Source of the DNA: Rubellicoccus peritrichatus
GTDB lineage: Bacteria > Verrucomicrobiota > Verrucomicrobiia > Opitutales > Cerasicoccaceae
NCBI RefSeq assembly: GCF_033100135.1
Contig: NZ_CP136920.1
Location: 4,025,001 to 4,089,000, forward strand
DNA: 64,000 bases
Direction of reading: 5' to 3'
Part shown: positions 1 to 64,000 of the stretch, one piece after another
Layout of the letters: every line of letters starts with the position of its first letter
How positions within the stretch are numbered: the stretch's first letter is position 1
The notes under the pieces: model-generated
The model's database searches: none
What the model was told of the DNA's origin: nothing
What the model saw: only the letters and a program-made list of their open reading frames with translations
Position numbers and translations under genes: made by a program

Positions 1-3000
1 GTCGAGCTTTCCAGTAAGTGCCCGTCGTATGTCATCCCAGGATCGGTGATCGGGGTAACGTGATCTAGTGCTATAATGCCAGAGATAATTCCTCTGTCGG
101 AATAATTATAGTGATTGTCATGAAAAAGAAGGTCTGAAGAAACCAGATTTCCATCGGAAGAACATCCTCTCACCATTGAGCGCTCAAGCGTCACCCAACT
201 GGATCTCTTATCATTGTCGGGACCGGTCACACGCACTTCAATTTCGCGATCACTCAAAGGATTGTGAATGATACACTGTTTGAAATACAGAGCTGCGGCG
301 CGTTTGTATCCACTGATTGCGTAGGAGGTGGAAGCGATAACCTGTCCGTCCAAATAGGCGACATTATCTACAATCGTGCAATTGACGAATGTCGAGACGC
401 CTCTCGCATTATCGATCGCCGGAGTCTCTCCGGTGTTGTGGTGGATTAAGCAGTTTTCAAACCGCGCGCTGGAGTGAGACGCAGTAATCGCGTTGTTATT
501 GAACCTAAACTCACAATTGCGAACCATAATGGGCGCGTGCGAAGTATATAAAGCCGAGTCGGTATAATTCTGAAAGCATATGCCGTGAACAATCGCATTG
601 GAATTAGGCGCATAATAATTGTCATAAAATGCAAACCCAGTAGCGAGAGAAGTATTTGCCGTTCGTCCATCGAGAATTACACGAGATCCATCACTAGATG
701 GAATGGCGACAATGAGCATATGTAAGCCATCCGGGATATTCACGGACTCATGATAAGCGACATCACGCGGCGCAATCGCAATAATATCCAAACTCTCTTC
801 AACTGTGGCAGCCTCCGCAACTGCCTCTTCAATGGTGCCAAACACCATTGAGTATGAACCAGTGTAGTCTGGATCCACTAATAAATATCTTTGTCCATCA
901 ATAGCTGCAGACAACACGCCCGTAGCAACATCGGCATTTATCTCAGAAGGATATTCGGACGCCAAACTAGCATCTGTACCGGCCCAAACTTCCCATTGGT
1001 TGGGAAAGCCATCCCCATCCGCGTCGTCTAAGGGATTCCCTACAAGCGGATCATAACCTAACGCTACCTCCAGGCCGTCATTTGCGCCATCGCCATCGGT
1101 GTCTGAAAGCGTAGGATCTGTGCTATAAAAGCCTTCCTCCAACGCATACAGACCATCCATATCGGAATCTATTTCTGCGTCATCTCCTACATATGGATCG
1201 TATCCGTAACGAACCTCTTGATAATCTTCAAAGACGCCATCCGCATCGGTATTTCGATGCTCCAGATACTTCTGCATTAAGTAGCTGCTGACTGTCCTAC
1301 GCTCACTCGGAGAAAGCGTTCGATCGAACACAATGATTTCGGCAAAATCGCCATAAAAACCAGGGCCACCGGCATCACTATTGTGTCCAAGTAAAGGCGA
1401 GGTAGGCATAGAGAACAGATTACTATTCACACTAAGCGTCTCGATCGCGTTTATCTCGGTAATGCGATTTCCTCCAACTGCGGACACCTGGTACAATTGG
1501 AAATCGGCAAAGGTTTCGCTAGGCGGTTGAAGAACAGTTGAATCATAAGCGGCAAGTTCAGAAGCAAAATCGTCTAAAATGGTTGCCCCATCGACAAAGG
1601 CGCCAGCACTGCCCAATCGCCATAACGGATTTTCCGAACCGGGAGAGGTCACCGAACGGAACACTGCATAGAGCTCGGCGCCTTCAAACGCATCAATGCC
1701 TTCAAATACTTCTTCAGGCAAAATATAATACTCACCATTGCCGCTCAGACTAACCACGGGAAAATTACCAGAAATAACCTGCTGGGGCGCAACAACCCCT
1801 TCCGCCGCAATAACGCTGAAACCGTATGGCGATTGGTCCTTCCAATGCCAAGCATTCGAATTAATGATCCCCGAATCCGCTTTGAGCCAGAGTCGCATTG
1901 CACCAAGAGGCAACGATTCTATTTCCGGCCTTAGGGTTTTAGCCGTTACCTCGTTCGAATAATCAGATTCGCCGCCCAGATCCAATGAAGCGCGAACACG
2001 ATAAGTGTAGAATGTATCTACGTCCAAACCGTCATCTAGGTAGCTACTAGATTCTCGAACTTCACCAACCCATTCCCAATCGGAGTCCCCTTTCTTCCGC
2101 TCAATAACAACGTTGTATCCACCAGTTTGTTCGGCTGTCGTCCAAGTGAGACTGACCTGATTCTTGGAAATGCCATTTGCATCCAAGTTGCTAACAGCGG
2201 GAGCTGAAGCAGCGATCTGATATTTTGCGCGAAAATACTGTTCTACAGCGCGACGTTCATCATCACTCAATGCTTTTTGGAAGATGACCAGTTCTGCAAT
2301 GTCGCCATGGAAAAATCCATCTGTTGGACTAAAAGTCGAAGACTTACGATCTGAGCCGAGACGAATCGAATCGTGAAAATTAAACTCATATGGGTAATCC
2401 GTCCGTAAGTATTCAACAACTTCTTCGCCATTGACCCAGGCTTTCCAACGAGTTGCGTCTACCGAAGCATTGTATAGAGAAAGCTTTTGCACGGAAGGCC
2501 CGAATGGCACGTAGGCTTTCATTTGGTAATGACTGCCACTATTCTCATATCCTTCACTATGAACTGCGAAGTCATCGATAAAGGTACCTGGCTTGCTAGG
2601 GATCGTAGATTCTACACCTCGACCACCATGATTCAGACGTGTCCCATTTCCTCCGATCGAATCATAGCCCATTCGCCAGAAGTAATTTTTTTGGCCTTCA
2701 GGAATTGATGAAGGCTGCATGACAACAAATACCTCCGCTTCGTCATTACCACCATTGACTGACTCCAAATCGTTCAAACCAGCAGCATTCAGGTTAAGGT
2801 ACTGTCCCCCAGTAAATCGCAAAACTGGCCCAACCAAAGACTGATCGTCAACCCATGCTGGTTGTAGACTAATCGAAGATTGCAGCGCATCATTTCCATT
2901 GCCCGATATGTCGCGGAGCCGTTGAATCCGGCCTTTAATCGGCTTTGCAAAATCTGCGGCGTGCCAAGTCACGACATCAGCTAACGGAAAAGCCGTGCCT

Positions 3001-6000
3001 GTACCCATTGTCGTCGTCGTGATCACAGCGATGCCACTTTGCCCTACAGGCGTTTCCGCGAAGATCCGATAAGTGTAGTTAGCATCTGCAGCTAAGTCCT
3101 CGTCAATAAAGCTCCTGCCGTTAGCGACCCGCCCAACTTCAATGAAATTCGCTCCATCCGTAGACCTCTCAATCACAAACTCAGTCCCAACTTCGTCCCA
3201 TGATCCACCACTCCACATGAGCAAAACTTGTGTCGGAGAAATAGCCGCCACCTCAAGGTCAGTAATATCTTCTGGCTCCACGCCCATCTGATATTTAGTA
3301 GCCAGATAAGCGTTCAGTGTGGCCCGCTCAGTTTCACTCAGGGTTCGGTCAAATACGAGGAACTCCGCAACGTCACCGGTAAAGTAATAGTATTGTGAGC
3401 TTTGATATGCGTCTGCTCCATTTGCAGTGGAAATATTTCCAATATCACGCCCCAACCATATATAATCACTAAATTTAAATTCAAACAGTGGATCTTCCGG
3501 CGGAGAAATATATTGCTGCTCCAGACTACCGTTGAAATAAGCCGTCCATGCATCTTGCGATACCGACACATTATAAGCGTTCCAATCGTCTAAATCTACG
3601 CCCAACGCAAAGTGAGCGCCAAAGCCAAGTTCACCGTAATTGCTTTGGCCATTCACACCAAAATCATCCCTCAGCGCCTCTGACGAACGGTAATTAGCGA
3701 CAACTGCATTCGCAGGATAACCGGGCGTATTCCCAGTGCCATAATTATCACCACCCATGCGCCAAAGCGAGGAGCGACCGCTGCCATTGTCAGCATAGTT
3801 TGATTTCAGCACAACAAAAACCTCTGCTTCAGGCGAGCTTGCCAGCTCAAGATTCTTAAATGGCACCGATGGTAAACTAATGTACTGACCGCCATCAAAG
3901 CGAACAACAGGATAACCTTTATCTGCATTGACTACCTGTGGTTGGTGACTCGCTGTCCCCATTCCAGCGTGATTATAATTTCCACTGAGGTCTTCCCAAA
4001 AGCGGATTAAGTTGCCTTGAGCTGGTCCTCGGTCAGCCGCTAACCAAAGGAAGTTGTTGTCGAAAGGAATTGGAGAAGAGTCTACACCCAATGTGCTAAC
4101 AGACCCCTCAACTGCTGCGCCGGCAACCAGACCTGCACATGGCGTCAGTCGATATTCGTAATCGCTCTCTGGAATCAAGCCATCGTCGATATAGCTTTGA
4201 GATCCATGGATGCGCGCAATCCGAATATAACTTCCACCGACCTCGCGACGTTCAATCAACATGGAATCGCCATAAGACGCATCGTTGATGCTCCATTGCA
4301 ACATGACTTGCTCTGAGCTTATCGCATAGGTCGAAGATTCAGATATAGAACCTGGCTCAACCATCAAAGAGTATTTATCAATCAGATAATCGGATAATGC
4401 TTCCCGCTCAGCTTCACTCAAATTTCGATCAAACATCAAAACTTCAGCAATTTCACCTTCAAAGTAGTTACCAACTGCATTGCGCCCCAATTGGTATGTC
4501 GTAGGCAATGTGAAAACCGTATTATTAGCTTCAAAATGTAGACGCCCATTGATGCGTGCACTCCAAAGACCAGTCTTAGCAGACACATTGAGCAAATGCG
4601 GCTGGGTTAAATCGATCGGCGAAGCACCCATCGAATAATGCCCATGTGCTCCAAAATTATCGTACAAAACGCCATTGGCGTCTGGATAATAAGAATTTCC
4701 TCCGCCACCCCATTGGCCAAGGCCATCGGGACCACTATCGTCAGTGCCACGTTTCAAAACAACGAATAGCTCAGCTTCTATTGGAGAGAGCCCATCGAAT
4801 GGGTTGCTAATCGTAAAATGATCCGTGCTACCGTCAAAGATGACGGCTGGTTGACCGCCGATGGCTCCATCGGCTAAGAACGGACGATTGGCAGCAGTAG
4901 TTTGAGTCGCACCCGTACCCACTGCGCCCAAGTTAGGCCAATTTTGAATGCCAGGCTCTCCGCCAGAATTGGGTACGACACCTTGGCTAGCGTTCAGCCA
5001 CAAAACAGCATCCAAGGGCACGTCTACGCCAACGTCATCCGTCGTAATGCTCAACTCCACCGAATCAGTGGCGCCATGGAAGTTAGTAGCGTGCACGCGA
5101 TAGTAGTAGGTCGCGCCAGCAGTAAGCGACTCGTCAATGAACTCACGAGCGCTATCAACGCGCCCTATCTCTGCAAAATTAACGCCATCCGTAGAACGCT
5201 CGATAACAAACTCGACCGTATCGTCATCCCACGAACCCCCATTCCAACTAAGGCGCACCTGACTTGACGAAATCGAATCGGCCGTAAAACCGGAGATTGG
5301 TTCCGGCTCCACACCCATCTCATACTTACGAGCCAAGTAGGCATTTACCGTCGCGCGCTCATTATCATTAAGCGCTTTGTCAAAAACGAGAAATTCGGCA
5401 ATATCGCCGTGAAAATAATAAGTTGCTGGGTGCCCCAAGCCATTAGCTAGAGTTCCACGGTCAGCTCCAAGCACAATTTCTTGATCATTAAAATCGAAAC
5501 ATCTTCCCGATATATCATATTCGGTGATAAATTGACCGTTCTGATAAGCACGCCAAGTCGCGCCGGCTATCACACTAACATTATAAGTGTGTAGTTCTGA
5601 AGGTGAAACTACGTGATTCAATGTTGCCTCAAAACCAGCTCCCGCGCAATTGGAATAATAGGTAGTTGCAGCCTCCAGACCAAAATCATCCCTTACGGTC
5701 CTGCCAATTGCGTAATCGTTTATCTTATTCGCAACACTACGCGTCCAAGGTGGATCATCATATATTCCAGGAGCATAGTCATTCCCCATCCGCCATAACG
5801 CAGACCGGGCACTTGGTTGAGAGTCTGTGGTCCGTAGCACTATAAATGCTTCGACCTCAGGATCATCAGCAAGCTCAGTCATTCCGAAAGCTGCAGCCGG
5901 AAGAAAGATAAGGTCGCTGCCGTCAAAGCGCGCAACTGATTGGCCTTCATCGTTGTTAACTAAAAGTGGCTGATAACCCGTTGTGTCTATGCTAGCGTGG

Positions 6001-9000
6001 TTAAAGTTACCACTGAGGTCTTGCCAGAAGCGGAGAGATTGACCAGGAACTGGTCCTCTATCAGCTGCAAGCCAAAGGAAGCTATTGGTTAACGGAATCG
6101 GGCTCATATCTGAAGTCCGAACGGACGTCTCAACAGATGCGCCTGCAACCAAACCGGCATAAGGCGTTAGTCGATACTCGTAGTCGGTATCCGCCATCAA
6201 ACCATCATCGATGTAACTTTGAGACCCATAGATACGCTCAACACGGCTGTAACTCCCACCGACCTCGCGACGTTCAATCAATAGGGAATCACCATAAGCC
6301 GCATCGTTGATACTCCATTGCAACATAACCTGCTCAGAGCTTATCGCGTTGGTCGATACTGTAGCAATCGAGCCTGGTGCCGACATGAGTGAATACTTAT
6401 CAATCAGATAATCGGACAGTGCCTCTCGCTCGACATCGCTCAAATTCCGATCAAACATTAGCACTTCAGCAATCTCACCTTCAAAGTAGTTACCCGCTGC
6501 ATTTCGCCCTAAACGGTATGTCGTGGGCAATGTGAAGACTGTATTATTAGCTTCAAAGAGTAGGCGTCCATTGATGCGCGCACTCCAAAGGCCAGTCTTA
6601 GCAGACACATTGAGCAGATGCGGTTCGGTCAAATCAATTGGTGGAGCACCCATAGAATAATGACCATGCGCGCCAAAATTATCGTAGATGATGCCATCGC
6701 CATTAGGGTAGTAAGAATTTCCACCGCCACCCCACTGGCCAAGACCATCTGGGCCGCTTTCATCAGGACTACGTTTCAAAACAATGAATAGCTCAGCTTC
6801 AGTTGCGGACAAACCGGCGAATGGATCGTTCAAGTTAAAACTATCCTCAACTCCATCAAATTGGAGCGACTCAACTCCGTTGATATTCGATATCGCAGGA
6901 GTCGAATTAGTAGACGGCGCCGTTGCGTGCGCGCCATTACCTGAAATATCCAACCACTGCCCAATTGACTGATCGTCTAATACAAAATTACCGCTATTCA
7001 ACCACAGCACGAGATCGGACCACATCTCTGCAGTCCAACTTTGTTCATCAGAATTGATAACATCAATGGACACCTCCGACGAGTAACCACTGACAAAACC
7101 AGCGGTGTTTTGCGCACGAATTCGGTAAACATAAGCGCCAGGCGGAAGGTCCTCATCCCAAAAGCGCATATCGTTCCAATCCAACTCACCAAGAAGCGTA
7201 TAACTACTCGAAGGCTCCGTAGCCAAGCGGCGCTCAATCGTGACTGTCGCATTGTTATTATCGATACCGTTAGCCCATGAGATGACAACTTGTCCTGAAC
7301 CAATCTGAGTCAACAATGGAGTTGCAATTTCAGCTGGTGGAAAAACGCCATCGTATTTATTATTGAAATAATCAAATACACTTTGCCTTTCTGCTTCTGA
7401 CAGGACGTTACCACAGACTATAAGTTCCGCGATATCTCCAGCAAAATAGTCTACAAGTGTGCTATAGCTACCGGTTACCCGATCGAACCCTAAGCCTAGC
7501 TCTTTGCCTTTATCGTCATCCATCGAAAAAGATTTACCTGAAATATCATGCGATGCTATCTGCGTTCCGTTAAAAGTCTGAACAAGGTTCACACGATCAT
7601 TGCTACAATGATATACATTAAATAAACCGAGAGATCGCGTAGGCGTCGCCTTATAAGGTGAGTCACCACCACCACCAAGCGTTAGCCCGATATCTTCTAC
7701 AATTCGACCACTTCCATCAGGATATCGCGTGTAAGTTCGATCATAATTACCACTACTAAATCTCTGCATACTCCAAAGCGGCTGACCATCACTGCCTATT
7801 ATTCCTAGATCTGTTTCGGCTCGAACAACGATAAATGCCTCAACTTCAGAAAGTGTGGCAAGGGAGTCAGCCTCCCACTTATACCAACTGGAAGGCGTTT
7901 CTCCAGCAGGACCAGCAAAACCAAGCGTATTCTTGGATAACTCAGCTGAATACCGAACAGAAGCACTGTTGTTAATTGTCGAATAGAGATGGTTTTGATT
8001 GCCTGAACGATCGTGCCAGTTGACCACACGATCAGATATCCCGCCCAGCCAATCGCTTGCATGCCAAGCAACCATTTTTCCAGAAGGGAAAGGACTACTT
8101 CCGTCTCCAGTACTAATGAGATCAGACTCTAGCCAACTACTTTGGCCAATTGAAGAAACGGCCCTAAGCCGATATTGATAGATAGAATTAAGTGCAACGG
8201 CATCATCGATCCAGCTCTCACCATTAACCACCTCTATTGAAGCGTAATTGGAACCTGCAGATACATCACGCCTTTGGATTTCATAACGAACACCGGCCGA
8301 CTGCCCCTGATCAGGCAACCATGTTAGATAGACACTCGTTCCTCCCAATGAAAAGGCGTTAAAATCAGTGGGTTCAACAGGAATTTCCGTGAGGTCGTAC
8401 TTTGCCTGCAGATAGTCAAATACCTCCCATTGTGTGCTTTCATCCTGGACCTGATCGAATAGGATAACTTCCGCTATCTTTCCGCGGAAGAAACTATAAA
8501 GACTTTTATGTCTTTCTTGTACGCGATCACGCCCCAAGACGAGGCTACCAGATATGTCAAAATTTTCGCTTGAGACGTCAAAAACAACCAACTCGCGGCC
8601 ATTCAGCTTAAGGCGCATCACATTCCCATCATTAGAAACATGGTAAACATTCAAATTCGTAACGTCATAGTCAGGATATATTTTATAGGGTGAGTCATTC
8701 CCGCCGCTAATACCGGTAAGTCCAGCGTCCTCTGCGATTCTGCCGGATGAATCCGGGTAACGTGTGAAGCTATGATTATTATTAAAGCTGCCATGAAAAT
8801 AAGCTAACTGCCATAAAGACTGTCCTCCGCTGCTGGCTGCATCCTCAGCTGCTTCAACAACAATAAAAGCCTCTAGTTGTGTACGGCCCACATAGGCTTC
8901 ATGAGGCCATTGGAGATAATCGGTCCCATCAAATTCGATCATTTTTGCACCGTTGTGCACGTTTGAGACGCCATTCAACAATTCAGGGCGGTTACCGTCG

Positions 9001-10172
9001 CCACTTCTGCTCAGAAAATTTTCGGATGAGCTGTAATCAAAAATCTCTTCAATCTGATTATCACCGTCACTGTCAGTAACCAACGTCGCTACCCCATCAG
9101 CGCGAATCCAGCTGATAATACCTGAATTGGCGTAGTCTTTATCAGGCTCAGAAACAAAAGTGAACCACTCAGACAACTCTGGCCGCCCAACTGGAAAGAC
9201 GCGGACTTTAAACCCATCGCCAACTTCCTGCGGAAATACACCATAAAAACAAAACTGCCCCGCCTCGGCGCCCTGTCCAGCAGTTGTAACGATTACTGAT
9301 GCAAGATCGCTCGCGTCACTATTCAGCGAAATAGCCGCACTATTCTTTCCTACAATTTCAATCACGATTGGGGCGTTTTCAATCGGCACATCGTTAACGT
9401 CCCAAACAGAGCCAACAAATGCAGAGGAAACGCCTCCTGGAACACCCTGCTTATACCTTACAAGTGGTCCATGAATCGAAGGACTTATGCCGTTATAGGC
9501 GTCTACCGGATCCGTTTTCGCGTAAATCTCAGATCGGTTGCTTACACCATCTCCATCGAAGTCTTGTTCGAGATCGACGTCCTCCAATGAAGTGATGTCA
9601 TCGAAAGGATCAGCATCTACAATAACCTGCAAAAGCGACGAACTAATTTCCGGTGGCCATGCTTCCAAAATTATGTTGAATGTCAATTTTAGCTGTCCAA
9701 TATTGGCGGGAGCGTAATTATCATCAATTGTAGCCTCGCCCGTCCAAGGATAGCCACTATATGTTTGTGCGGCCAAAATAATGGATGGGTCGTCAGCCAA
9801 ATAATTGATCTGATCATAGAACGGCTTAGCAATTGCTTTCAGTTGGCCAATGAGTAGTGGCTGGTAGTTATCTTCAAAATCTGTGGAAAAACTGTTCACC
9901 ATAGCCTCGACATCTGGCCCAGCACTTCCTGGTGAACGCGCTTCCATTTCAAGATAGGCTTGTTTGGCTAAGTGCTTTGCCTGACCGATGATAGCTGGAG
10001 AATAGTTATCCTCCATCCATGCTTCATAAACATCCGGATCATGTCCATTTTCTCCTGGTGCTGGTGGCTGTAACTCAGCTATCTCACGCGTAATCCACCA
10101 ATTCGGCGCAGCAAGAAGCGCAAGCGTAGTTAGCAGTAAAGCGGCAAAAATCTTAAATAATCGGCGGTTCAT
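1..10172 (-). CDS. Giant secreted multi-LamG / fibronectin-III / beta-helix protein (3' end outside window)
   Basis: An uninterrupted minus-strand frame runs from ATG at 10172 to the left edge (3390 codons, no stop seen). Residues 1-22 form a signal peptide (MNRRLFKIFAALLLTTLALL). Residues about 45-160 hold three copies of a short motif, DNY-x-P-x-x-IGQ-x-K. Eight LamG/concanavalin-like modules follow (residues about 355-2970), each opening near W-x-D-x-SG-N and closing on a Y-L-x-x-KY motif. Most are separated by fibronectin-III-like segments with the QV-x-L-x-W pattern. Next come Asp-rich thrombospondin-3-like repeats (DADGDG, about 2975-3070). A right-handed beta-helix-like region (about 3090 to the edge) has NCxI-type turns. 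Known LamG and Fn3 arrays bind glycans or proteins at the cell surface, so an adhesive or glycan-binding role is inferred. It lies 106 nt downstream of the fibre-like gene. No clear ribosome site precedes the ATG. Confidence 0.85.
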   Translation of the reverse strand, partial: MNRRLFKIFAALLLTTLALLAAPNWWITREIAELQPPAPGENGHDPDVYEAWMEDNYSPAIIGQAKHLAKQAYLEMEARSPGSAGPDVEAMVNSFSTDFEDNYQPLLIGQLKAIAKPFYDQINYLADDPSIILAAQTYSGYPWTGEATIDDNYAPANIGQLKLTFNIILEAWPPEISSSLLQVIVDADPFDDITSLEDVDLEQDFDGDGVSNRSEIYAKTDPVDAYNGISPSIHGPLVRYKQGVPGGVSSAFVGSVWDVNDVPIENAPIVIEIVGKNSAAISLNSDASDLASVIVTTAGQGAEAGQFCFYGVFPQEVGDGFKVRVFPVGRPELSEWFTFVSEPDKDYANSGIISWIRADGVATLVTDSDGDNQIEEIFDYSSSENFLSRSGDGNRPELLNGVSNVHNGAKMIEFDGTDYLQWPHEAYVGRTQLEAFIVVEAAEDAASSGGQSLWQLAYFHGSFNNNHSFTRYPDSSGRIAEDAGLTGISGGNDSPYKIYPDYDVTNLNVYHVSNDGNVMRLKLNGRELVVFDVSSENFDISGSLVLGRDRVQERHKSLYSFFRGKIAEVILFDQVQDESTQWEVFDYLQAKYDLTEIPVEPTDFNAFSLGGTSVYLTWLPDQGQSAGVRYEIQRRDVSAGSNYASIEVVNGESWIDDAVALNSIYQYRLRAVSSIGQSSWLESDLISTGDGSSPFPSGKMVAWHASDWLGGISDRVVNWHDRSGNQNHLYSTINNSASVRYSAELSKNTLGFAGPAGETPSSWYKWEADSLATLSEVEAFIVVRAETDLGIIGSDGQPLWSMQRFSSGNYDRTYTRYPDGSGRIVEDIGLTLGGGGDSPYKATPTRSLGLFNVYHCSNDRVNLVQTFNGTQIASHDISGKSFSMDDDKGKELGLGFDRVTGSYSTLVDYFAGDIAELIVCGNVLSEAERQSVFDYFNNKYDGVFPPAEIATPLLTQIGSGQVVISWANGIDNNNATVTIERRLATEPSSSYTLLGELDWNDMRFWDEDLPPGAYVYRIRAQNTAGFVSGYSSEVSIDVINSDEQSWTAEMWSDLVLWLNSGNFVLDDQSIGQWLDISGNGAHATAPSTNSTPAISNINGVESLQFDGVEDSFNLNDPFAGLSATEAELFIVLKRSPDESGPDGLGQWGGGGNSYYPNGDGIIYDNFGAHGHYSMGAPPIDLTEPHLLNVSAKTGLWSARINGRLLFEANNTVFTLPTTYRLGRNAAGNYFEGEIAEVLMFDRNLSDVEREALSDYLIDKYSLMSAPGSIATVSTNAISSEQVMLQWSINDAAYGDSLLIERREVGGSYSRVERIYGSQSYIDDGLMADTDYEYRLTPYAGLVAGASVETSVRTSDMSPIPLTNSFLWLAADRGPVPGQSLRFWQDLSGNFNHASIDTTGYQPLLVNNDEGQSVARFDGSDLIFLPAAAFGMTELADDPEVEAFIVLRTTDSQPSARSALWRMGNDYAPGIYDDPPWTRSVANKINDYAIGRTVRDDFGLEAATTYYSNCAGAGFEATLNHVVSPSELHTYNVSVIAGATWRAYQNGQFITEYDISGRCFDFNDQEIVLGADRGTLANGLGHPATYYFHGDIAEFLVFDKALNDNERATVNAYLARKYEMGVEPEPISGFTADSISSSQVRLSWNGGSWDDDTVEFVIERSTDGVNFAEIGRVDSAREFIDESLTAGATYYYRVHATNFHGATDSVELSITTDDVGVDVPLDAVLWLNASQGVVPNSGGEPGIQNWPNLGAVGTGATQTTAANRPFLADGAIGGQPAVIFDGSTDHFTISNPFDGLSPIEAELFVVLKRGTDDSGPDGLGQWGGGGNSYYPDANGVLYDNFGAHGHYSMGASPIDLTQPHLLNVSAKTGLWSARINGRLHFEANNTVFTLPTTYQLGRNAVGNYFEGEIAEVLMFDRNLSEAEREALSDYLIDKYSLMVEPGSISESSTYAISSEQVMLQWSINDASYGDSMLIERREVGGSYIRIARIHGSQSYIDDGLIPESDYEYRLTPCAGLVAGAAVEGSVSTLGVDSSPIPFDNNFLWLAADRGPAQGNLIRFWEDLSGNYNHAGMGTASHQPQVVNADKGYPVVRFDGGQYISLPSVPFKNLELASSPEAEVFVVLKSNYADNGSGRSSLWRMGGDNYGTGNTPGYPANAVVANYRSSEALRDDFGVNGQSNYGELGFGAHFALGVDLDDWNAYNVSVSQDAWTAYFNGSLEQQYISPPEDPLFEFKFSDYIWLGRDIGNISTANGADAYQSSQYYYFTGDVAEFLVFDRTLSETERATLNAYLATKYQMGVEPEDITDLEVAAISPTQVLLMWSGGSWDEVGTEFVIERSTDGANFIEVGRVANGRSFIDEDLAADANYTYRIFAETPVGQSGIAVITTTTMGTGTAFPLADVVTWHAADFAKPIKGRIQRLRDISGNGNDALQSSISLQPAWVDDQSLVGPVLRFTGGQYLNLNAAGLNDLESVNGGNDEAEVFVVMQPSSIPEGQKNYFWRMGYDSIGGNGTRLNHGGRGVESTIPSKPGTFIDDFAVHSEGYENSGSHYQMKAYVPFGPSVQKLSLYNASVDATRWKAWVNGEEVVEYLRTDYPYEFNFHDSIRLGSDRKSSTFSPTDGFFHGDIAELVIFQKALSDDERRAVEQYFRAKYQIAASAPAVSNLDANGISKNQVSLTWTTAEQTGGYNVVIERKKGDSDWEWVGEVRESSSYLDDGLDVDTFYTYRVRASLDLGGESDYSNEVTAKTLRPEIESLPLGAMRLWLKADSGIINSNAWHWKDQSPYGFSVIAAEGVVAPQQVISGNFPVVSLSGNGEYYILPEEVFEGIDAFEGAELYAVFRSVTSPGSENPLWRLGSAGAFVDGATILDDFASELAAYDSTVLQPPSETFADFQLYQVSAVGGNRITEINAIETLSVNSNLFSMPTSPLLGHNSDAGGPGFYGDFAEIIVFDRTLSPSERRTVSSYLMQKYLEHRNTDADGVFEDYQEVRYGYDPYVGDDAEIDSDMDGLYALEEGFYSTDPTLSDTDGDGANDGLEVALGYDPLVGNPLDDADGDGFPNQWEVWAGTDASLASEYPSEINADVATGVLSAAIDGQRYLLVDPDYTGSYSMVFGTIEEAVAEAATVEESLDIIAIAPRDVAYHESVNIPDGLHMLIVAIPSSDGSRVILDGRTANTSLATGFAFYDNYYAPNSNAIVHGICFQNYTDSALYTSHAPIMVRNCEFRFNNNAITASHSSARFENCLIHHNTGETPAIDNARGVSTFVNCTIVDNVAYLDGQVIASTSYAISGYKRAAALYFKQCIIHNPLSDREIEVRVTGPDNDKRSSWVTLERSMVRGCSSDGNLVSSDLLFHDNHYNYSDRGIISGIIALDHVTPITDPGMTYDGHLLESS
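3270..7000 (-). repeat. Internal ~2.03-kb tandem duplication of LamG-Fn3 module pairs
   Basis: Within the giant gene, the stretch from about 3270 to 5300 and that from about 5305 to 7000 align at an offset near 2.03 kb. Blocks at 4380-4760 and 6410-6780 are nearly identical in DNA. Both encode the same LamG module, with shared phrases such as GQWGGGGNSYYP and NYFEGEIAEVLMFDR. Boundaries are read by eye and approximate. High DNA identity points to recent duplication or gene conversion of modules. Confidence 0.75.
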
Positions 10173-10278
10173 AATGGAAAACTATGCAGATTGATGACAG
10201 CAAATTGTAAAAATTTAATGAAGGGACGGCATGATTGCCCCTAGATGGTATGATACTGGAACCAGAAGGAAATACAGC

Positions 10279-13200
10279 CTAAGAACCTTGAGGAGCGTCA
10301 TCGCCGAGCGCGGTATCACCAAACTCACCCATGTAGATGTCACCTTGTCGCTTAAGCCGTTTGATCGTAACTTCTCCGCTTTCAGAAACGGTAAGCGCTT
10401 CCTCTGCAGCACCAGACTGTGATTCCCTAACGGTAAATGCGCCAGTTATTTGCGAGTTTCCGTTAATATCCGCCTGAGCGTTGATAGTCGTATGGTCATT
10501 GATTACAGCCGGCGCATTGAGCGTAGCTCGCTCTGAGAAAGTGACTGCGCCATCAGTAGCAACGGAAATCGCGGCAACTTGACCGGAGCCATCGTCATAA
10601 TAGAGTTCAGAGACCGTTTGCAGAGCAGGGGTTAAATCAACATCCGGCAATGACTGCCCAGCTTCGCTTAGTTGCAGTAAACGCGTATTTTCTGAGCTGA
10701 GTACAAAAGAATCAATCAACTCATTGTCTGTTTGATAGTCTGCGTCATTGACTGTATCAACAGCGAGACTGGAAAGATCAACACTCGTGCTCACGGAATT
10801 CGCTTCGGTAATAGTCAAAGTATTCCCAGACAAAACTACACTAGTGATGATTTCATCGTTGGGATCAGAATTACCACTGCCACCTTGTGTGAGTGAAACC
10901 CATGCACCGCCTTTGTATACCTGTAAATCAGTGCCATTCCATTGAATGGAACCAACATCTGCGGCGGTTGGAACTCCACTAAATCCACTCACTTGAACAG
11001 CCCCACCAGTTACATTTAAATTACCCGTTGTATATACAAGATCGCTATTAATTTGTTCAAAGAAGCTGTCTCCAGCAGGTCCCATCAAATTGCCAGTGGG
11101 CGCTGCATCCCAAGCTACGGCATCACGAGTGTAGAAATCACCCGTGTCAGTATCCAGATAGAGGTCTAATTCAATACCAGGTGTTTCGACGCCGGGTGCG
11201 CCTGTTCCAAGATACCATCGTGAGCCATTGATTACTGTGAGTACTTCACCTGGAGGACCAGGAGCACCGTCAGCTCCAGGCTCACCATCAGCTCCAGGCT
11301 CACCAGCCGGTCCCATGAGGTTGCCTTTGAGCACCCAATTGCCATCCTCCTTAAGATAAAAATCCCCATTATCTGAATTAATTATTAAGTCTCCATTGTC
11401 ACCCACAGCTGCTTGAGGTATTCCCTCTGATGTATGCCACTGACTAGAGGGTTCATTAATCGAAAGTGCTTGCAGATCTGGCTCTGTTGCAACCCTTATC
11501 CATTCTGTTTCATCATGAAGCATGAAGTTATCGCCATCCCAGCGAATTGCTCCAGGTTGAGCGACACCTAATGCATCCTGCCCAAAAACCACAGTGCCTG
11601 AAAGTTGCGTATCTCCAAGAATAACGCTCCCTCCCTTATCTGACAGATGTACGATTCCATACCCGCTTTCATCCTCACTATAACCACCATTGATGTATAT
11701 GTGACCAAGTGCTCCCCTTGAATCGCCAGCATCAATATAAACATGACCACCACTACCATCGCCAAGTTCATCAGAATCACCATAACCTCCACGGATATAA
11801 ATATCGCCTTTGGAATTGTTGTTATCATGTCCTGTCCCTGCAGTAATGATTACATCGTTAGCATTTGAACCAGAGCCTGCCCCTTGGCCACCGCCGAGGA
11901 AAATCGATGCCCCAGTAGTATTCACACCGGCATCTCCAGCTGCGATGGTAATATCACCACCACCACCAGCGGCAATTCCCGCGTCAGCCAAATTTCCAGC
12001 TCCAGCAGTAATTGATATGTTATCTCCGGAGTCTCCGTATGCGGGACCACTGGCTGCATTGACATTAAAAGTCGATCCAATGCCAGCTGGATCGAATAAG
12101 AAGTCCCCAGCATAGTTTCCATCTTTGAGACTGGAGAGATCTACAAAGAATGAATTACCGGGATCTACCAATGTCAAAACATCACCATCAAAACTTAATG
12201 AACTAACTAACTCATTCGTGACACTGCCATCAGTCTCGGCAGTCAGATAACCAGCAGTCGCATGGTCTGTCCAATCATGAGCTTGTTCCCAGTCGATGAT
12301 CTGCTGAGCGGTAATCCCATAGGCTGGATGGCCCATGAACTCGGGATCAGTCTCGGCAATAATTCCACCGCCTTGGCCAGATGTTAAAGACACCCAGGTA
12401 GAGCCACTGTAGCCCTCAAAGTCAGTCCCACTCCATCGAATAGCGCCTGCTGTCGGATTACCAGTATCCGTAGCAAGTATTAAGGAGCCATCGACTTGCG
12501 CATCACCACCGACATGCAGAGTTTGAGCGGGTGACAAGACACCAACACCAATCCTGTCAGTAGCCAAATCACCGTAAATAGTATTACCAATATTTAGTTG
12601 ATCGTCACCGGTATTGGATGGGAGTGAACTTTGGCTGCCAATGGCAATATTATTACTTCCAGTGCTGAAATACCGTGCAGCTTGCTGACCAATAAACAAA
12701 TTTGTATCACCTGATGTAAGCCCATTTCCGGCACGTTCTCCAATAAAGATATTGCTATCACCTGAAACAAGGACCGCCGCACTATAACCTCCAACCGCAG
12801 TATTATAAATACCACTACTTAAATTAGTCATTGCAGAAGGGCCAACTGCCACATTATAAGTTAAATCCTCAGGAACAGCCGAGCTCCCGGCACCTGACAT
12901 AGCATAGTGTCCTAGAGCCAGGTTCTTACTGCCCGTGACATTACTATTAAACGCACCTTGCCCAATTGCGATATTGTTATCCCCTTGATTTCCGTCCAGT
13001 CCACCACCAATCGCGATATTATTATTGCCGATATCAGCTCCCTGCATGGTCCTACTGCCCATCGCAATATTATTACTGCCAGTGGTGTTGGCATTAAGCG
13101 TTAGATAGCCAAAACCTACATTATTGCTACCAGTTGTTGTATTTTTACCCGCCAAATTACCAGAGTATAAGTTATTAGAGCCGGTCATCGTGTCATTACC

Positions 13201-13872
13201 AGCTCTTTTTCCAATCGATGCATTATACCCCAGAAAAGAAGCGACAGTTGAATTTTGATGCTTAATATTAACAGGTAAGCTAAGATCCCCATTGAATTTA
13301 AACTCAGAATCAATAATGATGGTGTCAGCAGACAGGTCCCCTTCTGCAGTCAAATTTCCTTGAATCAAGGCATCACCGTCAACGTCCAGTTCCTCTGAAG
13401 GCGTCGAAGTGCCAACACCGAACTTACTGCCATCCCAATAGACTCCAGATGTGGAATTTAGCATGACTTCTTGCCCACCAATCGTGATTAATGGTGTAAT
13501 CGGATCCAACACAATAGAGGCTGACTCATTCCCGGCGTAAAGTGTCAACACATTCGTACTAGATAAGGACATTTGAGGCTTATTACTTCCATCAGCATTC
13601 TGTTCCCAAATCCATTCAGCGAGTATCTCATTTACTGAAAATTGCACCTGTGCTGGTGTCATAGGGCTAGATAGGTAATCGAAATAACGAATAGTAACTC
13701 CATTAGCATCAACATCTGAACTAGCGTCGCCCCCATCATTTTCTTCGATCCTTAGATCACCTTCGATATGCGAATCAGGTGAGCCAAGCAATACATCAGT
13801 TTGAGCCCATAAAAAGGTAGCTGGTAGAACTAATGGCACTAGAATGATAGCTTTAAGGAATGATACTTTCAT
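10279..13872 (-). CDS. Secreted fibre-like protein with YadA-head-type and collagen-like repeats
   Basis: This is a 1197-residue protein with a signal peptide (residues 1-23, ending LWAQ). Residues about 215-430 are a run of YadA/Hep_Hag head-like repeats with the pattern TGSNNIAIG and variants, about fourteen turns. Residues about 847-877 are a collagen-like stretch of Gly-x-x triplets (GPAGEPGADGEPGADG). Three copies of a small module with an AGAIRW-G-D/T-F core lie near 470, 770 and 970. The C-terminal third has Asp/Ser-rich strands. These repeats are typical of trimeric adhesins and phage-like fibres. I see no YadA anchor barrel and no S74 intramolecular chaperone at the end, so how it trimerises or attaches is open. 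It stands alone, with 106 nt to the downstream LamG gene and 630 nt to the upstream PEP-CTERM gene. A TATATA stretch just upstream may be its -10. Confidence 0.8.
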   Translation of the reverse strand: MKVSFLKAIILVPLVLPATFLWAQTDVLLGSPDSHIEGDLRIEENDGGDASSDVDANGVTIRYFDYLSSPMTPAQVQFSVNEILAEWIWEQNADGSNKPQMSLSSTNVLTLYAGNESASIVLDPITPLITIGGQEVMLNSTSGVYWDGSKFGVGTSTPSEELDVDGDALIQGNLTAEGDLSADTIIIDSEFKFNGDLSLPVNIKHQNSTVASFLGYNASIGKRAGNDTMTGSNNLYSGNLAGKNTTTGSNNVGFGYLTLNANTTGSNNIAMGSRTMQGADIGNNNIAIGGGLDGNQGDNNIAIGQGAFNSNVTGSKNLALGHYAMSGAGSSAVPEDLTYNVAVGPSAMTNLSSGIYNTAVGGYSAAVLVSGDSNIFIGERAGNGLTSGDTNLFIGQQAARYFSTGSNNIAIGSQSSLPSNTGDDQLNIGNTIYGDLATDRIGVGVLSPAQTLHVGGDAQVDGSLILATDTGNPTAGAIRWSGTDFEGYSGSTWVSLTSGQGGGIIAETDPEFMGHPAYGITAQQIIDWEQAHDWTDHATAGYLTAETDGSVTNELVSSLSFDGDVLTLVDPGNSFFVDLSSLKDGNYAGDFLFDPAGIGSTFNVNAASGPAYGDSGDNISITAGAGNLADAGIAAGGGGDITIAAGDAGVNTTGASIFLGGGQGAGSGSNANDVIITAGTGHDNNNSKGDIYIRGGYGDSDELGDGSGGHVYIDAGDSRGALGHIYINGGYSEDESGYGIVHLSDKGGSVILGDTQLSGTVVFGQDALGVAQPGAIRWDGDNFMLHDETEWIRVATEPDLQALSINEPSSQWHTSEGIPQAAVGDNGDLIINSDNGDFYLKEDGNWVLKGNLMGPAGEPGADGEPGADGAPGPPGEVLTVINGSRWYLGTGAPGVETPGIELDLYLDTDTGDFYTRDAVAWDAAPTGNLMGPAGDSFFEQINSDLVYTTGNLNVTGGAVQVSGFSGVPTAADVGSIQWNGTDLQVYKGGAWVSLTQGGSGNSDPNDEIITSVVLSGNTLTITEANSVSTSVDLSSLAVDTVNDADYQTDNELIDSFVLSSENTRLLQLSEAGQSLPDVDLTPALQTVSELYYDDGSGQVAAISVATDGAVTFSERATLNAPAVINDHTTINAQADINGNSQITGAFTVRESQSGAAEEALTVSESGEVTIKRLKRQGDIYMGEFGDTALGDDAPQGS

Positions 13873-14502
13873 AATATAGCTTTTATATAGTTAGAGAATC
13901 ATTAGGCAAGAGATCAATACCAAAACAATGCTGTAGTGAACAAAATAATAATATGAGCATATCCCTCATGGACCAATACAAACTGAACTTTGAATATAGT
14001 TCTGATCAACATACTAAACTCATTCACCTTGTTCTCCGTCGCTACTGCAACGCTTTTAGCGGGATCCATTGAAACGAGATTTTGCATTTGCCTATTTTTC
14101 TCTTTGCGCACCGATTACTCGAGAGAATTTAATCCTACTGACGTTCTCCCCCGATCTTCGACCAGTTGCGGTAACTCGGTCGCCGGATTTCCACATACCG
14201 AGACTCTCCTGCAAAACAAAAAGGGTCCCCACGGGAATTCGAACCCGTTACGATTCTTCAACTACTTTCACTTAATTTCACTTCACGTTATCTACAAAGC
14301 ACTTACAGATCTGATGCCTGGACATGAGATGAATATAGATGAAACAAAATGGCTTTAGTTTGGCAAATTAAGTGTTAGTAATGGAAGTCATGCAAAGCTC
14401 ATGAAGGGAAAACCAAAGATAAAGCTTATAGACGATTACTGTTCAAATATAGCATGGTAAACCTACGGCATGGTGTACAAAAACAAGTCTGTAATCCGAT
14501 CT
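13873..14502. other. Gene-poor 630-nt intergenic stretch
   Basis: No convincing gene on either strand. The short open frames here have no recognisable domain and no ribosome site. The only structured signal is the tRNA 3'-end-like remnant at 14223-14247. The first bases (to about 13910) are the leader of the fibre-like gene. The stretch downstream of the PEP-CTERM stop at 14503 shows no clear hairpin plus T-tract terminator. Confidence 0.6.
14223..14247 (-). other. tRNA 3'-end-like remnant, possible att site (left)
   Basis: On the minus strand this reads as a T-arm-like CGGGTTCGAATTCCCG followed by TGGGGAC and a C-rich end. A complete tRNA is not present: upstream bases give no D-arm, anticodon arm or 5' acceptor strand. 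A 21-nt core at 14225-14245 matches 35103-35123 with one mismatch and in the same orientation. Such half-tRNA sequences are the usual scars of tyrosine-recombinase integration. Confidence 0.5.
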
Positions 14503-15129
14503 TTATCTACGACAGCTTAAAGATATACAGGCCCATTTCCTGATAGCGAAAAAGATAGCTCCTAGAGCAAACAAAGCAGTATAAATATTAGGTTCAGGAA
14601 CAAATGCTGTTTCGAGGTCGATATTTTCATCGATGGAAAAGGAGATGAGATCTGCGATATTGTCGCTGCCAAGTGAGACGAACCCAAAAAAACTTATACT
14701 CGCATTGACACCAATCGAGCTTACTGGTTCTACGGCACCAATTTCAATGATTTCAAGTTGTAACTCCCAGGGTTTTTCAAAGCTGTAAAACTCGTTACTG
14801 ATGTTGCTATCCGTTCCGCCATAAGACGCTGTCAGGCGACTGAAGGTGCTGCCGTTTCTGGATACCGTGTCTGTTGAAAACGACCAAAATTCAGGTACGC
14901 CAATGGACTGAAAACTTATATCCGATGACATGAGGAACTCTATATTGTTGGCAAGCCCGGTTGAAGACTCGTAGATTCGGAAATCTCCCGGTGCGGTGTC
15001 CTTTTTGTCAGCCGTTACAATGTTACCCGGAGCATCAAAACTAGTGATCAAATCGATGAAAATATTATCCGCATGGACGCCATGCATCAGAAGGCATCCA
15101 GTAAGAATTGAGAGTTTTCTAATTAACAT
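14503..15129 (-). CDS. Small exported PEP-CTERM-type protein
   Basis: The 208-residue product has an N-terminal signal peptide (residues 1-20, ending GVHA-D). Its C-terminal sorting tail has the parts of a PEP-CTERM signal: VPEPN at about 178, a hydrophobic helix, then a basic end with Arg and Lys. Such proteins are processed by an exosortase and released or anchored at the surface; no exosortase gene lies in the window. The central beta-rich part matches no family I know. It is the last gene of the five-gene array, starting 4 nt after the Calx-beta/RTX gene stop, so it is probably co-translated. The tail is slightly unusual in ending with Cys residues (WACISLSCRR). Confidence 0.75.
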   Translation of the reverse strand: MLIRKLSILTGCLLMHGVHADNIFIDLITSFDAPGNIVTADKKDTAPGDFRIYESSTGLANNIEFLMSSDISFQSIGVPEFWSFSTDTVSRNGSTFSRLTASYGGTDSNISNEFYSFEKPWELQLEIIEIGAVEPVSSIGVNASISFFGFVSLGSDNIADLISFSIDENIDLETAFVPEPNIYTALFALGAIFFAIRKWACISLSCRR

Positions 15130-15133
15130 TGAA

Positions 15134-18100
15134 TTATAAAATTTCGACGATTGAAATGCTCTTTAGTGAAATTGAGTCATCGGCATCTTTGGCGTTAATA
15201 CTCCATTCAAGCTTGTGAATACCACTATCGGCTTCACTTATGGGGGTGGCACTCTGCCAGCTGTTTGCGGTAGAAGTGGAACTGAGTTTGGAGACTCCAT
15301 TAATGCTGAAGTCGAAAATCATATCTCCCGTTGCATTCGTAACTTGGTAATCAAAGCCAACAGTGAATGGGCCTTCAATAAAGTGAGTGATTACCGTTTT
15401 CTCGCCTGCTTCAATTCCGAGGGTTTCGATAACGCCTTCACTTTCAACCGATGGCTTCCAAACGCCATTGCCCGATTGCAGGAAGTCCATATCTGGCTGA
15501 GAGAGTGTTGATGCAATGTCGCCTTCCCAATAAGGTGTTCCAATAATCGTCGCCTCAATTCTGCGGAAAGTCGTCCCGAGAACATTTGATGGTAGTTTAG
15601 AAACATAAATGCGCTCGACCTTTTTGTCGTCCAATCGCCTAACAGATGCATCAAAATCACTGGTGCCGCTTTCCCATGTGAACAGGTCATCGCTGAGGAG
15701 GAGATCGAAGGAGGCGTCCACCAAATCTGCACCTGTCGTGAAACGAATTTCCAAATGGCCGTCGGCATTGTTGAAAGCAGTCAACTGATACTCGGTGGCA
15801 CTGCTAGTCTCAGAGGTGTCCATCCCAAAAAGATATTCTCTCTCGGTATCGGCACCGTCACTGTCGCTATCGTGTGAACTCCAGTCTGTTGTATCGGGAT
15901 CAAGCGTTGGAAAACGCTCTGCGACCCATGAGTTGAAGTCGACCAATCCATTCTCAATCGTATCCACGATGACGACAGCAGCCGTCCATGGATTGATCAA
16001 AGCGTAGTTTTCCGGGTCTGGAACGATACTGACCTGAGCTACTCTTGCCCGCCCATCAACCGATGCCTCAGTGAAAGGTTTTATCCAGATTTCCAGAGTC
16101 GATTGTCCTGCTGCAAAAGTGGTGCTCGGGCTGATCAATTCGTAGTCACGTCCATTGACAGCTGTACCACTGATGAATAGATCGACCGTTAGTTCCTCAC
16201 TCGTGTCACCACTGCGGGTGAGCTGGATGACGCCGGGCACTGCTGGAGTCAGACGCTGAGCTTCTGAGACCAGTGCTTTTATCGAGATGATAGGTGCGTC
16301 ACCTATAGTCATCGATGCTTCATCGGCTGAATAGTCTGTGATTGCTGCGCTACGGTAGACCTTCAGTGTCACGTATTCATCTTCATCCCAAGTGTCCTGG
16401 ATCGTTGACAATTCAAAGTTCAGTGAGTCCTGGCCACGCACAAAAGTGAATGCTCGAATCGAGCCGCTACCTGTTAGTCCTGAGATAGTATAATCCTGGT
16501 CGACAATCGCACTGCCAGATAGGCCCAGGTAGAATGTCTGCTCTGAACTCGTTTCACCACTGCGTGATATTTCAATTTCGTATGAAACTTTGCCTTCGAC
16601 TAATTCACTATCGGTTGGGTTGATCAATACCGCCATATCATATACGGGTCCTCCCAGGTTGATATATCCCTCACCAACTAACCAAGGTAAGTCCTCTTGA
16701 GTCAACGTTAAGCCTTCAAGCGTAATGGTTTGATCAGGCGACTCCTCCCACTGGCCATCAAAGTCCATCGCGATCAAAGTGTCGACCGACGGAAGTTGTC
16801 CGCTCTCATGCGAAACTACATAAGAGAGCCGCAAGTAGTCGTCCGGTATACCTGTTTGACGACTGTATATCGGACTTAAATCGATCACATCACCATCAGC
16901 CTCGAGAAAATCAACAATCGTATTGTCACCAGAGTAAGAGAAAAATTGAAATACGTCGGCACCACTATTGCCCTTTAATATATCATTCCCAGCCCCATCG
17001 CGAAAAATATCATCGAGTGATCCGCCATCGAAACTATCATCCGCCCAACCGCCGGAAAAAATATTGGCGTGCGTCGAGTTACCCGTCAGTGTAACGGGAG
17101 TCGTTTCTTCTCGCAAATCCCAAACACGATAGTTGTCCCAACGCGAAAGCTTATAATCTTCGAGCTCGCTTTGAAGCATGGGCTCCAGCACACCTTCAAA
17201 GATCATCAGCTCAGTGAGGATACCGGAATAAGCGTTCTGCGCCGCCAAGGCACCAAATGGATAGCGCGCGCCTAAAGTCGTAAATGAAGCCTCGGGAGCC
17301 ACGGAAACATCGTCATAGGAATAGGCGTAATGACCTTTCAGGTCATGCAACAGGCTAAGCGAACTATCGCGAGAGAACATAAGGAGGTTCCTACTACCAT
17401 CAGTCTCATAAAACGAACCAACTATCTTTCGCCCGGTTTCCTCCACTTGAATTGAACCGGGATAAAGGTTGCTCATGTCGCCATCCAGGGTTCCTGAATT
17501 CAAGTGCGACAAATTGATCTCAGCGGACAAGCCGTGAAACAGGGTTTGCAGCTGATCGTTAAAGACTCCAGCCGTAAAGCTTGCAAACAGCGTGAAGTCT
17601 TCCGCGATCCAACTACGATCGTCCAAAAACAAGAATTCACTGTTAGCATTCCTGAATCGTATAGTGCCCAACAGTGGATCCCAAAACGGCCGACTCCCGC
17701 CACTTGGTTGATAGGCGTCACGTCCATGTCCAGACAAGTCCAGCCATTCATCCACGCGTTCTTCGATTCCATCATGGGTTGATACGACAGAAGTAAGCTC
17801 AGACGAATCAAACCACAAAAGCGGTGCATTTGCGCCTAGTGTTGCTGGACTAAACACCTTTACGACTAGATCGACCGCGCTCACGTTGGCCGCCTCATCC
17901 TCAAGTTCAAAGGAGATTGAACCTCCCGCAAAATCACTTGAGTTCGTCGAATGCAACTTCCCAAGAAGAACGTCTTCATAGGTAAACGTATCACCTACAG
18001 CGATAACAGTATCTTCATTCCAAAGGATCAAGCCGGTGATCGATGCTGTATAGGTAAGCTGTATGTTCGCTGGCGTGCTATTACTGTCCTCAACTGAAAT

Positions 18101-18817
18101 ATAAAAACCCGCATCGCCATTCAGTGGTACTGTAACAGAAGTCGTTACCAGTGAAGGAGCACGGTTGTCGACATTCGGGTCTGTACCGTTTTGCAACTCT
18201 TCCAGGTTCGTCCATCCATCGCCATCCGAGTCCAACACGGCGTCTCCTGCAAAATGCGAATTAAGGCCATAACGCTCCTCCCAAAGATCCGGCATCAGAT
18301 CACTATCGCTGTCCAGCAAAACCGAGTTAATCTCAAGATCCAAACGATGCTCTTGCATGCGAGCATCAAATGTCGTTTTTAAGATAGATTGATCACGATC
18401 CAGCAATGTGGCCACATGCCCATCAACGGTGATTGAAAAAAAACGGTAGGCCGTCTCTGCGGAGGAAACTTTAAGCGTGTCTTGCAAAATGGCGCTTACC
18501 GGCAAATAAGTCTGATCGATCTCCAAAGTATAAGAGAATAAACCCGATGATCCTGATTCAATTAAGTCCGTGGTCAGAGTAATCTTATTGGTCGGATCGA
18601 GTTGGTTCACCAGCTCGATTTCAAGTTCCCCTTCATACAGCTGTATCGAATAGCTTTCATCATAGTTCATGACTTTGCCATAAAGCACAACCGGTGGATC
18701 CGTGAAACCATTGCTTTCGCCAAGCAAAATCGATGTGAAGGCAATCCAAACCAACGCAATATACAAGAAGGCAATCCGGCGCCCCCAAGAGAGTAAATGG
18801 ATAAGTGTCAAAAGCAT
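15134..18817 (-). CDS. Secreted LamG / RTX-like / Calx-beta multidomain protein
   Basis: This is a 1227-residue exported protein. Residues about 10-35 are a hydrophobic signal or anchor segment. A Ca-binding thrombospondin-3-like stretch lies at about 165-215 (DSDSDLMPD, DSDGDGWTN). A cadherin/CSPG-like domain follows at 215-320 and a LamG-like domain at about 330-555. An RTX-like segment at about 575-650 (DGAGNDILKGNSGADVFQF, then a DxIDLS end) is next. Two Calx-beta-like domains sit at about 715-950, and the C-terminus is beta-rich. RTX nonapeptides bind calcium and usually mark type I secretion substrates, but here the segment is internal and the protein has an N-terminal export signal. 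It is more likely a calcium-stabilised surface protein. It starts one base after the PPIase stop (TGA-A-ATG), a sign of translational coupling. Confidence 0.75.
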   Translation of the reverse strand: MLLTLIHLLSWGRRIAFLYIALVWIAFTSILLGESNGFTDPPVVLYGKVMNYDESYSIQLYEGELEIELVNQLDPTNKITLTTDLIESGSSGLFSYTLEIDQTYLPVSAILQDTLKVSSAETAYRFFSITVDGHVATLLDRDQSILKTTFDARMQEHRLDLEINSVLLDSDSDLMPDLWEERYGLNSHFAGDAVLDSDGDGWTNLEELQNGTDPNVDNRAPSLVTTSVTVPLNGDAGFYISVEDSNSTPANIQLTYTASITGLILWNEDTVIAVGDTFTYEDVLLGKLHSTNSSDFAGGSISFELEDEAANVSAVDLVVKVFSPATLGANAPLLWFDSSELTSVVSTHDGIEERVDEWLDLSGHGRDAYQPSGGSRPFWDPLLGTIRFRNANSEFLFLDDRSWIAEDFTLFASFTAGVFNDQLQTLFHGLSAEINLSHLNSGTLDGDMSNLYPGSIQVEETGRKIVGSFYETDGSRNLLMFSRDSSLSLLHDLKGHYAYSYDDVSVAPEASFTTLGARYPFGALAAQNAYSGILTELMIFEGVLEPMLQSELEDYKLSRWDNYRVWDLREETTPVTLTGNSTHANIFSGGWADDSFDGGSLDDIFRDGAGNDILKGNSGADVFQFFSYSGDNTIVDFLEADGDVIDLSPIYSRQTGIPDDYLRLSYVVSHESGQLPSVDTLIAMDFDGQWEESPDQTITLEGLTLTQEDLPWLVGEGYINLGGPVYDMAVLINPTDSELVEGKVSYEIEISRSGETSSEQTFYLGLSGSAIVDQDYTISGLTGSGSIRAFTFVRGQDSLNFELSTIQDTWDEDEYVTLKVYRSAAITDYSADEASMTIGDAPIISIKALVSEAQRLTPAVPGVIQLTRSGDTSEELTVDLFISGTAVNGRDYELISPSTTFAAGQSTLEIWIKPFTEASVDGRARVAQVSIVPDPENYALINPWTAAVVIVDTIENGLVDFNSWVAERFPTLDPDTTDWSSHDSDSDGADTEREYLFGMDTSETSSATEYQLTAFNNADGHLEIRFTTGADLVDASFDLLLSDDLFTWESGTSDFDASVRRLDDKKVERIYVSKLPSNVLGTTFRRIEATIIGTPYWEGDIASTLSQPDMDFLQSGNGVWKPSVESEGVIETLGIEAGEKTVITHFIEGPFTVGFDYQVTNATGDMIFDFSINGVSKLSSTSTANSWQSATPISEADSGIHKLEWSINAKDADDSISLKSISIVEIL

Positions 18818-18818
18818 T

Positions 18819-19775
18819 TCAGTTTTGTCCTATATAGAAGGCATCCGTTGATCTCATAGTGCCCAAAGGCGTCTCGAGTAGTAAGGATTGTAAGCGATCA
18901 TCAAAACGTTTGATATCTGCCGCAGTAACTACGGTAAGTTCAAAATTCTCCTTAATTACTTCAACGCGATCGCGCTTCAGCTGCTTAGTAATAGAAGAGC
19001 GCACAGAGTCGAAAGATCGCGGACTGGCCTCACGTTTTTCCAATAATCTAACTAGAAAAACTCCCTCTTCATTTACGACGACATCGCTCAACTGACCCGG
19101 ATGACTTAATTCCTTCGCAATCTCAAGTACGGCCAGGCGCCATTGGTTATGCTCTCGAGTTGGCTGAAGTATAGGAATGACTCCACCCCGATAACGCGAT
19201 GCGGCGTGCTCGGTGTTCATCTGTGATAGTTTACCAAATCCTTGATCGACCGGAGAAGGTTGCTGAATGATATCTTCACGCAACCGTTCTAGACGTTTGT
19301 GGTAGCGCGCTTCAAGGGGTTCAACTCCACGGCTTGCAAACCACAAAACTGCAACGGAGAATCCCTCCGGCTGCATATATGCTTGTTGATTTTCCTGATA
19401 ATGCTCAAGCGCCTCTGCCTCAGTAACTTTAACAGCTTCGATCTGCGGAAAGAGTTCTACCTCCTGAAGTCGACTGGCAAGAATCCCTTCAAAAGTCGCA
19501 ATGACCATCGGATCTTTGTCCAATCCGGCGGCAATAGCATAATCTGCCAAAGCAGACCGACGAATTAATTGATCCAGTACTTTACGGCGGGCTTCTGGTG
19601 TGTCTTTTGGCGGAAGCTGTTGTTGCCAAGTATACTTCATATGATCCTCTGTGATAGAATGATCATTCACTTGAGCGAGCATATCTGAGCCGATCGTTGG
19701 TTTTTCAGAGCAACCGGAAAAGCACATGCATATTCCAACAACTGCGGCGCCCATAAGACTGTAGTAATTTTTCAT
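18819..19775 (-). CDS. Parvulin-type peptidyl-prolyl isomerase lipoprotein (SurA/PrsA-like)
   Basis: The 318-residue product has a lipoprotein signal peptide with lipobox FSGC (Cys about 21). The layout is that of PrsA and SurA: an N-terminal chaperone helix region (AQVNDHSITEDHMKY, about 33-50), a helical arm, and a PpiC-like domain at about 130-275. That domain has the typical RGGVIPIL turn and the EEGVFLVRLLEK strand. The family catalyses cis-trans isomerisation of prolyl bonds and holds exported polypeptides in a foldable state. The gene lies 20 nt after the 3702-residue giant and 1 nt before the Calx-beta/RTX gene. The natural reading is a dedicated foldase for these large exported partners; that link is inference from position. 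Assignment to the family is fairly secure, though isomerase activity is not shown. Confidence 0.75.
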   Translation of the reverse strand: MKNYYSLMGAAVVGICMCFSGCSEKPTIGSDMLAQVNDHSITEDHMKYTWQQQLPPKDTPEARRKVLDQLIRRSALADYAIAAGLDKDPMVIATFEGILASRLQEVELFPQIEAVKVTEAEALEHYQENQQAYMQPEGFSVAVLWFASRGVEPLEARYHKRLERLREDIIQQPSPVDQGFGKLSQMNTEHAASRYRGGVIPILQPTREHNQWRLAVLEIAKELSHPGQLSDVVVNEEGVFLVRLLEKREASPRSFDSVRSSITKQLKRDRVEVIKENFELTVVTAADIKRFDDRLQSLLLETPLGTMRSTDAFYIGQN

Positions 19776-19795
19776 AATAACAACTGTCTTACCCT

Positions 19796-22700
19796 CTAGA
19801 GGCCATCGTTTGAGTAGGTTTCAAAAGCGAGTTTAATGTCGGAGACATTCTCCACGAATTGATCGAGGCCATAATTTCCATCAAGGTGCATATAGCCACC
19901 TGGAATGATCAACATCCAACGCGTGTTCCAGACCGACCTTCCAATAAGGCGGCTGTTCCGGTTCATTTCACTAACATTCACAGCCTCTTCCCCACTGTTG
20001 TGGTAAGCACGAAACGCACTGAAACGTTTCAATTCGGTGAAGCTTCCACTCAAAGAATGAAGTGACGGAATGTAGTTAGGATTCGTCAGATCATTGTCGT
20101 TCATCGCGTCAATCGCTGGGATGCGTTGTTCCAGAATATTCCAAGTTCGAATCTCCGGTTCATCTGCATCCGAGATGCGTAATACATCAGTTCCAACCGG
20201 CACAAGATAGGCACGAGGCGTCGTGGCCACTTCAGCATCATTATAGCCTTCAAACCAAACTCCCAATGAACGGATCTTTGTCGCAAAAACGGATGGATCG
20301 TAAGCATGATCTTCCCCTCCTAAAGAGCGCCCAAATAGATTTTTCCCGAAGTTAATTTCTGTCCCAAAGTCAATGACGATACCCGGTATGGCACCTGCAG
20401 ACTCTTCCTGTGGAGGACGGCAAAAACGTCTAAATTCCGGGACATCCCATAGATCTCCGACCCGCCTAGCTTGCAGTGCCTGCTCCCAGCGTTCGTTGCT
20501 GTAGTAGTTATCTTCTTTGATGCGGAAGAATTCCTTGCGCAATGAAATATAACCCGTTTCATGCTGCGGATTATTGATACCCAGCTGACCTTCCAATCGA
20601 GAGAAATTGGTATTTAGAGTTACCAGGATTTCCGCTAACCCGCCATTGCCTGTGCGCGGTTCATCACGAAGCCAAAGCCCGGGATTACGCGTTTTAACTA
20701 TCTCCTCAAGAATCGTAGTAGCAGCGTCCGGTGAGCCTTCGTCCAACGACGTTTCATAGTCGTATGCCTTTGCTGCAAGCCAAGTATAGTTTAGAGCATT
20801 ATTAAATGCGCTCTCGTACTTTTGTAACGCTTCGTTATAAGAGATCCTGTAGACCATATCCGAGTAACGATTGCGCTGGGCGTTAGACGCGAGAACCATG
20901 TTAAACGCCTCGCGTTCATCCAACAGACGGAAACCCTCAGCGATTGCGCTTTGATACTGCTGCCATAGCTCTTCTAAGGCCTGCGTTTCCTCGGCTATAG
21001 CAATTCGCTTACCTTCCTCTTCCCTGATGTGAATAGCAAGACTCTCGGCTGTTGGCAAAAGGTCCTGATACTGGTCGAAGTTTTCGGCAACAACATCGCG
21101 GACATGCCCCAAAAGATCAATCGAGGACTGCAGGATCTCACTTGAAGCCTTGATAAATGTCCACGCTGCATAGAAGCTCGATGAAACGGTATCTTCTGCC
21201 AGTAACAAAGCAATACGACCTGGCCCGGTGAAATCATTGGAGGCACCGGCAGCCCTTGGGAATCCATCGCCTAATTTTGACTTATTACGAGAAAAATCAA
21301 AATTAAACAGGAAGTATCCATCTAACCCAGCAAAAGTCTTCTGAAGTCCAGAAAATCCGAGATAGGCATCAGTAAGCACCTGATTCGTACCAATCCGACT
21401 GGACGCCAAGTTTAACTGCTCTTCAAACATGGATAGACGAATTTCTGTCTCTTCGATGAACTCGATGTAATCACGAATAGCGGCTTCTAGAGCAATCTCC
21501 TGATGCAACATCTGTTGGATGTTATTTTGAATCCTACCATAACTAGTGCGTTGTCCCCAATCCGCATCAGCCTGAAATGCATAGTCTCCCGTCGTTCTGA
21601 TGAGCGAGGCTGTCGATAGTGTTTCGTCAATGCCAAATTCTTCTCCAAGGTAGGCCGAGTCGAATATATCATCCACCTCCTGAGTGACATCCAAAGTCGA
21701 GATGTTGATATCAAATTCGTAATCACCTGGCAGATCCTCTACCTCGGCATACAGATTTTCAAAGGCACTGAGAGAGTTCGGAATTAGGTCATCGACTTCC
21801 ACACGATCCACATAGAGATATAGAAGATTATCTGGACCGATATACCCTTCGTCAAAAATCTGTCCTGGCCCTATCGTCCCCTGATAAGGCGTACCGAAGA
21901 TTTCAATCAGCTCGTTGCGGTATGCAATATCCTGACGCAGGGCCTCAACTTTCATTTCTTGCGTGTCATCAGCTATGCGTCTCAACTCATTCTCGCTTTG
22001 CGCCGCTTGTTGCCACGCAACGACCGCAATGTAGGCCGCTTCGACTGCTTTTTGATGCAATTGCTCAAAATGAGTTTGTCCTGAATCAAAAGATGCTGGG
22101 TCCAGATCAAAGGTCAAAGCGTCCTGATCAAAACCAAGCGGATTGAAACCATCATTCGCTTGGTCTACTACCTGCTGCACCTGCCAAGCTGCCGAAACTA
22201 TTTGTCCAAGTTCGGCACGATTGGTGCGGCGGTCAATCTGATCAAGATTCTCGACCTCATCATCAGCGGCCTCATCCGCATCTGAAGGAACCACGGCATT
22301 CGCCGTCAACCAGTCAAAGAGCGCAGCCTGGCCAACGCGTGCCCCCCATTCCGAAACGCCCCAAGCCCGGGTCGTTTCGACATCCGAGTAACCCTGCCAC
22401 TGACCATCAGGATCTTCCGTGTAGGCCAAACGATAAGTTTCCTGAATGATCTCCGCACCGACTTTTGCTTTGATAGCGGCGATGCGCGCAAATGAGCGTT
22501 CATCCAGGTAATCCGCTTCGATGACATTGTCGAGTAGTGAATAAAGCTCAGGAGTCGTCTGCCAATCGAAGGCTGTGTGTCGCAATAACTCATAGTGCAT
22601 TTTGTTAGCTGACAACAGATGCCCCCAAGCGTCTCCATGCCCTTGCGGATAGAGTTCAGCTGCGTCAAACTCGTTTATGAACCCATCTAAATTGGCGTCA

Positions 22701-25700
22701 TGAATATTGTATTCGATGTTGTAGGCTGCCTCGCCTTCGCCTTTGACGTAGTTCCAGAAGAGACGATTGTAGCTTGGGTAGGCTTTAATGAAATCAGTGC
22801 CTCTCAATAAAGCCAGTTCTTCATGCAGAAGGCTCGCTTCCTGGTTGTAAAAAGCATGAAGGTAAGCCTGCACGGATTCCGAATCAGGGTCCGTGCTAAT
22901 CGTTACGGCGGAGTCCATGAAATCGCTGTAAGCTTCACGTCCCAGCAACTCATACAGAAAAGCCAGGCGTGTTGCAGCCAAAAGCACAGCCAAATCAGTT
23001 CCATCCGTGGCGGCGCCATCGATCCCCAAAGTGAGGGACTTAGCGCGATCCAGAACGGTTTCATACAACTCGATCAGCCCGACATTCTCGATGACGTTTT
23101 TATCGGAGTTCAGCGCGACATTGCCATTATAAGGTCCGCCTGCTATCTGGATCTGACTCGAGTAGACGGCCGGGCTTTCATTGTTATAAAAATCCGAATA
23201 ACGAGCCTCATAGGGGTTTACACGATCGAGCACGCGCTTCACCCAACCCATCACCAATTGCGGTATGTATTTGTAGGAGCCGTCAGATTGGAACTGGGGT
23301 GAGTTCGACGCACCGGCCCATTGAAACGGCACTCGGTCGCGCGGCGAATCGTCTGCGGTGTAAGTGTCGGATGTATCATTGACATCGACCAGACGCCAGG
23401 AGTCATGAGCGACCGATTCAAGCACAGTGTCATTGCCCAAGCTGGCTCCTTGTTCATCATTGGCCGTATCCAGTTCTCCCTTTTCGCCATAGCGAACGTA
23501 GAAGAGTTTGTCCGCCAAGGTAATGTCCGGACGTCCTTTAAATTCTATCTGATGAAGTGCCAAGCCTTCGGCAAAAACTTGCCAGCCGAGGTCGTAATCA
23601 TCCGATGATTCATCTTCGGCCGGCAAACCTATATCATCCAATCCAGCGACATCGCGCACCCACCACTGATAGTAAACATCTTCGGTGTTGGCCCCAAAGT
23701 CGCCCGTATGTCGCAAGTTGATTTTTTCATCAAAGACATCCTGTGCCTCGACCACCTTGATCGCACCGCGGTAGCGCTCTTCAGCAATCTCAATGATGTG
23801 AATGGCGACGGCACCTGCAGCGTCCGGATGATTGTTTTCAAAGAGCGTCACGTATTGAGGCTCTGCACTCGAGCTCGTCAGCAATGACGGATTCGGAATG
23901 AGAGCACTGCCGGTGCCTAGACTACTAAGTGGCTGATATTCTCCAAAAATTTCTTTGAGATCGGCGACCGCATTAGCATCCGTTACATCGATACTTGTTG
24001 GTTCGTATTCCGGAGCATCCAGACGAACATACACTGTCGGAAGACCTAGAGAATCAAAATCATGATAACACCATTCCCCCCTGTCCAGCGCCTGCATTAG
24101 TGCAAGGTCTGTTTCTAGATTATAAACAAGATCATCCGTGCGAACTTCTAAAGGCGGATCATCAAGGTAGAGAGCTTCAGCCACCCGAAGATGTATGGTC
24201 AAAAAGCCCTCATCTGAAGTGGCCACTTTCCACTCACTATTACCTAAATCAGCATCAGTGTTGGCCATATAAGTATATTCAGTTGTAAGAAACTCTAGTG
24301 TCCCAGGTTCAGTTGCGGATACCAGCATGGGATTAGCATTTTTGCGCACATATAGATGGTCCTTACTAAGGCCATCAACATTCCCAATGGCATATTCATT
24401 TGGTTGTAGGTCGTTGATGTCGCCCTCGCTGAGAGATTGAACATAGAGCCCGTTCTCCGTTTCTTCATCTAACCCATCAAAACTAACGAGTGTCACGTCT
24501 CCTGAAAAATTCGGGCCACGCTGAAAATTCACGTAATAGACATCACCCGCTCCTTGGCTAGACTGATGCCAGTTGTAGCCATCATCGGAAGTTAGCTCAG
24601 CTTCAAGACTATCTTCGAATACCTCGTCTTCGACCGTATACTGCGCCCTAAGGATGAAATTTACGTCTTCAGGATCGATTGAGGTTCTTCTCAAATAGTA
24701 TCCCGACGATGGATCACTGGCTGGGTGCCATTCATAACTAGAAGAAATCAATTCGGTAACAGTACCATGATGACCAGTGTGAGTGATCGTCCCACTAGCG
24801 CTTAGGTCATCGGGATCCCCTTGGTCCGCACCAATCGAATAGAACATATCTTCTCCAACTGAAGACCTTAGCCATTGATTGGTGCCATCATTAGCGACAT
24901 TCCCATTGATTTTGAGATCTTGGCCAAAAAGGTCAGGATCCGGAGTAAAAACCTCTGATATCAGACTGTATTGACTATCGTAGTGAGGCGGTTGTGAAAG
25001 GAAATAGTTTTCCTCTTCTGCGTTCAGCACGGTGAAGTCGATGTCTTCCATGCCTGAGTAGAAATCGTGGCCCATGTCAGCCGCATTCATAGAAGATGGA
25101 TTCTGCGATTTCTCGTAGATCGAATCAATCGCAGTAAATATTGCTTCTGAGCCGCCGAGTCCGATATCCTCCTTCAGCCAATCATTCACAATCGTGTTGT
25201 ATTCCGCCTCGGTCATCACATTGGGTTCGAGGATGTAAAGAGACACCGGAGTAGCGGTAAGGTCCGGATCACCACTTTCCAAGTCGTTGAGACGACCACG
25301 GAAAACCAAGGTGCCCGTCAATGATTCGAAATAAAAACGTTTCTGCAGCGAGCCCGTCAGTCCCTTAAAGTAATAGCGGGAGCCATCCACCATGATGTTA
25401 GCAGTATTCGCTGGAGTCAGACTATCGGGCAAGTCCGCCAATGGTAGATCCGCTTCGTAGCGGTCCAAAGGACGAATAAATCGCGCTGAATAGTGATCCA
25501 AGCTAGCTTGGTCATACAACATAGCTGGATTGGCGTTGTCATAAACAACTTGGCCCGCAGCCCACGCGACGACCCCTGGCAATCCCTCGGCTCCAGCATT
25601 CTCATCGACATACTCTCCACCAGTATAAGTGACCGTCTCACCTCGTTTCACTATGGGATAATTAGAACGCCAGTAGGTATGGTAATCGATTGGCGTCGAC

Positions 25701-28700
25701 TGCGTCGCCGTGATGTCCAAGAACTCAAAGTTTCCATTAATAGCATCCGGCAGAAAGGCCAGTGGCGTGCCACTATCGATATCATTATCACCATCGGGAG
25801 TCCCTATTTCATACCAAAAGTCATCGCGCATGGGATACCAGTAGCGATAGAAGAAGAAACCATCTCCCGATACACACCAGGTGTTGCCATTGATGTCGTT
25901 CCAAATCGTGCGCTGAGAAATCCCGTCTACATTTTGCTTATTACCACCCGAGTGCTCCGCCAAAACAACGTTGCCGATAACGAGATTGAGCGGATAAGGC
26001 GAAATCAGAATATCGCCAGCAAAGTAGCGATAGTTAAATTTGTAAGACGGATCACTTGGTTGTTCAACCGGTTGCCCCAATACGTCAACGGGATCATGTG
26101 TTTCATCGTCCAATGCGGGAAACTCCGCTTCACCAGTCCGAGTCGCCTCGACCTTATAGGCGGCCATCTCCCACTCTTCTGTTTCAAGATTTTCATACTG
26201 CACCAAAACCCATGAGTCTGAGGTGTATGTGGCATCAATTATTGTCTGAGCTTGATCGGTGTAGCGGTTCGAGTTGTTCAGGTCCTTCTGCAAAGCGAAA
26301 GCAGCTTCCTGTCCAAAATTAAAGCTAGTATCACCCGTCAGTTGATCTTTAATTGAGTCAGCTGCGAGCGCATGTTCCTCGTTTGGATTGTAGCCCGTAG
26401 CGCTTGGATTTGGTTGATTATACACACTAAAATTAGCGTAGTACGCCGGATCAAAAATCAGTTGATCGTCGCCATTCACGTCAACACCCTCGGTTCCTAA
26501 ACGGCTGGCTATATAAATTCGTTTATCTTTATGATCCCCCCAGGATGGAAAATCAACGGTTTCATAGCTTAGTGCAATAAAGGGCCATCCGACATTAGGA
26601 TGAACGACGTCTGAATCAGCGGATGTAATCGTGAATGGATTCTCGTAATAAACAACAGTCAGTCCCTCGTTCGCCGAGGTGTCATAAATCTCACTCCAAT
26701 TGACTGGGTAAATCGGCCCCCAGGCACCCACGTTAGCATCGCGATTATACAAATTGGGATTGTAGTTGCTAACAGGGTTGATAATGTATCCGGTTCGGTA
26801 GCCTGCTATATCCATTTTTGAATACAGACGCGTAGCAACCTCTGGAAAATAGTCTGCAGTTTGCGCAACCAAAATATTTTCTGGTTCGGAGAACTCTTCA
26901 AACACCCTCTGATCGGTATCCGGGTCCGTCGTGAGGAATAGTACGTCTACAGATTGAGTGGATTGAACGCCACCCGCTAATTCAACAGCATCCAAGCCGT
27001 TAGAAGTTGCACTATTACAATCGATGTAGAGGTAATCGAACCCACTCGATGGGCGCACATTCCGCATGATGTCACGAATCTCAGCCGCACTTGGTACGCT
27101 ATCCCAGAATACGACATCATCCATATATCCATTCCACCATTTGCCATTATCATAAGAGGAGTATCCCAAATGGTTCGCGCTCGTGCCTGTGGTGAAAACG
27201 ACATCTAAAGACCCTTGACGTGAGCCAACCAAACGACCGTCAATATATAGATATTGTCCGTTGGAATCGAATACGAGCGTGTAATGATGCCAGCCGGTAT
27301 CGATATTGACACAAGTAAAGACAAATTGATCATCCATCTCAAGGACATCACTAAGAACTGTCAAAACCGGGACATTCGGATGCTCGCTGTGATCCGGGCC
27401 AAAAACGCTTAGACGGACGAATTCGCCAACATCGTTCTCATATTCCCAAGCAGTTCTTTCACCACTGCCGGATATATTTCCAAGTTGCGCCCAGAAGCTT
27501 AAAGCAAATTCATTATCAACACCAAAATTGCCCCAGCTACTACTTCCAAATGTTGAAGGAAATAGGAACATCTCCTCGCTCAGCCAAAGCGCACGCCGTT
27601 CGTCAGAAGACGAGATGTCATCTTCTGATAGGGAACGCTCGTCCACCGTGGTTAGCAAGTCCGATTCTATAATACGAACTGCGTAGGCTTCCGTCGAACC
27701 ATCACCAGTTGCAACACTAGTTCCATCTTGCTGATAACTGAATAGAAGTATGGTCCTTCCGGAAGCGGTTGAAGAGAAGCCGTTCGAGTCGCTATCGGCA
27801 GAGGCCGATGCTGTGGAGTAAGTCTGAGTTTCAAAGTGCCAGGCATCCGCTTCATTAGGATCAAGGTTGACAGGAGGGGTTTGGGCATCGTTGCCAAGAT
27901 AACGGTAAATATAGTGGGCAGTTGGAGAACCGGGGAAAGCGTCACTAACACTACTAAAGGTAACATCATAATAATAACTGCTCTGTCCATTGAGCAACCG
28001 ATTCCCACTATCATCTTCAATCTCCCACTCCGCCAACTCAGTCTCACCTGGCAATCCACTCATCACCTCGATGATGAAGGATTCATCATCAAGATCGTCT
28101 GGCCAGTCGATACGGAAAATTCCTGGAACCAAGGGGTGCAAGCGCTGCCCAGCCAAATCCCACTGTATGCGATCAGGCCCACTGTTGAATGGATCAAAGA
28201 GTGAGTCTTCCGGTTCTCCGAGGTCAGCAACCAGTGTTTCAAGATCGGCGTCATCCGGTAAGTTGGGAAACAGTTGGAGGTCTGCGGCGGATTTACTTGA
28301 TACATCAAGAAATTCTCCAAGTGGGACATAGGCGCGGAAGTGTGTTTTATCGAACTGGAACGTGACCGAGCCGCGATCAGATATATTTACAAAAGTGTGT
28401 TCCCTTGTGATATATGTCTCTCCGTCATAAGTCAACTGCCCATCACTCAAGGTGCTGGGCGACAAGCTCGAAAAAGCATTTAATGCAAGTGGCACATCTG
28501 AAAAAGTATAGCGACGATCAGTACTGCGGTAGCGTACTCCAACTCGGACAGTCTCCCCTTCTGGTATCCATATGTCGGTATCGCTCACACCAACTTCGTC
28601 AACAGAATCGCTGATCACAAAAGGGAGCTCATCAAAAAAGTCTGGCCCAAGACCGGTGATACCGTGTGCAGAATCAAGTGTTAGCTTGTATTGAGAATCC

Positions 28701-30904
28701 CAGGTAAAGGCGACCCGAATCCAGTCCGTGATATCAAAGTCTCCAGAGTCGACGGTTGTCCCCAAGGGGGTCAATGCGGAAACTTGGTGATCAGGGAACA
28801 AAACAGCAATTTTCTCACTATCCGTAAAATCACTGGCAAACGCGCTGCCGAAATCAAGGTACTCAAACTGCGGAGCATTTGCATCCGTAGATGAATCAAA
28901 AGTCGCGTTATCGCCTGAGACAGTCACTGAATCAAAGTCGTCGAAGCTCAGCTCCAGTTGCAAATTATTTGTCGTGAGACCATATTCGTCGGTGCCTTGC
29001 GCAGTCTGAATTTCTGTAGTCGTTAGAATCTTATTCCAGATCCTAACATTATCAATATTGCCATAAAACCCATCACTGCCGTTACCTCCAGAACCAAGAG
29101 CTCCCACACAGAGCCGACTCGAGTTAGACAAGCTATAAATTACTGTGTCTTCTTGCACGATATCGCCATCACGATAGATCGTAACATTGTTGCTTGTTGA
29201 ATCATAGGTTACCGTCCAATGATGCCAGTCAAAATCCGAGTGGCCAGCATCAACACTGGTTACTCTGGATCCTGAGTTCGTTACGGTGAATTCCGCTTCA
29301 CCGCTTGAGTTCTCTTCAAAACCAATCATGAAACCGCCAGAAGAATCAGGAGAATTAGAATATCCGAAAAGATACTGTTTTTCAGATTCGTAACCCGGAA
29401 GACGGCGACACCAAAGTTCGATGGTAAAACTGGTATTGTTAATCGATGTCCCGCCAGAAGAAGTATATACATATCCTACATTATTAAATGTTGCGTAGTG
29501 ATTAGAGCCGTCACCTACGTTCTCCAATCGCAAAGTATCGACCGACAGACGAAAGCCTTCGCTTTCGTTCGTTTCGTTGGCATTAATTGCGACAGAAACT
29601 TCTGTGTCCTTGGTAACCCATTTTCGGCCGATCGTATCATTCGCCGTTTGATCGACACCGTCCACCTGCGGCGAGCCAGTTGAATTTGGGATATTCGCTC
29701 CGCTCACCTCGTAATCGATAATGAATGCGTATTCCAACTCCCAGGACCATACCAGCGTAATATCCGAATCGATGGATTCAATCGTGACAAAACGATCGGT
29801 TCCCTGGTTATTGGTTCCATCAATAGAGTATCCGGTGCATCGAAGCCGGTAGTAAGCCTGATCAATAAACTCTGTAGTATTGTCATCGCTTGATCCCAAT
29901 TCATTGCGAAAGCGATCCAGATAGATGTATTCTGGAGCGGTGAGGTTTACAGAGGTCCCAGCCTCATAGTAGTTATCACCTGCTTGTGGGCTTACATCCT
30001 CACCGCCGTAATCGGAATTAACCGTAACAAAATAGCTTACCAAACGAGCTGGTTCGCTTCGTGTTTCATTTGCGTAGCTAGAGTATCGGTAATAGTTATT
30101 CGTAATGTCCGCATCCGCAGTGCTCGATGGATCAGGTATCGTATCTTCATAATAATTTGGAACTGAATCACTATCGTCGCAGTCGTAAAATGATACCAAT
30201 TGAGACATCTCATAATCAAAGAAACGCATACCAAATTGGCCAACGAGCTCGAACTGATCCAGAATAGTATCATTTGAAGCAGACCAAACCGCGATATCAT
30301 CAATATAGTAAGAATAATTCGTCGAGCGCTTAACATAATAATTGAAAGCACTACCCGTTGAGACGGCATTACCGATATAGAATATTTTATTCGTAGCTCC
30401 AATCGCACCAACGCCAATATTTCTGGTGGCCACTGGTGATCTATTACCATCTATGTAGAGTCTTATCTTAAGCCCCTCAATGCCGTCGTAGTCGAAGGTA
30501 AACAGATAGTAATGCCACTCCTCATCATCAGGGAAATGGTCACCAAATTGAAATAGAGTCTGGTAGGTTCCCGTATGGCCAGGCGTACTCGCCATAACAT
30601 TACCCGTTCGATCGGAATCATTACTTTCGGTATCTTCGAAGAAATCTCGCTTCAACCAAAACGCGAGACTACGATCCGACCGAAAGTTCATATTAATGCC
30701 TACCATGCCACCAGCCTGGGCATGCGCACTGGTGCCGTCACTCGTCGAATGTTCTGTCCGTTGAATGTAGACAGAGCTCTGTGCGGAGACATAATTAGAT
30801 GCAGATAGAACACTCACGATAAGGGTGCACCTCAATAAACTCCTGCTCAATCGATTGAATGATGCCGTGATTGTCTTGAAAAGAGAGTGGTATGGTCTAG
30901 CCAT
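19796..30904 (-). CDS. 3702-residue exported giant: LamG domains followed by long alpha-helical region
   Basis: The protein starts with a signal peptide (about 1-42, ending YVSAQ). LamG/concanavalin-like domains lie at about 45-240, 455-640 and 1105-1290 (WHHWTVTYD, WHHYTLVFD, YIDGRLVGS motifs). Residues about 1300-2600 are beta-rich and unassigned. From about 2620 to 3490 the composition changes to long amphipathic helices rich in Glu, Gln, Ala and Leu, broken by a more hydrophobic stretch near 3190-3260. A small beta-rich C-terminal domain ends with a WMLIIPGG motif. No enzyme motif is recognised. The architecture recalls TcA-type toxin subunits (binding domains, long helices, C-terminal beta-domain), but this is resemblance only. 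The gene is second in the five-gene array, 27 nt after the LVIVD gene and 20 nt before the PPIase. Length and export signal suggest a surface or released structure. Confidence 0.8.
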   Translation of the reverse strand: MARPYHSLFKTITASFNRLSRSLLRCTLIVSVLSASNYVSAQSSVYIQRTEHSTSDGTSAHAQAGGMVGINMNFRSDRSLAFWLKRDFFEDTESNDSDRTGNVMASTPGHTGTYQTLFQFGDHFPDDEEWHYYLFTFDYDGIEGLKIRLYIDGNRSPVATRNIGVGAIGATNKIFYIGNAVSTGSAFNYYVKRSTNYSYYIDDIAVWSASNDTILDQFELVGQFGMRFFDYEMSQLVSFYDCDDSDSVPNYYEDTIPDPSSTADADITNNYYRYSSYANETRSEPARLVSYFVTVNSDYGGEDVSPQAGDNYYEAGTSVNLTAPEYIYLDRFRNELGSSDDNTTEFIDQAYYRLRCTGYSIDGTNNQGTDRFVTIESIDSDITLVWSWELEYAFIIDYEVSGANIPNSTGSPQVDGVDQTANDTIGRKWVTKDTEVSVAINANETNESEGFRLSVDTLRLENVGDGSNHYATFNNVGYVYTSSGGTSINNTSFTIELWCRRLPGYESEKQYLFGYSNSPDSSGGFMIGFEENSSGEAEFTVTNSGSRVTSVDAGHSDFDWHHWTVTYDSTSNNVTIYRDGDIVQEDTVIYSLSNSSRLCVGALGSGGNGSDGFYGNIDNVRIWNKILTTTEIQTAQGTDEYGLTTNNLQLELSFDDFDSVTVSGDNATFDSSTDANAPQFEYLDFGSAFASDFTDSEKIAVLFPDHQVSALTPLGTTVDSGDFDITDWIRVAFTWDSQYKLTLDSAHGITGLGPDFFDELPFVISDSVDEVGVSDTDIWIPEGETVRVGVRYRSTDRRYTFSDVPLALNAFSSLSPSTLSDGQLTYDGETYITREHTFVNISDRGSVTFQFDKTHFRAYVPLGEFLDVSSKSAADLQLFPNLPDDADLETLVADLGEPEDSLFDPFNSGPDRIQWDLAGQRLHPLVPGIFRIDWPDDLDDESFIIEVMSGLPGETELAEWEIEDDSGNRLLNGQSSYYYDVTFSSVSDAFPGSPTAHYIYRYLGNDAQTPPVNLDPNEADAWHFETQTYSTASASADSDSNGFSSTASGRTILLFSYQQDGTSVATGDGSTEAYAVRIIESDLLTTVDERSLSEDDISSSDERRALWLSEEMFLFPSTFGSSSWGNFGVDNEFALSFWAQLGNISGSGERTAWEYENDVGEFVRLSVFGPDHSEHPNVPVLTVLSDVLEMDDQFVFTCVNIDTGWHHYTLVFDSNGQYLYIDGRLVGSRQGSLDVVFTTGTSANHLGYSSYDNGKWWNGYMDDVVFWDSVPSAAEIRDIMRNVRPSSGFDYLYIDCNSATSNGLDAVELAGGVQSTQSVDVLFLTTDPDTDQRVFEEFSEPENILVAQTADYFPEVATRLYSKMDIAGYRTGYIINPVSNYNPNLYNRDANVGAWGPIYPVNWSEIYDTSANEGLTVVYYENPFTITSADSDVVHPNVGWPFIALSYETVDFPSWGDHKDKRIYIASRLGTEGVDVNGDDQLIFDPAYYANFSVYNQPNPSATGYNPNEEHALAADSIKDQLTGDTSFNFGQEAAFALQKDLNNSNRYTDQAQTIIDATYTSDSWVLVQYENLETEEWEMAAYKVEATRTGEAEFPALDDETHDPVDVLGQPVEQPSDPSYKFNYRYFAGDILISPYPLNLVIGNVVLAEHSGGNKQNVDGISQRTIWNDINGNTWCVSGDGFFFYRYWYPMRDDFWYEIGTPDGDNDIDSGTPLAFLPDAINGNFEFLDITATQSTPIDYHTYWRSNYPIVKRGETVTYTGGEYVDENAGAEGLPGVVAWAAGQVVYDNANPAMLYDQASLDHYSARFIRPLDRYEADLPLADLPDSLTPANTANIMVDGSRYYFKGLTGSLQKRFYFESLTGTLVFRGRLNDLESGDPDLTATPVSLYILEPNVMTEAEYNTIVNDWLKEDIGLGGSEAIFTAIDSIYEKSQNPSSMNAADMGHDFYSGMEDIDFTVLNAEEENYFLSQPPHYDSQYSLISEVFTPDPDLFGQDLKINGNVANDGTNQWLRSSVGEDMFYSIGADQGDPDDLSASGTITHTGHHGTVTELISSSYEWHPASDPSSGYYLRRTSIDPEDVNFILRAQYTVEDEVFEDSLEAELTSDDGYNWHQSSQGAGDVYYVNFQRGPNFSGDVTLVSFDGLDEETENGLYVQSLSEGDINDLQPNEYAIGNVDGLSKDHLYVRKNANPMLVSATEPGTLEFLTTEYTYMANTDADLGNSEWKVATSDEGFLTIHLRVAEALYLDDPPLEVRTDDLVYNLETDLALMQALDRGEWCYHDFDSLGLPTVYVRLDAPEYEPTSIDVTDANAVADLKEIFGEYQPLSSLGTGSALIPNPSLLTSSSAEPQYVTLFENNHPDAAGAVAIHIIEIAEERYRGAIKVVEAQDVFDEKINLRHTGDFGANTEDVYYQWWVRDVAGLDDIGLPAEDESSDDYDLGWQVFAEGLALHQIEFKGRPDITLADKLFYVRYGEKGELDTANDEQGASLGNDTVLESVAHDSWRLVDVNDTSDTYTADDSPRDRVPFQWAGASNSPQFQSDGSYKYIPQLVMGWVKRVLDRVNPYEARYSDFYNNESPAVYSSQIQIAGGPYNGNVALNSDKNVIENVGLIELYETVLDRAKSLTLGIDGAATDGTDLAVLLAATRLAFLYELLGREAYSDFMDSAVTISTDPDSESVQAYLHAFYNQEASLLHEELALLRGTDFIKAYPSYNRLFWNYVKGEGEAAYNIEYNIHDANLDGFINEFDAAELYPQGHGDAWGHLLSANKMHYELLRHTAFDWQTTPELYSLLDNVIEADYLDERSFARIAAIKAKVGAEIIQETYRLAYTEDPDGQWQGYSDVETTRAWGVSEWGARVGQAALFDWLTANAVVPSDADEAADDEVENLDQIDRRTNRAELGQIVSAAWQVQQVVDQANDGFNPLGFDQDALTFDLDPASFDSGQTHFEQLHQKAVEAAYIAVVAWQQAAQSENELRRIADDTQEMKVEALRQDIAYRNELIEIFGTPYQGTIGPGQIFDEGYIGPDNLLYLYVDRVEVDDLIPNSLSAFENLYAEVEDLPGDYEFDINISTLDVTQEVDDIFDSAYLGEEFGIDETLSTASLIRTTGDYAFQADADWGQRTSYGRIQNNIQQMLHQEIALEAAIRDYIEFIEETEIRLSMFEEQLNLASSRIGTNQVLTDAYLGFSGLQKTFAGLDGYFLFNFDFSRNKSKLGDGFPRAAGASNDFTGPGRIALLLAEDTVSSSFYAAWTFIKASSEILQSSIDLLGHVRDVVAENFDQYQDLLPTAESLAIHIREEEGKRIAIAEETQALEELWQQYQSAIAEGFRLLDEREAFNMVLASNAQRNRYSDMVYRISYNEALQKYESAFNNALNYTWLAAKAYDYETSLDEGSPDAATTILEEIVKTRNPGLWLRDEPRTGNGGLAEILVTLNTNFSRLEGQLGINNPQHETGYISLRKEFFRIKEDNYYSNERWEQALQARRVGDLWDVPEFRRFCRPPQEESAGAIPGIVIDFGTEINFGKNLFGRSLGGEDHAYDPSVFATKIRSLGVWFEGYNDAEVATTPRAYLVPVGTDVLRISDADEPEIRTWNILEQRIPAIDAMNDNDLTNPNYIPSLHSLSGSFTELKRFSAFRAYHNSGEEAVNVSEMNRNSRLIGRSVWNTRWMLIIPGGYMHLDGNYGLDQFVENVSDIKLAFETYSNDGL

Positions 30905-30931
30905 GATGCAAGAAATTGAGTAGTGGCTCCG

Positions 30932-33853
30932 CTATTGGAGTTCAGCGACTGGAGCTACGCGCTTTAGGGTAAATTGACCGACAAAAGAGATGGGAAACGC
31001 CGCTAAGCCCTCGACCGTCTCTGAGTAAGCCCCCGTCAAGCGATCACCAACGGAATTGAGATCAAACTCCATTGTAAGCGACCGCTGGATACCGTAACCT
31101 GATGTGTGCTGCTTATGGAAGGCATGTCGAAAAGGATTGCTGCGGTGAAATGCATCGAAATCAAGTGGGGCACCATCCGCTGTCTCGATCAAACCTCCAG
31201 GCTCGACTGAACCGCTCAGTGGCCAGCTACTATGATAATTTTCATCTAATATAATTGGACGGCTACTTTGACCATTAACATAGTTGCGGATATCGCTTTC
31301 CCTAAACAGGTCATTCATGCGAAAGATCGCCGTAACCGCATCAGAATTGTAGGCATTCACAAAAAGGTATTCTCCATAGGGAGCAATCGAACTAACGCCG
31401 TTGGAGTAACCAGAAAAATCACCACCGCTATATCGCTTAATCAGGGAGATACTAGTTGGATCCGCAACATCATAGGCTGAGACAGCGTTGTTAGTTGAAG
31501 CCGCAACATAAAGAACATCATTTAGCAGAACCAAGTCCGTGGCACTATTCAGATTGCTCGTTGATAAAAGTTGATTAAGCCTGACCGGATTAGCAGGATC
31601 GCTGACATCAATGATAGTTAAAGAGTCTTCTCTAAACACAGCGACATAGAGTACGTTTCCATCGAGCAGCATAGCATCAGCGCCATCAAGTCGCTGGAAG
31701 CCGTTTACGTTATCTCTGATCTCAGAAACCAGAAAAGGATTCGCTGGATCAGCAACATTAATGATCGTTACTGCATCATCGGTATAGGCAGACGCATAGA
31801 GATAACCCTCGGAGACGATAAGATCTCTTATGCTACGTAGGAGCGAATATCCACCATTCTCATCTTTTATAAATGCGACTTCTGTAGGACTTGAAGGTGT
31901 TGAAAAATCAAATACAGTAATGGTCTGCCACCCGGCCACATATAGATAGTCTCCATCAAGAGCTACATCCTGCGGCGCATCGATATCGGTGATGTTCGGA
32001 TCGCTGTGGTTTAAAACAGAAACTACCGTCGGAACCCCACCCACGGCATTGGCCATATCCATAACCGCAATTGCATCATCAACAGGATCGAGTAGAAAGC
32101 CATAGTCGCCTTCCACCACAAACTTCACACCGGAACCAGTGGAATTAAGAGAAGTTATACCATTATCTCCTTCGGCAAGTGACTGGACGTGGGTTGGGTT
32201 CGCTGGATCAGAGATATCGAAAATCGCCAGTCTCTCAGACCAATATCCGGTTACGTAGAGGTAGTTCCCGTAGATTGCTAGATCGATCGCTCCATCCAAA
32301 TCTCCATCATAGCCTAGACCATCTGTATTGGTGATTGCAGAGACAAATGGAGAATCGATGTAGTCCTCATTATAGCCAAAATCTGTCCACAATTCGAATT
32401 GTCCTGTGCGTGTAAAGTCTCGTGGCATATCGTAACTCGTCGTTTGAATACGCTTGCCAACGCGTTTACCGCTCAGCTCTTCAATACCCTCGAAATAGTC
32501 CAGCTTGTCGTTTTCAATCACGAGAACGAGATCTCCTTGCTCTTCGCCATCAGCTGATTTCTCCTGCATCACAGTTACGGCAGATAACAATGAAGCCCCA
32601 CCAGTATCGTCCACATGAACGATCATTCTCATTGGCATGGTCGTGGATGTTTCGCTCAAAGGGCGGCCGTCCTCAGTCACACTGCTGACTTCATCGATGA
32701 GCACCTCACCAACCCAAAGACCGGCGTAGTCCGGCTCGCCCGAGATATCATCGCCGCCTGTAACACTTAGATTTCGCGCAACAATCGGCAGCCAGTAGTA
32801 CAAGTTATTACCTAATTCAAGCCGGTAGAGATTTTCCCTTTCGCTACCACCGTTAGACCAATGAATGTAAGCACCAAGTGTGACGAAGTCCGAATCACCA
32901 GAAGCAATTGAATCAAAAAACGCATCAACGATTTGACCGTTCACGCCTACATCGTAGCCAAGCTCTCCGGGCTTGGGATCAATCTCATAGATCCGCAATT
33001 CATCGGAGAGAGCGGCATTACCAGTTGTAGTAGGTTCCACCTTGACCAATTGAGGGCTATGTGCTGCTTCACTTATATTCTTGAAAACAATTTCTCGCGT
33101 AGAAACATCAATTGTCTCCGTGCCTGTCAGTCCCTGTGGATCCGCTATTGTGAGATCTGTGTTCGCACCAAAATCAAGCCAGTCATACCCATCGAAGCTT
33201 ACACGAATTGGTCCCATAAATGAGGTCGGCCCCTCGCAAAAAATCCAGTAAGCAACACCGGACTCCATTAAGTCTGTTCCATTGACACCCTCCCAGTCGC
33301 CATTGGCTTTCAACTGAAAGATGCGATTAGTTGGAAAGGTATCCGTAAATCCTGCGAAAAACGAATTGAAGCTGATAGAACCCGTCAGTTGGAATCCAAC
33401 CAGATTATAAGCATCTTCCGACCAGTCAAAAGTTTCGAAACGAGCTTCGCCCGAAATGGTAAGGCTGATATCGCCAGACGCATCACTTCTAACTAAGTAT
33501 GCCTGATAACCTGCAATTGTTAGCAAAGTATCATTATCCAACTCAGAGCTTTTACGCCACATCTTCCAGAGTTCATCGTTGTAAGGATCTTCCGTAGCTT
33601 CCGATATAAACTCCTCACTGTCTACAGGTGACCGCAATGTTGCCACGTGAGTGATATCGTTATGACTAAAAACACTCTCAACACTCCGTTGATTGCCATC
33701 CCCATCAATTGGGTCAACGGCAAGCCAAACAGCATTCCACCCCGGCGAGACTATTATTTCCTGATCTACCTCGACAGCCAAGACAGTTGTGAGAAAAACC
33801 ACTGAGTAGGTTAAAAAATAACAATATATATCTAATGCAGACCACCTGAACAT
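30932..33853 (-). CDS. Exported protein with seven LVIVD-type beta-propeller repeats
   Basis: This 973-residue product begins with a hydrophobic export segment (about 8-27, ending VLAV). A beta-rich N-terminal region starts with a PGWNAVWLAVDP motif. Residues about 515-850 carry seven repeats of the LVIVD kind, each with a G-x-YLYV strand and an I-x-D-x-SDPANP turn. Seven such repeats fit one complete propeller. A further beta-rich domain ends the protein. LVIVD propellers are found in bacterial surface proteins and serve mostly in binding; no catalytic residues are evident. It is the first gene of the array, so the array's promoter should lie upstream of 33853. A perfect TATAAT is there. Function of the protein is unknown; a binding or scaffold role for the giant encoded next is inferred. 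Confidence 0.75.
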   Translation of the reverse strand: MFRWSALDIYCYFLTYSVVFLTTVLAVEVDQEIIVSPGWNAVWLAVDPIDGDGNQRSVESVFSHNDITHVATLRSPVDSEEFISEATEDPYNDELWKMWRKSSELDNDTLLTIAGYQAYLVRSDASGDISLTISGEARFETFDWSEDAYNLVGFQLTGSISFNSFFAGFTDTFPTNRIFQLKANGDWEGVNGTDLMESGVAYWIFCEGPTSFMGPIRVSFDGYDWLDFGANTDLTIADPQGLTGTETIDVSTREIVFKNISEAAHSPQLVKVEPTTTGNAALSDELRIYEIDPKPGELGYDVGVNGQIVDAFFDSIASGDSDFVTLGAYIHWSNGGSERENLYRLELGNNLYYWLPIVARNLSVTGGDDISGEPDYAGLWVGEVLIDEVSSVTEDGRPLSETSTTMPMRMIVHVDDTGGASLLSAVTVMQEKSADGEEQGDLVLVIENDKLDYFEGIEELSGKRVGKRIQTTSYDMPRDFTRTGQFELWTDFGYNEDYIDSPFVSAITNTDGLGYDGDLDGAIDLAIYGNYLYVTGYWSERLAIFDISDPANPTHVQSLAEGDNGITSLNSTGSGVKFVVEGDYGFLLDPVDDAIAVMDMANAVGGVPTVVSVLNHSDPNITDIDAPQDVALDGDYLYVAGWQTITVFDFSTPSSPTEVAFIKDENGGYSLLRSIRDLIVSEGYLYASAYTDDAVTIINVADPANPFLVSEIRDNVNGFQRLDGADAMLLDGNVLYVAVFREDSLTIIDVSDPANPVRLNQLLSTSNLNSATDLVLLNDVLYVAASTNNAVSAYDVADPTSISLIKRYSGGDFSGYSNGVSSIAPYGEYLFVNAYNSDAVTAIFRMNDLFRESDIRNYVNGQSSRPIILDENYHSSWPLSGSVEPGGLIETADGAPLDFDAFHRSNPFRHAFHKQHTSGYGIQRSLTMEFDLNSVGDRLTGAYSETVEGLAAFPISFVGQFTLKRVAPVAELQ

Positions 33854-33875
33854 AGCAAAGCAAAATTTGACCTTT

Positions 33876-33881
33876 ATTATA
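33876..33881 (-). promoter_or_regulatory. Candidate -10 box for the five-gene array
   Basis: On the minus strand a perfect TATAAT, preceded by TG, lies 22 nt upstream of the ATG at 33853. No good -35 hexamer is found 16-18 nt further upstream, so this may be an activator-dependent or weak promoter. It is the best match upstream of the array, but it is a single short motif in AT-rich DNA. Confidence 0.4.
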
Positions 33882-34048
33882 CAGGAACGAATCTTAATGC
33901 TGACTGAATCAAGCGTTACAGCTTAAGTAGTAATGTTAAACATCTGTCACAAACTGCATAAACCGTAACAATAGTTACCCTTCAAAAGACTACAGAAGAA
34001 ATTACATGAAATGAACGCACTCATAAGAATGCGCTTGGGATATTTACG

Positions 34049-34502
34049 AAATCTAATCCACAAAGATTCCTCTGGACGTGTTTAACCGAAGTTCTTGACT
34101 TGCGTGCCCAAGATATTGATGTATGCAATGGAACTCTTATTTTCGAAACACTAAAACAACGCGAGGCACTCTCAATGCGTGCGCTTCCCGTGCCATCTGA
34201 ATTACTGGAATTGCTCATGTCGATTATCGACGAAAACGCCTTGTCCCCAAAGGATAGAGTTTGGACATTTTGCCGTGAAACCGGATGGCGCTATATTAGA
34301 AATTTGAACGAGCAAGCGGGCATTAAGGGAAATCCTACAGGAATGCGTCATGGGTTCGGCGTAGCCTGCGCTGTCAAAAGGAATTCCGTTGCCCACAATT
34401 CAATTTTGGATGGGACACAAGAAGATTGAAACCACACGAATTTATCTCGGTATCATGGGCAAAGAAGCATTAATCCTCATGCGAAGAACTTGGCCGACAT
34501 AG
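34049..34502 (+). pseudogene. Remnant of a tyrosine recombinase (integrase), frameshifted and 5'-truncated
   Basis: The frame gives TEVLDLRAQDID at about 34085, the region around the first catalytic Arg. The usual TGCR-x-xE has decayed to TCLTE, so that Arg is missing. The frame continues to the second box, TGMRHGFGVACAV, at about 34340. After the AAA codon near 34377 the reading must shift frame to continue as GIPLPTIQFWMGHKKIETTR then IYLG, up to TAG at 34502. GHKKIETT-x-IY carries the His and the nucleophilic Tyr of the family. The N-terminal half is absent. It is a dead site-specific recombinase of the XerC/D-like superfamily. It differs in sequence from the second recombinase remnant 0.8 kb downstream, so two separate elements have entered here. 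Confidence 0.75.
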
Positions 34503-34653
34503 GTATGTAGTAGGTGATTTCTCTTGTTTAAATTGGCCAAAGCTGGCAACATCAAAACTACAATAGAATAGTCTATTTCGTTGTATTGGCAATTTAATCT
34601 AACTGCTCCAGTTAGTTACGGCACGATCCTGTTTCTCGCAAAGGAGGCAAAAA

Positions 34654-34934
34654 TTGACACATGATGAAGAGATCATTCACAGCATTAAACTTGTCGGACG
34701 GTTATTGAATCATCTTAGGGAGTTGCATGACCTATCACTAACAGAAGTGAGCAAGCGACTAAAGCTTTACAGAAGGTAAAGAATAAGTTTCTACATGAGT
34801 TTGCAAATCGTGATTTGCATTTCTTTCTCGGCACCATCAAAGGCCAACATCTACGTGCTACCAATCCTTGGCTGATTGTCGGTGTTTTCGCTCCACAGAT
34901 TGTTACACAGATGGAATGGGATCTAGGAATTTAG
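34654..34934 (+). pseudogene. Broken small gene with strong ribosome site (41-codon 5' part plus shifted 3' part)
   Basis: A strong ribosome-binding site (AAAGGAGG-type, 34639-34647) precedes a TTG start at 34654. The first part encodes 41 residues ending at TAA 34777-34779. It includes DLSLTEVSKRLKL, which could be a helix-turn-helix. Shifting frame just before this stop opens a second reading frame with LHFFLGTIKG and NPWLIVGVFAP, ending at TAG 34932-34934. The two parts probably were one gene of about 90 codons, broken by a small deletion or frameshift. I do not recognise the function. Its place between two recombinase remnants suggests cargo of an integrated element. Confidence 0.45.
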
Positions 34935-35098
34935 CTACTTTGAGAGAAATCATGCGGATAAGCTGATTAAATGCCTTGCTTAACCATGTTAGGACTTGAA
35001 GGTCGCAAATTTGCCATTCTCAATAAGCAAATATTACCCTTTTCATACTACAATTTGGGCACTTAAAAACCCTAAGCCTTTTTTATCAGTTATTTACA

Positions 35099-35126
35099 AT
35101 GGCGTCCCCACGGGGATTCGAACCCC
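35099..35126 (-). other. tRNA 3'-end-like remnant, possible att site (right)
   Basis: On the minus strand this gives a perfect 5-bp T-arm (CGGGG TTCGAAT CCCCG), then TGGGGAC, G and CCA, as at the 3' end of a tRNA gene. Upstream bases do not give the rest of a tRNA. It shares a 21-nt core, one mismatch, with 14225-14245. It sits about 120 nt before the start of the second recombinase remnant, the usual place of an att site beside an integrase gene. Confidence 0.55.
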
Positions 35127-35244
35127 GGTGGCACTTCCTGTCCCGTTCTGGCACGCTCAGTCGCATAAATTTTCACTTTTCCAAAAAACTCAAGCGCATC
35201 ACGCTTAGTCGCCGCCTGACATACATACAAATATTTTTCAACCG

Positions 35245-36702
35245 ATTGCTCACGTATATAAACGCAAACGTAAGAAAAACGGCAAGACAGTAACGAGTCG
35301 CACATATCGCGGTCGTTACCGCTTAGATGAAGATTTCATAATCACTGACGTACCTCTAGAAACACCAGACAAGCAAGTTGCTGAACAGAAGCTACGCGAA
35401 ATTATCAAAGAAAAAGAGCAGGAAAATGCAGGTATTATAGCACCAAAACTTCAAAGGCTATCTGCAGATAAAAACCTAAACGAGCATCTCGTCGATTTTA
35501 TCAATGATTTGAAAATCCAAGGTATGAGCAAGGCCTATACCCGACAACTAACATCCAGAAATAAGCGTCTTTTTCCAGAATGTGAATGGGGTCTCTTCAA
35601 AGACATTACGCAAGATAGCTTCATTCATTGGAGATCAGCGCAAAAGCAAGTCGCACCCAAAACACTTAACGAGTACCTTAACGCGATCAGTGCATTGTTA
35701 AATTGGTGTATCAAAACTGGTCGCTTGCAAAATAGTCTATTGTTAGACGTGCACAAAGTCGAAACAAGGGGTAAGCAACAAAAGCGCAGAGCGTTCACTG
35801 ATGATGAGCTTCTTCGATTAGTGACAGCTGCCCCCCAAGCGCAGGCTGCTCTACTTAACTGCAGCTTATACCGGATTGCGGCTAAACGAACTAAAGCAAC
35901 TGGTCGTTCTGGATCTTTGCCTTAAAGATGAAAATTCTTACATCAAAGTGCGATCCTCAACGACCAAAAACAAAAAGGATGCCATCATACCGCTACACTC
36001 TAGATTGGTTAGCGAATTTCGTGTGCATATTCAAAATAAAGAACCAGGAGAACATGTTTTTGAAATATGTGGCCATCCTGATGATACTTTTAACCGAGAT
36101 CTGAAACGTGCTGGGATAGAAAATTTGATGCTCTCGACAGGAAAGTCGATTTCCATGCGTTGCGATACACATTTGCTACAAAACTTGCCAGAAGTTGTGT
36201 TTCGCAACGCTTAGCTCAGGAACTCATGCGCCACATTGATCCGAAACTAACATCACAAATCTATACCGATGCGGAACAGCTTCCCACTTTCGATGCAGTT
36301 AGGTTCCTACCCTTTGATAATCAATGTTCTGGAGCGTGGACACAAATAGGCACACAAAAACCAGACTTTTCAGGTCTTTCTCAGTCACAAACTGTCAAAA
36401 TCAACTGCAGAAATAATAATTCAGAAACTATTGATAATAAGGTTGATAGTCTCAATTTGTCAGGTGCTGACACACACTGTCCAATGGTACCTGGGGAGGG
36501 ACTCGAACCCGCAACGCCAAATCTTCAAGTCGTTGTTAATCATGAAACTTCAAGTAAATCCCCTGCCCCATTGACACAAATAGGCACACAAGAAATAGGC
36601 GCAAACTGTCCACGACTGGTGCGAATCGTCAAGAATTGGGAGCATCTTCCTGAATCATTGAAAACAGCAATCGTCGCGATTTCAGAATCTCATTTCAAAT
36701 AG
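35245..36702 (+). pseudogene. Tyrosine recombinase (integrase) pseudogene with two frameshifts and altered start
   Basis: The N-terminal sequence (AHVYKRKRKKNGKTV, then SRTYRGRYR) begins after ATT at 35245, where homologues would have ATG; the first in-frame ATG is 35509. A core-binding SAM-like domain covers about 35460-35760. Near 35865 an extra base breaks the frame, and the product continues in another frame as TAAYTGLRLNELKQL (first catalytic Arg box). A second shift near 36140 restores DFHALRYTFATKLA (His-x-x-Arg box), LMRHIDPKLT and QIYTDA (Tyr nucleophile). The C-terminus runs over a tRNA-like remnant and ends at 36702. All catalytic boxes survive, so decay is recent, but the gene cannot make a normal enzyme. 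A 19-nt direct repeat (36339-36357 and 36573-36591) lies in its 3' part. Confidence 0.8.
36485..36515 (-). other. Third tRNA 3'-end-like remnant inside recombinase 3' end
   Basis: On the minus strand this reads GGGTTCGAGTCCC followed by CCCAGGTACCA, a T-loop and a 3' acceptor ending in CCA. The T-stem has one mismatch and no 5' half is seen. The sequence differs from the remnants at 14.2 and 35.1 kb, so it derives from another tRNA. It lies in the same orientation as both. Confidence 0.5.
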
Positions 36703-38607
<1,905 letters not shown>

Positions 38608-38637
38608 CTTAAAGAACCAGCCCTCCCCCCATAACTC

Positions 38638-41600
38638 GTGCTCACCCCACCCAACAGATGCCAGAACCGCGATGGTTTCGCTCTCATATTGAGCCTCGCT
38701 CTTATGGGCTTCGTCTTCTTATTACTGGTGACGCTCACGACGCTCGTTTCGGTTGAGATTCAAAATGCAGGACATACAAACCACAAAGCACGAGCAGAGC
38801 AAAACGCAATCCTAGCCTTGCATATTGCCTTGGGCGAACTCCAGCGCACCACTGGACCTGACCAACGGATAACCGCACCTGCCGACTTACAATTTCCCAA
38901 CTCCGCGAGTAATCGACACTGGACGGGAGTCTATGGCCATGCCTTGACGCCCGAATACGCGCTCTCACCGGAAACCATCGCCAATGAATGGACCGACACA
39001 AGCAAGGTCGACAGCCAGGGCTCTGCCGCAAAGTTGCTCAGCTGGCTCGTCAGCGGCAATCCCACTACGAGTTCCTGGCCGACCTTCGAAGCAGAAGGGC
39101 AGCTAGCCAGCCCTGCCACCGATGCCACTCCACAATACCTTCCCGACGCGGCAGTGAGCAATCTCACTGTGGCGACGCCTGCGACTTCAACAGAAGTAAC
39201 AATCGCCAACTCCAGTGGCACGGCACAGCCTGCACGTATCCTAGTCGGCCCGGGCTCCGCAGAATATGTCAAAGACTTCGTTATCGCCCCACTGGTGGAG
39301 ATAGAAGGTTCCGACTCATTTGGTCAACGTGACAGCTACGCCTGGTGGGTCAGTGATGAGAATGTAAAAGCCCGGGCAAACCTCGAACTGGAAACCGATT
39401 CCGCAAAATTACCTTTTGCCTTTGCCAATGCCACCCGATCAGCAATCGAACTGATGGCGGCAGACGAGGGCACAGGCGAGCTCGATGCCGCAACGATCGA
39501 CACTCTTTATGATCCTACGGGGGACTTGCTGAGAGCCAACGATTTGGATAGCTTAAGCCTAGCGTCAACAACACCCAGCGATTTCGCTGCTATCCAAAAG
39601 CGACGCTTTCATGACCTATCCACCGTCTCCACCAGTGTGCTGAGCGATAGCTTCGCCGGCGGGCTCAAGCGCGATCTCTCCACCCTACTCGATGAAAGCT
39701 ACAGCCCGCCAAGCAACGACCTCACTGCGAGCACCGAGCGCCTATGGACACAACATACGGATGACTCGACGGGTTACGGCATACCCACTTGGGGTCACCT
39801 GCGCTCCTTTAATCAGACCCGGGTTTCCAGCGATGGCAAAGTCGACGCTGTCCTCCCTGTTTTTGACAAAGTCGGCTTCGAGGATCACGTCGGTGTCACC
39901 CCAGTTCTTACCTATTTTTCGCTTGGTATTGGCTTCAGCGCTGAGGGCTTCTCTGCAGGCTCAAATATAAACGTGGACTTATACCCCTTGATTGTTCTGT
40001 GGAATCCCTACAACTTCACCATCAAAGCCCCACCACTAAACAGTAATGGTGCTAATTTTGAAGTAGGCTTTTTGCCCAATAAGGAAGTCATGATGGGTGT
40101 TGATATATATGACCCTGGTATCCTCAATGGCGAAAATTATGATTGGCGTAACATCGGCACTTTAGACTTAAGAAAAAACATCGAAAAAGACTCTTCAGAC
40201 CCGGACGAGAATGACATTGAGTTCATGCGCTTCAGCCTGAACTGTCCTGATATCCCCCCCGGCCAAAGTCTTGTATTTCGTGTCTCAGATGCCGACATTG
40301 GTGATGCCTATGATTCTGGCATAGTGCTTCAAAACCTAGACGCGTTTCCAAGCTATGTCTCTGTTCCTGTCGCACAGCTGGATAAAGATTTTTCAACGAC
40401 AACACTCTTTCGAGTGGGCCCGCGCTACAGCGTCAATTATCTGGGTAACCCCAGCATAAATCTCAGTAGCGACATTGCAAATGGTGGTAATGGTGGACTT
40501 TTCAATTATCTGGGTGAGCCTCAGGACGAACGGGTCATTGCCAATCCAGAAGGTGACCCGCTTGCCTTCAACCCTGCTAATCCGGCAAGACGTTGGTATC
40601 AGACGCAGCAAAGCATCACTTGGGAGAACGCTGACGTCTCCGAAACGCAAGAATCGCCTGTAAGAGTCAATACGAACTCCGGTGACCGCGTCTTTGGATC
40701 CGCCAGAGTTGATTTGATACCCGAATTCAAGCAACCGACTAGCCTCAGCAGTGACTCTTCGGTCTCTTATGTCATCACTGCTCACGCACTGTTTTCCGGG
40801 GCAGGCAGTAACGCCTACCTTAGCAGCAATCAGCATATGTTTCCCACTCGCTGGATTGCGCAAAGTAATCTTCGTGCGACTCGCACGGGGCGCACGATTC
40901 GCGATAATAACTATTTGCCTATGTTAGTGGCCACGGCCGGGACCGAAGGTGGGAGTAACGCATGGCCAAAATTCAGTTCCGAAGACGGATCATACAGTAA
41001 CCGCGTCTCCGCAGGTTCTGGCCATGACTGGGAGATGGGTGAGCCAGTTGATTCAACTCTTTTTGAATTTCTGCCTGAGGACCAGCCCCTGTTCTCAATC
41101 GGACAGCTCCAACATGCCAACCTATCCCTCATCGGCGCGTATCCCTCCTACCCTATTGGTAACAGCCTCGCGGATTATCATTTACATGAAAAATCAACTA
41201 GTGGCAGTATTTTGCAGCCAGAAGATTACCAGTTGGCACGAGTTGACTCTGTGACAACCACAAACAGACTCCTCAAAGCTGATCAAGAAGCTTACTACGA
41301 TATCTCTTACCTGCTCAATAGAAATCTATGGGATGCATATTTCCTCTCAACCATTCCCGCGACAGGGGCGATTCCTACCGAACTGCCCAACCCTCGCATG
41401 GCTTATGCAGACAGTAGTGACTTGCGTGACCCCGATAAAGCTGCCGCAGAGATGAAGTTAATTGGTGGCTTCAATATCAATTCGACTTCTGAGCAGGCAT
41501 GGCGTGCTGTCCTCGGAGGAGACAAGGGGCTAGCTTACAACCCTGTCACTGGGAGCGACAGTAGCATAGCATTACCTACGACATTCCCTCGCTTCACGCA

Positions 41601-42360
41601 ACCAACATCGGACGATGGATGGACCGAGCCTTGGCAGGGCTATCGCAGCCTTAGTGATGAGCAAGTGGCACAACTCGCACATAACATCGTGAAGGAAATC
41701 AAAAACCGGGGCCCCTTCATCTCATTAGCTGATTTCATAAACCGGCGCCTAGTCGATAATCCTGAAACCAATGATAGTGATGTCGAAGATACTCCCTATG
41801 AATATGAGGATTTGCGCGGCACTATCCAGGCCGCTCTCGACAGGACATGGAGCTCTACGGATACGGCGAGTGCCCCTAGCGGTATGAATGCGTTTCCCGC
41901 AAACAATGGTGAGGATAGCTTCTGGAAAGAAAAGCTAGAGCAAGACGGCTTCCTCCTCGGACATCCCAATAATCAGACCAGTAGCCAATTCGGACAAGGT
42001 TCCAGATATGCCTACGACTTGCGGCGTATCCAAGGTGGCGATGTTGAGCGTAATCCTTATAGCCACCCTTCGGCTTTTTCCCCAAAATTTGTTACGCAGG
42101 CAGATGTGCTTTCAAGCATTGGGGCCAGCCTGACTGCCCGCTCGGATACCTTTACCATTCGAGCCTATGGTGAGGTTTCCTCCACATTCAGTAGTGACAA
42201 AGTCGTAGGCGTCTGGTGTGAGGCAGTAGTGCAGCGCACACCTTTCTACATTGAGGATACAGATAACCCCGAAGATGCACCTAGCTCCGCAACCAATAGA
42301 GAATTTGGGCGCCAATATAAACTGATAAGTTTCCGATGGTTAAAAGCCGAAGAAGTCTAG
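38638..42360 (+). CDS. Large prepilin/PilX-like protein resembling Verru_Chthon cassette protein A
   Basis: The start is GTG at 38638, giving 1240 residues. A short basic leader (RCQNRDG) is followed by FALILSLALMGFVFLLLVTL, a type IV prepilin-like hydrophobic helix. The usual Glu at position 5 of the mature pilin is replaced. Next comes AILALHIALGELQRTTGPDQ, a phrase I associate with Verru_Chthon cassette protein A. The rest is a long beta-rich region with many Ser and Thr and no enzyme motif. The length is that of the cassette A family, whose role is unknown but thought to concern pseudopilin-type structures. I see none of the small pilin-like partners B, C and D. It follows the GH1 gene by 30 nt, and its 3' end overlaps the next gene by 25 nt, so all three are probably one transcript. 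Confidence 0.65.
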   Translation: MLTPPNRCQNRDGFALILSLALMGFVFLLLVTLTTLVSVEIQNAGHTNHKARAEQNAILALHIALGELQRTTGPDQRITAPADLQFPNSASNRHWTGVYGHALTPEYALSPETIANEWTDTSKVDSQGSAAKLLSWLVSGNPTTSSWPTFEAEGQLASPATDATPQYLPDAAVSNLTVATPATSTEVTIANSSGTAQPARILVGPGSAEYVKDFVIAPLVEIEGSDSFGQRDSYAWWVSDENVKARANLELETDSAKLPFAFANATRSAIELMAADEGTGELDAATIDTLYDPTGDLLRANDLDSLSLASTTPSDFAAIQKRRFHDLSTVSTSVLSDSFAGGLKRDLSTLLDESYSPPSNDLTASTERLWTQHTDDSTGYGIPTWGHLRSFNQTRVSSDGKVDAVLPVFDKVGFEDHVGVTPVLTYFSLGIGFSAEGFSAGSNINVDLYPLIVLWNPYNFTIKAPPLNSNGANFEVGFLPNKEVMMGVDIYDPGILNGENYDWRNIGTLDLRKNIEKDSSDPDENDIEFMRFSLNCPDIPPGQSLVFRVSDADIGDAYDSGIVLQNLDAFPSYVSVPVAQLDKDFSTTTLFRVGPRYSVNYLGNPSINLSSDIANGGNGGLFNYLGEPQDERVIANPEGDPLAFNPANPARRWYQTQQSITWENADVSETQESPVRVNTNSGDRVFGSARVDLIPEFKQPTSLSSDSSVSYVITAHALFSGAGSNAYLSSNQHMFPTRWIAQSNLRATRTGRTIRDNNYLPMLVATAGTEGGSNAWPKFSSEDGSYSNRVSAGSGHDWEMGEPVDSTLFEFLPEDQPLFSIGQLQHANLSLIGAYPSYPIGNSLADYHLHEKSTSGSILQPEDYQLARVDSVTTTNRLLKADQEAYYDISYLLNRNLWDAYFLSTIPATGAIPTELPNPRMAYADSSDLRDPDKAAAEMKLIGGFNINSTSEQAWRAVLGGDKGLAYNPVTGSDSSIALPTTFPRFTQPTSDDGWTEPWQGYRSLSDEQVAQLAHNIVKEIKNRGPFISLADFINRRLVDNPETNDSDVEDTPYEYEDLRGTIQAALDRTWSSTDTASAPSGMNAFPANNGEDSFWKEKLEQDGFLLGHPNNQTSSQFGQGSRYAYDLRRIQGGDVERNPYSHPSAFSPKFVTQADVLSSIGASLTARSDTFTIRAYGEVSSTFSSDKVVGVWCEAVVQRTPFYIEDTDNPEDAPSSATNREFGRQYKLISFRWLKAEEV

Positions 42361-43061
42361 GCAAAGCTCTGCTGGTGTTCTGCGCCATCGCCTCCATTAC
42401 CGCATCAGCTCAGAGTGTGGATGAGCCTGTGCGCTTCCGCCTACTGTCACTCTTCGGCTCATTGAGTTTTTTGTACGAAACAGAGGATGGCCCTAAGCGT
42501 ATGTATACCAGCTCAAGTTCTTTTTCCAGCTGGTATGAAGCGCCCGATAATCGACGTCTGAATTTCTACCGCGAGGTGCCTGCCCCTGAGCCTGAATTGC
42601 CCCCCGTAAAGCATACACTGGCAGACCTGACCCTGCCCAGTGGTCCAGGACCCTTTTTGGTAGTGCTTATGAAGAAGTCGGATGGCGAGGGGCTCAACAG
42701 CATAATCCTTGATCACTCACTTGAAGCACATCCTCCCTCGCGTTACCGAGCATTCAATTTCTCCAAACGCCGCATGGCCGTGCGCTTAGCAGAACAGGAC
42801 ATACTACTGGAGCCAAGTGGTTCCGCCCTCGTTAACTACCCTGAAGGCCGTAAAACATGGCTGAAAATCGCCGTGGACCAGCCTGACACAGGCTGGATAA
42901 AAGTAGTCAGCAAGCCCCGTCCCGTCGATAACCAAACCCGGAGCACCATCGTCATATTAGACATCCCACCCAGTGTCCGTGACCTCGACCCCATCGGCGT
43001 CATCGTGCGCGAAGTCCGGGAACAGATCGTAGAAGGCGAACAAGGGTCGACCCTACAGTGA
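42336..43061 (+). CDS. Small exported protein of unknown function, coupled to the PilX-like gene
   Basis: This 241-residue protein has a signal peptide (about 1-26, MVKSRRSLGKALLVFCAIAS, ending ASAQ). The remainder is a soluble beta-rich protein with no family I recognise. Features include a Pro-rich segment (PAPEPELPPVKH, about 83-94) and a final helix near 220-236. Its ATG lies inside the end of the PilX-like gene, with 25 nt overlap in another frame. This strongly suggests translational coupling and joint function at the envelope. Similar small partners are plausible for other Verru_Chthon-A-like genes, but I cannot verify that here. Confidence 0.7.
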   Translation: MVKSRRSLGKALLVFCAIASITASAQSVDEPVRFRLLSLFGSLSFLYETEDGPKRMYTSSSSFSSWYEAPDNRRLNFYREVPAPEPELPPVKHTLADLTLPSGPGPFLVVLMKKSDGEGLNSIILDHSLEAHPPSRYRAFNFSKRRMAVRLAEQDILLEPSGSALVNYPEGRKTWLKIAVDQPDTGWIKVVSKPRPVDNQTRSTIVILDIPPSVRDLDPIGVIVREVREQIVEGEQGSTLQ

Positions 43062-43210
43062 AATAGCTGCATAAGTCAGCCATTCACCAACATAAGTCGA
43101 TTTCAAGCCGCTTAATGGTTGAGTTTTTAGATGATTTTAATTAATTTCACCAACTGTGTCATTTACCTACCCAATAGCATACCGTTTAGCCAATAGACCC
43201 TCTTTCCCCA

Positions 43211-44989
43211 ATGAGTGCTAGCTTGACCAAATTCCCAGATGATTTCGTTTGGGGCGCATCAACATCATCCTACCAGATTGAGGGTGCTTCGGATATAGAT
43301 GGCAAAGGGCCATCGATTTGGGATTTATTCTGTGAATCCAAAGGACAAATCTGGCGCGGCCAACATGGAAAGATCGCTTGCGATCACTACCACCGATTCA
43401 AAGAAGACGTGGCGCTAATGTCACAGATGGGGCTTAAGGCATACCGCTTTTCGCTATCTTGGCCACGCATTCTCCCCATGGGCACGGGCAAGGTAAACAT
43501 GGCCGGCATTCACTACTATAATACCTTAATCGATGAATTACTCGAGAACGACATAGAGCCGTGGGTGACTCTATTCCATTGGGACTTTCCCTATGAACTA
43601 CTCCAGCGCGGAGGCTGGCTCAATCGCAGTAGCCCAAAGTGGTTCGAGGAATACACAAGCGTAGTAGTTAAAAATTTCTCCGACCGAGTCAGCAAGTGGA
43701 TGACGATTAATGAGCCTCAGTGCTTCATTGGGCTTGGTCACCTAAATGGTAAACACGCACCAGGGCTTAGGCTCAGCCTGTGTGAGGGTCTAAGGGCAGG
43801 CCACCATGCACTTCTGGCTCATGGGCGCTCAGTGCAAGTGATTCGCGAGCATGCCAAGAGCAAAGCAACAGTTGGCTGGTCGCCGTCAGGCTCTGTTTAT
43901 CGCCCCATCAGCAAGGCCCTGAAGGACGTCAATGTAGCACGTGAAGCTACCTTCGCAATTTATCCAGATAATACATGGAACACGCGATGGTGGGCAGATC
44001 CGGTCATACTTGGACAGTATCCAGATGAAGGACTGAAGGTCTATGGTGATGCGGCCCCAAGGGGAACCAAAGCAGAAATGGCACTGATTCATCAGCCCAT
44101 AGACTTTTATGGCTGTAACATTTTTGAAGCGCCCTCTGTAAAAATGAGCCCAGAGGGACGACCAGTGGCAGTAGAGCTAACCGAAGGCGAAGCAATCTCA
44201 CTTTATGAATGGACTCTGAATCCGGATGCTCTGTATTGGGGGCCACGTTTCATATACGAACACTATAAACTGCCAATTGTTATTACAGAAAATGGCTGCT
44301 CCATGTTGGATCAAGTAAGCCTTGATGGTGCGATTCACGACAGTAATCGCAAAGACTTCATCGTTAGAAATCTACTATCACTCAATCGTGCAATGGATGA
44401 AGGCGTCGAAGTAAAGGGCTATTTTCATTGGTCACTACTTGATAACTTCGAATGGACAGAAGGCTTTAAGCATCGCTACGGCTTGGTCTTCGTCGACTTC
44501 CAAACACAGGCCCGCATCATGAAGGATTCTGCCTTTGCTTATCATGAAATAATCTCAAGCAACGGTGAATGCTTACGCAAATATACACACACACACGAAG
44601 AGCCCGTGCCATATGTCGTCAAGGAGGCACAGCGCTATATAGAAAATAACATCATTGAAACATTCAACGTGAAGACCATTGCTGCGCATTTGAACTGCCA
44701 TCCCGATTACCTTAGCCGCTGCTTTAAAAAACACACCGGCAGCAGCCTCAGCAGCCACATTCGAAGCATACGCCTAGAGCATGCACGCAATATGCTGCGC
44801 GATCCAAACATACTAATTGGCTACGTAGCGGACTCCTGCGGATTCTCAGATCGCATTCATTTTACCAAAGTCTTCCGCAAAACAATGGGTATGACTCCAG
44901 GGCAGTTCCAAAGGCAGTTTCGCACTCGCGATAGCTCTGCGGATAGCCCTGACAAAGAGTTCTCAAAAAACCCCAGATTATTGAATTAA
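43211..44989 (+). CDS. GH1 beta-glycosidase fused to a C-terminal AraC-family DNA-binding domain
   Basis: The 592-residue product has two parts in one unbroken frame. Residues 1-455 are a complete GH1 enzyme: TINEPQ with acid/base Glu 168, VITENG with nucleophile Glu 360, and FHWSLLDNFEWTEGFKHRYG. Residues about 470-575 are an AraC/XylS double helix-turn-helix: FNVKTIAAHLNCHPDYLSRC, then IGYVADSCGFSDRIHFTKVF, and the final signature TPGQFQRQ. The joint is a short His/Thr-rich linker (KYTHTHEE) coded by an (AC)6 tract. GH1 enzymes hydrolyse beta-glycosides; AraC domains bind promoter DNA. A fusion would be a cytoplasmic enzyme that senses its own substrate or product and regulates transcription directly, a trigger-enzyme design. 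This is inference. It ends sharing TTAA with the convergent AraC gene. No signal peptide. Confidence 0.9.
   Translation: MSASLTKFPDDFVWGASTSSYQIEGASDIDGKGPSIWDLFCESKGQIWRGQHGKIACDHYHRFKEDVALMSQMGLKAYRFSLSWPRILPMGTGKVNMAGIHYYNTLIDELLENDIEPWVTLFHWDFPYELLQRGGWLNRSSPKWFEEYTSVVVKNFSDRVSKWMTINEPQCFIGLGHLNGKHAPGLRLSLCEGLRAGHHALLAHGRSVQVIREHAKSKATVGWSPSGSVYRPISKALKDVNVAREATFAIYPDNTWNTRWWADPVILGQYPDEGLKVYGDAAPRGTKAEMALIHQPIDFYGCNIFEAPSVKMSPEGRPVAVELTEGEAISLYEWTLNPDALYWGPRFIYEHYKLPIVITENGCSMLDQVSLDGAIHDSNRKDFIVRNLLSLNRAMDEGVEVKGYFHWSLLDNFEWTEGFKHRYGLVFVDFQTQARIMKDSAFAYHEIISSNGECLRKYTHTHEEPVPYVVKEAQRYIENNIIETFNVKTIAAHLNCHPDYLSRCFKKHTGSSLSSHIRSIRLEHARNMLRDPNILIGYVADSCGFSDRIHFTKVFRKTMGMTPGQFQRQFRTRDSSADSPDKEFSKNPRLLN
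44585..44596 (+). repeat. (AC)6 dinucleotide tract at the GH1-AraC junction
   Basis: Six AC units lie exactly in the linker codons between the GH1 and AraC parts. Gain or loss of one unit would shift the frame after the enzyme domain, leaving the GH1 part intact and removing the DNA-binding part. Six units is short for a mutable tract, so slippage is possible rather than likely. Confidence 0.7.
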
Positions 44990-45846
44990 TTTGGTGCCTT
45001 ATACCACTCACTAGAGGATTCCTGACGTCGCTGCATCCTTAGCCACTGAGATGGCGTTTGATTCATTTTCCCACGAAACCACTTGGTAAAATGTGAACCG
45101 TCAGAGAAGCCCAGCTGCGCCGCAATTTCCTTAATAGAAAGCAAATCCGAACGGAGCAGCTGTTCGGCACTTTTCAGGCAAGAGGCCTCTTTCCATTGCT
45201 TGGGCGTCAAATCGGTTGACTGCTTGAAAATCCGATTGATTTGCGCACGCGACAGACCCACTACGCGACTGAGCTTACTATAATCCACTGGGCTGATGCC
45301 AATGTCTTCACCTAAAACAGAGATAATTTCGTAAATGCGTCTGTTCATTGGATATGCCGTATCTGCATAGCTCTCCTCTCGTGCCAAATGCCAATAGTGC
45401 AACCAATCTGCCAAGCGCGCAGATAGTTGTGCATGATCAGAGAGCATCATCGTGGCGTTCGCAAAATCCTGCTTACTTACTTGGCAAAGCGCTTCAGCGG
45501 CATCTAGAAGCTGCTCTTTCTGAGCTCCACTATAAATACAAGGCTCACGCAATGGCGGCAGAAAATGTAACCCCTGCCAATCCATTCGGAAACGAATCGA
45601 GACGATCTGCGCATCACAAGAAAATCGATGTGACTTCACTGTTAAAGGATCTTTAAAGACCCAATCACCCTTGCGAGCGCGTAGACGCTTGCCGGCACTG
45701 GTGACTTCCACTTCTCCCCGGCGCATATACCAGCTCACGTAGGAAACCCCAGTATATGCATTTTGATTCAAGAACTCCGGAATCACACGATCATCGTAAA
45801 TGACACCTAGCTCGTAAAATGGATGCGTGGAGTTCATTGCAATCAC
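44986..45846 (-). CDS. AraC-family transcriptional regulator with cupin-like sensor domain
   Basis: The 286-residue product has an N-terminal cupin-like arm (about 10-110; SYVSWYMRRGEVEVTSAGKR is a typical beta-barrel stretch). The C-terminal AraC double helix-turn-helix lies at about 185-278: YSKLSRVVGLSRAQINRIFK, then IKEIAAQLGFSDGSHFTKWF, then TPSQWLRM. The longest frame starts at GTG 45846; ATG at 45837 is an equally good choice and no ribosome site decides. Regulators of this build bind a sugar and activate adjacent catabolic genes. It is divergent from the FAD oxidoreductase-sulfatase pair across 83 nt, the most likely target, and convergent with the GH1-AraC fusion, sharing the bases TTAA at the stops. 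Confidence 0.85.
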   Translation of the reverse strand: MIAMNSTHPFYELGVIYDDRVIPEFLNQNAYTGVSYVSWYMRRGEVEVTSAGKRLRARKGDWVFKDPLTVKSHRFSCDAQIVSIRFRMDWQGLHFLPPLREPCIYSGAQKEQLLDAAEALCQVSKQDFANATMMLSDHAQLSARLADWLHYWHLAREESYADTAYPMNRRIYEIISVLGEDIGISPVDYSKLSRVVGLSRAQINRIFKQSTDLTPKQWKEASCLKSAEQLLRSDLLSIKEIAAQLGFSDGSHFTKWFRGKMNQTPSQWLRMQRRQESSSEWYKAPN

Positions 45847-45870
45847 AATGAGCTATTTATACCACTCATT
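45847..45870. promoter_or_regulatory. Inverted repeat in the divergent AraC / FAD oxidoreductase promoter region
   Basis: AATGAG (45847-45852) and CTCATT (45865-45870) form a 6-bp inverted repeat with a 12-nt spacer, right beside the AraC start. The whole divergent region is only 83 nt. It is a candidate operator, though short palindromes arise by chance and AraC proteins often use direct repeats. Confidence 0.35.
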
Positions 45871-45929
45871 GATCTGAATGTATAGGCATTTCCATTTGAA
45901 GAAAAGGTCACTCAAAATAGAATATTGGA

Positions 45930-48815
45930 ATGATTGTCCCGAAAGCCCCGATAGGTGAATTACCCATCGTCGCCGATGTCGATATCGTGATTATCGGCGC
46001 AACAGCGGCGGCGGTGTCCACAGCATTGTCCGCCCATCGGCATGATGCATCGGTCTATGTGATTTCATCACGGCCCTACTTCGGGGAAGACATTTGCGCG
46101 GCATACCGGTTTTGGCCGAAGAGTGCTCAAGGCAATGCGCTGTCTCACGCGATATTCTTGGAAGAAACTGCGCCACCGCCCACGCCCTTGCACGTGAAGC
46201 TAACTCTAGAGCAGCAACTCATAATGGCAGGCATCCCCTTCCTCTTTAACTGCTTTCCTGCCGGGCTTCTTCGTGACGATGAGGGGACGGCGCAGGGGGT
46301 CGCCATTGCAAATCGCACAGGCCTGCAAGCGATTCGTGCCCGTATGGTGGTCGATGCAACACTTGACGCTATGGTGCTGAAGCAAGCTGGCCATCAAGAA
46401 CTTCACTGCCTGAAGGGGTCACAGCAAATCAGCTATGTCACCCTCTGCGAAGGTGACGGCACAGATGCACAAGGCATCAATGACATCGAGCACCTGCCAG
46501 GCTATCAATGTGAAGAATATCAGCTGAGTGCTCGGCGCTATCAAGTCGACGTGGATTTCGGAGACGGTGGCCCTAAGGCACTCGCTGATGCATATAGTGC
46601 TCTAGTGGACCAATGCTGGGTGTATCAGGAATACCGCCATCAGATGCGCGTTTTGCCAACTCTAATGCAAACCGAAGTGGAGCCCACACTTGATGAGCTA
46701 ATAATCGAACCGGGCCTCATCGCCATAACCGAAGCGATACAGCTAAAACAGGGTGCGGAGTTTTGCTTTTGCAACCCCATCACCGCTATGAGGATTGCTG
46801 AGGCTATAAGCAGCCAACTAGTGGATAAGCTACCTGCTAAGTCGAATGCAGGACTTAGAGTTACTTGCGCCGAAAGCCAGAAAGTTGATTGTGGTGAGCT
46901 GCGCACATTGCATGCTGCCTTACGCCCTGAAGCGCAATTCAATTCTACCGCTACTCTTGATACAAGCAGTCTGCCATCGCTGGGCACTTTCGATGTGGTG
47001 GTCGCTGGTGGAGGCACTGGAGGTGCGCCTGCTGCTATCAGCGCTGCACGAGCTGGCGCCAGAACCCTCGTCGTCGAATTGACCTCTGGCCTAGGCGGCG
47101 TTGGCACCATGGGCCAAATTGCCAATTACTGGTGTGGCAATCGCGTAGGATTCACGGCGGAGATTGATCAAGGCGTCCGACAACTAGAACATAAGGACTA
47201 CTTTAAGGAAAATAGCGGTTCTTGGTCGGTCTCAGCAAAACAAGCATGGTATCACCAGACGGGGCGCAAAGAGGGCTGCAGCTACTGGTTCAACACGCTT
47301 TGCGCAGGAGTGCTAGTTAAGGATAATCGCGTAAGCGGCTTGCTGGTTGCAGGCCCTTACGGCTATGGAGTGGTAAAAACCCGGAGCATCGTCGATAGTA
47401 CAGGCTGCTCCGACATCCCAGCTGCTGCAGGCGCGCCCACTATGGTCATCGGTAAAGATCACATCGCCGTGCAGGGCACCGGCTTAGCTGGGATAAAGCC
47501 CGGCCGAGACTATCATAACTCTGACCATAGTTTCTCCGACGATACTGACATCGTAGACTCGACAGCTTTTCTCGCCAGTTCGAAGCTAAAATTCAAAGGG
47601 GACTTTGACTGCGGAGAGCTAGTGGACTCCAGAGAGCGTCGCCAAATCATCGGCGACTATTCCATCACTCCCGTCGATATCTTATTCAATAGACGCTTTC
47701 CCGATACTGTATGTGTTGCGACTTCCAATTTCGATTCGCATGGTTTTACCGTGGACCCGGTTTTCATGCTGGTTCCACCCAATAAAAAAGACGCACTTTG
47801 GGCGGACATACCGCTGCGCTGCCTACTCCCCAAGGGCTTGGACGGGGTGTTAGTTACTGGGCTAGGCCTCAGTGCCCATAGGGATGCTCTGCCCGTTATA
47901 CGTATGCAAGCCGACGTGCAGAATCAGGGTTATGCCGCAGGTTATATTGCCGCTCTTTCAGCCGACTCGGGTAAAGCGATCCGCGAGATGGATATTCGAG
48001 AAATTCAAGGTCACCTAGTCTCGATTGGTGGCTTGCCAGAGCGTGTAATGCGCGACGAAGATTCTTTCCCGGTCTCCGATGAAGCCATGGAGGGAGCAGT
48101 TGAAAACGGGTGGGATAGCCTCCCAGGTGTCGCCCTAATGCTCCACGAGAGCCAGCGCAGTCGCCCGCTAGTCAGACAGGCCTACAGCCTGATACAGGGT
48201 GCACACTCACGACAGAGCATCCGCTACGCGCAGATACTCGCGTTGCTTGGCGATCCTATTGGTAGTGCGGAAATCCAAGAAGAAATCACTTGTCGTGCTT
48301 GGGACGAAGGCTGGCGATTCCGCGGCATGCACCAGTTTGGTATGAGCCTTTCGGAGGTGGATACGTTATTGATTTGTTTGGGCACTATTGGAGATTCTGC
48401 TGCCTGGCGTTGTATACTGGAAAAAATTAACACGCTGCCAAAGGAGGCCGAGTTTTCCCATTTTCGGGCGATTTGCATGTGCTGTGAGGCTCTGTATGAA
48501 CACAGTCCAAATGACTCAATCGCTCCTGCAATCGCAAATCTTATTAACCGACCAGGCTATCTTGGTAATGCCCAATTGAATATGCACAAAGCGCAGGCCG
48601 ATCTGACTGATGACATCAACGAAAACGAAGTGCGCGACCGCGCGTTGCGTGAAATCCACCTGGCCCGAGCACTCTATCGATGTGGCGATTATGATAACTT
48701 GGGCCAAAAAGTATTGGAAGAATACTGCGGGGATATCCGTGGGCATTTTGCGCGCCATGCTAGAAGTATTCTTGCGCAGCAACTAGTCGCAAAAGAAGAA
48801 CTACAAGAAATATGA
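45930..48815 (+). CDS. FAD-dependent oxidoreductase with two flavin-binding-like modules
   Basis: The 961-residue product has no signal peptide. Residues about 15-300 look like an FAD-dependent oxidoreductase (FAD_oxidored) module, but its dinucleotide loop reads IIGATAAAVSTA instead of G-x-G-x-x-G. A second, complete module starts at about residue 350 with VVAGGGTGGAPAAISAARAG and continues to about 690, including GGVGTMGQ and GLGLSAHRDALPV-type motifs. The last 250 residues are helical, HEAT-like. Single-module relatives often sit beside sulfatases and glycosidases in Planctomycetota and Verrucomicrobiota, with unknown substrates. Here the stop overlaps the sulfatase start (ATGA), so the two are coupled. 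Regulation by the divergent AraC protein is likely. The first module may have lost FAD binding. Confidence 0.8.
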   Translation: MIVPKAPIGELPIVADVDIVIIGATAAAVSTALSAHRHDASVYVISSRPYFGEDICAAYRFWPKSAQGNALSHAIFLEETAPPPTPLHVKLTLEQQLIMAGIPFLFNCFPAGLLRDDEGTAQGVAIANRTGLQAIRARMVVDATLDAMVLKQAGHQELHCLKGSQQISYVTLCEGDGTDAQGINDIEHLPGYQCEEYQLSARRYQVDVDFGDGGPKALADAYSALVDQCWVYQEYRHQMRVLPTLMQTEVEPTLDELIIEPGLIAITEAIQLKQGAEFCFCNPITAMRIAEAISSQLVDKLPAKSNAGLRVTCAESQKVDCGELRTLHAALRPEAQFNSTATLDTSSLPSLGTFDVVVAGGGTGGAPAAISAARAGARTLVVELTSGLGGVGTMGQIANYWCGNRVGFTAEIDQGVRQLEHKDYFKENSGSWSVSAKQAWYHQTGRKEGCSYWFNTLCAGVLVKDNRVSGLLVAGPYGYGVVKTRSIVDSTGCSDIPAAAGAPTMVIGKDHIAVQGTGLAGIKPGRDYHNSDHSFSDDTDIVDSTAFLASSKLKFKGDFDCGELVDSRERRQIIGDYSITPVDILFNRRFPDTVCVATSNFDSHGFTVDPVFMLVPPNKKDALWADIPLRCLLPKGLDGVLVTGLGLSAHRDALPVIRMQADVQNQGYAAGYIAALSADSGKAIREMDIREIQGHLVSIGGLPERVMRDEDSFPVSDEAMEGAVENGWDSLPGVALMLHESQRSRPLVRQAYSLIQGAHSRQSIRYAQILALLGDPIGSAEIQEEITCRAWDEGWRFRGMHQFGMSLSEVDTLLICLGTIGDSAAWRCILEKINTLPKEAEFSHFRAICMCCEALYEHSPNDSIAPAIANLINRPGYLGNAQLNMHKAQADLTDDINENEVRDRALREIHLARALYRCGDYDNLGQKVLEEYCGDIRGHFARHARSILAQQLVAKEELQEI

Positions 48816-50200
48816 ACCACTATAATTCATACTCAAAGCTCAAGAGCTGCTTACCGCTGGTCACTATAATACTTGTGATGGCATCGTCTGCATTTTCACA
48901 GGATGAGGCTATCCTTCAGCGGCCCAATATTCTGATCATCTTTGCTGATGACCTAGGCTATGAAACGGTCGGAGCTTACGGAGCGCTCGATTTTTCTACA
49001 CCTAATCTGGACGCCATGGCTGAGGACGGTATGCGCTTTTTGCGCGCCTACACGAGTCCAGTATGCACGCCTAGTCGGGTAAGCCTTCACACTGGGCTCT
49101 ACACTGTGGATCACAAGCACACAGGAGTCTTACCCGTGCATACAGGAACACGTGAAATTGTCGACTTCACGCCCATGCCAACATTTGCACAATTGCTTCG
49201 CGAGAATGGCTACCAGACGAGCGTCACTGGCAAGTGGCAGCTAGCCACTCTCGCCTACCACCCGAAACACCCCTATACTGCAGGCTTTGACTCATGGTGC
49301 TTATGGCAAATATGGGATGGGGATAAAAACTTAAAGACAACGCGTTTTTGGAACCCTTGTTTAAACCGCGACGGTCTCATCCTGAATGGCACAATACTGG
49401 AGGAAGCAACTGAGTTGCCTAATGGCGTTGTCCTCGAAGCAGGCACCACGATTACAGATGCAAGATCAGAATTCGGACCGGATGTGCTTAATGGTTACGT
49501 CCAAGAACGAATGGCAAAAGCAAGTGCAGAAAAGCAGCCCTTTCTAATTCTGCATAATATGATGCTCCCTCACCGTCCTATAATTGAGACCCCTGCAGGT
49601 GGTGAAGCTTCACTTGCTGGAATGGTTAGCTACATGGATATGCTGGTCGGCAGTCTGCTAAAAGAAATCGAGCAACTGGGAATACGGGAAAACACCTATG
49701 TGTTTTTTATTGGCGATAACGGAACAGAATCTGGTAATCCACGCCAAACAATAGCAGGCGCCGTAATGGGTGGAAAGCGCAACCTCAATGACGCTGGAAC
49801 ACATGTACCATTTATAGTTTGGGGGCCCGAGGCGATACCCGAAGGCACAGTGAACAACACTCTCGTAGATATTACTGATATTTTTCCGACAGTATGTGCG
49901 CTTGCGGATGTGCCAGTTCCGGAAACCCTTTTCATACGTGGGCATAGTATAGCGCCGCAGATATTGGGCGATGCGGTAGAGTCACCGCGAACATTGGTGC
50001 ATATGGGAATTTCGGGCGGAGGACATGCGCTTTACGATGGTCACTGGCGTTATGTCAAAAAGGGCAAATCCGAAGTTATCATAGACAGTAGTGCTTTACC
50101 TATTGAACGCGTCAGCATACCAGAAACCGAAGAAGCAACACTAGCAAAGAAGCGCTTGAGATATGAGCTGGAAACCATCATCGCTACAAGTCCACGGTAA
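48812..50200 (+). CDS. Secreted S1-type (arylsulfatase-family) sulfatase
   Basis: This 462-residue enzyme has a signal peptide (about 1-29, ending SAFSQ). NILIIFADDLGY supplies the metal-binding Asp pair (46-47). SPVCTPSR contains the Cys-x-Pro-Ser-Arg signature, with Cys 85 the residue that an FGE-type enzyme turns into formylglycine. TGKWQL carries the active-site Lys, and FFIGDNGTESG the later metal ligands. The family removes sulfate esters from sulfated glycans outside the cytoplasm. No maturation enzyme gene is in the window. At 462 residues it is a compact family member. Its start overlaps the oxidoreductase stop by 4 nt. With five GH16-type genes nearby, the target is probably a sulfated marine polysaccharide, but the sulfatase subfamily cannot be fixed by eye. 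Confidence 0.9.
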   Translation: MNHYNSYSKLKSCLPLVTIILVMASSAFSQDEAILQRPNILIIFADDLGYETVGAYGALDFSTPNLDAMAEDGMRFLRAYTSPVCTPSRVSLHTGLYTVDHKHTGVLPVHTGTREIVDFTPMPTFAQLLRENGYQTSVTGKWQLATLAYHPKHPYTAGFDSWCLWQIWDGDKNLKTTRFWNPCLNRDGLILNGTILEEATELPNGVVLEAGTTITDARSEFGPDVLNGYVQERMAKASAEKQPFLILHNMMLPHRPIIETPAGGEASLAGMVSYMDMLVGSLLKEIEQLGIRENTYVFFIGDNGTESGNPRQTIAGAVMGGKRNLNDAGTHVPFIVWGPEAIPEGTVNNTLVDITDIFPTVCALADVPVPETLFIRGHSIAPQILGDAVESPRTLVHMGISGGGHALYDGHWRYVKKGKSEVIIDSSALPIERVSIPETEEATLAKKRLRYELETIIATSPR

Positions 50201-50276
50201 ACATATTCACCCTAAGGAAGTTGATTTCAGATGGACGAATACCACCAAGGGTTAAGCTCAGCGGTATGGCATTAAC

Positions 50277-50590
50277 TAGGGCCAACGGACATTCAGAATG
50301 AGATATGAAATGTTTAAAGCAGACTTAAGGTCTGCTCTCATCATAGCCTGGGGCAACGCCCCAGGGAAAGGGTTGATTAATATCATGCAGGCTGAAAGCC
50401 TGCCTCAAATCGGCTCCTACAGCGGTAAACCGTAGGTCATGATTTGTCGAAAACCGTGTTGAAGCACACCTTCAGTGTGCAAAATGAATGGACTCGATTT
50501 CCTGAGGCGATGCCTCAGGCTACGATGAAACAGGCCTTTAGCCTGTTTATTGCTTGGACAGTAATGAAATCTGAATGTCCGTTGGCCCTA
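50277..50590. repeat. Palindrome-rich element: seven stem-loops inside a perfect 20-bp inverted repeat
   Basis: The ends 50277-50296 and 50571-50590 are exact reverse complements (20 of 20; TAGGGCCAACGG at the left). Between them lie seven hairpins: 50319-50335, 50347-50365 (8-bp stem, loop AAC), 50387-50403, 50417-50435 (imperfect), 50464-50480, 50501-50519 (8-bp stem, loop GAT) and 50528-50548. Stems are 6-8 bp and loops 3-5 nt. The element fills the gap between two convergent genes. It resembles REP/BIME-like or small non-autonomous elements. No coding frame in it is credible. Confidence 0.85.
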
Positions 50591-50603
50591 AGAACTCAGA
50601 CAA

Positions 50604-50637
50604 TAAAAAAACCCGCTACTAATACAAGCAACGGGTT
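50604..50637 (-). terminator. Rho-independent terminator of the PEP-CTERM gene
   Basis: On the minus strand AACCCG and CGGGTT form a 6-bp stem around a 16-nt loop, followed at once by a run of seven T. It lies about 20 nt after the stop of the PEP-CTERM gene at 50658. Confidence 0.75.
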
Positions 50638-50657
50638 AAAATGGATAGCGGGAGAAC

Positions 50658-51455
50658 CTATGAGCGACGCTGGCGTAGACACACTACGGCCATACCAAGC
50701 AGGCCAGCTGCCATCGCGTATGTGGATGGCTCGGGTATCGCGTAAATATCCAAGACGTCAGCTTGTGTGGTGCCGACCAGTAGATTATCCCATTGAACGG
50801 TCGAACTATCATTGAGAACTGAGATGCCAAATGTGTCGATGGTGACATCAAAGTTGGCAGCGTTTTCTGCGATGTTTGCGACTCCTAAGGTCGTTGAGCT
50901 AGGATTGATCCACATTTCCATCAGATCATAACCAGTACCAGCGCCTGCGGTGCCGTCCTTAGATAATCTACCGACTAGGAATACATTTCCTGCAGGCAAG
51001 GCAGATCCTCCAGAAATAAACTGAGAAGTATTTACGCGGTAACCCGAGTAGATTAAGCCCGAATTACTTTGAATGCGTCCCATGACCCCACTATTTGCCA
51101 AGCCAGAACTTTCACCAACTTGGAACCAATAACGACTATTACCGCCTGCGGATACGGTATTGTAAGTGAAACTGAACCAGACATCGCCGGTTTGGCCCGT
51201 GAATGCCTTGGAGGCTGCTCCTTGAGCACTAGCGTTCGTCCATACCGCGTGATTTGTGCCACCATCAATGGAAATATCGCCGTTACTGTAATCAAGGCCG
51301 CCAGCTGCAACGTCCATTTCGGTAACTGCGCTCCAACCATCTTGGCCATTTAAATCGCCAATCGAGAGACTGTTAAAATTTTCGTTTAGCAAAGTAATGC
51401 CCTGCGCTGTTAAGGTGCAGGCAAGTAATGAGACAAGGAAAAAGAGGTATTTCAT
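50658..51455 (-). CDS. Exported PEP-CTERM protein
   Basis: The 265-residue product has a signal peptide (about 1-19, MKYLFFLVSLLACTLTAQG). A beta-sandwich-like body is rich in Gly, Asn and Ser, with a WFSFTYN strand recalling concanavalin-like folds. The C-terminal tail is a textbook PEP-CTERM signal: IPEPSTYAMA, then a hydrophobic helix, then RQRRS. It should be processed by an exosortase and displayed or released. There is no close partner: its own terminator lies downstream and the GH16 gene upstream is 158 nt away. Position in the glycan region suggests it may bind carbohydrate, but no binding site can be read. Confidence 0.85.
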   Translation of the reverse strand: MKYLFFLVSLLACTLTAQGITLLNENFNSLSIGDLNGQDGWSAVTEMDVAAGGLDYSNGDISIDGGTNHAVWTNASAQGAASKAFTGQTGDVWFSFTYNTVSAGGNSRYWFQVGESSGLANSGVMGRIQSNSGLIYSGYRVNTSQFISGGSALPAGNVFLVGRLSKDGTAGAGTGYDLMEMWINPSSTTLGVANIAENAANFDVTIDTFGISVLNDSSTVQWDNLLVGTTQADVLDIYAIPEPSTYAMAAGLLGMAVVCLRQRRS

Positions 51456-51613
51456 AAGATTATGTAGGATCTGGGGATTGGATTGTAATAAAGCTGTGGA
51501 TTACTGAGTGAACTAATGTAATCTATAGCTTAGCACAATTTTTACTTCACTGGTAGTCATAAGGCGACTAAAAATATGTCAATCGCTGAACTACAGTATT
51601 AAAAATAGCATAG

Positions 51614-53575
51614 TTAGCTATCTTGATTTAGTTTTGAGTCATCTATTTTTCTGGCAAGATCTGCCCGCTGCCATACGCGGACATAGTCGATTAGAAATTC
51701 GTCAGGAAGCAGCTTGTCATCCAAGGGTTCATTGTCCCAGCCCCCAGCAACGAATGTGAAAATAATGCCTGATTTTATATGCGAAATACGATCGCTTTCC
51801 CAACGTACTATTTCCTCACCGTTATTATATATGACGGCCAGCCCAGGTAGCCAGAGCAGTCCCGTGGTGACGTAGCCCTCCTCATCATGCCCGGTGTAGG
51901 ATCCTGCCCCTTTTGCCTTATGATCTTTTTTATAGCCATCATAGTGGAATGCAGTGGTGAAACGATATGGGCCCCAACCCGATAAAAACTCCATAATATC
52001 AAACTCCATCCCACCAAATCCGGTATGCTGGCGACGCCACTGCTCACCAGCTTCCGGTCCGCGGTCAGGCATAAGCCAGAATGCCGGCCACAGGCCGGGA
52101 GAACGAGGTAGCTTCATTCGTGCTTCAAAGTAACCATATAGCTGGACCCACTTCCCATAAGTTTCCAAGAAACCGGTGGTGTAGTCGTTACTACGTGGAT
52201 AGTCCGGATCATCATTATGTGGGCCGAAGCGCTTCTCAAAGGTTAGGACAGCATTTCCATCTACCAGGTTGACGTTGTCTTTGCTGAAACGGCTGATCTT
52301 ATCCCAGTAGTTCGGTGCATAAACCTGCCAAATGGTATCGTCGAGCGTATCGCCTTCGAATTCCTCATTTAAGGTCAGCACCCAGTCGCCATCTACTGGT
52401 GGCCGCTTACCCACCCAATCTGGCAACTTAACTGGCGGTGCAGTCAATCGTATAGACTCGATCTCAAAGGACTGCGTCCCTTCAATTCCGTTTGCAGAAA
52501 CAACCAAAGCTTTAACTTTATTATTTTCGAAAAAGGGATTCTTAATGGACGCATCTCGTGGTTTCTTCTGTATGAAGGAAACGGTAATTTCGCCACTTTC
52601 ACCAGCTGCAAGGGGCTCTACAGCAGTCGCTATATCAGTCTTGCCTTTATCACTGATGACCTGAAATGCAGGTGAGATAGACGTTTTTCCGCTGTTACTT
52701 AACTTGACTAAAAGCTGATAACCTTGGCGCAAATCCCAAAGCGCACCACCCTCAGGTGCTAATACAAGCGACTGGTCTTTAGCACTAAAAGTAACGCTTA
52801 GCGGTTTTTCATTGGCAGGCGCCGTGTATTTGGCACCTTCCTTGGGATAGTATTTCAATGGAGCTGCGTTTGCTGAACCGAGCAGGTAACCGTCCTTAGG
52901 TGCCACGTTGGGTTTAAAGGGAACTGGCGTGCTCTTGATTTGGATCGAGTCAATGCGCAGGGATTGACCTGGCGAAGCATTTCCCGTATGAACCAATATT
53001 CGGGAAACATCAGATTTATCCAACGGGTAAGCTGCTTTTCTGAAAGAATAACCAAAAAATATTCGTATAATTTTGGTGTCACCCTTCTGGAGCCTTGTGG
53101 CGTTGGAATTCCATGGCTTCTTTTGCCACTCTCCAGGATTCTCAACGCGAGCCGTTACATAGACAGGCTTTTCACCAAGACTGGTGACTTTGACCTCGAC
53201 GCAGGTAAAATCCGACAAGTCCCATGAGTCACCCTCCATGGGCAAGAAGCTAACACCGGGATAGCCTCCGCCACCTTCTGCAAAATCTACCACTAAACCT
53301 GTGGCAGAATGCGGGTCCTTCGGTGTAAGCGTAACGGAATCATCGCTTGGCTTCATTTCATACTCAAGCTCGATGGTGTCCTTATCCCAATTGCGCGCAT
53401 TTGCATATTGTAAAGCCGAAAAACTGGACAGCAGTCCAATAAGCGCAGCTATATGCCCGAGGCGAACTCGAAGAAAATGAATAAACATTGGACATAAGAT
53501 GGGATTAAGCATGGTTAAAATATACACTGTTTTTGAAAAACCCGAAAGTCGCCATCTGACTAGATTTGTGCCCAT
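51614..53575 (-). CDS. Secreted GH16 family endo-glycanase with N-terminal accessory domains
   Basis: The 653-residue frame starts at ATG 53575. A better signal peptide begins at the internal ATG 53488 (MFIHFLRVRLGHIAALIGLL), so that start is possible. Residues about 60-390 form two beta-sandwich accessory domains of unknown family. The GH16 domain spans about 395-640: GLWPAFWLMPDRG, then EFDIME with nucleophile Glu 524, Asp 526 and acid/base Glu 529. DYVRVWQR closes the fold. GH16 enzymes cut internal beta-1,3 or beta-1,4 links in laminarin, agar, carrageenan and similar glycans with retention. Unlike the three paralogues to its right, this catalytic domain has no inserted module. The gene follows the GH106-like gene by 6 nt, so the two are probably co-transcribed. 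Confidence 0.88.
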   Translation of the reverse strand: MGTNLVRWRLSGFSKTVYILTMLNPILCPMFIHFLRVRLGHIAALIGLLSSFSALQYANARNWDKDTIELEYEMKPSDDSVTLTPKDPHSATGLVVDFAEGGGGYPGVSFLPMEGDSWDLSDFTCVEVKVTSLGEKPVYVTARVENPGEWQKKPWNSNATRLQKGDTKIIRIFFGYSFRKAAYPLDKSDVSRILVHTGNASPGQSLRIDSIQIKSTPVPFKPNVAPKDGYLLGSANAAPLKYYPKEGAKYTAPANEKPLSVTFSAKDQSLVLAPEGGALWDLRQGYQLLVKLSNSGKTSISPAFQVISDKGKTDIATAVEPLAAGESGEITVSFIQKKPRDASIKNPFFENNKVKALVVSANGIEGTQSFEIESIRLTAPPVKLPDWVGKRPPVDGDWVLTLNEEFEGDTLDDTIWQVYAPNYWDKISRFSKDNVNLVDGNAVLTFEKRFGPHNDDPDYPRSNDYTTGFLETYGKWVQLYGYFEARMKLPRSPGLWPAFWLMPDRGPEAGEQWRRQHTGFGGMEFDIMEFLSGWGPYRFTTAFHYDGYKKDHKAKGAGSYTGHDEEGYVTTGLLWLPGLAVIYNNGEEIVRWESDRISHIKSGIIFTFVAGGWDNEPLDDKLLPDEFLIDYVRVWQRADLARKIDDSKLNQDS

Positions 53576-53581
53576 TCCTGA

Positions 53582-55450
53582 CTAATACGATTCGCCAAAA
53601 TAAAGTCTCAATTCTCCACTGCTGAGCTGAATGGGGAAATCTCTCGTCAGCTCAATGCTGCTCAGACTTGCGCTGCCTAGGTCTATCTCACGCCATCGGA
53701 AACCAGGTAAAAGAGTCATGTTGGTTGCGAGGGCCTCTTCACCCTCGTTGAATAGGAGGCACCATAACGCGCCATCCTTGCGAACGACACGCAACCGCAG
53801 CCAAGGGCAAGGATCGTTAAGTATCAAAGGAGCTTCTACCAATGCATTCAAGTGCTTGAGGAATACAGCTTCATTTTCCAATAACAGTAAACGTCCAGAC
53901 CTGCTGAAATCGCAAAGAGTATCAATGGCCTTAGGGCTAATGCAATCTGGCTCAGCGACCAACAAGGTATAACGCATGGGTCCCACTTCAATAGCATTCG
54001 CACTCACCCGAGCATCTTCCCAGAGATACCTCTCTTCTAAATAATGAAAATCAATTTTTTGCTCGTAAAGAAGGCGTGCCGAGCGCTCTGGCAGCTGGTC
54101 ACTTCTCCCGAGTATAGCAACACTGCAAAGTGGTTCGGATTCAAAGTTGACCCAGCACAGTCGATGACATACCTGATGGAATTCAACCAGCTCTGCATCA
54201 TTCCACCACCTGGCATGAGGGCCAAGCTGCGGCGGGCAGTCGTCCACACGCGCACCGCGTATTGAATAAAAGAAGGCATGAGGCAAAAGCAGATTACAAC
54301 CACGCACGAGCAACCAATTGGCTACGAAGCGATAAAGCGATAAAGAAATGCTTTCACCATAGGCACCCATGAATTCATTGGCATTGCGAGGTCGACTCTG
54401 GTGTATAGCTGCGGATGCAGCGCACTTTGCCTGCGTCGAGGGAACACCCGTTACTGCCTTTTCACCTGGCAATATATCGCCCAAGATAACGTCCTGCCCT
54501 GGCCATTGAAAATAACGCAGATGGCCGATGTTATCCGCGTGCTCCGGGTGCCCCGTCAGGGCAATGCTATGCGCTTCGCACCACTGACTAAGTGGCTGAT
54601 AATAGGTCTCCTCAAGGCGGTGGTATATCGCACGGTGATAATCCGCTCGATAGCGCTTCGCGTCGTGTTCGTCATCGAGCCACAGTTTGGGCAGGTGCGG
54701 AATAAAGTCATAGCCAAGGTAGGAGTTCACATGCTCAAGAACACCAATCGTGCCTGGGCGTGCATCGAATGGACTGAAGCGCCCCATGACGTAAGGTTCA
54801 TCTGTAAAAATTGCCGGAATTGTATTTTCAAAGAATTCGCCAAACTCATCAAAATATCGCTGGTAAACCAACCGGATAAAACAGGCCACCGCTTCTGGGT
54901 TAAGCAAATCTGTGGCAGGTGGATGATCCTCGGGGGCGCGGCGCTCCATCCAGCTCGCTCCTTCAACTACTACATCACCAAAGCCATCCTGAAAATGCAC
55001 ACCACGGATCGCCGATTCGATTGGCCGATCAACAACGTAAGCCATCTGACCTGATTGTGTTTTCCACTCGTATACGAGGTTATGCCCTGATGCTGACGGT
55101 GGCTTGTATTGCATCACCATGCCGCGACACGCAAAGTCTGTATTCTCGGCCACCACTTGGCCTCCGGAGGACCCAGAGGGATACATCGCTTCATCATAAA
55201 GGATGACATGCATGTCCCTGCGTTTGGCCTCTTCGATAACCGAACGCATGCACTCGAGTAGCGGACGGGACATCCATTCGAAATCACGCGTCAAGCCAAT
55301 GCGCGGATGAATAACAAAACCTTGAATCCCCCTTTCCTGAAACTCTGCCAACTGCTTCAACAAGCGTGGCAGCTCCAATTTATCATTCCAGAACCAAAAT
55401 GGAGTCAGCGAGAGGCGCTTGTCTGGACTGATAAAGGCTGGGGGAAGCAT
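53582..55450 (-). CDS. TIM-barrel glycoside hydrolase-like protein (GH106-like)
   Basis: The 622-residue product has no signal peptide. The start LTPFWFWNDKLELPRLLKQL, then GIQGFVIHPRIGL and LYDEAMYPSGSSGG, is a pattern seen in large bacterial glycosidases near GH106 alpha-L-rhamnosidases and related unclassified barrels. IPAIFTDEP (about 208-216) places acidic residues where a catalytic Glu could lie. The last 150 residues look like a small beta-domain. I cannot assign a substrate, and the family link is tentative. It sits between secreted GH16 genes, 14 nt after one and 6 nt before the next. It may finish off oligosaccharides inside the cell while its neighbours act outside. Confidence 0.6.
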   Translation of the reverse strand: MLPPAFISPDKRLSLTPFWFWNDKLELPRLLKQLAEFQERGIQGFVIHPRIGLTRDFEWMSRPLLECMRSVIEEAKRRDMHVILYDEAMYPSGSSGGQVVAENTDFACRGMVMQYKPPSASGHNLVYEWKTQSGQMAYVVDRPIESAIRGVHFQDGFGDVVVEGASWMERRAPEDHPPATDLLNPEAVACFIRLVYQRYFDEFGEFFENTIPAIFTDEPYVMGRFSPFDARPGTIGVLEHVNSYLGYDFIPHLPKLWLDDEHDAKRYRADYHRAIYHRLEETYYQPLSQWCEAHSIALTGHPEHADNIGHLRYFQWPGQDVILGDILPGEKAVTGVPSTQAKCAASAAIHQSRPRNANEFMGAYGESISLSLYRFVANWLLVRGCNLLLPHAFFYSIRGARVDDCPPQLGPHARWWNDAELVEFHQVCHRLCWVNFESEPLCSVAILGRSDQLPERSARLLYEQKIDFHYLEERYLWEDARVSANAIEVGPMRYTLLVAEPDCISPKAIDTLCDFSRSGRLLLLENEAVFLKHLNALVEAPLILNDPCPWLRLRVVRKDGALWCLLFNEGEEALATNMTLLPGFRWREIDLGSASLSSIELTRDFPIQLSSGELRLYFGESY

Positions 55451-55464
55451 AACAAAAAAAATAA

Positions 55465-57291
55465 CTACTTTTCGTAGACACGAACAGCTCCGAATAGTGC
55501 ATAGATTTTCTTTGTCGTATCGTTATCAGCAGTAATAACCAGCTGAGACATTGGGCCCGTGTAATACTCACCTACGGGAATGGTGTATTTTTTGACTTCA
55601 GCCTCACCAGGATAATCGTTGAAATCCTGCCAAGCATCTTTCCATGTCTGCGAACCTGCCAATTGAAAAACCCTTTTCGCATTGGCACTGTCATCATCTT
55701 CGTCGAGGCCAATACCAAGAATTTCACCCAGACTTGATGACTTAACTGAAAACTCCAGTATGGTATCAGGCGTCACTGTGTAATCGAGCGGGAACTTCAT
55801 CCAGCCATTGCGTGAGATGGAAAAACTACTGCCATCATCCGCCACCCCAATCTGAGAGCCAGCATTGCCCTTGCCTCCATAAACCGTGTAATCCTTGCCA
55901 AAGGATACCACTCCATTGGATGCCTGTGTGGTGCGAGATGGGACATTAGCAATCTTAGTTCCGCTCCAGGCCCGAACGTAATCGACATCGAGCTTATTGC
56001 CGTCAATGGCCTCGGTGGGGCGATTGCCATCCCAGCCACCCAATTGCAGCGAAAGGATGAGGTATGCGGGTGTGTTCATTACCCGGTCGGAGGCATAAGA
56101 GCCCGTTTTGACGCCATCGATGTAGAACTCAATCAAGCCTGGAGCCCAGTAGACACCGTAGTCATGAAACTCATCGGTTTTCCCAACCGGCACGGGACCC
56201 CACCCTGCTGCCTTATGGTCGGAGCCGTAGCCATCCCAATGCAGTGCATGCGAGGCAACCGTAGGGCCCCACACTCCAAGGGTCTCCATGATATCAATTT
56301 CCATACCGCCATTTGCAGTATCATCTGTGGCATTGTGGTAGTGAGTGCGGACGCGTAGCTCTTTAGATTTACCTGTATTCTTATCAGCGTTTTTACCCCA
56401 GATCACCATTGCGTCATCCGTGGGATGCAGCACCACTCCATCCAGAACCAGCTGTGGTTGATCCTCGGCATTAGTTGCTTCTTTGCTATGAAAAAACTGT
56501 CCACGTGCTCGCCGAAACTCATCTGCCAGTGCGATAGATATGATGCCATCGCCAGCCAACTCGGCATTGACAAAATCCGTGACATCCAGCTCCACATAAC
56601 TAGCTGGCTCGGCATCGTAACCAAACTTCTGGTCCAGGTAGAGCGGATTCCAGAGGGGCTGATTATTCCAGGTAAGGGTGTCCTCACTCCAGGAATCATC
56701 TGTGACTGCGAAAGCTTGTATATTATTGGGCTGCTTTGCGTCATTACCTACTGCAATAACTTTCAGGCGCAGCTTAGCCGACTCGATCGGTTGCTTATCG
56801 ACTTCTGATATATCAAACTTCAAATAGCTCCGATTGTAATACTCTTGAATACCATGTTGATTGCGCTGTGGCATCAGCCAGAATGCAGGCCACATACCAG
56901 TCTCCGTATCCCAGCGCATCCTTGCTTCAAAATAGCCATACTTTTGGTTATATCTTAAAAACGTGCTAATCTCCGCAGTTGAGAAGGGGAATTCTTTTGA
57001 GCAGAATACAGCAGACTCGTTCAGAGCCGTAATGGTCAAGACGCCTTCCGCAAGAGAGATGCTCTCCGGGGTCGTGCCGCCTACTCCCTCGATGCCTGCG
57101 TCCGCGAGACCAAGCTTCCAAACGGCACCATCCAGTTCATTGCTCGAGAATTCTTCCTCAAAAACAAGCTCCCAGCTCCCCGGAGGCGGCGCAGCGGCCA
57201 ATATGCCACAGCATAGAAAAAGGAAATTCAGAAGGCTACGAAACATGAGTATCATAAGATTGGAAAAACTCGGAGAGCATGAAGAGGTCAA
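55465..57291 (-). CDS. Secreted GH16 enzyme with inserted DNRLRE/CBM96-like domain
   Basis: This 608-residue protein has a hydrophobic signal peptide (about 14-33). The GH16 fold begins at about 38 (WELVFEEEFSSNELDG) and reaches YGYFEARMRW and GMWPAFWLMP near 135. It is then interrupted by about 170 residues beginning SYLKFDISEV, with DDSWSEDTLTWNN and ELDVTDFVN, the pattern of DNRLRE/CBM96 domains. GH16 resumes with EIDIME: nucleophile Glu 331, Asp 333, acid/base Glu 336. It closes with DYVRAWSG. Residues about 460-605 are a carbohydrate-binding-like domain (FGKDYTVYGG to RVYEK). All catalytic residues are present. It is the first gene of a three-gene group with the GH106-like and GH16 genes, its own promoter lying after the terminator at 57390-57423. 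Confidence 0.88.
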   Translation of the reverse strand: MTSSCSPSFSNLMILMFRSLLNFLFLCCGILAAAPPPGSWELVFEEEFSSNELDGAVWKLGLADAGIEGVGGTTPESISLAEGVLTITALNESAVFCSKEFPFSTAEISTFLRYNQKYGYFEARMRWDTETGMWPAFWLMPQRNQHGIQEYYNRSYLKFDISEVDKQPIESAKLRLKVIAVGNDAKQPNNIQAFAVTDDSWSEDTLTWNNQPLWNPLYLDQKFGYDAEPASYVELDVTDFVNAELAGDGIISIALADEFRRARGQFFHSKEATNAEDQPQLVLDGVVLHPTDDAMVIWGKNADKNTGKSKELRVRTHYHNATDDTANGGMEIDIMETLGVWGPTVASHALHWDGYGSDHKAAGWGPVPVGKTDEFHDYGVYWAPGLIEFYIDGVKTGSYASDRVMNTPAYLILSLQLGGWDGNRPTEAIDGNKLDVDYVRAWSGTKIANVPSRTTQASNGVVSFGKDYTVYGGKGNAGSQIGVADDGSSFSISRNGWMKFPLDYTVTPDTILEFSVKSSSLGEILGIGLDEDDDSANAKRVFQLAGSQTWKDAWQDFNDYPGEAEVKKYTIPVGEYYTGPMSQLVITADNDTTKKIYALFGAVRVYEK

Positions 57292-57389
57292 ATAGAATGC
57301 CTTTAATATAGCACATCAGCAGACGACGCCATGAGTCATTTACTGACGCAAAGTGTGCGCTTTACAGACTGCTATGACAGCCTTGACTC

Positions 57390-57423
57390 AAAAGCCCACC
57401 GAGATATTCCCCGGTGGGCTTTT
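57390..57423 (-). terminator. Rho-independent terminator of the 904-residue GH16 gene
   Basis: A 12-bp perfect stem (CAAAAGCCCACCG-type arm) with a 10-nt loop, its arms ending in four A and four T, lies 30 nt past the stop at 57453. It is symmetric and could work in both directions. Confidence 0.8.
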
Positions 57424-57452
57424 GAGAAGCAAATGCTACGTGTGCAATTCAA

Positions 57453-60167
57453 TTACCATGGGGTGAATGTCGTGCCTGTCACGGTGAACTCACCATCATT
57501 ACTGCCACCATTCCACCAATCCGCAATGTAGCCCAAGTCACCTGAGGCATAACCTTCTTGGATTCCATTGAAAGTAGAATTCGTGCCTTCGAGACTACCC
57601 ACAGAATCATTCGTGAAATCCACCGTGGCCAGAAGTATATCAGTCGAGACAGGTGTAAAGGCTACCTGACTGAAATTCGTATCGGCATACCATGCGCTGC
57701 CATTCCATATGACGGCAATGACGTGGTCAGAGTTACCCGTGTAGGCCCCAAAGCGTGTGATGACATTTTGATCGCTATACATCAAGTAGCCAGTCCCGGT
57801 GCGGCCATCCACTGCAGCAATACCGCTATTGAGCGCGCCAATATTTATCGGCGATGCGCCTGAACCGTTCAGTGAAAAGCTGGTGCCACTGACACCAAAC
57901 TCACCGCTGTTACTGCTACCGTTCCACATATTAGCAGTGTAAACTAGGTCTCCGCTATAGTACCCATAATCGATGCCGTATTCAATACCGGCACTGCCTT
58001 CAAGGGAAACGACAGTGTCGTTTGTGAAATCAACCGTGGCCAAGAGCACATCTGTGGATACTGGCGTAAAGGCCACCTGCCCGAAATTCGTATCAGCATA
58101 CCACGCACTACCATTCCATATGACGGCGATGATATGGTCGGCATTGCCTGTGTAGGCGCCAAAGCGCGTGATAACATTCTGGGCACTATACATCAGATAC
58201 CCCGTGCCGGAGCGGCTATCCAAAGCTGCAACTCCACTGTTTAGCGAGCCAATATTGATGGTCGCTCCTGGGCCACCTCCGCCTGTGGATTCATAAATGC
58301 GCACATTGGAATAGCGCGTGTAGATTTTACTATTGGCATCGTCGTCCGAGGCGAGGGCCAAGTATGACATAGCACCCGTGTAAAAACTACCCACATTGAG
58401 AGAGTAAGTTAGTGGACCAGTCTCCGCAATGTAGTCATTGGCATCTTGCCAGGCATTCGCCCAAGTAAAACTACCTGCTAACTGGAATAGCCGCTTCGTG
58501 TCCGAAGCATTATCATTCTCGTCTAATCCGAAGGCTAGCACCTCTCCTACATTTGAGGAGTCGATAGTTAAATCAACCCAAGTGTCGGCTGTCACAGTAT
58601 AGCTTAGCGGAAACTTCACCCAACCATTCAGGCTGGCAGCAAAGACGTCCCCATCATCTGCAAGAGTGACCTTCGCACCCGCGTTCCCCGACCCGCCATA
58701 TACCGAATAGTCCTCGCCGAAAGTGACGTCGCCATTGCCATTTATGGAAGTTGAAGACTGGGTAGAGCCTGACTTCGTGCCTGACCAGACACGCACCCAA
58801 TCCACTTCAAGGCTTTTGCCGTTGATAGCTGAGCTCGGCGTATTGTTATCCCATCCTCCCGTTTGCAGTGAAAATATCAAATATGCAGGCACGCTGGGGG
58901 CTCGACTATCTTCATAGGTTGCTGTTTTCACGCCATCGACGTAAAACTCAAGCAGTCCGTCCTCCCAGTAAACTCCATATTCATGGAACACGGACGTATC
59001 CTGAACAGGCATCCTGCCCCAGCCCGTACTGTCATTGCTGATGCCGTTAGTGTAACCATTCCAGTGCAAGACACTTCCGGTAACATTTGAGCCCCACTTG
59101 CCTAACACTTCCATGATATCAATTTCCATGCCTTTGCCACCACCAGAGTCTACCGTAGTAACCTCATTGCCCGTCTGATAAACTTCCCAAACGCGCAGCG
59201 TATCCTGTGTACCGTAGTTCGTGTTCGCGACCGTGCCAGCGGCGACACGTGCATCGGCTACGGCTTGATAAGAAATGCCATTGACAATCAAGACCGGCCG
59301 ATTACTTGAGATGGCTGCCTCCCGGCTGTGATAATCGACCCAGTTCCACTGACGTAAGGTGTCTGTCAGTAGTAGCGTGAAGACTTTATCACTGTCACCC
59401 ACCTGCTCGGCGATGAACTCAGTGACATCGAGATCCACAGTCGAGCCGATCGTCCGATTATCATATTTCTGGTCGAGCCAACGGGGGTCTGGCATTGGCA
59501 TATTATTCCATGTGATGCCACCCGAGCCACTTTCCACCCAAGAGTCATCATGGACGCCCATCACAACTGTGTTGGTTTTCCCATCATATAGGCCTGGGCT
59601 GGTATTTTGAATGCCCGCAACTTTCAAACGCAACGTCGCGCTGGTAATTCCCGATAGGCTTACTCCCGTAAGATCAAACTTCAGAAAGGAACGGTTGAAG
59701 TAATTCTGGTAGCCGTAGAGTCCACGATCCGGCATCGTCCAGAAGGCAGGCCAAAGTCCCTGAACAGAATCCCAGCGCATCCGTGCTTCGATGTAACCAT
59801 AAGTTTGCTTGAAGCCCTGATCGCCTGTGCTTCGTGAAAAGCTCCTGAAGGTGCTGACCTCGCCAGAAGTGTAATTAAAGTTCAGGTTATTCTGAGTGCC
59901 TGATTCCTGCTTTGCCGTCAGTCGCAGCACACCATTGTCCACCTCGATATTTTCGCGCTTAATTGCGGCACCGGTTCCACTCGTGCTGTAGCCAGCTGGG
60001 CTGCCATCATGGATGCCTTGACGCCAGATAGCACCGTCGAGGTAAGTGCCATTAAACTGATCTTCAAAAGTCAGGGTAAAGTTACCTGGGGGAGGCGCGG
60101 CATTCATACAATTAGCAGTAAAAAGAATAGGCGCTGCAACGTAGAATAATTTCAACAAGCTTCTCAT
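57453..60167 (-). CDS. Secreted GH16 enzyme with inserted DNRLRE-like domain and two C-terminal repeats
   Basis: The 904-residue product has a signal peptide (about 1-24, ending CMNAA). The GH16 domain starts near 28 (FTLTFEDQFNG). The insertion begins after GLWPAFWTMPDRG (about 145) with SFLKFDLTGV and ends with ADARVAAGT and NTNYGTQDTLRVW. The catalytic strand EIDIME follows: Glu 348, Asp 350, Glu 353. DWVRVWSG ends GH16 near 465. Residues about 480-635 are the same carbohydrate-binding-like domain as in the 608-residue neighbour. Two near-identical repeats of about 125 residues make up the rest, each with GTGYLMYS and VIWNGSAWYADTNF. The family cleaves internal beta-glycosidic bonds of polysaccharides. 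A strong terminator follows. It is 144 nt from the next gene, so it may have its own promoter. Confidence 0.88.
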   Translation of the reverse strand: MRSLLKLFYVAAPILFTANCMNAAPPPGNFTLTFEDQFNGTYLDGAIWRQGIHDGSPAGYSTSGTGAAIKRENIEVDNGVLRLTAKQESGTQNNLNFNYTSGEVSTFRSFSRSTGDQGFKQTYGYIEARMRWDSVQGLWPAFWTMPDRGLYGYQNYFNRSFLKFDLTGVSLSGITSATLRLKVAGIQNTSPGLYDGKTNTVVMGVHDDSWVESGSGGITWNNMPMPDPRWLDQKYDNRTIGSTVDLDVTEFIAEQVGDSDKVFTLLLTDTLRQWNWVDYHSREAAISSNRPVLIVNGISYQAVADARVAAGTVANTNYGTQDTLRVWEVYQTGNEVTTVDSGGGKGMEIDIMEVLGKWGSNVTGSVLHWNGYTNGISNDSTGWGRMPVQDTSVFHEYGVYWEDGLLEFYVDGVKTATYEDSRAPSVPAYLIFSLQTGGWDNNTPSSAINGKSLEVDWVRVWSGTKSGSTQSSTSINGNGDVTFGEDYSVYGGSGNAGAKVTLADDGDVFAASLNGWVKFPLSYTVTADTWVDLTIDSSNVGEVLAFGLDENDNASDTKRLFQLAGSFTWANAWQDANDYIAETGPLTYSLNVGSFYTGAMSYLALASDDDANSKIYTRYSNVRIYESTGGGGPGATINIGSLNSGVAALDSRSGTGYLMYSAQNVITRFGAYTGNADHIIAVIWNGSAWYADTNFGQVAFTPVSTDVLLATVDFTNDTVVSLEGSAGIEYGIDYGYYSGDLVYTANMWNGSSNSGEFGVSGTSFSLNGSGASPINIGALNSGIAAVDGRTGTGYLMYSDQNVITRFGAYTGNSDHVIAVIWNGSAWYADTNFSQVAFTPVSTDILLATVDFTNDSVGSLEGTNSTFNGIQEGYASGDLGYIADWWNGGSNDGEFTVTGTTFTPW
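57459..58260 (-). repeat. Tandem ~395-bp repeat coding the C-terminal ~125-residue domains
   Basis: The stretches at about 57459-57855 and 57858-58255 are highly similar in DNA and protein (shared WNGSAWYADTNF, VAFTPVSTD, LLATVDFTND). Diverged copies occur twice in the 1018-residue neighbour. No known family is recognised. Confidence 0.8.
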
Positions 60168-60311
60168 AATAGGAGGGTTGGGGTTGTAACTAAGCCGAGG
60201 GGTTACGGCATTTCAGAGGTTCGAAAGCCCTCATGCTCTAAAGCTAACACACTTCGCGACTACTGCGTTAGTCACTCGCTGTTTCCCATTGTGCTCTTTT
60301 CTGACTCCTCA

Positions 60312-63300
60312 CTAGAGCCTTGGCTCATCAGGAATGCCCGGAAACATCAGCCGGAAAAAAACTGGGGTCCCATCATCACTCATCACCAGTTGACGCTCTG
60401 CAATTTGGCCTTCAACCACCTCTGGGCTAAAGCCAGACTCAAGCCATACAATTAGATCCTCAGAGTATTGTAAGCGATAATCAAGCTCATCAACAGCCTT
60501 CGGATACTGAAGCTTATACATGAGACTATCAACAGAAGTAGGCTTGGCAGACCAACTTAGTGCCGCCTCCTGACTCACCTGTAACGGATTCGAACCTAGC
60601 GCGAATTCGACGAAGTTGCTTTTCCCATCTTTATCGGCATCTTTCCAAAGGATTCGATCAAGCGAGGCAGTGCCTTGCCAATCACGCGCAATCCGCCAGG
60701 CATTGTAGAGCTCTAATGGTAAGGGATGACGACGACGAAAGGTTTCTCCGGTCACAGTGAATGAACCTTCTTGAAATTGTCCATCCCACTGATTTGCCGT
60801 GAAGCTGAGGCTTGCATCGATATAGCCTTTTTGCATTCCATGTTCTTTACCAATTTCATCCGTGAAGGTGATGATTGTGTCATCACGAAAATGAACTGCT
60901 GCTAAAAGGATATCGGTTGGCCTAGGACTGAACGCAACACCGTTAGAGCCGCTATCGTAATACCATTGACCCTCCGTACAATAGACCGCAACAAGGTGCT
61001 GAGCGTTACCAGTAGGCACATTGAAGCGTGCATGTGCATTCTCGCCACTATACATCAGATAGCCTGTATTAGTGCGACTTGCCGTGCCTGCAATACCCTC
61101 GTTGAGTGGCGTCAAGCCATACTCCCCAGATGGCAGCGGCAGTGGCACCTCGACGTGCGGAGAAAAACCAGTGCCCGAAACCGAAAACTCCCCAGTTGGG
61201 TTTTCCCCGCCACCATTCCATACATTAGCTGCATAGGCCAAATCACCCGAAGCATATCCGTAGTGTATCCCTTCAAAGCTGTCACGCTGTCCTTGCAGTG
61301 AGGTCGTGGTGTCATTGCTGAAATCAATCCTTGCCAAGAGCACATCAGTGACTGTGGGCGCAAAGGCGACTTGGCCGTAGTTGCGATCTGCATACCATTG
61401 GCCATTGGAAAAGTAAACTGCGATGACATTATTCGCGTTTCCAGAATAGGCGTCAAAGCGCTGATAGACATCTTCGGCACTATACATTAAAAAGCCTGTG
61501 CCCCCGCGCCAATCCGTGCCCGCTACCCCGCTTCCCAGTGCGCCTATCGAGACTGCGTGAGAGGCCGAAGTCACTCCTGCCTCTCGGATGCGCACGTTGT
61601 GAAATGTAGCATCGATGGAGGCGTCACCATCATCATCGGCGACGATCGCCAGCGTCGTCATCGTGCCGGTGTAGTAATCTCCAATTGGTATCGAGTAAGT
61701 CTTAGGGCCAGAGCCCTTAACGTAGCTATTGAAAGCCTGAATTGAATTTCCCCAGGCTTGCGTTCCGCCTAATTGAAACGTACGCAGGTCGTCTGACTCC
61801 TGATTGTTCTGATCTAAACCAATGGCAAAAATCTCACCAAGATCAGTGGCGTCGAGCTCAAACTCCAAAACAGTTTTTGGACCAATTTGTTGAATGATTG
61901 GAAATCGAATCCAACTATTGCCCTTTATATCGACAGAGAATCCATCGGCAGAAGGTAATACATGTCCTTCTATTCCTTGTGACCCGTAAGATGCATAGTC
62001 GTTACCAAAGAGCACTGAGCCGTCGTCTTTTTGCATGGTAAAGTCGCGCTCTCTGGCATCTCGTGTACCAGCCCAAACTCGCACCCAGTCTACCTCGAGG
62101 GCAGCACCATCTATGGCTGGGCTTATCTGATCATTCCCTGCCCAGCCTCCAATTTGCAAAGATAACAACATATAGGCGGCGATGTCTTTGACACGCGAAT
62201 CTCGAAAAACTCCGGTGAGTATGCCATCAGTATAAAACTCAAGTAAGCCAGGTTCCCAATAGACTCCATAAGTGTGAAATTTAGAAGTATCATTAACCGA
62301 CACGCCCCAACCTGTTTGTTTCACACTGTTACCATTGTTGTAACCCTCCCAATGCAAAGCGTGAGAAGCCCGCTGGCTCCCCCAGACACCGAGTGCTTCG
62401 ACGATATCAATCTCCATGCCTCCGTTGGTCGTCATCGCCGTATTACCCCAAAAGTCACCAACATTGAGAACAGCTTCGCTACCATAGTTTTGATCAGCAC
62501 GTCCCAAGTTGACATAACTGTCTTCAGTTGCCTCATAAGCAGTGCCGTTGATAATTAGTTGAGGGCGTAATGCTATACTTTCAGATTCACGGCTGTGAAA
62601 AGCCACCGTAAATGTTGTCATCAGGGTATCCGCTAAGGCAAACGAAACGACTCCATCACCACCCGCTTCTGACTCGATATAATCAGTAACGTCGACTTCG
62701 ATAGTATCGCCTAGTTGGCCCACGACACCGTGGAATTGATCCAGAAAAAGCGGGTCCCAGCTTGGCTGTGTATTCCATGTAACCGAAGTCTCACTCCAGC
62801 TGTCATCAGCCATGCGAAACACCAAGACATTACGGACATCACCGGTACCGAGGGTCGCGGGGTCCAAGTTTGCAATGCTCAAGCGAAGAGTCGCGCTGTT
62901 AATAGTGGCCAAGCTTTCGCTTGAAAGATCGAACTTCACAAAGCCGCGATTGTGCCTGAATGGGTTACCGTAATTCCCACGATCCGGCATCGTCCAGAAG
63001 GCTGGCCAGAGGCCACGGATAGATGGCCAGCGCATACGGGCCTCAAAATATCCGTAACGCTGTTTAAAGCGACGAAAGCTGGAGATTTCCCCTGTGCTGT
63101 ATGCATAGGCAACACTCGACCAAGTAGTTGCATCGGTCGATGCAGTAATACTAAGCACGCCATCGACCACACTGATGCGATCCGGATCAATTCCCCCCTG
63201 TCCATTGATACCACTCCAGTGACTTGCTAACTTCCATTTACTACCGTCCAGGCTTTCTCCCTCAAACTCATCTTCAAATGTCAGCAGCCAGTCACCCGGC

Positions 63301-63368
63301 GGCGGCGCTGCCATAATCGTGCTTGCAAGCAAACATAGGATTAAAGCTGTGTGGGTAATTTTTAACAT
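60312..63368 (-). CDS. Secreted GH16 enzyme with inserted DNRLRE-like domain, two repeats and extra C-terminus
   Basis: This 1018-residue protein starts with a signal peptide (about 1-20, ending TIMAA). GH16 begins near 27 (WLLTFEDEFEG). After GLWPAFWTMPDRG the insertion opens with GFVKFDLSSE, has DDSWSETSVTWN and EVDVTDYIE, and ends with EDSYVNLG and NYGSEAVLNVG. The catalytic strand is EIDIVE: Glu 319, Asp 321, Glu 324. DWVRVWAG closes the fold near 435. A carbohydrate-binding-like domain (about 450-600) and two diverged copies of the 125-residue repeat follow. An extra C-terminal segment contains KDADKDGKSNFVEFALGSNP, a Ca-binding-like motif common in Verrucomicrobiota exported proteins. 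Domain order and sequence show descent by duplication with the two left neighbours. It is 55 nt after the partial gene at 63424, possibly in one transcript. Confidence 0.88.
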   Translation of the reverse strand: MLKITHTALILCLLASTIMAAPPPGDWLLTFEDEFEGESLDGSKWKLASHWSGINGQGGIDPDRISVVDGVLSITASTDATTWSSVAYAYSTGEISSFRRFKQRYGYFEARMRWPSIRGLWPAFWTMPDRGNYGNPFRHNRGFVKFDLSSESLATINSATLRLSIANLDPATLGTGDVRNVLVFRMADDSWSETSVTWNTQPSWDPLFLDQFHGVVGQLGDTIEVDVTDYIESEAGGDGVVSFALADTLMTTFTVAFHSRESESIALRPQLIINGTAYEATEDSYVNLGRADQNYGSEAVLNVGDFWGNTAMTTNGGMEIDIVEALGVWGSQRASHALHWEGYNNGNSVKQTGWGVSVNDTSKFHTYGVYWEPGLLEFYTDGILTGVFRDSRVKDIAAYMLLSLQIGGWAGNDQISPAIDGAALEVDWVRVWAGTRDARERDFTMQKDDGSVLFGNDYASYGSQGIEGHVLPSADGFSVDIKGNSWIRFPIIQQIGPKTVLEFELDATDLGEIFAIGLDQNNQESDDLRTFQLGGTQAWGNSIQAFNSYVKGSGPKTYSIPIGDYYTGTMTTLAIVADDDGDASIDATFHNVRIREAGVTSASHAVSIGALGSGVAGTDWRGGTGFLMYSAEDVYQRFDAYSGNANNVIAVYFSNGQWYADRNYGQVAFAPTVTDVLLARIDFSNDTTTSLQGQRDSFEGIHYGYASGDLAYAANVWNGGGENPTGEFSVSGTGFSPHVEVPLPLPSGEYGLTPLNEGIAGTASRTNTGYLMYSGENAHARFNVPTGNAQHLVAVYCTEGQWYYDSGSNGVAFSPRPTDILLAAVHFRDDTIITFTDEIGKEHGMQKGYIDASLSFTANQWDGQFQEGSFTVTGETFRRRHPLPLELYNAWRIARDWQGTASLDRILWKDADKDGKSNFVEFALGSNPLQVSQEAALSWSAKPTSVDSLMYKLQYPKAVDELDYRLQYSEDLIVWLESGFSPEVVEGQIAERQLVMSDDGTPVFFRLMFPGIPDEPRL

Positions 63369-63423
63369 CGCGTCGAGAATTCAAGCGTTAGGGTCAGCGC
63401 CAAGCGATTGTAGTGCACGTCTC

Positions 63424-64000
63424 TCATTCAGACATACTGAGGGTGACACGATCTGCCTGCTGCCATACGCGGATATAGTCGATGTCCCAGCTCGTGGGCA
63501 GTTGTTCCAAGGCAACCTCTTTAGTTGCCAGCTTTCCCATTGGCATAGTGACCAAAATATAACACGGCACATTCGCAATCGCATCACTGTGCCATTCTCC
63601 CTTTTTTATACCATCAATATACCAGACAAGACGATCAGGCTCCCAAAGCATTCCATAAGTGTGCCAACCGTCATTGGTCGGACCATGATAAACATACCTG
63701 TCCCCCCACTGCTTTTGAATGTGAGTTCCCGCCGGGCCACCCCAACGCGTTGAGATCCCTACCCTGCCCGCTCCCCACTCCGTTAAATGGTAAACTACAT
63801 CCATCTCCATGCCCTGTCCGTTAAAGTCATGCGAAGTACGCCTCTCGTGCATGTTTAGTCCACTCTCGGCACCTCGGTCGGGAATTAAACTCAAAGTCGG
63901 CCCAAGCCCTATAGCCGTAGGCATTTTGGCTCGTATTTCAAAATACCCATATTGTTGCTTCCACAGGTCGTAGCTTGAAAGCATACCTGCCGCCAAGTCC
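63424..64000 (-). CDS. GH16-like protein lacking the acid/base Glu (5' end outside window)
   Basis: The frame is open at the right edge, so the N-terminus lies outside; about 192 residues are seen. YGYFEIRAKMPTAIGLGPTL, WHTYGMLWEPDRLVWYIDG and DYIRVWQQ are typical GH16 landmarks. At the catalytic strand, however, the sequence is GMEMDVVYHL: nucleophile Glu and the Asp are kept but the acid/base Glu is replaced by Tyr. The next Glu is four residues later (LTEWG). Either the protein is an inactive binder or it uses another residue. It has no inserted domain and ends soon after the GH16 fold. It is the upstream neighbour of the 1018-residue GH16 gene. Confidence 0.85.
   Translation of the reverse strand, partial: DLAAGMLSSYDLWKQQYGYFEIRAKMPTAIGLGPTLSLIPDRGAESGLNMHERRTSHDFNGQGMEMDVVYHLTEWGAGRVGISTRWGGPAGTHIQKQWGDRYVYHGPTNDGWHTYGMLWEPDRLVWYIDGIKKGEWHSDAIANVPCYILVTMPMGKLATKEVALEQLPTSWDIDYIRVWQQADRVTLSMSE

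Follow-up and report, generated by a model that had tools for sequence, protein, structure and literature searches.

Regulators of the AraC/XylS family, among them AraC, XylS and RhaS, carry a double HTH_18 helix-turn-helix at their C terminus and a cupin-like or binding-protein domain as sensor, and recognise asymmetric direct-repeat half-sites about two helical turns apart; the half-sites of araI1-I2 are spaced by 21 bp. Trigger enzymes such as PutA and BirA are competent enzymes that hold an enzyme fold and a DNA-binding part in one chain. Yeast Gal3, a catalytically lost paralogue of a pathway enzyme, keeps the galactokinase fold, serves as inducer sensor beside its active paralogue, and is not known to bind DNA. 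The anti-sigma factor RsgI6 of Clostridium thermocellum has a GH10 sensor which is described as having very low activity with binding retained (PMC4711584).

Here we describe a gene of the verrucomicrobium Rubellicoccus peritrichatus in which the AraC-type DNA-binding part is preceded by a complete GH1 barrel in place of a cupin-like or binding-protein sensor. We think it likely that the product controls a beta-1,3-glucan regulon as an AraC-type protein that senses beta-glucosides inside the cell, its GH1 domain having been blunted into a sensor.

Results

The window, by which we mean the whole 64,000-nucleotide stretch of the R. peritrichatus chromosome that was analysed, contains at 43211-44989 (+) an open reading frame of 592 residues with an ATG start and no internal stop. 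Pfam finds two domains in its product, both far over the cut-off: Glyco_hydro_1 at residues 7-452 (43229-44566, +; 471.5 bits, E 2.7e-141), which is beta-glucosidase-like and is our proposed sensor; and an AraC double helix-turn-helix at residues 490-569 (44678-44917, +), where HTH_18 scores 75.1 bits over positions 1-80 of its 80-position profile and HTH_AraC is also matched. An inter-domain segment (44567-44677, +) separates the two, and the preliminary description was right to place both in one stop-free frame. The GH1 part exceeds the equivalog cut-off of TIGR03356 BGL (505.1 bits against 478.5), and in an AlphaFold model (mean pLDDT 83.5, pTM 0.75; alignment of 30) it matches GH1 structures, best of all Ks5A7 (9l0q, TMt 0.93). 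With the fold and profile of GH1 and the C-terminal double helix-turn-helix (HTH_18) of AraC/XylS proteins, the fusion is, judged from its sequence, a member of the AraC family by domain content and of GH1 by fold, failing in one catalytic feature. Elsewhere in the same genome are regulators of 806 and 791 residues (L248:1067-3487 and L249:2045-4420), each of which appears by eye to be a single chain of head-to-tail duplicated, XylR-like units of a binding protein plus an AraC domain.

A search for other proteins of this architecture, which the preliminary description had called for, yielded 30 distinct full-length copies after removal of duplicates, all from Verrucomicrobiota: 28 in 18 genomes and two in further MAGs (L043, L044), with the nearly identical copies L123 and L124 both counted. 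Protein searches found full-length fused matches at four taxonomic levels: order, 11 of 372 genomes; class, 13 of 384; phylum, 5 of 387; family, 6 of 10. These genome sets overlap, and the three larger searches scored the three best candidates per genome. Spread outside Verrucomicrobiota was judged from one pattern scan of GTDB contigs, which returned 48 loci, 11 of them fused and all 11 assigned to Verrucomicrobiota by title or named genus; they include Cerasicoccus arenae, Opitutaceae, a Methylacidiphilaceae MAG and Spartobacteria LR76. The architecture is preserved across several lineages of the phylum. Given so many distinct full-length homologues, we reject a chance fusion, and the frameshift that the preliminary description had named as its possible undoing is very unlikely, as is a misassembly. 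In titles and the opening parts of abstracts, with subscription papers mostly outside reach, we found no paper on a GH-AraC fusion, and among the PDB matches listed (60 of 195) no molecule is named as one.

In a GH1 tree of the 30 fused copies and the 55 best-scoring of 85 unfused sequences, built by a quick method with a midpoint root and without bootstrap, a single branch (SH-aLRT 98) sets all fused copies apart. Most of the unfused GH1s that neighbour a fusion belong to a single group (18 rows, support 88), that of L047 being an exception. Among the fused copies the first recognition helix, CHPD.L.R.F, is near-invariant. The spacing from G452 to P467 is 14 residues in 29 of the 30 and 12 in the other, with a spacer of varying sequence, as if coupling between the domains were required. 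The C-terminal tail (residues 571-592) is variable, yet at least 90% of the 30 copies retain P588 and R589 near its end.

We then compared the active sites. The window protein has both catalytic glutamates, as described earlier: the acid/base E168 (codon 43712-43714, +) and the nucleophile E360 (44288-44290, +). It does not have the catalytic tyrosine that positions the nucleophile, residue 305 (44123-44125, +) being phenylalanine. Other members depart further. Position 168 is Glu in 24 of the 30 fused copies, the window's included, and Asp in six; position 360 is Glu in 28, Gln in one and Lys in one; and position 305 is Phe in 27, Ser in two and Tyr in one. The unfused sequences have Glu, Glu and Tyr at these positions in 85 of 85 cases, a set reduced from 91 rows by dropping six incomplete duplicates, one of which was a piece of a fused copy and the source of the sole apparent unfused Phe at 305.

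In the alignment, position 305 falls on the Tyr of an N-x-Y segment in Ks5A7, a beta-glucosidase of solved structure. From this motif, rather than from superposition, we take it to correspond to Y295 of TmBglA, Y296 of HoBGLA and Y298 of Abg. Two reports equate these three residues, and in the GH1 enzymes characterised there Tyr-to-Phe exchange lowers kcat about 45-85-fold (PMC9113129, PMC4803828): for TmBglA Y295F, kcat on pNPG is given as 85-fold lower (PMC9113129), and for HoBGLA Y296F on cellobiose, kcat is given as falling from 387 to 8.5 per s and Km as rising from 10.0 to 20.2 mM (PMC4803828).

Mapped onto the tree by parsimony, nine active-site positions account for 16 changes in the fused group and none in the unfused, the totals over residues 10-449 being 2250 and 5159; the p-value of this excess (Fisher, 5e-9) is only indicative, the counts being parsimony minima and the positions having been chosen after the alignment was viewed. 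Changes of the catalytic Glu residues are confined to the fused group. Q22, H123, W124 and W415 have no change anywhere on the tree, and E414 and W407 changed once each, both in copy L146. The fused family looks like one in which the constraint on catalysis has been relaxed and binding, through the glucose-contact residues, has mostly been kept. Since Tyr has given way to Phe at the nucleophile-positioning residue and a catalytic Glu is missing from some members, catalysis appears not to be what selection maintains. These substitutions argue for reduced enzyme activity of the fusion; the window protein probably has residual activity, because 24 of the 30 copies, its own included, keep the acid/base Glu.

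An unfused GH1 beta-glucosidase gene, here GH1b (37180-38607, +), lies 4.6 kb upstream of the fusion on the same strand, as the preliminary description had noted. Its product is 52-53% identical to the GH1 part of the fusion and keeps the catalytic Tyr; we presume it to be both a working enzyme and a target of regulation. An unfused GH1 is found in the same stretch at 18 of the 30 fused loci (19 with L147), divergent and within 600 bp at 12 and in another arrangement at six; of the 12 loci where none was found, L147 is an undercount, two (L146 and L156) lie on short contigs, and nine are represented by stretches of 17 kb.

This bears on the proposal of the preliminary description that the protein, with its active-looking hydrolase, is a candidate trigger enzyme. 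A true trigger enzyme would be a working, catabolic beta-glucosidase that regulates during turnover. The intact pair of glutamates, the score over TIGR03356 and the observation that the change to Phe slowed, but did not abolish, catalysis in the two characterised enzymes (PMC9113129, PMC4803828) would all suit such an enzyme, but the near-general loss of the Tyr and the restriction of catalytic-Glu changes to the fused group do not, and where an unfused GH1 shares the stretch, catalysis has another provider. We consider the trigger-enzyme proposal improbable and prefer a sensor derived from an enzyme.

Between GH1b and the fusion lie a gene for a 1240-residue protein whose N terminus is pilin-like by eye (38638-42360, +) and, overlapping it, one for a 241-residue protein (42336-43061, +). 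Neither product has a Pfam or NCBIfam match. The pair recurs beside many fused GH1-AraC genes, and the order GH1b, 1240-residue protein, 241-residue protein, fusion is common to the window and L164. Downstream, all on the reverse strand, are a PEP-CTERM gene (50658-51455, -) and four GH16 genes. The product of 51614-53575 (-), whose true start is probably inside the called reading frame, is laminarinase- or beta-1,3-glucanase-like; that of 55465-57291 (-) is a laminarinase-like GH16 apparently interrupted by a CBM96, with laminarinase matches at residues 37-141 or 331-442 and the CBM96 at 150-284; and those of 57453-60167 (-) and 60312-63368 (-) are GH16 proteins with CBM96, in both of which the CBM96 precedes the GH16 match. 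For two of the window's GH16 proteins the best solved-structure matches are laminarinases or endo-beta-1,3-glucanases, mixed with unnamed GH16 entries.

GH16 proteins of more than 300 residues occur at 21 of the 30 fused loci and in 3 of 20 control GH1 stretches (Fisher p 0.00016), a comparison to be read with a longer stretch for the window, 15 of the 20 controls taken from fusion-bearing genomes, and GH16 queries taken from the window and the fused loci, which may favour finds there. A sulfatase gene of the window (48812-50200) resembles by eye that of L192 in G049, where a tandem match to the operator described below is located some 280 bp from the sulfatase start and has a divergent gene on its other flank; the sulfatase may be part of the same regulon.

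A candidate operator was sought upstream of the fused genes. Motif discovery by expectation maximisation used 28 of the 30 promoters (L150 is a near-copy of L149 and was left out, and the fused gene of L157 is masked by an overlapping reading frame). It gave a TGTCATTTnCYGAY-like motif with a log-likelihood of 149 against 50-53 for shuffled sequences, and training on the 16 promoters outside the window's family gave 112.5 against 48-51 for Markov controls, both sets of controls having had fewer random starts than the real runs. The first runs took in 15 coding bases, with which the family-held-out run converged on the ribosome-binding and start region; the held-out result given here comes from promoters without the last 22 bases. 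With only the window's own family as input (12 promoters), discovery missed the motif (52.9 against 45-47 for controls, width 16).

When the 64-kb window was scanned with the held-out motif, the three best matches were all in promoters: 57332 before a laminarinase-like GH16 gene, 43155 before the fusion and 37129 before GH1b. Matches four and five (62286 and 41718) are inside genes, and the next three (53567, 60290 and 51575) lie at or upstream of the starts of GH16 genes or the PEP-CTERM gene. Over the 13 loci of the window's family there are 24 matches at 12.5 bits, 14 of them in target promoters and 10 outside; target promoters, defined as the 250 bp preceding any fused, GH1, GH16 or pilin-like gene, make up 4.9% of the sequence, and there 200 column-shuffled motifs average 0.34 matches (maximum 3) and the reversed motif has 2. 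The fused promoters of L149, L150, L151, L152 and L154 have no site of at least 12 bits on either strand.

The sites have a preferred arrangement. With a half-site model from outside the family, an offset of -22 was the best of 90 at 59 held-out matches (mean -3.76 against -9.83, SD 1.20 across offsets), and 25 of the 59 rank it in the top five. Direct repeats of 22 bp precede part of the predicted targets, an arrangement that AraC-type dimers would be expected to recognise. In the window, tandem operator-like sites lie at the start of a GH16 gene (53545-53582, -; 12.1 bits, -22 half-site rank 1/90), upstream of another GH16 gene (60268-60305, -; 11.5 bits, rank 1/90) and, more weakly, upstream of the PEP-CTERM gene (51553-51590, -; 11.2 bits, rank 3/90). 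At GH1b we spotted by eye, around the match at 37129, a tandem direct repeat (37109-37142, +) of related 12-base words at 37109-37120 and 37131-37142, exactly 22 bp apart; the -22 half-site ranks 32/90 here, the repeat being on the other side of the match. No -22 half-site accompanies the best match of the window, upstream of a GH16 gene (57332-57347, -; rank 90/90), or the second best, upstream of the fusion (43155-43170, -; rank 52/90). At GH1b and the GH16 genes the sites are oriented toward the gene that they precede; that of the fusion is single and points away from it.

Within the order, 9 of 11 fusion-bearing genomes contain the tandem pattern, as do 17 of 361 others (Fisher p 5e-10), although the pattern derives partly from these loci, so that the 9 of 11 is inflated and the test partly circular; the reversed pattern occurs in 2 of 11 and 8 of 361. 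Several of the tandem matches in other genomes resemble by eye one conserved coding stretch, and an exact tandem match is absent from both the window's own genome and G117. Across the window's genome the 16-bp pattern with two mismatches is at chance (67 matches against 64 for the reversed pattern); with at most one mismatch there are four, three of them in this gene cluster, of which two had defined the pattern. In the control GH1 stretches from genomes lacking the fusion (L175, L176, L177, L186, L187) there are two matches, both inside genes. Of the 15 control stretches from fusion-bearing genomes, four (L174, L181, L183 and L184) show a site in front of their unfused GH1 and seven are free of matches.

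From this association we infer that the fusion protein binds the motif. The motif might instead belong to another regulator, with the fusion controlling other genes or little at all. Candidates for that role exist: the window's genome holds 64 further matches to the AraC part of the fusion, and a second AraC-type gene (44986-45846, -) adjoins the fusion, convergent with it and overlapping it by 4 bases, while among the flanks of other fused genes are LacI-like N termini at L153 and L167 (by eye) and a separate AraC-domain reading frame at L157 (BLAST); several fused promoters, moreover, are without the motif. But apart from its helix-turn-helix the adjoining AraC gene is unmatched at the other 29 fused loci, the motif tracks fusion-bearing genomes, and its direct-repeat form fits AraC-type sites, and we judge ownership by another regulator unlikely. 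That the fusion is an accident or annotation artefact with no regulatory role can be set aside almost entirely, given its copies in one group, near-constant linker length and near-invariant recognition helix.

Discussion

We suggest, as the most economical account of the locus, that a beta-glucosidase was duplicated and that one copy became the sensor through which an AraC-type regulator detects its inducer. The sensor, a duplicated GH1, would presumably be cytoplasmic. A laminarin-like beta-1,3-glucan would be cut by the GH16 glucanases, and the oligosaccharides would enter the cell, to be hydrolysed there by the unfused GH1. The same oligosaccharides would fill the GH1 pocket of the fusion and be bound and turned over slowly, because the nucleophile-positioning Tyr is Phe. 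The fixed-length linker would relay the ligand state to the AraC domain, and this would bind the direct repeats, spaced by 22 bp, that precede GH1, GH16 and linked genes; the effect on those genes would most likely be activation. The earlier suggestion that the GH1 pocket could report substrate to the promoter fares better than that of a trigger enzyme: the pocket is probably the sensor, and operator-like sites lie next to genes of glucan digestion.

A more speculative extension, which we hold to be rather doubtful, is that the slowed site is itself the signal. A long-lived glycosyl-enzyme or bound-substrate state would keep the AraC domain active and slow hydrolysis would reset it, a self-clearing timer of beta-glucoside flux; lineages lacking a catalytic Glu would be pure binding sensors.

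If the sensor account is true, a one-component transcription factor has arisen from a pathway's own enzyme, which was duplicated, blunted and joined to a DNA-binding domain. The account offers a testable candidate operator and regulon for beta-glucan use in Verrucomicrobiota, and the Glu, Asp, Gln and Lys found at the catalytic positions form a natural series for the study of how an enzyme becomes a sensor.

Among known systems, the fusion shares with AraC, XylS and RhaS the C-terminal double HTH_18, and its predicted sites resemble theirs in being asymmetric direct repeats about two helical turns apart, here 22 bp; it differs from them in its sensor. PutA and BirA are competent enzymes, whereas in the fusion the constraint on catalysis appears relaxed. 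Like RsgI6, the fusion as proposed reuses a glycoside hydrolase domain as a polysaccharide sensor. RsgI6, however, spans the membrane, senses outside the cell, acts via a sigma factor and uses GH10; in the fusion Pfam finds the GH1 and AraC domains only, with no membrane part and no RsgI N-terminal anti-sigma domain, and one chain holds both the GH1 domain and the DNA-binding part. By analogy, the fusion would work like RsgI6 but would not be an RsgI-type member. With Gal3 the fusion, as proposed, shares the use of a pathway-enzyme paralogue as inducer sensor, and differs from it in its fold and in carrying its own DNA-binding domain.
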